Assembly (NCBI GenBank): GCA_004794655.1 | Contig: SMMW01000068.1 | Coordinates: 907,501-971,500, forward strand | Source: Marisa cornuarietis | Taxonomy: Eukaryota > Mollusca > Gastropoda > Architaenioglossa > Ampullariidae | Length of the DNA: 64,000 nucleotides | Direction: 5' to 3' | Part shown: one piece after another, positions 1-64,000 of the stretch | Layout: each line of letters starts with the position of its first letter | Numbering within the stretch: the first letter of the stretch is position 1 | Made by a program: the position numbers and the translations under genes | Notes under the pieces: generated by a model | The model's input: only the letters and a program-made list of their open reading frames with translations | What the model was told of the DNA's origin: nothing | The model's database searches: none

Positions 1-3000
1 GGATGATTCCTTTTTCCAAAGCATCAGCCTAGAAGGTATCCAGACACTTTTTAAGTCCATTCCCTCAGACATGGTGACCAGTCTTCTTCAAAACTTAGTG
101 CCTAAAGTGCTGCAGGCAGTGGGCAAAGACCAAGGGTTTCTGCCCAGTCTTGGTGACAACCTTTCAATAGGTGCCTTGCTGAAAGCTGTGCCCATGACAG
201 ACCTGCTTGGCGTGGCTGGAAAGGTAACTAGCATTGTCTCCCCTCCCTCTGTGTCTGTACGTGTGAGCGCGCGTGAGTATCAGTATTTGGGAAATATCTC
301 CAAAGCATAATTATTTCTTTCACTACCTTGTGTACCCACATGGTTTTTTTTCTCTATCTTTTATGTATCGTTTTATATATCTTTTTATAATCTTTTATAT
401 ATCTTGCTTATATGTTACACATGTTGTTATAGAATCCAAAATGTTTTATAAGATATTTTGCTTGAAAGAACCTTCACATACAATAGAAACAAATTACAAC
501 CAAAGCGAAAATCGGTTTTGTTCTTCGATGTGGAATGTCTAGTCTTTACATAAGTGCAATGCTGTGAGTCGACACAACACGTAAGCCTGGTATTGTTACT
601 AACTACAAGGGATATGTTTTGGTGTAAATCAATTTTTTGAATAGCAATAATATCAATATCAGAAACCGTTGATTTTTAGACAATGATAAATATGTATGTG
701 CATGGGAACATTGATAAATTAATATTAAACTCTGAGTGAGCTCGCATATGCACTGAACTTATGTCTACATAAAATCCCACAGTGTTAATGCAATAGAAAT
801 GGAAAATAGTCACGCCTGAACTCTTGAAAGGTCGGACATGGCCTGAAAAATTGCTGATCAACTATTTGCGACCATTTGCCACTGCTCAAAGGTGTAATGG
901 TAATTAGAAGTCATTTTGCTTTGGTGATGTGTCCTGAACTCCGCTGATGTACTTATGGCGATATAATTGTTAATTAAAGTTTGCGGCTGTAGCTTTGATG
1001 ACATAAGTGAAGTGTTTGTCAATGTGTTGGGTACTAACATTTGTGTCTTGCAGTTGATCCCCGGGATCCCCAAAATGCTTGCCGAAGTTTTGGGCGATGC
1101 GGCCAGCAGTAGGAGCCTTGGTGGAGGCACTTCCGGATTGCATCAGTGCGTCCTTGACCTTCAGCTTGTCCTGGCTGACCTGTCTGTAGGTCAAGACTGG
1201 GCTGTTCAGAGTAAGTCAAAATGTATATATAGATGACCACGTGTCTGAAATAAGTACACGAAAGCACATAAGCTTCACAGTTTCTTATATTCACACTTTG
1301 TCTTGCAGGTCTTCTTAAATAAAATGTGGAATAAAAATTGCTTTAGCAGGATTCGATCCTTGCTGATATCATTTTTGCCAGAAGGATATCAGATGTCTAT
1401 CAACTGTGATTGGTGACTGGGAGAGGATCCGTGACATCCTCGTTTTGATGTCATAATCTGTAGCCGGTGATCAAATGTTTGGGGAAGGGTACCGCAAACC
1501 TGTCGACCCCTTAGCTGATCACCTCAGTGAACAAATGTTGCAAGCCTTTCACCAGGCTAATCGCTATCACACAGGATTGTTTTCAAATGCATTTCATCAC
1601 AGAATTCAATACATTTATACAAGATTTAACATTTTAACTCGTCATTCAAAGAACCTTTCACTCTTGACACAGAGGGACAAGAATAGAGGAAGTAAATCTC
1701 TAGAGAGAGGGAACTAAGCAAGAAAAGAGTTCCCAGCTTTTACTTTCTTCAAATCAATATTTCCCTCTATGGTTTGTATCGTGAATTTCCTAACTTCTCC
1801 TTATTACTTATTTTACTATATATTTTTCTAAGCTGTATCTAACTTTATAACAGTTTGCAAAACAATTAAAATCAAAAGGTGAAAAATTTAGGTCAGTAGT
1901 TGACCATACAATGCCTATGCAGTAATCAACACTGATTGCACGCCATCTACTGGTTGTGTATATTACTGAGTCGGTCAGACAGTAGGTGATCAACTCATCC
2001 AAGAAGTTATCCAGTAACCCAATTAATCACCTAGTCAATTATGCAGACGAGTACCATAATTAAAAGAAAATCGTGTCTTCTCACGCATGCTGAGCGCATT
2101 TATCCAAATATTGTCGCTGGATTTTATCTTGAGGCTAACTTAATGTCGAGGCTTGTTCTTATATAATGACTAACTATTGATTCGCATAGAATCTGTCAGT
2201 TCTTTTTATTATTATCGTAATCATCTTTGTATCAATTCTATGCATGGGAACTTTTTCACACAGATATTGTTCACTTACTCTTTGTCATTTTCTTAATAAG
2301 AACGATCGTGGTTCGTTCTGTCTCCAGTGTTCGATGCCTTTGGAAAGCCAGGTCGAGGACTTCTCAAAGGTAACACTCATATGCTTGGAAACTTCGAACA
2401 ATGTCTGGACATCAGACATGTTGCCCAGAACAGTAGCGGCATCTCTCGTCTCATCAAAGGAAACTACTGCGGAGTGCAAATCATTCCACCCCTGGGGCTT
2501 CTACCACCGACTCCCGGAAAGGTAGAATAAATGTTAATGAGAATACGACACAGCTACTTACAATACATCGGCCTTGTCATAACAAATATTCTCTTGAGTT
2601 CTTCTTAAAGTGTGATATCGCTAGATCATACTGCACTTTTATAAGCGAATAACCACATGTGAAGAAATGTTGTCAAAATGTTACATACTAAGTATTTTAT
2701 TATAATATTGATCGATTAAGCTGGTGTAAAATAATGACTCCCAGGTTGTACTGAGGAAATGGGTTCTTCAAAGTCCACTCGTTCTCATAACAAAAGTTGA
2801 TCGTTTATCTCACAAGATTATCAAAATCATAAGTCTCTTTATCTCATTTAAAAATTATAGCAATGATTGCATAATCAAAATATTGCAAATATAATATCGT
2901 TTATCTCATTATCTTTGCTTCTCGTTAATCGGTTATATATCTCACAATATGGAGAGCAGAAATCACCAAGTTTAAAGTGTATGTACTTTAGCAATATAAA

Positions 3001-6000
3001 ACTGATTAAAGAACCTCAATGCCAAAACGATGATCGTGACCTGTTGGGCTGTAGTCCATATTTTCTTTTTGTTTTTGTTTGTTTCTAGTTGGGTGTTTGT
3101 TTGTTTGTTTGTTGGTTGGTTGGTTGGTTGGTTGGTTGGTTGGTTGGTTGGTTGGTTGGTTGGTTGGTTGGTTGGTTGGTTGGTTGTGTTTTAGAGGGGT
3201 GGTTGGGTGGCTTGCTGGGTTATGTTGGTTTGTTTTGACTGGGGATTTTTTTATAACAGGGCATTCTACCCGAGGTGACAGTTAGCTTCTATGGCTGTCT
3301 TCCAGATTCCTGTCATGACACAGACATCAAGCAGTTTCTGTCAACTGGTAAGTGTGTTTTTTTTTTGCTTGGCTAACTGATTAAAATATTTTACTTTCTG
3401 TCTAGTTGGCCCTGTTTGTCCATATGTATATGTAGTAAGTTCCTGCTCGCTTGCATGATGGATGTATTTCGTATTCACATCTCTCTGTTTATCTTTCTCG
3501 TAAGCCACGAAAATAATCTAATGAAAGATAAAAATACAGATGGAAAGGTCATAGCTTATGTTTTACAGTTTGACAACTTATTCTCGGCTAGACTTGTGCT
3601 TGTGTACCCGAGACGAAGAGATCTGGGTAAAGGGACTAGCTATTCATCTGCTTGTCATGATGTGCAGTTGCTGTGTATAACGGTTAATCACCATTATGCA
3701 TTGCCAATGTTGTTGCGGTGTTTTCTTATTTCTTGTTGCCTCTGAGTCCGTTTGGTCTGGTAAAGGATTTGAAGGTTGGTGACAATCTAGGGGGGGATTC
3801 AATTGCTCGTTTACTTGTTTTCCCACAACCCTTTAGCACCATCACTCCCCGAATGATTTTCTTTTTTATCAAGATCCTTTAACACCCCTTCTCTCGTTTC
3901 TAACACGTTCATGTCCTTGGCCCATTTTTTTCTTACCGAATTGCCAGTATGTAAATACGAGATAACATAACCGATTAAGTTTGAGACGTGTGAAACTTTT
4001 TAAATCTCCATCGCTTGCAGATTTTTTTTCTGAACCCTTCACCTTTGTAGAAAGTCAAGTTTCTTTTGTTTGACTTGTGAGTGTAGATATACGACACAAG
4101 ACGAGGCTCTTGCTTTTTCAAGGCTTCTGAAGGTTTGGTTAAGCGTTACACCAGTAAATCAGCTGTGTAAACACCTGCATGCCCTGGTGTGAACAACACC
4201 ACTGGTCCAGGGGAATCTTTCCTCAAGTCCTTTGAAGAAGGAACGCGTCAAGATATTTTAAAATATATGGTCTCCCTTCCTGTCCTCTCTCCTCCCCCCC
4301 CCCCATACATTTCCACATCTCTATCTCTTCCTTAGATGGCGACTACGCTCTTTATCAAGTAAATAGTTGATAATAAAACGGTGTAGACATGTCAAAACTC
4401 AAACTTTGTTCGAATCACCTGCCGGATTCAATAGGTGTTGCTTGTTGCCTTTGCGGTGTTTCTTTGAATCGGCTTTTGTCTCCGTAGCTCTTAGTCCACC
4501 CACATCAGGTGTACCGGATAGAAACGTACGATGTGGATGACCCTGAGGGTCGATAACCAGGGTCGAGGGTGTTATCAATCTTGAAAAAAACACCGCCTCT
4601 CCCACATCACAAGTGACTGATAAATTTTGATAACCGCTGTTCTGCCCTCACCCCACACTTCATTGAAATCACGTGCGTGACCCAAGTACTGAAGAAGCAT
4701 GCAAGTGACCAGCATCACGAAATGGTGATCTGTGGCCTCAGTAATTTAAAAAGAGCAGTGAAGGGATGTAAGCACCCTCCCACGCCTTTATCATTTATTT
4801 ATTATACTGTTTACGTGAAGTTTTACTTACTTTAAACTGCTTTCTGTAAAATACCATTCTACCCAGTTGTAACTGTATGTCAAGTTTGTCCCATGGTGCT
4901 ACTCCACCCCGAAGAAGGTTGAGTTAAGACAGTCCACCTTGGTGCTTGTCAACTAGCATGACCATCGGAGACTAATATTTTCGTCTCATTTTCCTTTGGG
5001 GACAAGCTAGATTATTCTTCATGCAATTAGCTTCTTTCCATTTCGATTCTTTGCAAGCATGATTGTACTACAGTCTGTAAATTGTTTCTGCACCAGGTGT
5101 AATGTAGCGGGATGTGAAGGATTAAGCTTCAATGCCATGACCTGAATTGCGTTTATTCAATTCGAAAAAATTGCATCCATTCCTTCCTGACCAATGTGTT
5201 CTTATCTCTTGTTTGAGAAGGGAAGTAAATCGGGTTTTTTTTTCAATTTGATAACTTTTATCTTGCATGTAGAATGTCATCATACACCTCCAGTGAGGAC
5301 AACAATGTTGCCTGTCCTTTATCTGGCCTTGGCTTGAGGCTCTGACCCATTTGTGAACTGCTCAATAATGGTCAGATAAGCACTTAGCTGCTTAAATCGT
5401 GGGACAATTTCAAGGCAAACAGGTCTGTGGAGGGGTTGGGAGGGAGGGTGAGTTAGGGTGAATGTAGGACACACCACGCTCACGATTTCGTCACCTGTTT
5501 TTTTTTTTTTTTCTTAATTATCTCGTGCAGTCGTGGCGTCTGCTGTCGCGTGGTTCGTGTTGCAGGCTGATGACAGACAAGCGATTGCTGAGTCACAGTT
5601 AGGTGCGCACGTGAAGTAGCACGTGTCTATGGCAACCGAAATAAAAAGCGTTAGAACACTACCTGCCTTTTTTTTTTTACAACAAAGAACTGATATCCAT
5701 CTGTTTCTTTACTTCTCACAGTAAGAACTGTCGCCAGTCTAAGGGCTAATCAGAAAAAAGACCATATCATCGCTCCAATCGTGAAAGACGTCAACATTAT
5801 CGTCTAGATAAGATATTGAGAAATGGCGATCTGCGTTTGATCATGTTGTATAACCTCGTACTCTCTGTCACGTTTATATTGATTAGTTATCTATATCATC
5901 AACAAGCATTGATTAAGGTGTATTGTTTATTATTGCTTGTCTTTGGAAAGTACTATCGAATGCAGGGACATTTTATCCCTTCTACCCTTCCCATCAGATC

Positions 6001-7052
6001 TCTGTCCTGGATTTAATCATTTAAAAATGAAATGGCGCCGATGTCAGTGAGAGGTCACTAGATGTGACTGTCAAACTGTTTGTTACAATAGCACGTGGCT
6101 CAGTCCCAACTTCTCTAGCAAGTGTGTTGTTTGTGTGCAATGAATGGTTACTCAGGCAATAGTGTGCATCTTGCTATTCTATTAACTTTAAATTAGCTTT
6201 TTTATTCCTCCTTTCTTAGTTAGAAATTCAGGGGAATTAACCGAGGCCATTTATGAATGGTAAACAGTTTTGTGTCCCGGAACAGTGAGTTTATCAATTG
6301 CATTTTTTTTTAAATACCCGCAAAGGAGTCCGTCTCTAATGCTTGTTTAAAAGTAATTAAGCAATTAAAATACACAATAATTTCCCAAGACTGTAAAATG
6401 GCCCTGACGGATTTCAAATATAATTCAATGATTGTCCGAATATACTTTTAAAAATACTGATAGCTTACAAAGATAGTGAAATGAGTCTGGTGGTTGTCCA
6501 AGTCTATTTTTAAAAGTTTACTGATAGCTTACAAAGGGTTTAAAATGGTCTGCTGATCAAACAAGTCAGTAATTAAGACAGGTCTGCGGTTTTCCTATGA
6601 GTGAATGAAAGATGGTTGCCAGAGGCTGTCATCTTCCCACATCATCGTCGAGTCTGACAGTCGCCGTGTGCGTCACCAACCTGCCTTTAGAGCGTGAGAC
6701 GGGGTCACCATGACAACAGTCTCCACGTCGTTGGAGGTGTGTCGCTGATAACATTATCAGTCGCTCCCGCCAAGAACGCGCCACTCCCACGTGACACTCA
6801 GACTCGGGCAGCGTTACACAAACTCACTCAGCAAGTTTACTCACTCAAACACGCTGCAGGAGCGCCTAGGAGATTACATCATAATTGTATCGGAGATCTT
6901 TCCATCGCAGTATCTAGCGAATATATGCAAAAAAATTAGTCATCTTCATTCCTTTTACGTGTGCGTGCGTGAGTGCTTGTATATAAGAGAAAGAGTGTGT
7001 GTGTGTGTGAGAGAGAGAGAGAGGATGTGTGTGTGTGTGAGAGAGAGAGAGG

Positions 7053-7107
<55 letters not shown>

Positions 7108-7932
7108 CGCGCGCGTGAATTCTCCTCCATCTGTGTTGTCTGTATGGTCACAAGGCACAATAGTCCATCCTCGTGAGGTAATTTGAAAAACGGGTTCGAA
7201 AGATATTCTGTTGTTTATAATATGTAAGTTACAGATGTTGTATCCCATGAGGCATTGCTGTTTCACCAAGTTTTTGTTTGCGTTGTGAGGGAAGATGGTA
7301 TTACGGGGATACATTGCCTTGCAAAATATAAATAGTGAATTGGCTCAAAACCACACGCAGACCCAAGTGTTAGTAAACAGTCTTTAGAATGATTGCAACA
7401 TATTTCGTTTCTAGAAACAGAATCCGTTCTCGTATAAACATGTCTATGTTTTTTTTTCTATCTAGTCTAGTTGAAGTTTAATCTCACTCTGAATTAAAGA
7501 CCACAACCCTTATAATCATTACTATTTATATCCCTCTGACCAAGCACTCTTGATTTCTGCAATAATGATCGCAGTACTACTGTAATAATAATAATGATCA
7601 CACCACTATGACTGTTATCGTCATAGTCATTATCACAACGCTGGTATTTCTGTTAAGGTTGAGCGCAGTGTCATTCGTTCTCACCCACACCCACACACCC
7701 ACACACCTGGAGGGTGTCGTCAGCATTCTACTTAATGTACCTGCTATGCGTCTCCTTGACCACCCACACTACACCCGTGTTTACAGCTCTCATTTAGTAT
7801 CCTCCTTCCCAGCAACAACTTCACGATTAGTGTCTTCCTGTATATCTGTATAGCCTTACTGACTAGACTATTTTCGTAGCAATCAGAAACAGCTTGAAGC
7901 CTATAGCTAGTTCATTATGGCTGACATGATTG

Positions 7933-8016
<84 letters not shown>

Positions 8017-11000
8017 AGTGAGTCTCCCTCTCAACATCAGCATCCCCGATTTCTGGTGCAGTCACGAGCCGACCTTGTCGACCACTGACCCCGCAGCTGT
8101 CGTCGCCATGTGAGTATGCTGACAGCCATGTGTGCAATTCCTTGTCCTCGTCATAATGCTGGACAGGTGTTGTAATGCAATCACCGAAATACACGTTATG
8201 AGTATTTAAGGCATAAGAGGCGCGTGATGCACCTGTCTAAAGCATGAGTGCACATGTCCTATACACCACAACAACTCTTTACGAGATCACCATATCATTT
8301 GGGAAGTTGTGTGGCTTTGTTTCAAACCATAAAGCAATGGGGTCGAACCTCGAAGGGTACCAAAGTTTCTTCCAAGAAGAATGGAATGGGCTGGGCTATG
8401 CCGTACATATTTTGCTAGTCTCTAGACATGGCAATCCCTTAAAGTCTATTTCACTTGCAAGGACTAACCTTATTTATGTGTAGACATATAATTTTCATAT
8501 CGACAAACAGCCTAAAATATCATGATATGGCTATAACTGAAATAAAACATAAATCCAATATTTAACAACTTCGACAAATTTTAAAATGTTAAATATACAA
8601 ATAACAACTAAGACATGATTACTTTGTTTAATAAGTATAGCACAACTATAAACGAACTAGAAACTACCCCAGTGAACACCATAGTGAAGAATATTGACAC
8701 ATAGAGTGTCAAAAACTAAACGGCAGTGTAGACTTTAGGAACAGGGCAACACAGGGATCCTACAACAGCTGTAGGTCACCAATGACAGCTTGGCAGGCTT
8801 TCAAGAATGGAGCATAGATTTCCACCTGTAATCAACACCTACGGCCTCAACACACCTACTATGACCCTGACCCCTCGGTACTCCACTCCCTTGCAAAACG
8901 TCTACTACTGGAAACACTTTCCCATTAAAAAAAATATTTATAGTATGTATTTATGTCCAAAAAACCGTTATCTAGCTGCATAACTTCCTACTTCTTTGGT
9001 TCAAAATCCGTGTTACTGTTGTGTTTGTCTGCTGAGATCTACATGCTGTTATCACCTGCACATATGTTCATCACATTTCATCTGGTATCAAGTAATGCTG
9101 GTCACCTTTATTTTCAATCGAAAATTATTCATGTTTTTGTCACTGATTTTCATGCAGCACCAGTCTTCGGGTCTTACTCTAGTCACCATGTCACTGGTGT
9201 TCTTTACTACAGATGTATTTTGATCGTCATCGGCATCCTTGTTGTCGCTGGCACCGTTGTCGATGTCATCTCCGGCATACGGGCGGACGATGATAACACA
9301 CGCCACTTCAGCGAGAACCTCAACATGGCTTTCGAGATGAAAGACGTCGCCTGCACCGACACGACGGCGACAACCTCAAAAAAAGAAGTGGAGACGAGCC
9401 TCTCCAACGGATGCCCTATCAGCCCCATGCCCAAGGAAGACGACTCTGTCGGAGAATGTGGGAAAGAAGGTAATGCCTGCGTTCTCTCCCTTTGACTGCT
9501 ATGACGATGTCCGATGAGTCTGAACTCAGGCTCACGTGCAATCAAGCTTGTGCGCACGTGTGTGGGAGGGGGAGTATGTGGATGTGCTCAAGCGCGTGCA
9601 GTTATATTTGCACGAGACGTGCTCGCTGTGTGGACCTAACGATAACATCTCGTGCAGGCTTCAGTGTGAAGCGTGTGCTTCTGGCGTTCTCGTTGCCACG
9701 CAACGCCGGCGCCATCTTGAGTACCGACCCACGTGACGATGACGTGATGTGCTTGCACGGCCTCCGCGCTCTGTCCATCTGCTGGGTGGTCGTGGGTCAC
9801 ACCTTCTACTTCATGGCTCTCTACTTCGGTAACACGCACTGTTTAACCTTTCTTATTATTTTCACTGAAAATTAATTTTAGTCACTGCATTAGTTAAATA
9901 TCTACTGGAAATTTTATTTATGTGGCCATTTTTTTTCGTTCCTTTTAGCTGTTTGTTTCTCTTTAGTTCATTTATTAATTTATTTGTTTATCCGTCTAAT
10001 AATCTATGCCCTTGTTTCCATTTGTATTTCTTTCTGACTGCTTATCTCCTATCTCTTTTACACTTTCTTTTAATCCCTCTCATTCTTCTACCCGTCTATT
10101 AGTTTATTTCCTTTCTTCTTTCTTTTTGTGCTTTTATCATTCTGTGTTTTTCTTTAATTGATTTGTTTGTTTGTTTGTTTGTTCGTTCGTTCGTTCGTTC
10201 GTTCCCTCGCTCGCACGCACGCCCGTGCTCATTCCTTTGTTCATTTGTTTTCTCAGAGAATGGTCTGACAGCAGCAGAAGTGCTAGAAACTGTCCTTGGC
10301 CAGGTTGTCATCAACTCTACATTGGCTGTTGACACTCTCTTTGTTCTCGGGTAAGTCCAAGCGCCAAAGCTGGTCTCCACGTGTAAAGTTTCTCTCTACC
10401 CTACTGCTCAATGAAGTTGTCATGAGTTCTTTCTCGTGTGGGTATACGAGATTTCCTTCACATCCACTTTGTTTTGGGTTAAAGGACAGTCCAGTCTCAA
10501 ATGGGACATTTGTAAATTTTACTTGAAAAATGCAGAGATATCACACCTCCCCCACCCCCCGCTGTAATGACCCCTAACCTTAACTCTGTTTAATATCATC
10601 TTCCTATATTAAATGCTAGTTAACTTTATTTCACCTATTTATTTCTGATCTTTTCTGTTTGTGGTATTTTGGATGGCAGACTTTTCACACTAATACAGCC
10701 TTTTCGCATGGTCTGACCCATGGTGTCTTATGTCACAGCGGCTGTTTGACCGCCTACTTGTCGCTGCTGACCGTCAGGCAGGACGAAGGGGTGTCGGTCA
10801 AGAGAGTGGGTCAATACTACCTGCACCGATATTTACGGTACGCAAAGCCATTTCTTACACCACGTGTCTCTCTTCTTGCAGGTGGGATTTTGTTTCATAT
10901 ACCATGTCCTCAATTTCTTGCAGTAGGGCTCAACTTTCCACACTTCAAGTCAGACTTTCTTTCATGATGTGTCTATATCGTACATTATTTGTGACTGTTT

Positions 11001-12985
11001 GTTACATCGAGTGTATACTCACATTTCTTACACTCCTTGTCTCTATGTTTTCTCTGTTTCTTGCAGTAAGTATCTCTTTTTTCTTATAGTACGTGTTTCT
11101 ATTTCTTACACATCTTTTCCCTCTCCTTTTCTTGATTGAATTTTTCTATTCATCTTGAAGAAACAAAAATTAAGATATGCAACTTAAAAATGAACGCATC
11201 TTGAACCGTTAGCAGTAGTAGGCTAAAGTTTCGCATGCGAAGATTTCTGGGACGTGGTGTGACTGTTCCATCCCCTTCGATGTTTCAGGGGGGGGGGCCG
11301 ACTCTTGCTAATGATCGCTGAAAGCTTGAAAAACGGAAATAACGATTTGCACTTTTAATTATACGCACACATTGAAGTATTTATTACAGGATTAAGAGCT
11401 ATTTGTTGCTAAGATTGTCGTTAGAAAAATATTTGGTTTTTGATTATTTGTTGACAACATTGTTTCATGTTACAGGATAACACCGACATATGGCATCGTC
11501 ATCATGTTCTGCACGTGTCTCCTGCCTTACTTTTCGGGAGGTCCTGACTGGTGGAGAAAGAGTACAGACTACTACAGCAGCTGCCGTGATGACTGGTGGA
11601 CAAATATTCTCTACATCAACAACTTCTATCGCAGCCACGACAAACAGGTTTGTCAACCAGGCAGACAGACAGATACAAAGACATTAGACAGAGAGAAACA
11701 GATCAACGAATGTATGAATGAAAAGAGATAGGAGAATTTAATTTTGACTTCATCTGTGAGATTTGCGAGATCAGACCGTATTGTTAATAGCGCAGCAATT
11801 AATTGTTCCTTCCTTACAACACCCTGTTTTTTAGCATGAAAATTTATTGCTTTTTGCCTACAATACGTTTTTTTCGCCTAATAATGCCTTGTGTTTTTAT
11901 CTAACAGTAGATTATATTCTTACCTAACAATGAATTAGGTTTTCTTTTAAAAATACTTTGTGGATTGTTTATTTTTTCACCACGATACCTTTTTAAAGTA
12001 CAACAGTTTCGCGGTGTTTTTTTTTTTCAAACAATGAATTGTGGTTTGTCTAACGATATATTTTCATCTGAGATGACATCGTTTTTACTGACAATACATC
12101 GTGTGTTGCCTGACCACACATTGAATTTTCGATTAACATTCTGTTTTCTTAGTGCCTTCCCTGGAGCTGGTACCTGTCGGCCGATATGCAGATGTACTGG
12201 CTGGCTCCCATTCTCCTCCTCATCCTGGCTGCCGGGTCAGTATTCTCCTCACAGTTGGTCTCTTCTGACCTCCTGAACTTCCGCTCACCCAGCCTTTATG
12301 CCTTTTTATGGTTTAATTAATTTAAGCTGTGAACGACTTTGGGAGCACGAAAAGTCCAGCGCAAGCTGTGGTTGATAAAGGAGGATCACCATGGAGGCAG
12401 TGATAATGCAGCTCGCTTTTAAAACCTGAAGCAAAGCACACAAAATGTCAATGTTGTATGGTCTTCATTTTGTTAATGGTTGTTTAATGTCATCTAGGTC
12501 ACGTGATTTTCGAGCTATGTAGTGTTCATGTCCCATGGTGTTCTAGCTACGTGTTGTTCAAATCTCAAGATGTTTTGTTCAATATTTTCCTATTTTGTTT
12601 CCAGTTTCAGAATTACTGGCGGCCTCATCATCTGCGGTCTGGTTGTGATGAACAGCGCCCTCACTGCATATTTAGAGCAAAGTGTCAACGGAGATTTTCT
12701 AAGGTTTGTCAGTTCTCTCTGGCAAGCGACAATAAGCGAGCATAGCTCAAGGGGAAAATAATCCACACCTGATATAATATACAATGTTAAATCTTTTGAC
12801 AAAACTGCTGTCTGCTAGATGGCGCGACGATCAATGTGGTCGTTATCTCCCCTTCTCTTTCATTCTTATTCTTTCTCTCTCTATCTCCCTCTCTCTACTG
12901 TTAACTTGTTGGTGCTCACATATATGCACACACGCTCCTGCTTGCTAACACGCTTGTGTATGTATGCGCGTGCGTGCGTGCGTGC

Positions 12986-13045
<60 letters not shown>

Positions 13046-15217
13046 CTTGTTCTAACGAGAGCTTACGAAAACCCACGTCTCTTTCAGAAATGCCGACGAC
13101 TTTTCATGGAACATCTTTCAGAAGACCTACTGTCGATGTGCTCCTTTTGTCCTTGGCCTTGGTGTGGGGTTCATCCTGACCAGAGTCAAGGGATTTTACA
13201 CCATGTCTAAAGTGAGCCTTTTACCGATTTAAAATATAAGTGCTCATAGTTCTGTGCGAATGGCTACAGTATCCATCTAAATGGTTTTGGGAATGTGTAT
13301 GCGTGCGTTGTTTAATACATTTTAATACAAATTAATACATCCTGTGTACATTTTTGTAAGAGTAATGGGGAGTATTGCACACTCGGATTTATTGCAGTTG
13401 TCTCCTCAGTAATGGAAGTGAAAGATAGTAAACAACACTAGTTTGTCTGCGTCTGCCATTGTGGCGTCTTTTCCAATAATTTTCTTTTTACTTCACACAT
13501 CAGTTATTTAATTCCCATACCAGACTATTTAACTGACGGTGCTATTTCCCCTATCAAAGCATTCTCGACTGCGCGTGCAGTATTAACTCAATACTCAGCC
13601 ACTCACACTAACTCAATACTCAGCCACTCACACTCACTCCGGACAACGCCCTATTCACGTATTCCCTGTCTTTTTGTCAGGCGGCTACCATCATCGGGTG
13701 GGTCTGCACGGTGGCGCTGACGAGCACGACGACGTTCATCAAATACGACGAGAATAGCGTCATGCTTGCTGAGCCTTTCTATTGGCCCGAGCAGTCACGT
13801 GCCGTGCACGAGGCCCTGTTCAGGATTGGCTTCTCGCTAGCGGTGTGCTGGATCATCTTCGCATGCGCAACCGGAAACGGAGGTGAGCCAGTGTGTTACT
13901 GACGGCGATGAGACAGTATGCTAACGATGATGGTCTGCCAGTGTGTAAGTCATCAAAATGAGCCAGTATATTAATTAATGATGAGCCTCTGGTAGCTCAT
14001 TTTGGTGACGATCAGTTGGTGTGCTAGTGATAAGAGTGAGATGGTGTATGAGTAATCAAGGTGGACAGGAAACCCGCATGAGCTTACCAAGGACTGAGAA
14101 ATTACTTTTGAGTTGTATAACTACGTGACATGAGGCAATGTGTGTAACTAGTGAAGATAATATTGTGTGAGTCAGTGTGAGTAATAAGGTTGAGGCAGTA
14201 TATTAGTAATTAAGGTGATCTAATTTGTAAGCAAAAAAGGTAAGTCCGCCTGTTAGTAAAACTGATTCTGTCTGTGCGCAGTGTCTGTCTTTTTAATAAA
14301 GAAGATGATTTAGTGAGTGAGTAACGAAGATGCTCCAGCATGGGAGTAAAGAAAGTGGGTGAATGTCTCACGATGAGAGTCAGCCCGTGTTTCCGATAAG
14401 AATGTTTGTAAACTCGAGTGCTTGAGCATAATCGAGGCACGACTGGGAGATGACAAATACATGCATGAGACCTGCATATGGCATGTCAGACCTACGTGTG
14501 GTACGATAGGCATTTTGTTTACGGAGAGACCTTATAGGGTAAGTTCTTCAATGCGTATAAAACACAGGTTCTCTTTCAATGTATGCATTTCACGTTGTTT
14601 TTCGTGTGTTTGATTGTTTTTTGTTGTAGTTGATTTGTTTTGTATTTGTCAATCGAGGATCACCTGAGTCATTGAGATGTGTGTTGTTTTTCTCTCTGCC
14701 CCAGGGTTCATCAACTCCATTTTGTCATGGCGGGGGTTCCTGCCCTTGTCTCGCTTGTCCCTCTGCGTGTACCTGCTGCACCCGATGATCATGCAGGCGG
14801 ACATGTGGACAACGCGCATCCCTGTTTATTTCACCATCAGCTACGTGGTACGACAACATACTGGCGATGTCCACCAAAGCTCGTACAGCTAGCGAGACAT
14901 ATAGCTCACTTGTAGTCGCTCCTCTGCACAGCGGGAGTTATTAAACATAATTTTAGATAGGACAAAGATCAAACCTTTTTTGCATTTAAATATTCTGCAT
15001 CCTATGAAGTTAATAATCTCCTTTTGTTTTGTAAGTAATGAAGTAGCTTTAAATGATCGAGTTCTTTGTTGTGTTCTTTCAGTTTCAGCGATCCTTCGGA
15101 TACCTCTTCATGTCTTTGGTCTTCGGCTTTTTGTTCTCGGCGGCAGTGGAAAGACCTGTGGCAGCAATAGAAAGACTGTTTTGTAGGAGGGGAAATATTG
15201 GAAAGCAGGCTTTCTGA
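1..15217 (+). CDS. NRF-6-like (nose resistant to fluoxetine) acyltransferase, 5' end missing
   Basis: Sixteen exons splice in one frame: 1-223, 1054-1210, 2328-2521, 3260-3347, 8019-8109, 9213-9469, 9658-9828, 10257-10350, 10739-10837, 11476-11647, 12153-12235, 12605-12703, 13088-13211, 13681-13882, 14705-14847 and 15083-15217 (TGA). This gives at least 776 residues. The first four exons form the extracellular NRF domain, with a Cys-containing CVLDL/WAVQ stretch, [16 protein letters not shown] and CLPDSC. Exon 6 opens with a membrane helix ([17 protein letters not shown]) and then a polar loop. The rest is an acyltransferase-3 domain: [16 protein letters not shown] carries the family's R-x10-H motif, and hydrophobic segments follow, including [19 protein letters not shown] and CVYLLHP. 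Family members are multi-pass membrane proteins thought to move acyl groups or lipids; the substrate here is unknown. The start codon lies upstream of the window. The family call is firm. Confidence 0.93.
3111..3186. repeat. (GGTT)n microsatellite
   Basis: About 19 uninterrupted GGTT units lie in the intron about 70 bases before the 3260 exon. They follow a GTTT-rich stretch from which they may have grown. Confidence 0.95.
6993..7116. repeat. Compound (GT)n-(GA)n-(GT)n-(GC)n microsatellite
   Basis: Alternating GT and GA blocks are followed by a long GT run and a GC run. The long open frames seen here on both strands are products of the repeat. Confidence 0.95.
7934..8012. repeat. (GT)n tract next to a 3' splice site
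   Basis: About 39 GT units end six bases before the CAG acceptor of the exon at 8019. The tract occupies the place of a normal polypyrimidine tract. Confidence 0.95.
10163..10204. repeat. (GTTT)n-(GTTC)n tetranucleotide repeat
   Basis: GTTT units pass into GTTC units in the intron just before the exon at 10257. Confidence 0.9.
12961..13044. repeat. (GTGC)n-(GT)n microsatellite
   Basis: GTGC-type repeats run into about 28 GT units in the intron before the exon at 13088. The sequence just after it, 13043-13119, recurs exactly at 25501-25577. Confidence 0.95.
13570..13640. repeat. Short tandem repeat, about 25 bp x 2
   Basis: ACTCAATACTCAGCCACTCACAC occurs as two adjacent copies in the intron before the exon at 13681. 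Confidence 0.7.
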
Positions 15218-15238
15218 GAAAAAAATCCTCGTTGTAAA

Positions 15239-15244
15239 AATAAA
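15239..15244 (+). promoter_or_regulatory. Candidate polyadenylation signal of the NRF-6-like gene
   Basis: An AATAAA begins 22 bases after the TGA. A second AATAAA at 15717-15722 is followed by a T/G-rich stretch and may be the main site. The sequence between them is purine-rich (GAGA/GAAA). Confidence 0.4.
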
Positions 15245-16133
15245 AAGGGAAGAGAGAGCGGCGGCATAAATGAGAAAAACAAGATGAAAGAAGAAAAATC
15301 GATGAGAGAATGACGAATGAGAGGGAATGAGAGAAAGAGAGAAAAAGAGAAAGAAGAAGGAAGCGAAGGAAGAGATGGTATGGGAAGGAAAAAAGAAAAG
15401 TAGGAGGGGGTAGAAAAGTGTGATGGGGTGAAAAAAGAGAAGAGACAGTACTGGGGGACATCAGAGAAGGAGATTAAGAGGGACAGAGAGAAAGAATGAA
15501 ACAGGAGTGTGAGAGACAGAAAAAGGGGGAGAAACTAGAGAGGGGAGAGACTAGATGAAGATGAAGGGTGATGTGTGCGAGCCACAGAATTGAAAGAGAT
15601 TGAATGAATGTCAAAGATATTTCCTCGCTGCTTATAGTCACAGTTTGTAGCACAGCTCACGGCCATCCACTTCATTGTTTAGCTGTTTGTTTGCCTTTTG
15701 ACAATTTCTTTCTCCAAATAAATGTTGTTGTTTTTTTATTTTGCTTTATCGTAAAAACTGCTTTACTATTTGCTTCGGTGAAGCTAAATTCGTTAACGAC
15801 CGCTTGAAAGGCTGGCAGGTGATGTTCGACAACACGAGCACGAAGTTTCCAAGAGGAAATTAAAAATTGCTGTTGTAACATCCAGGAGGGCTCAAAGGGT
15901 TTCATAAAAGTAATGAGATACAATAAGAATAATAAATGCTAGCTGCGTGGTCCAGTGATGTCTTAGTTATCACGCAGAAGCAAAGGCAGAATAACCACAC
16001 TTCTCAGCGGGCGTGCAGTCGACATCCTGTAAACACAAGTCCGATGTCTAAACGTGTGAAGTGAAATGTAGCAACGAAACACAAGGTTTGTAGATGAGAA
16101 AATATTAAGAATTAATAATCTGAAGATTATTAA

Positions 16134-16158
16134 ATACATACATACATACATACATACA

Positions 16159-16188
<30 letters not shown>
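16134..16188. repeat. (CATA)n microsatellite
   Basis: About 13-14 CATA units in an intergenic stretch. Confidence 0.95.
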
Positions 16189-16189
<1 letters not shown>

Positions 16190-16825
16190 CTGCTTGTGTT
16201 GCCCTTCTCTCTGTGCCGCATATCAGAAGAAAGAAATTCAAAATTTTCGTGTTCAGACCCCCCTCCCCTGTTTCAAATTCTTCTTTCATAGGGAAAAAAA
16301 CTCTGTTCCTCTCTCTGTCTCTCCTCAATTCTTCACCTTCATCTATACCTGTTTGACACAGTGTCTTCCGTTTGCTGATGCTTATGTTTCTTGTGTGGTT
16401 GACTGTCAGTTCGTTTGGAGTCTTTCGTGTGTAGATAACTGAGCAGTTTGCTTCCCACTGGGGAAATGCATTTTACAACTTATTTATTATTATTACTATT
16501 ATTACAACAAGTATTGGGATGAAGCAGTACCTAAGAAACAGGTTAAAAGTCGCGTGTTGATAAAAGCCCTCGCTATCTTCAGATAACATCAAAACCGATT
16601 CAACGAATGCTTCCTTCGATGTTGACTCATTAGTGGAGATGCTGCTTTATGTACATTTAGACAGACACTGGCATTCAGGAACAACAGCTGGGTTTTCCCG
16701 GCAGTTAACTCAGGTATTGTCATCTTTTCTTTTTGTGACAGCCCCGCAACAATTATCATGTATATATAATTATCATGTATAATATTAAATGGTAAACATA
16801 AAAGAATTTTGTGAGATTTTACGAA

Positions 16826-17010
16826 TAAGCTTCCTTGAATTTGCAGACTCATTATTTGTTTCTTTATTTCTTACCTCATACGGTTAGCCCCGGAACAACG
16901 CAAACTACAACTGCAAAATATGTATCTGTTATTTTATAAGAGATTTTCCTATGAACTTATTAACAACATAACGCACTCAGGAAGCCACTATCAACGGTTT
17001 AAATTAAAAT
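16826..17010. repeat. Old interspersed repeat, copy A
   Basis: This aligns by eye with 20150-20360. Shared stretches are CTTCCTTGAATTTGCA, TTTGTTTCTTTAT, ATGTATCTGTTATTTTATAA and GAAGCCACTATCAACGGTTTAA. Identity is patchy, as expected for two old copies of one dispersed family. No coding content was recognised. A further degenerate match to the tRNA-like repeat of this window (CAGACCCTGTAAACAAGTGAC) lies near 17105. Confidence 0.55.
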
Positions 17011-19147
17011 ACACCGTAAGGGGACATAGAATAATAAGCACAGACCAGAGGTGGGGTGGCTGGTGCTTGACATCGAACTTGTAGCTAAGGCGATATTAAG
17101 TCAAGCAGCAGACCCTGTAAACAAGTGACATAAGTAAATAAACGACACAGCTGACAGTGATTACAACTGATCGTCACTCTCTTGATGACCAGCACTTAAT
17201 CGTTTTTCCCAAACTATCAAGAGGAGACTTGTACATTGTAAAATGGTGGTTCAGAGTAGAAGCCGCTCTAGACTCTGGGCAGAGAAAGAATCGGTGGCCC
17301 CTTTACCCGCCAGTGTCAATATACTACATATAGCCCACTGCTTCGACTATAGCAACATTAGTAAACACAGCGAACTAATTAACAAGAAATATAATGTTTT
17401 ATGGCCACATTGCCGTCAGCCGTGGTTATTGTCTCTTTATGTTTTATATTCAGTTTATAATGGCATGACGGTCCCTGGGATTTTGTAGCCCTGTGCAGGT
17501 GCACAGTTTGTACATGACTAAGTCCACCCTTGTTCAGAATTTAAGTCTGAATCTCATCGCTAAAAATATGACTGACACAACATTGTGTGGTCGTTACCTT
17601 GCCTTATATAGATAAAAATACAAACTTCTACAGCGTTCAGATAATTACAATGAGTCCCATGTTTTCCAGAAAAGCAGAGCCAAAATTTTCTTATTTAATT
17701 AGCAAGCTATGGACATTGCTAAGAAATATTTTTTTGCTGGAGGGCTGAGGAGGGCGGTGAAAAGCCCAAGCACGATGCATGGAGTGAATGCTGTCTGTTG
17801 AGCCGCAGCGACTCGTTTGACTGCAAAATATTGATGTCGCCCTGTACCTGTGATTGTTTGTTGATCATGGAGTTAAGCTGTCGAAAAATGATCCCCTTTG
17901 ATTATAAATTGTTGTTCAAATACAGAAGCTTTTAATTTGATGGCCAATAACAAAATATTGCATGGGATGCAAAACATTACGCAACCAAATATTGAGCATT
18001 GAGGGCGTTCTGTTCAGAATACAACGTATGTCCGACTGTGTGTGCAACACCAACAGAAGCAAAACTAACACACTAAGTGGTGTACAAATGCACAATGCAC
18101 TTAAAATATTTTCTATTGCATGAAAGACACAAAAGACAGAGACTTGTCTGACAGTGCCTGGTGGGATGATTTCAGTAAATACATACGGGAGTCTATTAAA
18201 TGGACAGGTTCAAGTCCAACTTTGCACAAATCCGGGAGAAGACAAGAACGAACTGGACGCAAAACATCACGACACGTCATCACTGAATTCCTGTAGAAAG
18301 TTCCAGCGAATTCAGGTAACGCGCAGTGACATGCAATGATCACCATTTTGTCCAGTCCGTCTCAGCTTCCTACACTCAGCACAGGGGCTAACATGAGCCT
18401 CAGGAGAGTACTCACTGTTACACAGTGTAGTGAGTCAGGGGTAGGTCTTGTCTTGTTTCCTGTGTGAATGGTGTCTTGTGTTTGACGTCATGTGTGCGTC
18501 ATTTGTTCGACGTCATTTCCGAGAAGGGATGACGTAAAAAGAAGACAAACAACAGTTCCATGGACGGATAGGAAAAGAAAACCATCGAGATCTTCGTCTT
18601 CCTGAACCTTCTTATCTTCATCATCATCTGCGGGGGGGGGGGAGGGGGGCTCGTCGAGCGTGGTGTTATGTGTGTGTGATATGCGTCGTGCGTGTGCAAG
18701 GTAAGCGTACGTGCGTCATATTACACACAGCAACGGGTTTGTTGTCGTAAATAGAGAGCGTAGAAGGAATCTTTCTGTTTCCTGACAAAGACTCATTGAA
18801 GTACGACTCAGCTGCTCGCTTTTATTATTTTCAAACCCGCGAAGAATGTTTTCTCTGTAGGTAAGTTAATGTCACATCGCTGATTTCGGCCGCACAACGG
18901 TATGATGTATGATGTCAGATCGGCGACGAGGGAATAACAGACGTTTAAACAGTTTCAAAACATTGCAGGCTGCCCTGTTATCTGATCATGAGACGATATT
19001 AGCATACACCTCGACTTCACGGGTCTTCTGTGGCTACCCGTGCAAGCAATCATAGAAGATAAAATGTCTGTCCTCGGTGACATCATCTTTGGGTTGTGCC
19101 CTGCATATTTCTCTGAACTCCTCACTCCTTGTCCCCTGTCTAGAATG

Positions 19148-19150
<3 letters not shown>
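17011..19150. other. Intergenic, no gene seen
   Basis: There are short open frames only, none with a recognised domain. A G-rich run lies near 18632-18650. Confidence 0.5.

Positions 19151-19193
<43 letters not shown>
19150..19193. repeat. (CA)n microsatellite
   Basis: About 22 CA units in intergenic sequence. Confidence 0.95.
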
Positions 19194-19194
<1 letters not shown>

Positions 19195-20042
19195 TGGCAC
19201 CAGGACCTGATCTTGTCTCTGCACACGAGACGGTAAATCTGACGAACACACCCGGCGGCTCGTGTAAATAACCCAAAAATCACAGACCGAACGCCATGAA
19301 CGGAATTGAAACTGAATACACTGACTGAGCAATCATGCGTGACTGTCTGCACAAGAGGTCAGGGGTGAGACCAGTCGTCTTGCACAACACACTAAGTATC
19401 AATTGCTTTAGTTCGTCCAATGTTGTCATTTCAGCTTTACGAGAATCAGAACTTGTATCTACGTGCCCGTGTGACACGTTAGTAAGCAGACATTTTAAAT
19501 GACCACCCAAGAAATATACATTTTATTAAGAAATTATCATGCTGAAAGTCCGGTAAAATCTGTTGAACATTTATGACTCATAAACAATTAACATATGTAT
19601 TATATATCTCCTCGTGATGTGTCACTCGACACTAAGGTGTCATTTCTCAGAAACCTTCTTCTGCACCGATCAGTGTTCAACCTGGAAATATTTACCTGTT
19701 GCTAAAGACTACGCCACAAATCACTATTAAATATAAAAGATCACAGGGAAGGCTAGGGGTCAATGGAGATTTTCTGTCACCTGGTGAGTAACTGTAAACG
19801 TGTTTTAATAAGTTACAAGACTGCGGTATTGCTCTGTATTATTCTTGATATGACAGTCTGGTGTTATTACCTCGTATGTTTTACCGTGAGACAGTTTCAT
19901 AGTCTAAACATTCTACTGTTTGAACTTTGCCAGTTCTAAGACCGGGGTTTCTGTAGTTAATCGTTCATATGTCACACAATTTACGATACATTCAAGGGCT
20001 GCCTGCTTATTAAATGCCAGCTAAATATGACAATCTACAATA

Positions 20043-20044
<2 letters not shown>

Positions 20045-20113
<69 letters not shown>
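20045..20113. repeat. (GT)n microsatellite
   Basis: About 34 GT units, just before copy B of the interspersed repeat. Confidence 0.95.
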
Positions 20114-20116
<3 letters not shown>

Positions 20117-20149
20117 AAACATGACAAGAAAGAATGATGTGATATTACA

Positions 20150-20360
20150 CTAATAAACTTCCTTGAATCTGCACTCTGTGTTTCTTTATCTGAGTTTAGA
20201 CCCCAGTTAGGAAAAATAACAGAAAAATATAACTGGAAAAGATGTATCTATTACCTTTATAAGTGGTGTATCCTACAATATAAAGCAAAACACACAGTCG
20301 AGAAGTTATTATCGATGATTTAAGTCCAAAGGTAACCAGCTAAGAGATACAGAAGGCAAA
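20150..20360. repeat. Old interspersed repeat, copy B
   Basis: Partner of 16826-17010, in the same orientation and with the same order of shared blocks (CTTCCTTGAATCTGCA, ATGTATCTATTACC, GAAGTTATTATCGATGATTTAA). It is followed directly by a degraded tRNA-like repeat. Confidence 0.55.
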
Positions 20361-20419
20361 GAATCATCAACAAAAGAACGGAAGCTGATGTCTCTCCCTG
20401 GGCCAGCAAAAGATAATAA

Positions 20420-20520
20420 CACTGCAAGCAACCGGTTCACATGTAGAGAAAAAGAAAAGTGCCCGAGACGAGATGTGAACACTCGAAAAGCGATGATTTT
20501 TGTATTGAAGACAAGTGTCC
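20420..20520 (-). repeat. Degraded tRNA-like SINE fragment
   Basis: GTGCCCGAGACGAGATGTGAAC and flanking bases resemble GTGCCTGAGACGAGAGCTGAAC of the better preserved copy at 39178-39320. The A-box region is badly decayed. Confidence 0.45.
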
Positions 20521-20832
20521 AGACAATCTAGAAGAAGCCCCAACACGCAGATGACATCGTCATGTAGACCCCGGAGTATACGGGAAATCCCAATCTCACA
20601 GCTAAAAATAAAAGTGACTCAGCTACCTATTGTCGTTGCAGTGCTTCAGGTAAAGAATAAAAAATCTTCCGCGGAGGTCAGAGAATTACCGGGAGTCCCA
20701 ACACATAAAGGCAAAACTTTTTTTTAAATTAAGCAATCGACGAGAATGATTACTAAACAATAAGCATTTTCTTGAAAGACAAAATTCTAAGCTTTTAGAA
20801 AACAATGTGCTGATATTTACACCTGTAACGTT

Positions 20833-21925
20833 CTTGGGATGACTGCATGGCTCACTTAACTCTTGGGATGACTACATGGCTCACTAAACTCTTGGGATGA
20901 CTACATGGCTCACTAAACTCTTGTGGTGACTACATGGCTCACTAAACTCTTGTGGTGACTACATGGCTCACTAAACTCTTGGGATGACTGCATGGCTCAC
21001 TTAACTCTTGGGATGACTACATGGCTCACTAAACTCTTGGGATGACTACATGGCTCACTAAACTCTTGTGGTTACTACATGGCTCACTAAACTCTTGTGA
21101 TGACTACATTGCTCACTAAACTCTTGGGATGACTACATGGCTCACTAAACTCTTGTGATGACTGCATTGCTCACTAAACTCTTGTGGTGACTGCATGGCT
21201 CACTAAACTCTTGTGATGACTACATGGCTCACTAAACTCTTGTGGTGACTACATGGCTCACTAAACTCTTGGGATGACTACATGGCTCACTAAACTCTTG
21301 TGGTTACTACATGGCTCACTAAACTCTTGTGATGACTACATGGCTCACTAAACTCTTGTGGTTACTACATGGCTCACTAAACTCTTGTGATGACTACATT
21401 GCTCACTAAACTCTTGTGATGACTACATGGCTCACTAAACTCTTGTGATGACTGCATTGCTCACTAAACTCTTGTGGTGACTGCATGGCTCACTAAACTC
21501 TTGTGATGACTACATGGCTCACTAAACTCTTGTGATGACTACATTGCTCACTAAACTCTTGGGATGATTACATGGCTCACTTAACTCTTGTGATGACTAC
21601 ATGGCTCACTAAACTCTTGGGATGATTACATGGCTCACTAAGCTCTTGTGATGACTGCATGGCTCACTAAACTCTTTTGATGACTACGTGGCTCACTAAA
21701 CTCTTGTGGTGACTACATGGCTCACTAAACTCTTGTGGTGACTACATGGCTCACTAAACTCTTGGGATGATTACATGGCTCACTAAACTCTTGTGGGGAC
21801 TACATGGCTCACTAAACTCTTGTGATGACTGCATGGCTCACTAAACTCTTGTGATAACTACATGGCTCACTAAACTCTTGTGATGATTGAAGGTTCACTA
21901 CACTCTTGTGATGACTGCAGGGTTA
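20833..21925. repeat. Minisatellite, 29-bp unit, about 37 copies
   Basis: The unit is CTCTTGTGATGA followed by CTACATGGCTCACTAAA, repeated without spacers. Variants alternate at a few sites (GGGATGACTACATGG, GTGGTGACTACATGG, GTGATGACTGCATTG). Higher-order blocks repeat, for example around 21050-21230 and 21300-21480. The last units at 21880-21925 decay, marking the array edge. Confidence 0.95.
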
Positions 21926-22215
21926 ACCAAATTCTTTTGGCTCCGGGTTTCATGGCTTTATTACTTTGTTCGAACATGTAAATGTCACCACAAACTTCAA
22001 ATTTTAAATTCTTATTAAGATAAAACTACTTTTATGAAGTTGAAGCGAAAAACGTTTTAAATTTAATTTTGTGGAACAACTATAACAGTTTTTATTCATA
22101 ATTATGTCATAAACGAGTACCCTCTTACAAAGGTAGTAATCTGAGCTTTAGATTTATGTCATGTAAAAAAGCGAAGTTAAAATATGTCATGTGCATAACA
22201 ATAATTCCAGTGACC

Positions 22216-22288
22216 ATGATGACCATGATGACCAGCCAGCTTCTTTCGTGTGCGCTTCTAGTGGCAGCTCAAGTACAAGGTGTACAAG
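22216..22288 (+). CDS. Signal-peptide exon of the LRP-like gene
   Basis: ATG at 22216 (further ATGs at 22219, 22225 and 22228) opens a 24-codon exon with a hydrophobic core [10 protein letters not shown] and a likely cleavage region AAQ/VQG. The donor GTATTT is in phase 1. The first propeller exon at 25862 needs exactly that phase, giving [10 protein letters not shown]. The phase match across a 3.6-kb intron supports the join; which ATG is used is uncertain. Confidence 0.7.
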
Positions 22289-25200
22289 GTATTTGTACAG
22301 AAATCACAGTATAACCGAATAAATCAGTGTGAGTGGATGCAGCAGCTGTCTAAAAATACTTGCAGAACTCACGGTGAGGTGTAGGATCATCCGATATTAT
22401 AGTCACTAGTCTGTAACATACAAACTAAAGGATGGCAGAGTCTAGTGGTTGAGAGCAAAATGTGCTTCGCCGCATCTATGGTAAGCATGTGGAAGAACTG
22501 GTTTCTCCTACTTCAGAAGACAAGAACTCTGCTGGTCCTGTAAGAAAATTATCTTTTATTTGTTTTTGGTTTTGGGTTATTTTTTGTGCTAAAAGCAGCT
22601 GAATATAGACCCCAACTCCCCCCCCCCCACTCCGTCCGGCTTTGCGCGCTTGACTGTCAGTGTGCGCTGGCGCGAGCATGCGGGTGTCTGTGATACATAT
22701 GTATTGATTTTATATTGATAAAATTATATATTGATTTTATATTATAATATAGATTGATGTATTGTTTCTAACTCAGTCGTCATGCTTTCATACCTGACAT
22801 AATAACTAGAGATACCCATTGCTGAAACAAACAGCCAGCATCCTTCAACTAATCAGCAGCTAACCATACCCAACAGAGAGGGAGACCACACCCCATATGA
22901 GCAGTGACCTCGCCTGCTCGCCCTGCGCCACCCTGGCAACTTTACCGCTGTTCTCGCTTAATTGCTCTCTGGCCACTTAGTAATGGTTGTCTTACATGAT
23001 CTTCTCTGACAGCTGTATACGAGGCCTTCTTCTTACTCAAGTATTCTCTGGCTGCGGACGGGTGGTCCAATTTACCCCGCGACTTTAAAGGGATTCTCAC
23101 CTCTAAATACAAACTTTTGGGATTCGTTTAAGTGTTGAAGGAAGACCCTAAAAATATCGGACATTTAAGCCACATCAGGCTTGTTCAAGTGTAATTCGTC
23201 GCTGAAGGCGAGGAATTTTGCTGGTTTTCGAAGTAACCTAATAATTTCCAAAAAAATAATGTTTGTAGCACAACTTATTACTTCTGTTAACTGTCTCAAA
23301 CAAAATGTAGCACCTTTGCTGTGATATATCCAGAGTTGCTGGCTTGGTGTAAAATACCAATTCCCTCCCCTACCCCCAAACCATACATGTCTACAATAAA
23401 AATATCAAATTGCTCACATTCAGTTTTTTCATGACTTTTTGAATCTTGCCATGTACATGGCTCTAGCTTTTTCGGCCCTAGGATGCTTGTATCCAGCTGA
23501 TAGTGCAACTAGCTGGCTTTTGCTTGAATTTGTTTGGCATTGAAACAGCTAGGGCAGGGGGACCAGTAGTAAAATTCATAAATAGCTGATGCATCAAAAT
23601 AATCAGAAAATTTATAAAAGAAGGAGTAAGTGATCTTCAAATGCATTAAAACCAACCAATTAATGAGCTAGTTTTCTGCCTTGAATTTGTAGAAATAGAA
23701 AATAAAATGGCTGCAGTTGTGCTTCATTATCTTGATGCTGTTTTAACTGCAAACATCTTGTCCTAAACTTTATTTAAGTTTACTCCTGCTTAATCATACA
23801 ATACAAAAATACAGTTTGCAATTTATAGTTGATATCACTGGATAAAGGATAATCTACCTTACCTTTGCTTTGCTTAAGAGGCTTCATATTTCCCAATATT
23901 CCACACTGGTGCACAACAGGTGTTATGTTTGTGCCAACTTCAATGTCTGTAAACTTTGAATCATAGTTGAAGTAGTAGGCATTTCAAGTTGACATGATTC
24001 ACTCAGTATATCGGAGAATATATTAGCTGTGATGTTACTAACACTGGCACTGGGACTACAGCTTGGTGATGCATCATGCTTGTCCATTGTGCTGCATGCA
24101 ATATTTGCAGGAGCTCGCTTTATGATATCAATGTCCTGCAATTCAAGTCTCAGTTAAATACAGTTTACTATGAATGGTAATACATAAAGCTGCAGATTCT
24201 AACACAAAAAACTGGTGGATTACATTAAACCAACTGAGGAAAAAGTTTTGCTATATTATACTTTAACAGATAACTAAAAAATTTCTATAATGATTAACAT
24301 TATTAAGGAGACTCTGCCTTTAGTAAATAAAATAATAAAATTTTTACATTTACCATGCATTCCATAAGTAATAACACATTCACATGCAATTCCAAAGATG
24401 AGTAATAAACTTTTGAGTTTGAGAAAACAACATGTAAATGCACATGATTACTGAAGTAATTTTAACTTTGTTCTGCTATATTTCTAATGGTCTGATCATA
24501 CATTATACAAATCTGCATGAACTCTGGTCTGATGAGATCAGTGTTGTAAAATTTAGGAGGTAGGTTACACTAAAAGATAATTCAATTTATTGTTATCGCT
24601 TGAAATAAAAAGTACTTATTGTTGCACATAGGGATAATTTTAGTTGCATTTACTGTACAATAACCATCTTTTTTACCTTAACAGCTCTAAATTTCTGATC
24701 TTTTTTTCTCTCACAGTCTCCGTGTTTGCTTGTCATGTGCTCGCAGCTGCCGATGGAGAATGCTTTGACAATCATCATCATTCCTTGTTACACCTCGCGG
24801 AGCATAGGGCCGCAACAATACCTCACCAGCGGACGGGACAGCACACCCCCCACCCCCTCAGTTAGGCCCAAGTGGGTCCGGCATCCTTTGCCTCGCTCTC
24901 TACTGATCTTCTCCAAGTCTGTTTTGGCCTCCCAACTCTCTTCCCCTGAGGGTTCCAGTCAAGTCCCTGGTTTGCGCAGGGTGTGTCCTATCCAGCCCCA
25001 CTTTGATGTCTTGACTAGTGTCAATCTGGTTAGTTTTTTCCTACAGACTTCTATTTGAGATCTTTTCAGGCCATCTTATTCCCAAAATACTTACACCAGA
25101 TTTATGGCCTGAAAATATACCACAACCAAACATAGCTCACATGCAACCCATGACTGTGTACACAGGGTAACCGCCTGGCCGTATTGTAAATAGCCTCTTA

Positions 25201-25593
25201 TTGTCCAAAGCAACGTCATCAGCCAGGGAAACCCCTCACAAATCTAAATCGAGGCTCCTGCGGCCTTTTCAGCTAGTGACCCAGAGGTTATTCATTTCAA
25301 TCGAAGTTTTCGGATAGACGCGCGTCGACAAAGGCGAAATAACAGCAGAAATCGTGAAACCTAGTGATATTGTTGTAATCAATGCGACTTTTGAGTCTGA
25401 GTATAGAAGTGAGAATCCCTTTAACTGTGGGCGATTTTTATGTCCCACCAAAATTTACCACAGGAGAGAGAGAGAGAGTGTGTGTGTGTGTGTGTGTGTG
25501 TGACTTGTTCTAACGAGAGCTTACGAAAACCCACGTCTCTTTCAGAAATGCCGACGACTTTTCATGGAACATCTTTCTTATGAGAGAGAGAGA

Positions 25594-25644
<51 letters not shown>

Positions 25645-28600
25645 GCATGACCCCTTCTGTGAACATGTTGAAGTTTGAAGAGTTGTAGTTCTCCAACATA
25701 ATGATTCTCTTTCATATCATTTGGTAAGTTTTTCGCAATAAACTAAATCAAATCTTTTTTTAAATCACTGCCATTGGTCTTTGATATGATTTTTACTTGT
25801 TCTTGGCTTTTATTTTCAGTCGTTGTGTAAATTCCTTCAAGTCTATACGTTTTGTCTGCAGCAATTACTTCCCAAAAGTTTCTTCTTGTCACAAAAACTG
25901 GGGCCACCAACATTCTTCGAATAGACCTGTCATCCTCAAAATCTTTTACCATACCCATCGATGGGCTGAAGAAACCGATTGCCGTGGACTACGATCCTGT
26001 GGAAGGCCGCGTGTACTGGACAGACCTGGAGGAGAAGACGATCCGCTCAGCCAAAGATGGCGGCAGTAACGTACGACTGGTTCGCAACCTAGGACAAGGT
26101 CAGGTTACTCACACTCGGTTCTGCTGAGCAAAACGGATGTACGACATGTTTTAATAAAAAACAATTAAAATCAAAAGTATTTTTGTTTACACAGAGATTG
26201 TTTTTCCATTTAGAGTCCAGTAATTGAAGCTGAAGGTACCTTCGCTACTGTATATAGAGAAAACTCCTGTAGCCGTTATTAATTTGTAGTTTGATTGAAC
26301 TATTTCAGTTATGCTAAATGGTAGAATTTTATAAACTGTGTCATCACTCCAAGAAAACCTATCCACGACGATACGATGGTTTAATGTACTTTATCGTCAT
26401 TCTAACTAATGAAAATGATATTTCTGTTTTAGAGGCTGGACCGTACGGTCTTTCTTTGGATTCCCAGTCAAGGCTTCTCTTCTACACTGATTTAGGCAAC
26501 AAAGTCATTGGCTTGATAACATTATACAGCAAGTACAACTACCACCACATCGTCATTGACTCCGACATCGATGTACCCAGAGATATCGAGCTGGACAAAA
26601 ACAATGGGTAACATTAAAATATCAAGTTCTCAGACTTTATGTTAAAGGTTACCATGTTCACAGTCAAGACAAAGTTTGTCATAACGTTGAAATTTATCGT
26701 TTCTTTACTGAAATATGAAAATGAGAACAATATCTTCAATATTACTGAGTATGAAGACAGAACGAGGCCTCAATGTCGGTAAAACACCCTCTCTACTACA
26801 TTACAAAAATAGAATGATGTACAGTTTGTTGTACTCTGTGAGGTGCTGTGTGATGTACAGTCTGATGTACTGTGTGATGCACAGGGTGATGTACTGGACT
26901 GATGTGGGTGTGACGCCTAAAATAGAGCGAGCCAACTATGACGGCACTGACCGGAAAATACTGGTTTCAGGATTCGAGCTTCTCGACATGCCAGTCGCAC
27001 TGGCTCTGGACAAACATGGTGGGCATTCTTTTTTCTCGCTTACTATCTTCTTTTATTTTACTTTATATGCAGGTCGTTGTCAGGTGGATGAATATTAGTG
27101 GCATGTGGGAACCTTTATTGTAACGTTGGCAGCTCAACCGATTAATATTCTTGTATCTGTGCGTATTAAAGGACAAACCGAGCACAACATTTTTTCTTTA
27201 CGATCGGGTTAAGTTCGTTTTAAAATAATAATTCCCAAAATATTAGTACGTAATTATGCTTAATTTTCAAGATATAAGCCTTCAAACATCGGCATTCTCA
27301 CCTGCAACTAGAAAGGCGGGAAAAAAGTACTCTTCTGTACTGAAGAGTTCTCTCACGTGATCAAAGTATTTGTAACAGCGAGTGTGGATGTCTTCAAGTC
27401 AAATGAAGAAACATCGCTCAGGTTGTGTTCAAGAAACGATTTTTTTTTGCCCAAAAATGAAACAGCTGAATTTGGAATACAGCCCTACAGACTGAAACTT
27501 TATTTAGAAACTTCGAATGAAGTTGAAAAAATAATTAAATGGTCCAAACTGAATTCATTCAACAGACTGATAAGTCAATCAGATCAAAATTTGATGGGCA
27601 ACAATCACACACATTGCATTCTACGTTGTATTATTACGGATTGTCTCTTACTAATTGGGCGCATTTGAGTTAATTTTCCCATTTGTATTATTGTTAATAA
27701 TATGTAAACACGTTTCAAAAGTTTTTGTGAGAAACTCCTGTAATTTTTTTCATTGATGGTTTCAGTCTTTGGATTTTTATTTTATAGTTACAACTGACTG
27801 CTGATAAGGATTTTTTACAATTAAAATATAATGATCGTTTGAAACATGTTTATCGATGTAAAAACTTATTTCTTCCTCATTTAGCTGCATGCAAAAGTTT
27901 CTATTTACTTACTGTTACTCGCACGTGTTCCCGTTTAAGCTCCTTATGATATGTTTATCACCCTCAGTTCTTTTTCGATCACGCACATCAATGGTGCCCC
28001 CACACTGTCAGTTGTTGTTAGCATTATGCTGGATAAAGATAAGACTGTTGATGTGTTTGTGACAGTCACACGATGTTACCTGTAGACCAGACGGTGTAGA
28101 AACTGTCGATGTTGTATATCTGGTGCTTGATCTACCAGCAGTCGTAGTTGGTTTTAACATTTCGTGCTGTTGTACAGTAAGCACTGCTGTAGGAATAACA
28201 TTTCTTCAGTTTACTAAAAGTCCAAGACTTTCTTGTACTGTATAAGTGACTGATATAACAACCGATTTTGAAATGTTTTGAGCAAATTCTTGAGTACGAT
28301 GTGGGGACTAAATTTGCACGCACGTTTGAACAAAGCAGAAACCTGTATATACACATATATACACATATATACACACATATATTATATACACATATATACA
28401 CATATATTATGTACGCATCTCTGGACAAAGTGAATCCACTGGCGTTTGCTGCCATTATCTTTAGGATTCTCTTCATGAGTACAAACTCCATCTGAATGTG
28501 GAAGAGAGCATTCAGCAACAGCACAATGTGTCCTGTCAGTTTTCTTTTGCCGAGGATTGCATCTTTTCTCTTTGACTTTAGCTAGTGCAGACGATGCTAT

Positions 28601-29996
28601 TTTTAGAAATACTTCCGTTTCGTCACTTCATGTTTTCACGACAAATACAGGTGAGCTTAATATAAAATCTTTAATGCCTTTTTTTCATAAAATACCACCG
28701 GAATATGTTTTTGTGATACTTTGTGCTCTGTTTCCAGCCATTTTCGCTCACCTATCGAGTTGGCCTTTAAGAAGAAAGTTAGTTTAGTGAGTTTAATTTT
28801 TTGTGGCTACAGTCTTAGAAGTCATGAGACTATTTAACGAAATCTACCACATGTTGCTTACCTCATGACTCGCAAAGGAATTTAAGATTCTTCCAACCAT
28901 AAAATATTAACTCGCCACAAAAGGCATCATGACTAGAGGAAATCTGAAAAACACACATTGAACTTGGGTAAAGCCTTGTGCTGGCTTCAAAATAGCGAAG
29001 GTTAGAATAGCCGGTCAGCGTGGATCATCTCAGGAAGCTGATCCCTTCGTAGCGAGTACTGGAGTGAGGCAAGGCTGCATGCTCTAGATCATTTAAAGAA
29101 TAATATCTGACAGCAACAAGGGCATTCAGTGGACCTTTGCATTTCAAGGATCACGACTTTGCGGATGACATCAACTTCTTGTCCCACAAGCAACAATATT
29201 CACAGACCAAACTCACTCGGCTCTCAGAAGAAGCAGTGGAGACTGGCATGGCAATCAACACCAAGAAGACGGAGGTAATGTGGATCAACAACAAGCAATA
29301 AGCTCCACTACAAATACATTCAAAATGTTTTACAGAGAGCGACCGCTCTATCTACACTGGCAACATAGTCAGCAAAGATGGGGATGCACATGAAGAAGTA
29401 AGGAGTCGAATAAATAAAGTCAGGCTTGCATTCCACACCCTGCGACCCATCTAGAACTTTTGTTGAAAAAGGACTGGGTGTTCATCGAGAACGTGGTCAC
29501 ATAATCGTGTCCACCCTCTACAGACAAAGATTTGACGACCCCGCTCTTAAATGTTACAAAGATTTCAATAGGATTTTTAAGAATTTTAATTGGCGTTAAC
29601 GTGAAGTTAATATTTTCACTGGGTCAGTAAATCTGTAAGTTTGGTTTAAGATGTTTTTCGCATTTTTATGTCATTTCAAGGACCTTCAGTTCCATACCTA
29701 TTTTCTTTCTTTTATTTAAATGAATACACTAATGACATAATGTTTTTGTTAAGTCTAACGTTGCCCTGTTTAATTGTTTGCTTCTTTTGCCTAACTAAAC
29801 TTGGAATAAACTGATCATCAAATCACTTATTTATGCACCCTCTAAATCATTTACCAGCTTACTCGACGATTTGGGGATACTTTTAAGTGTCGATAATTTA
29901 GTAATATAAGTTTATGTCATATACGTTCATTTTGTATGGTTTTCGAATATTTGTGTACTTGCGTTGTTTATTTGTTTATCGTGGATCACGCGCGTG

Positions 29997-30063
<67 letters not shown>

Positions 30064-31153
30064 GAAAAAGACTGTATTGGGCAGATGCTGCTGCACAGCT
30101 GATAGGCTGGACAGACTTGGAGGGTCAGAGTACAGGAGTTATTTTTAGAAAACCAGGATCGCGCTTCTTTGGCATAGACATCTACAACAACGACCTGTAT
30201 GTCACGGACTGGAGAGATCACAGGTTAACACTCTCAAAAATGTCTGGAGTAGTTTCTACTTTGGAAAATGCCCCTTTCGGTTCATACTCTCTCAGACTTT
30301 TGATTCCCTAAATATTTTGTTTAAAACATTTTAAAAATTTGCCCTCTCAAGTTGTCAAATGAAAAACTAGCCACCAATTTGTTCAGTTTGTATTCCTATC
30401 TACCCGGTATCGGGGTTTTAACAGTCCACAGGCTGCAACAACATACATTCACCGAATTAGCACGGATGGAAAAACAGAAAAGAAATTGTTGACAGCCTTT
30501 GGACGGCTCAACGATATCCGTTTCTACACAGACAAGACACAGAATAAAGGTCAGTAAGAGGTCTTCGTAGAACATTGAGTATCGTGGATGTTCCTTGTGT
30601 AAATGAAAACAGCGAGAGTCGTTCTTTATGGAAGATAAATTGTTCGAGGTATTTCAACTGTAAATCTAAAACCTTACACTGTAAGATAAACAAGATTCGG
30701 CTGGTGGATTCTTCTGAAAATTCATTGCCCCGTGGGTCCATCAAGATCATTCGTTCGTCTATATTAAGCCGTGTTTGACTGAGCCAGGCTTTCTAAAATG
30801 AGTTTGGTATGTGCGAAAAAGAGAGAGACAGTGAAGAATTTTGTCTTTTTCTCTAACGTTCATAAAGAGGAAAATTTTTTCATGGATGAATTATTTAGGC
30901 TTTGATGAAGATTTGTAGTACAGATGTTTAATTCCACCAGTAACTTCCACTTGTTCTGTTCAGACTCTAATGCATGCAGAGTGAACAAGGGCGGTTGTAG
31001 CTACATCTGTATACCAACGTCTCCGAACAGCAGGAAATGTCTAACTTCGAAGGATACGCCTTGTAGGTAACATATAAATATCTAACAAAAACTATAAGCA
31101 TTGAAAACCTACTTCGTCTAAATCAGATATACTGACGATTGTAAAAAATCTAG

Positions 31154-31188
<35 letters not shown>

Positions 31189-34100
31189 CACGCACGCACG
31201 CACCAATCGAATCTTGAGATTGAGATTTATCACAAAACAAAAATCAAATTTTATTTAAAATAGAACATGCACAAGATGCATGTCACCTGCACTCTACAGT
31301 GCCTTTCAGACGAGTCACTAACTGACTATTTAAACAACAACCACAATTTCAATTTAAAGAAGCAAATATAATTTGAAGCGAAATAAAATCAAAAAAACAT
31401 ATGTATACAAAGCAGCTCTCAATGACTAATTTCACAGTCCCAGCACAGTTTCGTTCATAGTCTTATAATATCCACTGTTCTTCATATAGATGTCACCACT
31501 CGTAAATAACACAAACTCACCACTTATAATAATCCAAAGTCACCACGTATAATAATCCAAAGTCACCATGTATAATAATCCAATGTCACCACGTATAATA
31601 ATCCAAAGTCACCATGTATAATAATCCAATGTCACCACGTATAATAATCCAATGTCACCATGTATAATAATCCAAAGTCACCATGTATAATAATCCAATG
31701 TCACCACGTATAATAATCCAAAGTCACCACGTATAATAATCCAAAGTCTCCACGTATAATAATCCAAAGTCTCCACGTATAATAATCCAAAGTCTCCACG
31801 TATAATAATCCAAAGTCTCCACGTATAATAATCCAAAGTCACCATTTACAATAATCCAAAGTCTCCACTTGTAATAATCCGCTAACTTCTGCAGGTACCG
31901 CTGTTTTCCCAATAGTCAATGGTAATCCAATAAAACTCTAGATGAATCAGGCAGATACATCCGAAACCCCGTCAGAAGAGGAACAAACGAAGAAAACAAA
32001 GAGAGAATATTTTAAAAATTGGTAATTTCAAAACTAAAACTCTCTCCACAACCAAAACTACTTTTTACCCATCTTCATCCTTAAAATATACACATATAGT
32101 ATCACTCTCATCCAATACAAAAATTTCCCCATTTCACAAAAAAAATCAAAACACCGCCTCACCGATTAACAACAACAACAACAACAACAACAAAAACGAC
32201 ATAAATAGACACTCACCTCAACAGGTTCAATATGACAGACACTGAACAATCCGTCAGGACTTGTTCACAAAACACAGCCGGTCAAGGCCCACACACCGCA
32301 AGTCTGTCGAGGACTTGCTAACAAACAGCCATTCAAGGCTTCTCCTCCAAGTCTGCTCCAGACTTGTTTTCCCCCCAGCAACAGTCTGATCAGGACTATT
32401 ACTTTGTCCCTCCGGACACCTGGAGAACACCGAGGAAACTAACTACTCTGTCCTCGCAGGACACATTTTAACAACGAGGAACTGCTCTTCCTCCCTTGCT
32501 CTCATCAAAAGACTTTATCACCATAAAACAATGGAAACAAAGAAACAAAGAAACCCCCAACACTCTCTCCTTTCATCACAAATAACATCAAAACAACTTG
32601 TCAACACAAGTTAATCAAGCGGCCGGCCGGCCATCACGGCACAGCACTGACTCACCCACTCAGACCTCACACCGATAAACACATTAACTCTTCCGCTCAC
32701 ACCTCCCCCTTCCAGCTCCGTTCCCTGTCCCCTTTCGGGATAAAAAACATATTTTAAAACAGCAGGTTTGTGACAATGCAAGCAAAAACTAAAAATAGGA
32801 AACAGAAGGCAGAATTATCAACCCTCCTTCATCAACAGGACCTCCCTGAATGTCCCTTTCTGTGCCCTCGCTGACAGGCTGACCGGTCACTTAATCCCCA
32901 GAAATTTAATCCCCGACACTTAATCCCCTAGACTTTTACTCCCTAGGCACTTAATCCCCGACACTTCATCCTCAAAAATACCTCCAAATCGCGGCACAAC
33001 ACTCAAAATGGCTCCAAACTAAAGAGAAATGACCTTAAATGTTTTGATTGGTTGCGGAGTAAGCTGGTAAAGCCACAAAACTGGCCCTGAGGAGTCAGAG
33101 GGTTAATGCCTCTACCGAGTCCTGAGTTAGTAAGAATATTTTTATTCTTTGTTGAGGGGCAATTTTCTGAACTTGAAATATAACCGTAAGAGAAATGTGT
33201 CGCGTGGTAACTCTAATGGGAGGTAAAAATCGCCCCAATTAGGGTCTAGGGTGGCTTGCTGACAATCATTAGCTTACCTGTCCTATTGATGAAAAACAAT
33301 TACCTCACGAACACTTAAGAACAATTTTCATATCATATTGCTGAAGAACATTGAATTTAGTAGCTCGCAAGAACGTTAACTAATGTTATAGATGTTGAAA
33401 GGACGTTGAAGTTGAGTATTATTTTAATTGTCAAACTATTGTGATGTTTATATGAAAATAATTTAACTTTAATTAAATTGTTCACTGACTTCATAATTTT
33501 TATAATTTAAATTTCATTTTTAGGTTTAACTGTCTGGGGATTAAGTGCTTAGGGATTAAAAGTTTAGGGAATTAAGTGTCGAGGATTAAGTGTCTGGGAT
33601 TCCGCTGACAGATATTCAGGGTTTCAGCTGGCGAGCAATCAGCGTACGAAGCCGCTGTCCGCCGTTTGGTCCCGACGCAAGAATTGAACCCTCACTTCTC
33701 AGGAGAAGGAAATGAACCCTACTTACTCTCAGCCTTTCTACTTGACATATTTACTACCCAACATCTCCCAAGTACTCCTGGACGCACTGTAAAACTGACT
33801 CATTGATGAATCTAGGTGTTCCTTGTACCCTCTCCCCCAGTTATTGAAACGTTTGCACCTGCACACCTACATTGCCGTGTGTGCGACAAAAGTCCTTGTA
33901 AAGTGTAGGGATTTGGACCTAGCTTTGCCATACGAGATTACTCAAATACTCTTGGCAGGCGATAAAGGCAATCCTTAACAAAAAAAATCTATTTTCTTTC
34001 TTAACAAAAATTATTGGAAAAAATATGAAAATTTTAAAACCAAAGAATTGGTTTATTCGGGTCTGGATTCTCGATTAACTTAGATTATTTCTCTCGTTAA

Positions 34101-37100
34101 CAGCCGTTAATCCTCCAAGGAAGTTCATGCTTGTCACCACGACCAGCCCGAACGCCATCAAACGAATTGACATCAACACCAAAGACACCTTTGACATCCC
34201 AGTGGACAGCACACAGAATCCCATGGCCGTGGACTACGACCCACCAAACGCTCGCATCTACTGGACAGACATCAAGAGGGAAACAATCCGCTCCGCTAAC
34301 CTTGATGGCAGTGATGCTAAGATTGTCTGCAAATTTCGTCTAGGTAACTACATGCTGCTCTTTTGTGTTTCTTTTACTAACTGCTGCTGTCTCTTGGAAA
34401 ATGAGAGAAAGAATTGTGCGACTTTAGGTTTACATTTTCATCACATAAAAGGCCAAACTTCAGGCAAGTTTTAATATACCAGGTCTTTTAAGGGACTTGA
34501 TCTGAGATTTATAAAGCGAAGAATGTTAAGTTAAAAAGTACATAAGTTTGGGCTGCAATAAAAACACAATAGCAGCAAGATATCAAGACTGTGTGTAGTT
34601 AGATGGTGTGCAACATCCTCAAAATTAAATAGTTTCGCTGCTTGGTCAGAGGTGCTGTCCACAAATAGTATGGGCCACAAGTGGTGTCAAAATTAGGCTT
34701 GGCCATAGGTGGTGTCAAAAGTCAGAGTGTGCCATAGGTGAGCGACTAATGCACACATTTGTTCTGTACTTTATTGCACTTAGGAAAAAAAATTACATAC
34801 ATCTGCCACTTTTGGTTTTTTCCAATGACCTCACGTTTGAGAAAAACAAGTTCAAAAATCACACATAACATATATCTAATAGATTTTCTTTTATTTATAA
34901 TGTTGTTCAAAATAAGTATATTTTACACTTAAGTTTATCACGAGTTTGTGACAAAATTTCAGGATTTTTTTTTTAAGTTTAAAACTCCTTTCCCATGCTC
35001 TTGCATTTCTTGAAGGTTTATGCAGCGCATAGGAAATCTATACGAGTGCATAAATTTGATTTTTTGTTTCCTTTCTTTAATATCCTAATATGCATTTCTG
35101 TTGGTTTTTTTTTTCATTTTTGCTTTTTGTGATTTTTACCTGTCATCTCTTTAAAGACAATGCCAATTACATAAGAATGTTGCTTTCTCAAGACCCTATT
35201 TGTAGCAAGTATTAACGCCTTGATGTCAAAATCGCCCCTATTCATGTCAAGTTACTCACGGCAAATAAGAGCATGTATAATGTAGTAAAATCTAGAGTTC
35301 GAGTAGGGGGCCGATCTGACAGACTATTTTGAATGTTCTAGGGGTTTGAAGCAAGGGGAGATGGTCCGTTATTATTCTCACTATTTATTAATGAGCTTAC
35401 AACGAAATCCGCACAAAAGGTCTACATGGCATTCAGATTAGTCCGGAGTTAATCCAATTATTTCTCCTTTTCTTTGCAGACGATATTTCCCTATTTTCTG
35501 ATACAGTGATTGGCTTACAAAACCAGTTAAATATTCTATATAGAACAGCAAAACACTTGGACGTAGTTGTAAATATGAAGAAATCTAATGTGGTTGTTTT
35601 CAGGAATGGGGGTCATGTTGCTAGAAAAGAAGAATGGTATTACGATGGTACAAAATTGGAAATAGTCAATAGTTATAAATATCTAGGAATAATTTTGTCA
35701 ACACGCTGTGTGTTTCTCATGCCTTAAGTGACTTAGCAGCGAAGGCACGCAGAGGAGTAATTGGAATTATAAAAGTTCTTTGGCGCCTTGAAGATTGTAA
35801 TCCCTTTTTGTTAAAAAAATTATTCGATTCACAAATTCAGCCAATTCTTCTGTATGGTTCTTAGGTGTGGGGTCTGTGTGTGGACAACAATATTATTGAG
35901 AGAGTCCATTTATTTGCAGTGAAACGTTTCTTGAATGTGACAGAAAGAACTCCAAATGGAATGATTTACGGTGAATGTGGAAGATACCCATTGTTTGTAA
36001 ATGCTTATGTGAGATGTATTGCATACTGGCTGCAAGTTGTAAATCTGCCCCCCAGTAGACTTCCAAAAACAAGTGTTAAACATGTTGCTAAATATGTAGA
36101 GTAATAACAAGGTCACTTGGGTTAACAACATTATACTAACACTTTATAAATATGGGTTTGGATTTGTTTGGGAATCTCAGGGGATGGGCAATGTTAAGCA
36201 GTTCTTAAGAGAATTTAAGTTGAGACTTACAGACTGTTTTGAGCAAGACTGGCATAACAAAATATCTAGTAATAATCGATTTTCATTCTTCAGCTCATTT
36301 AAGTCCTCTTTAAAGTTAAGCACTTACCTAACTGACATTAAACATATTGCTATTAGAAATTCACTAATAAGGTTTAGGCTAGGAGTTACAAACATAAATT
36401 GCCATAAGCAGCTTTACAGCAATGTGTGAACTACTTCCTTAAAATTTCCCAGTTGCGATTGTGAAGAGACTGAGTTACATTTTGTGTTCGTGTGCCCAAA
36501 ATATAAAGATCTACGACACCTCTAAATTTATCTATTTTATTTGCAAGCAGCTGTTTAAATTTAATCCAAAATGTTGCCTATTATCTGTATAAAGCACTGC
36601 CGATTAGAGAGAGCAAATAATTTGCAAATTACTGATATTAAATAGCACATTAATGGATGTTGTAAGAACATTGTATTTATGTATTTTGTACTTTCATTTT
36701 TGATTCCCCCTACACCCATTACCCCAACATCGGTTATGGGCACGAGCCTACTGAAATAAAGAAATTTGTCATTGTCATTGTCATTGTCATTTCCCCAAGA
36801 AAAAGTATTTTTGAGTTTTTATAACAACACAGCGGCTCACCTGTACAGAAGATCTCACGGTAGAAGTATAGGTCAGCCTGTATAAGAAAGGGAATAAAAT
36901 AGGGATAAAGAGAAGGGACATCTAAAGGACTGACTCGCTAAGTCTGCAGCAGTTTGTATTTATTACACCTACATCACATTTATCTCACTTTACTAACGAA
37001 ACGCAAGTCAATTACTGATTTGAATGAACTTGACTCCAATGAAGTGGGAGATCGGACGCTCACGAGAAAACCAGAGACGTTGAAGGGTCAAAGAAACAAG

Positions 37101-39832
37101 AAAAATACTGCTGGATGCTACTTTAGAGCCATTTCACAGCGATGTGTTAAACAGTTTATACTTAAAATGCCGTTTGCAAAAATGTACTCTCCATGACCTA
37201 ATGTATATTACTCCTGAAGAATATTAAGAGAGTGCCCGCATCTGATCCAATGCAACATCTTTCGCAGAATTTGACTGAAGCGAATTCAGCTGGGAAGTGG
37301 AAGAGTCTGTGTGTGTTGTCTGCTCATTGAGACACTTTGGCTTGTCAAAGGACATTTAGGGAATATTTCATGCATTTATTGGAATAGCTTCACCTGAAAA
37401 AGGCAAGCCATTAACTAGGGTCTTTAAATTCATCGCATTTATAATAAGTAAATCATAACGAATATTGGTCTCAGGCGCACGACCATACGGCATGTCTGTG
37501 GATTCGCTGTCGAGGTTAATCTTTTACACCGACGCGGGTCTTCATCTCATTGGCATGGTGAGAATGTCCACCAACAGCTACTTAACGGTAATCGACTCTG
37601 ACATCGACATGCCTGGGGACATCGAGCTGGACAAACACAACGGGTAAAGATAACAGAACTAACCCTACAACATAGGCTTTGTGAGCCAGAATTTAAATAT
37701 AAAGTTGTTTCCCTTTACAATATGTATAAATCTGTTGTCATCATCAACTAGACGCCTCCTCGGCATGGCAGACTATTGATTCTGGCTATACACTGTAAAT
37801 GAATGTTGCAAAAGCTACTACATTCTAAGCCTGTTTAGCTTTTGGAATTGAGACAGGTGCTCACTTGGTTGAGCTGTCTTTAGTGTGTTGGATGAAACAA
37901 ACAGGGTGATGTACTGGACTGATGTGGGTGCCACGCCTAGAATAGAGCGAGCCAACTATGACGGCACTGAGCGGAGAATACTCGTCTCGGCATCCGCAAA
38001 TCTGGACTTGCCACATGCACTGGCACTTGATACCGTTGGTGAGGTGTCCTTTCCTTCCTTCTTTCTTTCTTTTCAATTTTTATTTTCATTCTTTTCTCTT
38101 TTCTCTTTTTTTATTTCCTTTGTTCTGTTAGTTTGCATCCGCATTTGTTTTCTCTGTGTGGGGCACATGTGCGTGTGTGCGTGTGTGTATGTTTAGGCTT
38201 CCTATCGTAAGTACGTATTTTTGAATTTTTGAAAATTCATGATACGATGATGGACTGTAAGCACACATTTGTATTTGTGTGTTGGGATGAGCGTCCATGT
38301 GATTATGATTTTTTTCGAGTGTTTGTGTGTATTTTTTCTGTGTGTGTATATGCTTGTGTTTGTTTATTTGTTTGTTGATGTATATGTGCGTGAGGGGGCT
38401 CGGTTGCGTTACTGGATCGTGTTTGCGCGTGCGTGCAGGTCAGAGACTGTACTGGGCAGATGGCGAGACCCAGCTGATAGGATGGACAGATCTGGAGGGT
38501 CGGAATGTTAAGGAGATTTTGAGAACGCCTTCGTCAAGATTTTTTGGCATGGACATCTACCTCAACACACTGTTTGTCACAGACAGAACAACAAAGTACA
38601 TCCATTCAAAATTACTTGACACTTCTTTAGGACAACCTAAAGCTTATCCTTGCACTATCCCAGCTAATTGGAGAGATGAGATGAAAATATATGTTAATTA
38701 GGCATATCGTGAGGTCACGGTTTTGACCTCTTTCTGTGAATGGTAGTTTGTAGTCTTATATCTCAAGAAGGCAAGAGGGATAGTCACCTACTTCTGCGGA
38801 AGTAGTATCTCGATCTGAGCTTGACCCAATTGTTAAAAAAAGACAATTAAAGCACACTGTCCCTTTTAAAACAATTGAATGTCATATTTTATGATGTACT
38901 AACATTCCTGAATATTGATTATGACCAGGTCCCAGGCTGAGGTTACATACATTCGTCGTATTAGCACTGATGGAAAACGACAAGAGCAAGTGATCACAGT
39001 TAAGGGGCGATTAAATAACATCCGCATCTATTCGGAAGACACAGAAGACAAAGGTCAGTGAGTGCTCCTTCGAGAGTAAGAGAAAGGTCAAAGGGCATAT
39101 CTTACTGAAAACAAAAAAACAGTAGCTGGCTTTCTTTTAAACACCAAAACATTGTAACTAAAAATAATTTATATAAACTCCAGCAGCCAACCCTGTAAAC
39201 ACATGCCACATGCAGAGAAAGAACATCGTGCCTGAGACGAGAGCTGAACCCAGGACAGCCAACCTTCGCTGTATTGGTGACAGGCGTTAACCGTTGCGTC
39301 ACCGGACCACCCAACTAGACGTCGGGCACTAAATTAAGAACAAACACTTTAAATAAATTTATTATCAAAATACTAATTTTTATAGCTAATTTTTATCAAC
39401 AAATGTATATAACAAATCTACTGATTTACTGAAAGGTTGTATACTGAAATGTTGTTATAGGATCCAATGGGTGTGGACGTAACAATGGCGGCTGTGACGA
39501 TATCTGCGTACCAGCCCCTGATAATAACAGCAAATGTTTATCATCAAAGAACGAATGTAGTAGGTATCTTACAAAAAGAAAAAAAAACATTTTCTAGAAA
39601 GAACCTTACACAAAATTTACTATATAAAAGGAGGAAAATCAATATAAAATTAATCTTCACAGAAAATGGAGACAATCAAAAGTAGTATTACAACAATAAC
39701 GAGGTAATGATGTTGAGTAATCACGAGGGTTGATTTTCTTATCTCCCTTTCAGAAACAGAACTGTAGCTGCCCATCTCGCTTCGCTCGTCGTTTTCTTGA
39801 AGATGATAGAAAAGAAAGAGGACTGTGACTGA
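22216..39832 (+). CDS. Secreted LRP-like protein: signal peptide + 2 x (YWTD beta-propeller, EGF-like)
   Basis: Predicted exons, all phase-consistent: 22216-22288 (ATG), 25862-26098, 26433-26607, 26885-27018, 30064-30223, 30425-30549, 30964-31066, 34120-34343, 37475-37643, 37905-38038, 38439-38595, 38929-39053, 39461-39563 and 39754-39832 (TGA), about 665 residues. Exon 1 is a signal peptide ([16 protein letters not shown]). Residues ~25-301 and ~336-605 are six-bladed YWTD propellers of LDLR/LRP type: [38 protein letters not shown] and LYVTDW in module 1, with matching motifs in module 2. Each is followed by an EGF-like piece ([27 protein letters not shown]). No membrane helix is seen, so it is probably secreted; the ligand is unknown. 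Weak points are the acceptor at 34120 (34104 also possible with donor 31062), the donor at 38595 and the short last exon. Confidence 0.82.
23085..25424. mobile_element. TTAA-flanked DNA transposon remnant in intron 1 of the LRP-like gene
   Basis: The left end is TTAA (23085-23088) then AGGGATTCTCACCTCTAAA. The right end, read on the minus strand, is TTAA (25421-25424) then AGGGATTCTCACTTCTATA. These are inverted repeats of about 18 bp with two mismatches, with TTAA as the apparent target duplication, giving a 2332-bp element. Koloboks and piggyBac-like elements use TTAA. Inside are weak minus-strand open frames (23296-23508, 23923-24141) without a recognised domain, so it is probably non-autonomous or decayed. 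The ends resemble, but are not identical to, those of the 5.47-kb unit at 53938. Confidence 0.65.
25462..25640. repeat. Compound (GA)n/(GT)n tract interrupted by a copied exon junction
   Basis: GA and GT runs lie on both sides (25462-25500 and 25579-25640) of a 77-base non-repetitive insert, 25501-25577. Confidence 0.9.
25501..25577 (+). pseudogene. Exact 77-bp copy of an NRF-6-like intron/exon junction
   Basis: It is identical to 13043-13119: 45 bases of intron, the acceptor CTCTTTCAG and the first 32 bases of the 13088 exon. Both places have a GT tract directly upstream. The piece lies inside intron 1 of the LRP-like gene and cannot encode anything alone, though it carries a working-looking 3' splice site. 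Confidence 0.9.
26820..26884 (+). repeat. Degenerate tandem repeats of an exon start
   Basis: Just upstream of the exon at 26885 there are several TGATGTAC(A/T)G-like units that resemble the first bases of the exon (GTGATGTACTGG). They look like short slippage copies of the splice junction and leave several AG dinucleotides near the true acceptor. Confidence 0.55.
28345..28411. repeat. (ATATATACAC)n repeat
   Basis: Imperfect 8-10-bp ATATACAC units in the intron. Confidence 0.85.
28960..29470 (+). mobile_element. RTE-like non-LTR retrotransposon fragment
   Basis: Conceptual reading gives [13 protein letters not shown] near 29045, [19 protein letters not shown] near 29160 (the F-ADD catalytic box of reverse transcriptase), [12 protein letters not shown] near 29260, and [19 protein letters not shown] then AFHTLRP near 29380-29450. 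The order and wording match the thumb and palm of RTE-clade reverse transcriptases. Stops and frame changes separate the blocks, so it is dead. It sits in the sense direction in an intron. Confidence 0.75.
30003..30061. repeat. (GT)n tract abutting a 3' splice site
   Basis: About 29 GT units lead directly into TAG/GAAAAAGACTG, the acceptor of the exon at 30064. There is no pyrimidine tract between. Confidence 0.95.
31154..31185. repeat. (CA)n microsatellite
   Basis: About 15 CA units in the intron between the two modules of the LRP-like gene. Confidence 0.9.
31515..31885. repeat. Minisatellite, 23-bp unit, about 16 copies
   Basis: The unit is AATAATCCAAAGTCACCACGT plus two bases (AT). Variants differ at CCA(C/T)G, CCAA(A/T)G and C(A/T)CC. 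Because 23 is not a multiple of 3, a false 62-residue minus-strand open frame of 23-residue repeats appears at 31724-31912. Confidence 0.9.
31886..32840. other. Intron sequence, repeat-like, unidentified
   Basis: It contains an AAC trinucleotide run (32167-32195) and a stretch with repeated phrases such as AGTCTG and AGGACTTG (32240-32480). The wording suggests an interspersed repeat family; I cannot name it. Confidence 0.4.
32841..33629. mobile_element. Fold-back (long inverted repeat) element
   Basis: The left arm (about 32841-32972) carries CCCTGAAT and then repeated ACTTAATCCCC phrases. The right arm (about 33529-33629), read in reverse complement, carries CCCTGAAT and the same phrases. 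The best-matching block is CGACACTTAATCCCC, then TAGACTTTTACTCCCTAGG, then CACTTAATCCCC. The middle (32973-33528) is non-coding. It resembles a MITE or fold-back element with internally repeated ends; the superfamily is unknown. Confidence 0.6.
34344..37474 (+). other. 3.1-kb intron of the LRP-like gene
   Basis: The middle is the non-LTR fragment at 35300-36792. The remainder is AT-rich with no other recognisable content. Confidence 0.7.
35300..36792 (+). mobile_element. 5'-truncated non-LTR retrotransposon, 3' part
   Basis: Broken reading frames give GLKQGE, then [18 protein letters not shown] with the reverse-transcriptase ADD box, [38 protein letters not shown] and [18 protein letters not shown]. 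The end is ACTGAAATAAAGAAA followed by about four and a half TTGTCA units (36766-36792), a typical microsatellite tail. It is the same family as the minus-strand element at 47445-50160 (VVFRNGG, VHLFALKRFL, MIYGETGRYP). It is dead: stops and frameshifts throughout. Confidence 0.8.
39178..39320 (-). repeat. tRNA-derived SINE-like repeat
   Basis: Read on the minus strand it starts GGTGGTCCGGTGACGCAACG, continues GTTAACGCCTG (A-box like) and later has GGTTCAGCTCT (B-box like), with a non-tRNA tail (GCATGTGTTTACAGGG). Box order and spacing fit a pol III promoter, but it does not fold as an intact tRNA. Degraded relatives lie at 20420-20520 and near 17105. It sits in an intron of the LRP-like gene, antisense to it. 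Confidence 0.65.
39754..39832 (+). CDS. Candidate last exon of the LRP-like gene
   Basis: After acceptor CCCTTTCAG the phase-2 join gives a 25-residue tail ([20 protein letters not shown]) ending at TGA 39830-39832. It carries no further EGF cysteines and no clear membrane anchor. In another frame the same exon reads NCSCPSRF, a tempting EGF ending, but no donor phase joins it. Confidence 0.45.
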
Positions 39833-41032
39833 GCATGAAAAATGTCAGCAAAAATACATGACAACAACAGAATATACACAACACTACAAAAAGAACTTTA
39901 GACATTACTGCAAGAACCCTGGAACTTGGACAGCTTGCTTTGGCCTGTGGCTAGAAATCTCCTCACCAGCAGAAGTGGGGGGGGGGGTGATTTATCAGGT
40001 GAGAAACGTACTGTACTAGTCAGTCTCTGAACGACAGGGAGTGCTTGTTCATGGGAGCATGGTGTTCTCGAACTACCTGTACTTACATACATTTTCCTGT
40101 CCAGATGACTGTTAGAAAAAATGTAAAAAAAAAATAATGAAACCTTTATTACACTTTTTCTACACTGCTGCTGTGAAAATACCACAGTTGTGCTATAAAT
40201 AAAAGCGGTAAATTTGTATGTATGTAAATTTTGTTATAAGGGCTAGTAATTATACAAACAACCATGTATTAGGCTCCGGCACGATGCGTATCACGTGGTA
40301 GACAATTCAAGGGGCGTGACAGCTGGCGGACAAGCAAGCCTCCATGCCATTGTCCGAATGGGCAAGAAATTCACTTCATCTGCACCACAACAGTCGGTGT
40401 GGTATAGGCAAGGTGAAGACAAGCAAACTTTGTCTAGATACGAAACAAAAGTACGTGTAATTGATCATGCTGACCCATAAGAACTGTCGAAGCATCTATA
40501 TTTTCCATCGACCACAAGGACTTGCCGTGCACCAGAATTGAAGATATTGTGGAGTACCTTGTTTTCGCCAAAAAAAAAACTACACAATGAAAGAACTTAA
40601 GGGTTTCATTTCAAGTATCTAAGCCTAAGATGTATTCCTAAACACTAGGGGTTTGGTCCAGACTACCGAAAACAACCTCAATTAAAAAAGCCAGGGAAAG
40701 ATTAGACCCAAGCGATCATTGCATCAAACTCAAAGCGCTTGAATCTTTTTCTTTTCCTTCACTTGTGTTTTAACCAGAATCTCCTTATTTTGTAAGTTCT
40801 CTATGCTCAATTATTGTACTACAGTTGTTTTCATAATTAGTACCTAGCTGAGAAATGTTTAAGGAATGTTTTATTAATTTGTTTCTGTTTTGCAGTATCA
40901 CATCAGTGATACATTTGTAAATGTTTTACTGCTAGAGCTGGAGATCATGTGTATTACAAGCACATTAGTATTTTATAAAGTATGGTGCTTTTGGGTTTTT
41001 TGCTTTATTTATTTCATTAGCACATATTGGCA

Positions 41033-41063
<31 letters not shown>

Positions 41064-41840
41064 CTCGCGCGCATGTATAGATGCTAATTAAGATAATAAG
41101 TACTATTTTTCATGTTTCCTTATTGGATAGTTTATTCAATACACTCCTCACAAATCGGACAGACTGAAGATAAATTTATTTTATCAAAATGACGAATTAA
41201 GAGGTAAACAGTATGAAAAACAAGAGGGAAACATGAATCAACATCACCTTCATTAAAGTAACAAACATCAAATCATTACTCAAATTCAAATGGAATCATC
41301 AATGTAAGTTAATACGAAATTGTAACAGAGCACTTGGCATTTCAAACTGCAAGTTGCACAACACAATCTTCTCAGTATGAGTTCTCTCTCTACATCATTA
41401 CTAAAGATAGGAACTGCAGTTACTTCGACTTTAGTGTCTTCTTCTGATTAAACATTAGAAGGACACAAATAAACTAGAGCAAAGCAGACAAACATCACCT
41501 TGTCTAAAGCCGTCGTATTGTTTTCATGAAGGCTTACTAATGATCAAAATAGTGGAAATCAAAATAGTATATTTCTGCCTCACTGTACCAATCACACGCT
41601 CACACGTGAATACGAACATTAGTTAACTTCATTGTTAATTCCACTTCAAATGCAGACAGTTGTTTTTTGCCCCATGTAAAGACTGTTTTTCCACCTAGAG
41701 ATGACTTTGCACTTTAAAGGGAGAGAGAGAGGAAACTTTGAACTTTTATTGATTAGGCCTGAGCCCATTTCAAGGGGAAGGTGAACAACATCTATCAAAG
41801 TAACTATACCCATATATAAATACTTCAACATACTGCATTT
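39833..41840. other. 3' flank of the LRP-like gene, no further gene seen
   Basis: An AATAAA at about 40198 is a candidate polyadenylation signal. An open frame at 40295-40480 (MVDNSRGVTAGGQASLHAIV) might be a transposase scrap but I cannot place it. A GT/GC repeat lies at 41034-41073. Confidence 0.5.
41034..41073. repeat. (GT)n-(GC)n microsatellite
   Basis: About 13 GT units followed by GCGC/TCGC. Confidence 0.9.
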
Positions 41841-41849
41841 ATGAATATA

Positions 41850-43124
41850 TCTACTCTCAGTCTCTTTTGAAGTAGCAGCAGAAAAGCATTCCGCTCAGCA
41901 CTAGCCACTTCAAATTTTTCACGCTCCAGGGCCAGTTCTTGCCTCCTTAGCTCCAGCTCTGCTAGCCTCTCCTCCCTCTTTTCTACTTATCTTTTCATAA
42001 CAAGTTCTAACAGAAGATCATTAGGCTTTTTCTTCTTTGAAGAAGGCACAGCATCTGCACACAAACAGGTGCTTAAATAAATAAACTGATTATATTTTTC
42101 ATAGAGGCATTCTGCAGACTATTCTATGAGCAGCAAAAACAGATTCACACCTACTTGACTACAACAGTGGTGCGGATAGGTGCATTTGCAGTCTGGTTTA
42201 CAGTTTTTCTCACGAATCGAGTAAGCTACTGCTGGCCACATACCATTCATCATTCCTTATGTCAATTCATAGACAACATGTTTGCATGTTATGTTGCATG
42301 CATGTATACGTGTCATTTCCTTATGTCAATTCATAGACAACATGTTTGCATGTTATGTTGCATGCATGTATACGTGTCATTTTTTGTAAAGCGCCATGAG
42401 TTTGCCCCCTAAGGGTAGGGATATGGTGCTACTAATAAACTTTATTTATATTGTACCAATACCTAGGTGGATAAAAGCAACAATTATATTTGACTGGGAA
42501 CATGCTGTTCTCTTTCTGGCCTCACAATGTGCTGTCATGCCACCTTTGTTATTTTTACGTTTATGCATTATTTGACATGTGCAAGATTAGTCGTTGCTTA
42601 CTTTCAATTTCATTGCTGGATGAAGAAGGTCCAGCAACAGCTTCGTTTATTTTTTTGTTTTTTTTTCTGTTTCGTGACTCTATTGCTGCAGCACGTATTT
42701 CTACAGCACGTTGCCTCTGCTCCACTTCATCTTTTTTTCTGACTCCCCCCCCCCTCTTCATTTTCCATTCTTTCTTTAATTCCTATAGTTTCTAAAAGCA
42801 GATTATCCTTTTCTGTAAGTTCCTCTTCTTCTTCCCCTGATCTAAAATTAAAAGAAATGCAGTAAAGTGGATGGTTAGATATTTTTTAACTCACATAAAC
42901 ACAGAAACACTCTTCCGACTTGTCCTGAGCACTTGCGGTTGTATGCTCTCATTATTTATAAGGCATTGACATACTGATTTAGAATAATTGTTCCCATATA
43001 TTTTGTTCATGACTAACTCTGCATCCTTTATATTCTGGGTGCGTTTAAATTGCTCCATCAAAAGACTGGTTCTCTCTCGGACTCTCCGAACCTCTCGTTG
43101 AAAACTTGTCAATCTGTAGTGCAT
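41850..43124 (-). pseudogene. Broken coiled-coil gene of the type that accompanies DNA transposons
   Basis: Minus-strand pieces in order: around 43124-43010, EVRRVRERTSLLMEQFKRTQ; 42843-42602, SGEEEEELTEKDNLLLETI and, one frame over after a run of ten G, VEQRQRAVEIRAAAIESRN; then 42054 to about 41850, PSSKKKKPNDLLLELVMKR, a stop, and EERLAELELRRQELALEREK. The donor at 42602 (phase 1) and acceptor at 42054 fit. The plan 'basic helix, SG-x-EEE-x-E-LL, Lys-rich stretch, Glu/Arg coiled coil' is familiar from uncharacterised invertebrate proteins, often transposon-associated; this is recollection, not a search result. Two lesions, the frameshift at the G run and the in-frame stop, suggest a pseudogene. 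A Myb-like N-terminal exon was not found. Confidence 0.5.
42254..42383. repeat. Tandem duplication, about 65 bp x 2
   Basis: CCTTATGTCAATTCATAGAC through GTATACGTGTCATT occurs twice in direct succession and identically. It is followed by AAAGCGCCATGAGTTTGCCC, a typical end of a short dispersed repeat, and AATAAA. Confidence 0.85.
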
Positions 43125-44282
43125 AACTGAAACATGGTAAAATCAGAGTCCATAGTACTATCCATGAATTAAAAGTAGTAAACATTGTAATTACTGAACA
43201 CAGGTGAGTTAACATTATGACTGACAAGTAGTGAGTTGAAATGCAGTACCTGAAACAGCATTATATGAATTTTGGTGCTATTTTAGCAGCATAAGCCAAA
43301 TATCTTTTTACAGTTCCCATAAACTTTCCTTCTAAAGTTGTATACAAACTTATTTAGTTTTGGTTTTCTTGTGGTATGCATCCTTCCATCCTTCCATTGA
43401 CAGGACGAATTTTCATGAATTCACTGACTTTGTTTCACTTGAACACCATGAAATAAATTTATGTTTTTGTTTAAATATGTTTTGCTTGATTGTATACTGC
43501 CACTTGTATGCAAGTTTGTACATGATTGTGAGGAATTGAAGATGCATGCACATCTTAAGGACTCAGCCACTCTTTTCCAGCCATCCCAGATTTATCGAAA
43601 GGCCGGTCGAACAATACCTGCCTCAATAAATGCAGGTCCATTTCCTCTGAGAAACGGATGATTTTTGTAAAATAACAATTTGCAAATGCTAGTAGTGACC
43701 GGGGATAACCAGTGCAGCTTAATTTCAAAATTTCTCAGCATTTCATTCCTGAACCACTATAGTTACTAATGTAAACCGGGCTTCAATCGGTGAGCATGTA
43801 TGGTGGGGGAAACTTGCAGCCACGCCAGCACACAGGAAAAGAACGGGAAAAACAGCGTGATCCCTTTTCTCTTTTCTTTACTACAATGCGGGAAAACAAA
43901 GGAAATAGAATAAATGGGAAAATAGGAAAAATAGGAAAAACGTTGCCCTGAAAGCAAACAAAAACAAACTTGTAGCACATCATGATTAATAAAATCAAAC
44001 ATCAAATTTACACAGAATTTCCCAAATATATTATTAAAAATCTCAAACACCTAAATCATGCATGACAAAATCTTGCACATAAACTTCTTCCTTCCTCACT
44101 TCACGTGCAAGGGTATCTCACGCCATATCTCATTTCCTGTACTCAACACTACACAAAAAATGTGATTTGGGAATCTGCAACCATCCTACACATAAATAAA
44201 AAATCATACAAAAATACGACTGTGATCTCAACAATCTAAAAACAAGATTATTTCTCTACTAACCTGATTTAGGACAACGAAG
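43125..44282. other. No gene recognised
   Basis: AT-rich sequence with short open frames only. Confidence 0.5.
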
Positions 44283-44708
44283 ATCACTGCTATTTTGGGT
44301 CCAGCACATTACCCAGAGGTGTTTGCTCGTCTTGGCATGGAAGTGTCTTCAGGAGTTTTGTTGGTTGGGCCACCAGGTTGTGGTAAAACTCTGGTTGCAA
44401 AGGCTATTGCAAATGAGACTGGAATCAACTTTATTTCTGTGAAGGGCCCAGAACTCATGAATATGTATGTAGGTGAGAGCGAGAGAGCAGTCAGACAAGT
44501 TTTTGAACGAGCTAGAAACTCTGCACCATGTGTCATTTTCTTTGATGAGTTAGACTCTCTTTGTCCCCAGCGATCTGACCAAGAGAATCCGTCTAGTGCA
44601 AGAGTGGTGAACCAATTATTGACAGAGATGAATGGGCTTGAATCAAGGAAGCATGTGTACATTACGACACAAGCAAAATACTTGAGATCTGCCAACAAAC
44701 AGTGGTGA
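44283..44708 (+). pseudogene. Truncated NVL-type AAA ATPase fragment
   Basis: An uninterrupted frame encodes [18 protein letters not shown], Walker A ([18 protein letters not shown]), [36 protein letters not shown], Walker B ([15 protein letters not shown]) and [20 protein letters not shown]. This is the D2 AAA module of nuclear VCP-like protein (NVL), a ribosome-biogenesis ATPase. Homology stops after HVYI, where about 20 unrelated residues and TGA follow, so the sensor-1 Asn, arginine finger and the rest are missing. No exon breaks occur over more than 120 codons, unlike the short exons of other genes here. It is a retrocopy or captured fragment, probably recent because the frame is intact. 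Confidence 0.8.
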
Positions 44709-45018
44709 AATAATAATACAAATAATACTTGTTGTTTTACTTCTTGTACATTTCTGTATAAAAATTAGGTAAATAATATTTATGTAGTACACAATAAATC
44801 TTTACACAATGAGCAAAGTCTTCAATTTTTGTAGTCTGAATTAACATTTATGGTTTTGTAACAAAGTATGGATGTCATGCTGAAACAGACAAATACTCAT
44901 TTTTTGCAGTCATTCACAATTTTTACCATAAATAATTTTACAACTGCATAAAGTCTGCCAAAAAAAAAGTCTTCACAATATTGCTGACCCTAAAAAAAAC
45001 ACCACCCTACTTTGATCT
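44709..45018. other. No gene recognised
   Basis: AT-rich spacer between the NVL fragment and the THAP fragment. Confidence 0.5.
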
Positions 45019-45255
45019 TTAAATAAAGGCAGTTAATGGCATCATGCAAGTTACCTTTAATGGCCTCTGCCATGAAAAAACTGATGGCACTGTCGACTCC
45101 TTTAGCAGCTTTAATGCACCATCCGAGCAAATTACTTCACGGTTTGAAGGTACCCAAGGTTTATTGCTAGGACCAACACTTTTTAAAGCTTTTAGCCACA
45201 AGGCCCTCCGTGACGGATCTGATGGTAACCTGAAAATGTCCACACACATTTGCAT
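45019..45255 (-). pseudogene. Damaged THAP zinc-finger fragment
   Basis: The minus-strand frame reads CVDIFRLPSDPSRRALWLKA, then NKPWVPSNREVICSDG and LKLLKESTVPSVFSW. This matches the THAP order: FRFP-x-D-x2-R-x2-W, W-x-PS-x4-(V/I)CS, then LK...(A/T)VPSVF. The conserved His-Phe after ICS-(E/D) is gone; the sequence jumps to the domain's closing LK...VPSVF, so the C2CH zinc site cannot form. The first Cys pair is not in this frame either. THAP domains bind DNA in transposases and host regulators. It may belong with the minus-strand coiled-coil pseudogene to the left. Confidence 0.6.
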
Positions 45256-45508
45256 GTCAAAAATAAATCCCTTTGATTAAATGCATATTTTAAGTAGGTC
45301 ATAGTCTTAAAATATTTTTATTTACCATTTCTTTATAAAAGGTTGTTAAGTTGTTAACTCATTTAGCTTCTGCCATGTAAATCCCACATTGCTCTATAGT
45401 GTTACAACACAAACTTGTGGTTACCACTTTTTCAGTTATCTGACATGTCTTCTTTATATGTTAACATATTATATCATGATATCAAAACTGCATCACATGT
45501 ACTGCAGT

Positions 45509-45600
45509 GGCGTAGGAACCAGGGGGGCAGCGGGGGCAGCCGCCCCCTCAAGGAAAATACTGGGGGGGGAGGCTGTTTGCCCCCCCCCCAATATTCCCCA
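45509..45600. repeat. G/C-rich transposon-end-like repeat
   Basis: CAGTGGCGTAGGAACCAGG followed by GGGGGCAGC/GCCGCCCCC short inverted blocks. CAGTGGCGTAG-type starts are common at hAT-like ends. A similar GGCGGGTAGCGGAGCGAGG with a G run occurs at 53848-53880, and GACTACGCCACCACC at about 53192 is its inverse. I cannot pair them into one element. Confidence 0.35.
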
Positions 45601-45728
45601 CAAAGCGCAAACTAAGTAAAGAACTGAAGAAAGGTAGGGGAACGTAAAGAGGAGACGGTCATCACCGTCACAAAAGCGGGCCCTGAGGTAAGTGGAGGCT
45701 CTAACACCTCATTCATCTCCGACGATCA

Positions 45729-46890
45729 GGCCCCGTATGCATGTAAATCGAATAAGGACTCGCGCGAATAGCTGCTTTTCGCGAAAAGCTATTCGAGACT
45801 TATACGTGCATAGGGCCTATCGTGATTCCGTATGCACAAAGCTCTATTCGGTCTCAAATAGCTTTACGCGAGTAGTAGAGGGGAGAACCGTTGCTATTTT
45901 TAGAAGCAAGCGAAAACAAGATGTTTCGGTGACGGTAAAGGAAACTACTTCATATAATATAGCATCGTTTTTTCGTTTGTTTGTTTTTTTGAGCTGTCAT
46001 CGGCCAAACTCGCCACTATCGCCCAAAATAGGCAAGAGTGGTGGGCCCTGTCAGCTCCCGTGTCTAACAATGTGCTCCCCGAAAACACAGGTCAAGGCAG
46101 GGTCAGCAGACATTGGTTACAGTCAACTTACTGAACTGCTACAAAATAAGCGTGCGTGTAAAGCTAACTTCAGCCAGTCTGGAGTTACAATATTGCTGGA
46201 GGAAATCTCTCTCGAGCACCGATTTTTATTTGGGAGGTGTTTAAACTGTTCCTAGCATAGACAGACAAGTTTGTATCACGTTTGACATTCCGTAGGTGCG
46301 ATGTACGGTATGTACCTGTCTTTTTGTCAAGTCCGCACGAGCTTGGTTCGGCAATGAAATTTCATGTGGTGCTCGCCGAAACAAAGCGTCGGTGACTCTC
46401 ACCACAGTGCGGCTGACAGTTGACTGGCTTACTCCAATTAATTCGCCACACACATCCTGAAAACTTGATGTAGCAAAATATCGCAGAGTTACAAGGACGT
46501 GTAACAATGGTGGTAGGGCACCTTTGCAATTGGTGACAGCAATCTCGCATGCCACATCATCGGTCAGTGCCAAAATGTTTTCTCATGGAAAACAAAATGT
46601 GTGATATAATTCTACATCATCAAATACTTCAAACGGATGCGATCTGTCTTGAAACACCTGATTTCTTCGCATCAATCGGCGTTCTCGCCACTGAAAAACA
46701 ATGAGGGCCGCCATTTTTCTGCCTGAATAGCGAGTTATACAGCCCCGAGAGGTCGAATAACTTTATACGCGGTCCGCCAGGCCGGAAAGCCTTTCCGGGC
46801 TCCCATGCATACGGATTTTTCACTGCTATTCACCCTAATAGGCGCTATTCTTGAATAAGGCCCTTTTCCGGGCTACATGCATACGGGGCC
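45729..46890 (-). mobile_element. Harbinger-type DNA transposon remnant with perfect 17-bp TIRs
   Basis: GGCCCCGTATGCATGTA at 45729-45745 is mirrored exactly by TACATGCATACGGGGCC at 46874-46890. Subterminal GTATGCA and AATAGC/CGAATA phrases recur near both ends. The 1162-bp element contains only the first exon of a HARBI1-like nuclease on the minus strand. GATCAGG abuts the left end and lies three bases beyond the right end (46892-46898). That could be part of a target duplication or chance; the usual 3-bp Harbinger duplication is not evident. It is non-autonomous as it stands. Confidence 0.75.
46316..46714 (-). pseudogene. HARBI1-like transposase, first exon only, with an in-frame stop
   Basis: ATG at 46714 opens MAALIVFQWRERRLMRRNQV, then FEVFDDVELYHTFCFP, a TGA, and ENILALTDDVACEIA. 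It continues with LPPLLHVLVTLRYFATSSFQ, VCGELIGVSQSTVSRTV and HEISLP to a clean donor (CAG/GTACAT) after codon 133. This is the helix-turn-helix N-terminal part of PIF/Harbinger nucleases. The stop codon may be CGA decayed to TGA. No following exon with the DDE residues is present between here and the left inverted repeat, so transposase activity is not possible. Confidence 0.8.
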
Positions 46891-47440
46891 AGATCAGGGA
46901 CAGTCCTTTGGTATTGTTTGCCAACCTGAGCGAAGAAAGACCAGCCGGACAGTACATCGGTACATCGAGTGTAGTCTTCCGACCCTCTCCCCCATATTGC
47001 TACCCCTTTTTCTTTGGCGGCGTCGTTTGACCAGCATAAAACATCCCTCACCCACTCGCTGCCGCCACGTTTCCTTTCTAAAGACCTAAAATTATCTCCT
47101 ATCGCTTACAACCCAAGGGGCCACTCTGGCCTTTGTGAACAGAGAAAGCCAGTAACGAATTAGTTGCATACCAATACCCCAGTCTTGCCAACCAGACAGG
47201 AAGACCTTACACTTTGTGAAAAGCTAGCGAAGCACGAGGACTTACATCTTACTAGACACCAACGGTTTAGTGCGAATTGGCGGCTTTGACTACACCTAAG
47301 TAAGGCAGAGACTCTCAGAGTCCCTATATTGGTATTTTTCTTTAGAGAGAGAGAGACTGGTATTATTGCTATCTACGAGACTACGACTCAGGGGGAAGTG
47401 CATAAGTAACATTTTTAAAACAACACAAGGGCGCTCTTTT
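46891..47440. other. No gene recognised
   Basis: Spacer between the Harbinger remnant and the minus-strand non-LTR element. Confidence 0.5.
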
Positions 47441-47444
47441 ATCA

Positions 47445-48961
47445 TCAACGACTGAAGTTTGTAACATACATTACATTGGATATATGTGGGAATTTTATTA
47501 ATTGTACACATATCGTTGGGATATTAATACTAACAGGGTATCTCCCAGTTTCTCCATATATCATAACATTAGGTGTGCGAGAACTGACCCTTAGAAAACG
47601 CTTTAGAGCAAATAAATGAACACTTTCAAAGTCCACCCCTAATCCCCATACCTCAGCCCCATATGTCAACATAGGTAATATTTGGCACCTTTTTTGGCAC
47701 GACATGCAACATCCTCAAGAGCATTAGAAAAGGATAACCGTGTTGAAAAAATAACTCCTAAGTATTTGTACATATTTACCACTTTTACCTTCTCCCCTCC
47801 TATGTCCCATTTCTCCCTCTTTGCTAGATAACCCCCATTGCGGAACACAACAATATTTGATTTCTCCATATTTATAACCAAGCTTAGCTGCTTGCCAGTA
47901 TTATATAGAATATCTAGTTGAGCTTGAAGGCCTTTTGGGGTATCTGAAGTAAGAACTACGTCATCAGCAAATAGCAGGATTAAAATATGTAGTAAGTCTG
48001 GGCTTAGCTGTATTCCATGTTTACCACGCTCAATGATATTCTTTGCTAACGTGTCAATAAAAAGGGCTACATGTCTCTCCCTGCTTGAATCCTCTAGGGC
48101 AGAAGAAGGAATCGGTAACATCGCAGCCTACCCTAACTTTTGCCTGAACAACATTATACATACTCTGCAAAGCATTTAGCATTTTACCTTTGACTCCCTT
48201 TCGATTCAAAACTTCCCACAATTTTTCGCGTACAATAGAATCAAATGCTTTTTTGAAATCTATAAATGCTACCATAGCTGAGAGCGTATATATGTAATCT
48301 ATTATACTGTACTTTTTCTAAAACCAGCTTGTACATCCTCTATAACCTGTTTTTCTTCAATCCATTTAGAAAGTGTTTGGTTTAATATATAACTGTACAA
48401 TTTACCAATTATATTTAACAATGAAATTCCTGTATAATTGTCAGGGTTGCTAGGATCTCCTTTCTTATAGAGGGTTTGAATGATGGCCTCAGTCCATTCC
48501 AAAAGAAACTGCCCAGTATTAAAGATTTTATTAAAGATTTTATTAAAGAATTTTACCAAGAATAAACTTGAGTCAGAAAGCACAGACTTGTAAAATTCCC
48601 CAATTAATCCATCAGTACCAGGTGGTTTACTGTTCTTTAAAGCACGCAAAGCTTGGATAACCTCTTCCTTAGTGATTTCAGCATCAAGAGACTCATCACA
48701 GGGGATGTCAGTATTCCTATCGTCTATTGTACTATTATCTGAGTTATCATGCTCAGTAGCACCAATGTCACCATTACTGAAGTCATTAAAGACCTGCTCA
48801 AAGTGTTCGTACCAACATTCCTTTGCTATACTGTTTTTCACTGAGTGATCTGATTTCAAAGACTTTACAGTGGCCCAAAATAATTTCGCATCGTTTTTAT
48901 AAGTGTGAAGGTTCTCTATTGTACTCTGTTTGTAGTACTGTTTCTTTTGCTTAATTAACAT
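47445..48961 (-). pseudogene. Reverse transcriptase of the non-LTR element, frameshifted
   Basis: Four overlapping or abutting frames together cover the fingers, the palm with LLFADD, and the thumb. The frame changes lie near 48300, 48100 and 47690. The catalytic ADD is present, but no single frame spans the domain, so no enzyme can be made. Confidence 0.85.
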
Positions 48962-49280
48962 TTTATATTCCCTTCTACTATCAAAATATTCTTTCCGTGT
49001 TGCTTCACAGTTGTTTTGTTTATACTACCGACTTCCTCTTTTCCTTACACTGAAGGTCAAACCAACGTTGATGTGCATAATCTGACGTATGCACTACTTT
49101 TTTTCATACATTGCCCAGCTATTTTCAGGCCTTGATTAAATTTAGAAAGAGCCACATCTATGTCAAAGTCAAGAGCATTTAAAGCGTCTTTAAAATATTC
49201 TTGAACAGCATCTGACTTGATACAATCCACGAATGCACTTGATCTTTCAGGTAACCACACAAATTTCTCTCTAAAACATG

Positions 49281-50159
49281 TCAGCCCGTCACAGCTCTTT
49301 TCTGCGGTCTAGTGTTAACTGTCAAGTACAACTCCACAGGCATGTGTTTCGATTCAATACGTGTTGCCACATGCAGAGTCCGACTCAGATTAACAAGCTG
49401 AGCAGAAATCAAGAAATAGTCAATGACACTTGATCCGTTCGGAGAAATATAAATAAAGTCTCCACTGGAGTCTCCTAAAGGCAGACCGTTCAAGATTAAT
49501 AAGTCAAATTCTTCACACACATGCAATAAGCATATGCCGAAGGTATTAACACACTCATCCTTAGACTCACGATTTTTCTCGGGAGACACAGGTTCATCTA
49601 CATCAAGATCCACACGATCAAAGGGCAGGCTACTACCACAGGGAATGCAAGTACCCGTCCTCGCATTGAAGTCTCCACATAGCATTAAGTGAACATCCGG
49701 AAATTTTTCTTGAATATCAAGCATACATTGTTCAATAATACTTACTCCATTTACAATCTCTGTTTCTTTATAGTACACTGAGTTTGCTGGCGGAAGGTAA
49801 AGACCAAATAGAATTACATCTTTTTGTGTTCCTAGGAGGTCTCTATGCAGACTGACTACAATAATATTATCATACTCAACGTGGACTTGCCTAACTAAAG
49901 AGCTTATTAAGCTTTTCTTTACCAACAGCGCAACACCACCAGAAACTCGAGCAGTCACTGAATCTGAAATTCTAACCCCAGGAGCAATAAAAATATCCTT
50001 TAATGGAAATAAATGCCATGGGAAATCTGAGGAAAATGTTTCAACTAAAACTGAAATATCGAAACGTTTAATATATGTTACGACATCACTTTCATATAAT
50101 CTTGTAAGCCCCTCAATGTTGTAGGTAAGAAAGCTTACATTACAACCAGTCCCAGCCAC
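49281..50159 (-). CDS. AP-endonuclease domain of the non-LTR element
   Basis: A 292-residue open frame with the endonuclease/exonuclease/phosphatase signature: the metal-site Asn in FLTYNIEGL, Glu in VETFS, LMLCGDFNARTG (the GDFNA box), GSSVIDYFLIS and a terminal SKHMPV that stands where SDH-P is usual. Such domains nick target DNA to prime reverse transcription. The frame is intact, unlike the reverse transcriptase behind it. The start is uncertain: the true polyprotein start may lie upstream. Confidence 0.85.
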   Translation of the reverse strand: MAGTGCNVSFLTYNIEGLTRLYESDVVTYIKRFDISVLVETFSSDFPWHLFPLKDIFIAPGVRISDSVTARVSGGVALLVKKSLISSLVRQVHVEYDNIIVVSLHRDLLGTQKDVILFGLYLPPANSVYYKETEIVNGVSIIEQCMLDIQEKFPDVHLMLCGDFNARTGTCIPCGSSLPFDRVDLDVDEPVSPEKNRESKDECVNTFGICLLHVCEEFDLLILNGLPLGDSSGDFIYISPNGSSVIDYFLISAQLVNLSRTLHVATRIESKHMPVELYLTVNTRPQKRAVTG

Positions 50160-50309
50160 ATCTTTGCCCTTTCCCTGAGCCGCACCTGCCCGTCGGCGAG
50201 TGTTCTTACGTGTCGTCGAACGTAGGGTGGGGCCAGACCTGCCCCTGTAGCGAATCCAAACCTCCAGGCCAATCTGTCCGTCAGCCGCACTTGTCTCATC
50301 TCTAGCGGG

Positions 50310-50792
50310 TTACAGGGCTGAGCACTGGTTCGGGTAGACTGACTGCGATGGGTGCTGCACTGCTGCCACCCAGTTGACATGCTTGAGACATTGAAACATT
50401 CTGAAGTATAGGTATAGCTGAGGTGTTGGGAGTATACTCTGTTGGTTTCTGTTGGTCTGTACGTTTGGTGGCTGTGCGGTTGCTGCCGGGTTATCGTCGA
50501 CATCAGAAGGTGTGTAGTGGTCTCTCGTGTCGCCAGCCTCAGTCAGGTGAACACTCACAGCTTGGGCATAGCTAGGACCTTGGAACTCATGTGTGAGCTG
50601 TGTTCTGCGTGCGGGGGATTCCTCTCGCGGTGAACACTCCCTTCGCACGGCCGGCGCAAGGCTGTGTTGCGCCTTAGGCGAAAGACAAATACTGCGCCCC
50701 CCCCCTTTCCCCCCTCCAAAAAATGAACCAGTTATCAAACATATATATACGTTTAGGCTTAACTCTGTTTTCTTAACTGGAATTTTAAGCAA
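50310..50792 (-). pseudogene. Possible ORF1 remnant of the non-LTR element
   Basis: A 160-residue frame rich in Ser, Pro, Gln and Asn contains QGPSYAQAVSVH, a phrase like those at the C-terminal side of some non-LTR ORF1 proteins. It lies directly 5' of the endonuclease. No zinc knuckle or RRM is visible. It could equally be 5' UTR read by chance. Confidence 0.3.
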
Positions 50793-52915
50793 TTATCCTA
50801 GGCTTACATTAAAGACCACAAGGCTGTAAGGGACCCGTTTGTGCAATGAAAAGTTTTGCAAAAGGTTGTAACACCACTATCACAACCCTTTGCATCCACA
50901 CAAGCAAATTAAGTACTATAAGAAATGAAATAAAATGAAGGTAAAGAAAGAGACAAATTGTGTTAATAAAATATATACAGCTCTATCACAGTGTATAAAA
51001 ATCATGCGAAACCTATCTTTACAAACTCTCATGATGTTGGGGCTGTAGGACAGTATGCACTGTTCACTCTTGTACGGCTAAATCCAGTTCACAGAAATAG
51101 TCTTATAGAACAGTTCAGTTCACAAATATAGTCTTATAGAACAGTTCAGTTTACAGATCTTCTGTTAGAGTAATTAGACCTTTACTGATTCAGCTTTGGA
51201 AGGATGATAGCGCCCAGCGTCCGAACAGACCATTACACAGTAAACAGCAGCACGAGATGTCTGCAGCCAATCAGAACAGTGAGGTTTTTACATCGTCCTG
51301 TGGGTAAATATAAGACTACCTTTCCCTCCCTCCCCCCCTGATCTTGGTTGTTCAGCCCTGTTAATGTGATCTGACTTTCTTTTCAGTGGTAGATTTATCT
51401 CTACCCCTCTCCACTAAGCCACCCCACTTAGGTCCTATCAATCTTTCTCTCCTCTCTCTTTCTCATCTTACGGACAACTATCAAGTAACATCGCACCACC
51501 TTCTTGGTCCCGTCTTCTACTCTGATCCGACTGGTCATTGACTGTGATAGATTTATCGCTACCCTTTGGGCCTTTCCACCTGCCACCTCGGCAAGTGCTT
51601 ACAGTCGTTCTCTTCTTTCTCATCTTACAGACGAACTAACAAGTAAAACCGCACTGACTACATGTTTGCTGCTTGAAAATACTGTAGTAGAAAAGTTGTT
51701 TTCTACAAAAACTCATTATGACCAGAAGTCTTAGAACCCAGAAATGTCTAGGAATGGCTTATTAAAATTAAATCTTTTTCGAGAATTTGCTCTCCGAATT
51801 GATTAATAACTTATAAATAAGAACTACTTTTTGTCAAGAAAAACTACGTCTGTTTTTCAATTGCAGGAGTGCATCATACACACATGGATACTTGCATGTC
51901 TACCAAATCAGACCTACAGTTATGAGTAGGGGGATTTCAAACACTCGTGTAAAAGGTTTTATGGAGTGACGACTGACTGCACACTGATGGGGACAAGAAA
52001 TCTGTAGCACCTTGCTCTGGTCTTATTTTGCTGTGTGGTCTAAACCTCAAGCTATCGCAGCTTCTAGCATCTAGACCACCCTCTTCGCAGCTATCACGTT
52101 CCCATCCAAAGTCACACCTGACAGGTGGGCGGGGCGCTTGGAGACGCTAACAATACAAAGTTGTAAATCATGTTGTCAAGGCAGCTGCCCAAACACAGTC
52201 CAATGATCAACACTGCGTGGTGTCCAGCATATATAGGGTTTGTTGAAAACAAGAGAAGTATGTAGACATGTCTAAGTACGTATTATCTCCTAATAACCAA
52301 TTTCAACTATTCTGTCAATGGAGCATAACAACAAGCTATCTGTTCAAACTGTAGACAGACAGACGAACTCTTAGATAATAAAAATAAACAAACATTACAA
52401 TTGACAACTAAATTAAGCGTAATACACCAATCGAACCAAAATATAATAATTAATAAGAAAGTTAACTATTCACGACCATGAGTTACAACAGTAAGTACAA
52501 GACTCTAGGCCGTCAGTGTCACCACTGTACACAGCACTAAGGAGAAAACAGGTTCGTGACAGTGAATTAAATAAATTGATCTGAAATTTGACAATAAAAA
52601 TAGATATACTATAAACTTCAAGTGACTCTACCTTGATGTTTGTCTGCTAAAGGCTTTAATACTCTTATTAACTAAGAACGCGATTGTGACATTAGCTAAG
52701 TTCCTTTTGGTTTAAAGTTCGTAAGTTTAAAAAAATATTGAACATAAAACAGTTGTCATAACCCAACAGAAACTCGAGTAGCAAACTCAAGTCAGTGTTG
52801 TTCCAGATCTCAGCTGTAGTGTTTTCAATACATAAGTGTGGAACGTCTTTCAAAGTAGGATAGAAGAGAGAAAGGTGAGGTTGATATCAGTGGAATGTGG
52901 TCCCATCCATCGTAA
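50793..52915. other. No gene recognised
   Basis: AT-rich sequence with short frames. Phrases repeat locally (AATAGTCTTATAGAACAGTT twice near 51100-51140; CTCTACC/CTTTCTCATCTTAC near 51400-51630), suggesting old repeats. Confidence 0.45.
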
Positions 52916-53430
52916 ATGTCCGCCCTGACCAGGCCCCATCCACCAACCCGCCCCTCCTACCCCTCTGCTGTCTATCCTCCACCCCCTCCGCCCTCTTCTT
53001 CCCTTCAAGTGCGCCCTGTAATGATGGGGTTTCCTGTGATACATGAACTGAGAAACTCGCGTGGTGAAGTCAACCTACAAGCAGAGGAAAGGTGTCCTGC
53101 TAATGTCATTCTATGGAAACGATCTTTTTCCCTAACACTTTTCATCACTTAAAAACAAAAAACAGGCCATTTTTGCGCCCTCCCCCTCCATGACTACGCC
53201 ACCACCCCCTTTGCCATCCACCAACGCCGACCCTTTCATCGCCCTTCCCCGCCCCTCTGCCGCCCCATCCGCCCTCTACTTCCTTGCTGGTTAGAGGTCA
53301 CTGCAAGTGTGCCCTGGGATAATGGGGGTTTTCCTGTAATACAGGTACTGAGAAACTAGCGTGGTGGTCAGTCTACAAGCAGAGGAAAGGTGTCCTGCTA
53401 ATATCATTCTGTGAAAATGATATTTCATGT
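52916..53430. repeat. Diverged tandem repeat, about 290-bp unit x 2
   Basis: Unit 1 (about 52916-53130) and unit 2 (about 53208-53430) share a pyrimidine-rich CCCCTCTGC...CCGCCCTCT head. They also share a tail containing ACTGAGAAACT, CGTGGTG, AAGCAGAGGAAAGGTGTCCT and GCTAATNTCATTCT. Identity in the tail is high; the heads differ by indels. Confidence 0.75.
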
Positions 53431-53933
53431 CGTTATTTCAACTTCATGTCCTTATTGGAATCATGGTCGCCCGTACTGGTCTTGGAATCAGTTTTCTCTA
53501 GGCCCTGAACTGGACCAGGGTTTAATTCTACGTCCCCAGAACATAACAATATGCTAGCGATTATGACTGCTAGTAGTACACCCCTACCCTCAAAATCCTA
53601 GCCTTGCTGTGTAATCTCACTGACGCCTGAGCTCGTTTATGCATAAAAGCCCAGAAAATCCACACAAATCGGCCACAAATGTTCCTGAAAGTTGAATGCT
53701 CTACATGCATGGCAATCAGCACCACTTTGGACACAAAATCACAACAGATAAAATGACGTTGTCGTAGTTCATACTGTTTGGTTTGTATATATGTGTCTGT
53801 GTTTTGGTAGATGGTCATAGAACGTGTCGCATCGCTGCCTCAGCACAGGCGGGTAGCGGAGCGAGGAAGGGGGGGGGGCTGCGGCCATTCCCACCCTAGT
53901 TTCGTCCCCTGGCCACGGGTCAGTTTATGGCCC
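53431..53933. other. No gene recognised; G-rich transposon-end-like motif
   Basis: A G run at about 53869-53878 follows GGCGGGTAGCGGAGCGAGG, resembling the motif at 45509. The rest is unremarkable. Confidence 0.4.
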
Positions 53934-54132
53934 TTAAAGGTATTCTAAAGGCAAATTATCGGTGATAAGGCTGTGGGGACGGTCCAAAACGTTTGCAAAT
54001 TATATTTAATTACGATTGCAGCTCACTAAAACAATACAGGAGAAATAAATGATGCTTTCTTCACCTTATTACCATTTCTTAGCACTACCTCGGTTGCCGA
54101 TGTTTATAAAAATCGAAAATTTCCAGTGAAAT

Positions 54133-54319
54133 TTACTCGTTATATCCTTCCGCCGAGAAACCGCGATGTCTTCGCGAGACGGTTAGCAGACGATTCCTTT
54201 GTATGACGTAGTTCTGGGACGCGTAAGTGTCGGTCAGTACTAGGATTTGAACACAAGTGATCGGTGGTGACTCGTTAGTTGGACTGGTAATATCCAAATT
54301 TTTAATAATCAAGGTGGCT
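54133..54319. promoter_or_regulatory. Presumed 5' leader/promoter side of the P2X7-type gene, copy 1
   Basis: The 380 bases between the left inverted repeat and the ATG hold no coding exon on the + strand. A 64-codon minus-strand frame (54133-54327) is preserved in copy 2, but so is everything else, so this is not evidence of coding. No clear TATA box was identified. Confidence 0.25.
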
Positions 54320-56461
54320 ATGAGCAATGTCCAACCATATCAGTTTGAACCGATTGCATCAGCTTACACTGGGATCGACTGGACCTCATTGGAAAAAGAA
54401 GAAAATGTTCAATCGGCCGAAAGACAAAACAGGTAGGACTAAGCAAGTCACATTGTGTCTACGCGAGCAGAGAGTGAACGAATGCTTTAGATTCAAGTAC
54501 TTAAAAAAAAAACATAATGCACACTAAGTCCACTAACTACTTGCACTGGGCTTTGTTGTTGACGAATTTACATCGTAATGTGTTTAAAGAATGAAATTAC
54601 ATTTGACATGCTAATTATTTCTTATGCACACACACACCCCGCGGAATATTCACATTGTAAATGATAATAAAGTGTTCTTTAGTTACTTTAGGTTTTAAAG
54701 TGAACTTTTCAAAGCTTAGTTTCAAAAATCAATATTTCAACATCGTTTCAATATTTCAAACAGACAATATTTGCAGCCTTTTTAGGGGGGGGGGTATATT
54801 CTAAATAATGACTTACTGTATGTGTAGTAGATGTATAACAACGATGCAGAGAATATGGCAGTTGCGTTTGCTTTATGCTATTATGCCTGTGCTTTTTAAA
54901 TTTTTGTTTGCAATTTAATTGTGTGGGTACATGAATTTATTTATCAGAGTTTCAGACTGGTGCAGTTGTGAGCATTGTGAGGAGTGGCCACAACAAAAAG
55001 AAGAAAAGAAATGTTGCCATTTCTATTCAGAAATAAACAATTATTTAGAGGAGGTCCAGATGTGCATTACCAGTCATAAAGGCATGGCTGGGAATTGTCT
55101 ATCAAGGTAAAAACTCTTATTTCACATACTTAAATTTTTCCCATGTTTAATTTTTGTGCTGGTTACTTTAGGGATGCTAATTTTCCCCACTCCAATATTG
55201 TGTAATTACAAGCATGCAAGTTATTGTCTTTTCCCACTACTGAAAGTAGGTGCAAAACACTGCATAACACCCACACATTTAGATATACAAGCACTTACAA
55301 ACATTCAGACTGATGCACGTGCTTTTTTTACAACACACAAATTAATACACACACACAAGGTGGAGGAAGTCGGAGTACCTCAAGAAAGCCACCAATGGTT
55401 ATACCTTGAAAGACATTCAGAAAGATGAGTGTTGGAGCCGAGATCTGACTTCTGACTCCACAACACCTATTTCTTACAGTCTAAGTGAATGGCGCTTTAG
55501 CGACTTTGCAGGCAAACCACATGTAAATGCTTACAGACTTTTGAGAGAAATGCTCTGAATATGTAATGACTTTATAATTGATTTTTTTCAGGTTTGTTAT
55601 TGATTCCACCATAGTGCTAATAAAGCAGATTAATATAAAAAGATGGCGGGAAGACTATATGCACACAGAACCACACAAGTAAGGGATATGCCAGCATTTT
55701 TTATTGATAGGCACAGTTTAGTCTGTGCAATGTCAAATTAAAAGCATGAATGCAAGAAAAGCACTTCAAAGATAAATATTACACTAAATGTTGAGGCATA
55801 AAAAATTATGTATAGTAAAGCTTAAAAGTGAATTGTCAATAAAATATTCCTTAAACAGCATGAAAATTATCACATTTATCCAAACCCAGTTATGGAACAC
55901 ACTTTATATGAGATGTTAAAAATACTTGCTTGTATCTGACATGAATTGCAAAATAAAATCTTCCCTATACAGCATTCAATTTTTATATTTATTCAAACCC
56001 AGTTATGGAACACACTTCACATCATTTTGATGTCTAAAACAAGTGTATCTGGCATTTTTTTTTACAAGCATCATTTCTGGAACACTTGGAGCTGAATTTA
56101 TCTCAGTAGTTTTCATTCGTTATGGATTAATAGTAATGCATGGAAAACTTTTTTTTTCTTCCACAGAACACACAGACATGTGGCTGAATTTATCTCAGTA
56201 GTTTTCATTCGTTATGGATTAATAGTAATGCATGGAAAACTTTTTTTTTCTTCCACAGAACACACAGACATGTGGCTGAATTTATCTCAGTAGTTTTCAT
56301 TCGTTATGGATTAATAGTAATGCATGGAAAACTTTTTTTTCTTCCACAGAACACACAGACATGTGGCTTACTGCAACTTTGTGCGATGGATATGGCACAA
56401 GATAGGAAAGAAAAACAGAAAAGTCTTGCCTGCATGTGTTGTTGCAGCGACCAGAAAATAA
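54320..56461 (+). CDS. P2X7-type zinc-binding domain protein, copy 1
   Basis: Exons 54320-54432, 54948-55106, 55592-55678 and 56350-56461 join in phase into 156 residues. Features in order: PYQFEP near the start, as in the cytosolic 'ballast' of P2X7 and its free-standing relatives; WCSCEHCEEW and KKCCHF with the zinc-binding cysteines (residues ~40-62); GNCLSRFVIDSTIVLIKQIN; HRHVAYCNFVRWIWHKIGKK; and LPACVVAATRK. The family pattern 'R..AYR.F..W', then 'R..PACVV..IR', is clear. There are no ion-channel membrane segments. The frame meets TAA (56459-56461) where homologues continue; the next family-like residues (IISVRGVYWLK) lie in the +1 frame. The role is unknown. Confidence 0.8.
56089..56368 (+). 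repeat. Triplicated 3' splice site before exon 4, copy 1
   Basis: Three direct copies of a unit of about 91 bp run from GCTGAATTTATCTCAGTAG through a T run and CTTCCACAG to AACACACAGACATGTGGCT. Each carries a complete acceptor and the first 19 bases of exon 4. The acceptor exons would begin at 56167, 56259 and 56350; only the last continues into the full exon. Confidence 0.9.
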
Positions 56462-57158
56462 TTTCCGTCAGAGGAGTTTACTGGCTTAAAATATGCTTTA
56501 TAATATATAGGTGAGTGTTTCTACAAATACATTCATAAGTACATTTAGCTTGTTGTCGACTAATGTGGGTTTTTTTTTATCCCACTATTGAAGGTGGGCT
56601 CAAACACCCATGATACACCTGAGGTGCATAGCTCACATTTAGCAGGCATCCCATGCTCCTTATAATCATTCACAAACTCACTCTCACAACACACAAACAA
56701 ATATGCACACAGGATGAGGAAGCCAAAGAAGAAGTTGGTTCTTTATTATATTTTCAGGAATCATATGCTTTAGTAATCCTGTATTGAAGCATGTAGCACA
56801 GTTTTTGATGCTCTTTTCAGAAGTATTGGACTGTCACATTACAGTGTACATCTTGCAAGCACAGTAATCAAAAGAAGAAGAAAGTATTCTGTCATTTTCA
56901 GAAATAAAATCCAATGTCTAGTTTACATGTTGCTATAGTGTATATATATATTTTTTTAAATCCAGGGCCTATATTCCAGATGATCATGCTGACCTTTGCC
57001 GTAGGACCCACCATGGTCTTCATGGATATCCACAACATGGTTGCAGATGGAAGCTTACTTGTCTCATACTAGCTGTTCTTTGCCCAGTCCTTCTGGTGAT
57101 GATGATGAACATCACTACACATAATTCAATAGGCTTTTGGACCATAATGACAAGCTAA
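56462..57158 (+). pseudogene. Out-of-frame 3' part of the P2X7-type gene, copy 1
   Basis: After the stop, +1-frame sequence (IISVRGVYWLKICFIIYR) continues to a donor at 56510 (TAG/GTGAGT). A phase-matched exon follows at 56966-57158, ending in TAA, with AYIPDDHADLCRR and a hydrophobic LTCLILAVLCPVLLVMMM. The join is consistent in phase. Whether this exon is coding or 3' UTR is unclear. Confidence 0.45.
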
Positions 57159-59402
57159 AATTACCCTCAGGTCAACTAGACGCAATGATATTCTTAGAAA
57201 CCCCTGAAAAATAGCAGAAAAGAGAAGTGAAGAGGTGAAAAATCTGTTTCTGTTAAAATTTACCCTTTCCTACACTAAAATCCATATGTAATACTTGTAT
57301 TTATCCCTCTAAGGCTTAGAAGAATCATACATGATGTACAATGACCTCAATATGATGCGACACTACCAGAAGAAAAAATATAAAATATAATAGTTGATCG
57401 TTTTAATTTTGATGTCATGAAATTAAATTATAATTTAAAATGATATTTGTTATTAGTTTGAAAAGAAGTGTTAGGAATACCTATAGCCATGTTCTCTACA
57501 TTAAAATAGTACATAATCTTTTGTTCATGGTGTGGCTGCAACTGATAATGTGTATTTTTATGCTCAAGCGACAATTATTTATTGAGTGATTGATTATCCT
57601 CTTATCTTTCAGTTTCTGTAGCATGTACATTATTTAATTGATTGTTCTATAAACATTTAAAAACAGTTTCAACAACGTATCGACATTTCCATAATTTTAT
57701 AATTCTTTGCACTTCTGTGGATTACAGTAAACGTGCATCAAATGAACACTTTTGAGATGCATATGTATTTCTGTATTTATCAATTAACATTTAGATAATA
57801 AACACAATGCCTCATTACTTAAACATGATATAATACACAGGCTAAAGCAACTGCTTGAAGAAAATTAGTACCAGTTTTTCTACCTGTGCTCTTTGAGTGT
57901 TGAACTTTTCTAGTCTTTTCCTGTGTGTGCGGTGTCATCTGCCTTTTCTGTCTCACAGTCCAGTCCCCAACATAAGGTCACATCTGCTGGACATTTTCAT
58001 TTTATTATTAATAAAAAGCAGGTATATTGACTTTTAGAAAGCAATAACTTAATAAAATAATGAAAAACACGTTTATTTTAATCTACATATCAAGCATTGC
58101 ATTTATTTGTGGCTTTGAATATCTTTGTTAGGATTAAATAACCATCATTTACAAATTTTATTCTTCCTGAGTTTAGATATAAGAGGTAAACATCAAACAT
58201 AACTAGAAAGTGGCCGTTATCTTTCTGAATCAGTTTGTGAGGATCTTGAAGAAAACAAAGGTGAACAAACCTGGAAATCTGGGTCTGTTTGCACCCCTTC
58301 ATGCATGCACAATTTAGCAGTTTATTGTGACTGGTTGGTCATTGTCTGGAATAAACATTATTAATGAAAAATTCTGCTCTGAACTCAGCAATGAATACAC
58401 TCTTTAATGTTATCTCTGATATACTGCACACAAGAATTAATATAATTAGTGCATGCATGTGTTAACATGCTCATTATGTAAGAAGTATCCTTTCAACATT
58501 TTAGAGATTTCATGTTTAGAAACAGAAGCCATCCTTACAAAGACATAGATCAATAAAACAAGCTTTCGTTGTATAAAATGTGTAAATAATTTAAAATAAA
58601 ATGTAGCAAGTATCAGATGAACAATAGTAGGCCTATATTTTCTTTATACTTGCAGCTTGATGCATTATTTTCTCACAAGTTACTGTATATTTTTGTCGTT
58701 CACATGTTTGATATAGCTACAATCTAATACTTTTTATTATGTACATGCAGTCATTCACAGACTGTAATGTTGATCATGGTAGAATAAGAATCGCAGTTTA
58801 TTGTTTACAATTTTAGCTAGCATCAGGTGCATTCGTGACACTGACCTGTTTGGCGACTGAATATCATCTGTCAGATGCATCCCATTCTTTTTTTGACAAC
58901 TTCATAATGCTGAAAAAATGTAGAAACTTATCCCACAGAAACTGAGACACAAAGCGCAAGCCGCGCTGTTCGCTCGATCGTTCGTGTGCTCGTAAAGCTT
59001 TATACCAAATGTTTTGAGCACAAGGTGTCCGAGTCTCTAGCCTCACAAAGCTTTGTAGTTTCGTATCTGAGTCGTTTCATCCTTAATTTTATTCTCTTCT
59101 CAAGTTTCTGTCATTTGGAAACTTGTGAAAACTATTTTTGAGCTCCTTCCGCCCCTTTTTTTTCGGCAATCGGGTGGCAGCTGCATTCGTTTTGCTTGGT
59201 AAACAATCATAAGGTCACGTGACGGAGAACGAGACTTCGTTGAAGCAAGCGAAAGAGTCCGGTGTAATTTCTCTTATTAAACACAACACTCCACATAACC
59301 TTCAACTTTTTGCACATGAATAGACACGAAAATAGATGAGATTCATATTAATCATACTCTTTGTGAGAATCTAAACAGTTTTATTTTGCCTTGAGTATAC
59401 CT
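57159..59402. other. 3' part of the transposon unit, no recognised gene
   Basis: AT-rich sequence between the last P2X7-type exon and the right inverted repeat. A 70-codon minus-strand frame (58090-58302) recurs in copy 2 at 63560-63772. It shows no known domain. Confidence 0.5.
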
Positions 59403-59788
59403 TTAAAGGTATTCTAAAGGCAAATTATCGGTGATAAGGCTGTGGGGACGGTCCAAAACGTTTGCAAATTATATTTAATTACGATTGCAGCTCACTAAAA
59501 CAATACAGGAGAAATAAATGATGCTTTCTTCACCTTATTACCATTTCTTAGCACTACCTCGGTTGCCGATGTTTATAAAAATCGAAAATTTCCAGTGAAA
59601 TTTACTCGTTATATCCTTCCGCCGAGAAACCGCGATGTCTTCGCGAGACGGTTAGCAGACGATTCCTTTGTATGACGTAGTTCTGGGACGCGTAAGTGTC
59701 GGTCAGTACTAGGATTTGAACACAAGTGATCGGTGGTGACTCGTTAGTTGGACTGGTAATATCCAAATTTTTAATAATCAAGGTGGCT

Positions 59789-61931
59789 ATGAGCAATGTC
59801 CAACCATATCAGTTTGAACCAATTGCATCAGCTTACACTGGGATCGACTGGACCTCATTGGAAAAAGAAGAAAATGTTCAATCGGCCGAAAGACAAAACA
59901 GGTAGGACTAAGCAAGTCACATTGTGTCTACGCGAGCAGAGAGTGAACGAATGCTTTAGATTCAAGTACTTAAAAAAAAAACATAATGCACACTAAGTCC
60001 ACTAACTACTTGCACTGGGCTTTGTTGTTGACGAATTTACATCGTAATGTGTTTAAAGAATGAAATTACATTTGACATGCTAATTATTTCTTATGCACAC
60101 ACACACCCCGCGGAATATTCACATTGTAAATGATAATAAAGTGTTCTTTAGTTACTTTAGGTTTTAAAGTGAACTTTTCAAAGCTTAGTTTCAAAAATCA
60201 ATATTTCAACATCGTTTCAATATTTCAAACAGACAATATTTGCAGCCTTTTTAGGGGGGGGGGTATATTCTAAATAATGACTTACTGTATGTGTAGTAGA
60301 TGTATAACAACGATGCAGAGAATATGGCAGTTGCGTTTGCTTTATGCTATTATGCCTGTGCTTTTTAAATTTATGTTTGCAATTTAATTGTGTGGGTACA
60401 TGAATTTATTTATCAGAGTTTCAGACTGGTGCAGTTGTGAGCATTGTGAGGAGTGGCCACAACAAAAAGAAGAAAAGAAATGTTGCCATTTCTATTCAGA
60501 AATAAACAATTATTTAGAGGAGGTCCAGATGTGCATTACCAGTCATAAAGGCATGGCTGGAAATTGTCTATCAAGGTAAAAACTCTTATTTCACATACTT
60601 AAATTTTTCCCATGTTTAATTTTTGTGCTGGTTACTTTAGGGATGCTAATTTTCCCCACTCCAATATTGTGTAATTACAAGCATGCAAGTTATTGTCTTT
60701 TCCCACTACTGAAAGTAGGTGCAAAACACTGCATAACACCCACACATTTAGATATACAAGCACTTACAAACATTCAGACTGATGCACGTGCTTTTTTTAC
60801 AACACACAAATTAATACACACACACAAGGTGGAGGAAGTCGGAGTACCTCAAGAAAGCCACCAATGGTTATACCTTGAAAGACATTCAGAAAGATGAGTG
60901 TTGGAGCCGAGATCTGACTTCTGACTCCACAACACCTATTTCTTACAGTCTAAGTGAATGGCGCTTTAGCGACTTTGCAGGCAAACCACATGTAAATGCT
61001 TACAGACTTTTGAGAGAAATGCTCTGAATATGTAATGACTTTATAATTGATTTTTTTCAGGTTTGTTATTGATTCCACCATAGTGCTAATAAAGCAGATT
61101 AATATAAAAAGATGGCGGGAAGACTATATGCACACAGAACCACACAAGTAAGGGATATGCCAGCATTTTTTATTGATAGGCACAGTTTAGTCTGTGCAAT
61201 GTCAAATTAAAAGCATGAATGCAAGAAAAGCACTTCAAAGATAAATATTACACTAAATGTTGAGGCATAAAAAATTATGTATAGTAAAAGCTTAAAAGTG
61301 AATTGTCAATAAAATATTCCTTAAACAGCATGAAAATTATCACATTTATCCAAACCCAGTTATGGAACACACTTTATATGAGATGTTAAAAATACTTGCT
61401 TGTATCTGACATGAATTGCAAAATAAAATCTTCCCTATACAGCATTCAATTTTTATATTTATTCAAACCCAGTTATGGAACACACTTCACATCATTTTGA
61501 TGTCTAAAACAAGTGTATCTGGCATTTTTTTTTTACAAGCATCATTTCTGGAACACTTGGAGCTGAATTTATCTCAGTAGTTTTCATTCGTTATGGATTA
61601 ATAGTAATGCATGGAAAACTTTTTTTTTCTTCCACAGAACACACAGACATGTGGCTGAATTTATCTCAGTAGTTTTCATTCGTTATGGATTAATAGTAAT
61701 GCATGGAAAACTTTTTTTTCTTCCACAGAACACACAGACATGTGGCTGAATTTATCTCAGTAGTTTTCATTCGTTATGGATTAATAGTAATGCATGGAAA
61801 ACTTTTTTTTCTTCCACAGAACACACAGACATGTGGCTTACTGCAACTTTGTGCGATGGATATGGCACAAGATAGGAAAGAAAAACAGAAAAGTCTTGCC
61901 TGCATGTGTTGTTGCAGCGACCAGAAAATAA
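59789..61931 (+). CDS. P2X7-type zinc-binding domain protein, copy 2
   Basis: Exons 59789-59901, 60417-60575, 61061-61147 and 61820-61931 have the same phases and the same 156-residue product as copy 1. The two coding substitutions I found (CCG/CCA in QFEP, GGG/GGA before NCLSR) are both synonymous. The in-frame TAA at 61929-61931 is at the identical place, so the lesion predates the duplication, or it is the normal end of a short protein. The zinc-site cysteines are intact. Confidence 0.8.
61559..61838 (+). repeat. Triplicated 3' splice site before exon 4, copy 2
   Basis: The same three 91-bp units as in copy 1. Acceptors end at 61637, 61728 and 61819. T-run lengths differ slightly between the two copies. 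Confidence 0.9.
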
Positions 61932-62628
61932 TTTCCGTCAGAGGAGTTTACTGGCTTAAAATATGCTTTATAATATATAGGTGAGTGTTTCTACAAATAC
62001 ATTCATAAGTACATTTAGCTTGTTGTCGACTAATGTGGGTTTTTTTTTATCCCACTATTGAAGGTGGGCTCAAACACCCATGATACACCTGAGGTGCATA
62101 GCTCACATTTAGCAGGCATCCCATGCTCCTTATAATCATTCACAAACTCACTCTCACAACACACAAACAAATATGCACACAGGATGAGGAAGCCAAAGAA
62201 GAAGTTGGTTCTTTATTATATTTTCAGGAATCATATGCTTTAGTAATCCTGTATTGAAGCATGTAGCACAGTTTTTGATGCTCTTTTCAGAAGTATTGGA
62301 CTGTCACATTACAGTGTACATCTTGCAAGCACAGTAATCAAAAGAAGAAGAAAGTATTCTGTCATTTTCAGAAATAAAATCCAATGTCTAGTTTACATGT
62401 TGCTATAGTGTATATATATATTTTTTTAAATCCAGGGCCTATATTCCAGATGATCATGCTGACCTTTGCCGTAGGACCCACCATGGTCTTCATGGATATC
62501 CACAACATGGTTGCAGATGGAAGCTTACTTGTCTCATACTAGCTGTTCTTTGCCCAGTCCTTCTGGTGATGATGATGAACATCACTACACATAATTCAAT
62601 AGGCTTTTGGACCATAATGACAAGCTAA
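61932..62628 (+). pseudogene. Out-of-frame 3' part of the P2X7-type gene, copy 2
   Basis: It matches the 3' part of copy 1: +1-frame IISVRGVYWLK to a donor at 61980, then an exon at 62436-62628 ending in TAA. Confidence 0.45.
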
Positions 62629-64000
62629 AATTACCCTCAGGTCAACTAGACGCAATGATATTCTTAGAAACCCCTGAAAAATAGCAGAAAAGAGAAGTGA
62701 AGAGGTGAAAAATCTGTTTCTGTTAAAATTTACCCTTTCCTACACTAAAATCCATATGTAATACTTGTATTTATCCCTCTAAGGCTTAGAAGAATCATAC
62801 ATGATGTACAATGACCTCAATATGATGCGACACTACCAGAAGAAAAAATATAAAATATAATAGTTGATCGTTTTAATTTTGATGTCATGAAATTAAATTA
62901 TAATTTAAAATGATATTTGTTATTAGTTTGAAAAGAAGTGTTAGGAATACCTATAGCCATGTTCTCTACATTAAAATAGTACATAATCTTTTGTTCATGG
63001 TGTGGCTGCAACTGATAATGTGTATTTTTATGCTCAAGCGACAATTATTTATTGAGTGATTGATTATCCTCTTATCTTTCAGTTTCTGTAGCATGTACAT
63101 TATTTAATTGATTGTTCTATAAACATTTAAAAACAGTTTCAACAACGTATCGACATTTCCATAATTTTATAATTCTTTGCACTTCTGTGGATTACAGTAA
63201 ACGTGCATCAAATGAACACTTTTGAGATGCATATGTATTTCTGTATTTATCAATTAACATTTAGATAATAAACACAATGCCTCATTACTTAAACATGATA
63301 TAATACACAGGCTAAAGCAACTGCTTGAAGAAAATTAGTACCAGTTTTTCTACCTGTGCTCTTTGAGTGTTGAACTTTTCTAGTCTTTTCCTGTGTGTGC
63401 GGTGTCATCTGCCTTTTCTGTCTCACAGTCCAGTCCCCAACATAAGGTCACATCTGCTGGACATTTTCATTTTATTATTAATAAAAAGCAGGTATATTGA
63501 CTTTTAGAAAGCAATAACTTAATAAAATAATGAAAAACACGTTTATTTTAATCTACATATCAAGCATTGCATTTATTTGTGGCTTTGAATATCTTTGTTA
63601 GGATTAAATAACCATCATTTACAAATTTTATTCTTCCTGAGTTTAGATATAAGAGGTAAACATCAAACATAACTAGAAAGTGGCCGTTATCTTTCTGAAT
63701 CAGTTTGTGAGGATCTTGAAGAAAACAAAGGTGAACAAACCTGGAAATCTGGGTCTGTTTGCACCCCTTCATGCATGCACAATTTAGCAGTTTATTGTGA
63801 CTGGTTGGTCATTGTCTGGAATAAACATTAATGAAAAATTCTGCTCTGAACTCAGCAATGAATACACTCTTTAATGTTATCTCTGATATACTGCACACAA
63901 GAATTAATATAATTAGTGCATGCATGTGTTAACATGCTCATTATGTAAGAAGTATCCTTTCAACATTTTAGAGATTTCATGTTTAGAAACAGAAGCCATC

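Follow-up and report, generated by a model that had tools for sequence, protein, structure and literature searches.

The window, by which we mean the whole 64-kb stretch of DNA from the snail Marisa cornuarietis that was analysed, holds at its right edge two head-to-tail copies of an element bounded by TTAA, each with a predicted four-exon gene (Table 1). We call this gene KolX, after the second protein of Kol0-lineage Kolobok transposons, which is similar to the ballast domain of P2X7 and has seven cysteines (PMC9587614). A preliminary description of the same DNA had proposed a TTAA-targeting DNA transposon, of a kind for which it knew of no description, with a P2X7-type zinc-binding gene as its cargo. 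Its account of the borders holds: a 5.47-kb unit with 18-bp imperfect inverted ends (5,465 bp in our delimitation) lies between TTAA and TTAA, and the second copy starts at the TTAA that closes the first. As for its two copies, one is complete and the second, near-identical to it, is about 84% visible if the two are of equal length, with the 3' end beyond the window.

Table 1. Coordinates of the TTAA-bounded elements and of the predicted KolX exons in the window
Feature	Position	Strand	Basis
TTAA flanks of KolX-less element	23085-23088 and 25421-25424		sequence
KolX-less TTAA element, 2,332 bp, related ends AGGGATTCTCACCTCTAA / AGGGATTCTCACTTCTAT	23089..25420	+	pair scan, end comparison
TTAA target site, left (candidate duplication half)	53934..53937	.	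sequence; TTAA pair scan
Element copy 1, 5,465 bp, ends 5'-AG...CT-3'	53938..59402	+	end pattern, copy comparison, pair scan
Left terminal inverted repeat AGGTATTCTAAAGGCAAA, copy 1	53938..53955	+	end-pattern match
KolX exon 1, copy 1 (PYQFEP motif)	54320..54432	+	predicted, homology + GT/AG
KolX exon 2, copy 1 (6/7 conserved cysteines)	54948..55106	+	predicted, homology + GT/AG
KolX exon 3, copy 1	55592..55678	+	predicted, homology + GT/AG
92-bp tandem triplication, copy 1, across exon 4 3' splice site	56091..56368	+	sequence
KolX exon 4, copy 1; premature TAA 56459-56461	56350..56503	+	predicted, homology + GT/AG
Right terminal inverted repeat AGGTATACTCAAGGCAAA, copy 1	59385..59402	-	end-pattern match, pair scan
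One TTAA common to copies 1 and 2	59403..59406	.	sequence; pair scan
Element copy 2, runs past window end	59407..64000	+	comparison with copy 1
Left end, copy 2	59407-59424	+	end-pattern match
KolX exon 1, copy 2	59789..59901	+	predicted
KolX exon 2, copy 2	60417..60575	+	predicted
KolX exon 3, copy 2	61061..61147	+	predicted
91-bp tandem triplication, copy 2, across exon 4 3' splice site	61562..61838	+	sequence
KolX exon 4, copy 2; premature TAA 61929-61931	61820..61973	+	predicted

The left and right terminal repeats of copy 1 (G+C content 34.7%) agree at 16 of 18 positions, and the likeness drops soon past 18 bp. A degenerate end pattern, allowed up to three mismatches, matches the window three times against a chance mean of 0.38, and all three matches are the element ends. 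We also scanned all 454 TTAA sites in the window for facing ends with at least 14 of 18 inverted bases and a spacing of 60-12,000 bp. Seven such pairs were found: copy 1, the 2,332-bp element at 23 kb, four within a single foldback-like sequence near 33 kb, and an AT-rich pair that runs from one copy to the other and exists only through their tandem order. None occurred in eight first-order Markov sequences, which bears out the footprint of a TTAA-targeting DNA transposon. The target is of the Kolobok type, with TTAA flanking copy 1 on both sides as a candidate duplication, and so are the termini, the 5'-AG...CT-3' of copy 1 conforming to 5'-RR / YY-3'.

We predicted the KolX exon borders from homology and GT/AG signals, and the joins are frame-compatible. 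In copy 1 the predicted four-exon product has 156 residues and ends at a TAA in exon 4. Past this TAA, 13 in-frame codons match the conserved end of related proteins, which places the stop 14 codons early in both copies. The premature stop removes a strongly conserved FPS...GF tail; the seven cysteines all lie upstream of it. Both copies also carry a tandem triplication in which the final 3' splice site recurs together with the beginning of exon 4.

The spliced protein, with an X at the premature stop, matches Pfam family PF20478 (P2RX7_C) at E = 1.3e-10 and 42 bits (cut-off 23.5). Alignments place all seven conserved cysteines in the predicted protein (C43, C45, C48, C60, C61, C77 and C149), so that the claim of a P2X7-type gene with intact zinc cysteines stands; which of them correspond to the zinc-holding residues we take from the alignment and from background on the domain. 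A search of the PDB with the KolX protein as a single sequence returned nothing at 1e-3, and a profile of the same protein and four relatives retrieved P2X7 at 1.5e-11 with the seven cysteines in register. The closest protein, P0001 of Pomacea canaliculata, is 77% identical over the whole length. We examined the AlphaFold model of this relative, not of the window's own protein (mean pLDDT 74.9, pTM 0.66; the structure alignment took in 32 of the 56 proteins of the profile search). Compared with the PDB, the model finds P2X7 at ranks 1-14 of 33, with TM-scores by query of 0.47-0.54, and nothing else below E = 4.5. The ballast fold and seven cysteines of a Kol0 KolX are thus indicated by PF20478, by the alignments and by the structure predicted for the Pomacea protein, in a frame that is shortened in both copies. 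The best explanation is that the product would be a zinc-binding ballast domain such as stands at the C-terminus of vertebrate P2X7, where seven cysteines hold two zinc ions (PMC9587614).

A six-frame Pfam scan of copy 1 (E up to 1, stops read as X) gave no transposase, THAP or nuclease match, with the proviso that a decayed transposase could escape Pfam. Its sole matches were P2RX7_C, from exon 4 alone (E = 0.0004, below the cut-off), and two sub-threshold stretches of 16 residues resembling DUF7815, which we take as chance. An exon-like stretch picked out by eye at about 56908-57158 matched no Pfam family in two frames, and no stop-to-stop frame in the element exceeds 108 aa. The Kolobok transposase is a DDD/E enzyme, usually with THAP and H2CH motifs; its absence from the six frames of copy 1 bars autonomous status, and the element is very probably unable to move itself. 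When 56 KolX-related proteins were compared with the window by tblastn, only the eight exons of both copies were found, together with a weak match at 9130-9312 (E = 0.009) that we likewise attribute to chance. The early KolX stop in both copies, the 92/91-bp triplication and the lack of a recognisable transposase all go beyond the preliminary description.

Over the 4,594 visible bases of copy 2, the copies are separated by three substitutions and four indels. The indels sit in single-base runs or a short repeat; two of the substitutions fall in KolX and are both synonymous, too few to argue selection. With a TTAA every 141 bp or so in the window (454 in 64 kb), an independent landing on exactly the TTAA between the copies is unlikely, and we favour a local event, for example reinsertion beside a sister copy. 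By the likeliest routes, either an excised or replicated copy would have inserted into the end TTAA of its own sister, or a resident copy would have recombined with an excised circle that had closed at a single TTAA. Both routes leave the same product, one TTAA between complete units. The premature stop and the triplication most simply predate the pairing of the copies, and their presence in both is compatible with a single local parent as well as with a young family whose members commonly have both lesions.

It is rather unlikely that the tandem is an artefact of assembly, that is, one insertion, or two copies from elsewhere, written twice. Such an error, which would bear on the pair and not on the identity of the element, gains some credit from the scarcity of differences, with indels just in single-base runs and a short repeat, and from the triplication and stop common to both copies. 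However, a false duplicate would normally drag host flank along, and the junction here consists of exactly one TTAA with a complete end on either side; the copies also differ by substitutions, including the two synonymous ones in KolX. A recent origin of the head-to-tail pair with its one shared TTAA is the best explanation, and we grade it jointly with the overall reading that follows.

That reading, to which we assign a probability of roughly 0.86, pair included, is of a non-autonomous Kol0-type Kolobok transposon that has a shortened KolX, has lost its transposase, was moved by a helper and was recently paired in tandem. Kolobok elements have TTAA target duplications and 5'-RR...YY-3' ends (Kojima and Bao 2022, PMC9587614). 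Because no Kolobok transposase is seen in the element, its placement in Kolobok rests on ends, target and KolX; non-autonomous families such as the Xenopus T2-MITE have been placed by target and ends (PMC6004289). Most likely the element belongs to the KolX-bearing (Kol0) type: with Kol0 elements of the Kolobok-1_XT type (PMC9587614) it shares TTAA, the 5'-RR...YY-3' ends and a KolX with ballast fold and seven cysteines, and it differs from them in lacking a recognisable transposase and in its shortened KolX. The hosts of Kol0 are given in that source as 'including' vertebrates, annelids, cnidarians and sponges, a non-exhaustive wording, whereas the host here is a snail. Mechanistically, a Kolobok transposase encoded elsewhere would recognise the AGG...CCT ends and insert the element at TTAA by cut and paste. 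The element would have lost its own transposase gene and retained the Kol0 accessory gene KolX, shortened by the premature stop, and KolX itself would act in transposition.

The ends offer a further comparison, made by shuffling columns behind a fixed AG, in several tests with uncorrected p-values. Against the published Xenopus Kolobok ends (PMC6004289), the element ends score 100 matches summed over six subfamilies (p = 0.0015); against the best single subfamily the likeness is not significant (p = 0.063). The full-length XKol elements of Xenopus tropicalis listed in Table 5 of that paper also have TTAA and 16-bp ends that start with AG and follow a similar pattern; unlike the element here they are 6.8-13.9 kb long and contain a prospective transposase CDS, and the table makes no mention of KolX. 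The second TTAA element, at 23 kb, contains no KolX by tblastn and no Pfam domain. Its ends resemble the Xenopus Kolobok ends (p = 0.0002 summed, 0.0095 for the best subfamily) and match those of the KolX-bearing element at 10 of 16 positions at each end (p = 0.0025), all uncorrected. Two kinds of non-autonomous Kolobok-like element thus seem to be present in the window, and they differ in whether they carry KolX.

Profile searches with KolX retrieved 56 and 49 proteins, many in common, and the named relatives come from molluscs, cnidarians, a starfish, ticks, a nemertean and fish, among them zebrafish nanor b at 32%. In two scans of viral contigs, 5 and 13 stretches matched a pattern, and in one of bacterial and archaeal genomes 8 did so; none was confirmed as a KolX relative. 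Our tree has 23 rows: the window protein and 22 of the 76 retrieved proteins, chosen as named and nearly full-length, with 54 unnamed, partial or further copies omitted; the label 'cnid' of row P0024 is a guess. The closest partner of the window protein is Pomacea (99/98), and three Littorina proteins join this pair next (100/100); taken alone, this placement of a mobile gene tentatively suggests a caenogastropod host close to Pomacea. The limpet Patella falls with Pinctada and Pecten (92/88, which the tree program does not rate as good support). Littorina, a single snail, has several divergent relatives in three clusters. These sequence relationships suggest that mollusc KolX comprises several lineages, whose branching may depart from that of the hosts in the way expected for transposon genes. 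Running against such transposon-like scatter, Rump et al. (PMC7016195) find that, across invertebrates, such genes show linkage to two conserved markers, and they report no large multigenic families.

The preliminary description had regarded the P2X7-type gene as cargo, in other words as a host ballast-domain gene captured by a TTAA transposon or lying by chance between its ends. The lack of a recognisable transposase in the element would suit this, and we count the observations of Rump et al. (PMC7016195) in its favour. Capture is needless, however, since Kol0 elements, which have the same target and end type, encode KolX as their standard second gene (PMC9587614), and Littorina alone supplies several divergent copies among the nearest proteins. 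With the domain matching this published KolX, we dropped capture from the host, and consider true cargo very unlikely. Nor is the kind of element undescribed, the pairing of Kolobok and KolX having been in print since 2022 (PMC9587614).

We regard as highly improbable that the element is a piggyBac-superfamily transposon with a KolX-like gene, although a TTAA target is common to both superfamilies. The ends of piggyBac elements are 5'-CC, and those here are 5'-AGG. The 5'-AG...CT-3' form is the Kolobok type that Kojima and Bao set against piggyBac, and while a few piggyBac families in their account have a KolX-like C-terminal part, these versions are without most of the seven cysteines, all of which are present here (PMC9587614). 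On ends and cysteines we therefore ruled piggyBac out. KolobokP, which as described in the same paper also belongs to the Kolobok superfamily, occurs in molluscs and forms tandem multimers, has 450- or 660-bp terminal direct repeats, a His-Me finger nuclease and no strong target preference, and its multimers share a repeat where the copies here share only TTAA (PMC9587614); it is ruled out by the missing terminal direct repeats, none being found when copy 1 was compared with the window. No His-Me finger nuclease appeared when the six frames of copy 1 were scanned with Pfam, a domain that some KolobokP families may also lack (PMC9587614).

A non-autonomous Kol0-type Kolobok remains our preferred identity, and what looks new is the defective element, the Kolobok-KolX pairing being known since 2022. 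We noticed no description of KolX-only elements among the literature matches listed. An unlikely extension of the preferred reading would be that KolX on transposase-less elements has been kept, at least until lately, as it aids their spread, its ballast protein serving the transposition complex in cis or trans, or acting as a repressor when shortened. KolX-only elements of this sort might in turn give rise to the free-standing ballast genes found in animals, and the tandem would be a freshly amplified KolX-only element.

The locus offers a physical, recently duplicated KolX gene inside TTAA-bounded ends in a snail. Vertebrate P2X7 ballast and zebrafish nanor have a homologous zinc-binding domain, yet are host proteins for which a KolX origin has been proposed: P2X7 as the fusion of a P2X4-like gene and KolX, nanor as a likely domesticated KolX, while ballast-like proteins of diverse animals have been assigned to Kolobok families (PMC9587614). 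A snail element with KolX fits the proposal that the P2X7 ballast derives from a transposon protein (PMC9587614). Invertebrate annotations as 'P2X purinoceptor 7-like', that of Pomacea for example, may accordingly denote transposon genes and not receptors.

The window appears to hold another non-autonomous Kolobok element, a TTAA-bounded unit at 23085-25424. Its two ends match at 16 of 18 positions, and it carries neither KolX, the P2X7 ballast-type protein of the Kol0 Kolobok lineage, nor any Pfam domain. By eye, frames at about 24699-25060 within it have a LINE-like appearance.

Further features of the window are listed in the table. The minus-strand stretch 47666-50309 holds pieces of a non-LTR retrotransposon; reverse-transcriptase-like frames were noted in it by eye, and for the frame 48302-49024 Pfam gave no family. 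The short frame at 46241-46582 appears HARBI1-like by eye. Nine bases, CGCTGACAG, were seen by eye to adjoin both ends of the foldback-like sequence and are possibly a target duplication. Host exons lie in 26712-38701, where YWTD-type repeats were recognized by eye, and at 44268-44708 (both plus strand); the latter looks NVL-like.

Features of the window outside the KolX-bearing element
Feature	Position	Strand	Details
KolX-less TTAA-bounded element	23085-25424		2,332 bp; ends AGGGATTCTCACCTCTAA / AGGGATTCTCACTTCTAT
Foldback-like sequence	about 32869-33611		TTAATCCCC-type repeated units at both ends, in inverted orientation
PF00058 match	34079-34474	+	among YWTD-type exons
AAA ATPase exon	44268-44708	+	PF00004 (Pfam)
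Short frame	46241-46582	-	PF13613, a DDE-transposase helix-turn-helix, matched weakly (E 3e-4; cut-off of the family not reached)
Endonuclease domain	49281-50309	-	PF03372; part of the non-LTR retrotransposon pieces

The KolX-bearing element itself contains internal repeats: a direct repeat of ~77 bp in intron 3 (55829-55904 and 55942-56017, 83% alike) and two 35-bp stretches, 55330-55364 and 56686-56720, that are 77% alike. Similarity extending around the latter pair was seen by eye only and is absent from the BLAST listing. Directly 3' of the KolX reading frame lies a good-looking splice donor, ATATAG/GTGAGT (about 56505-56516), and because of it the transcript may run on past KolX and include further exons.
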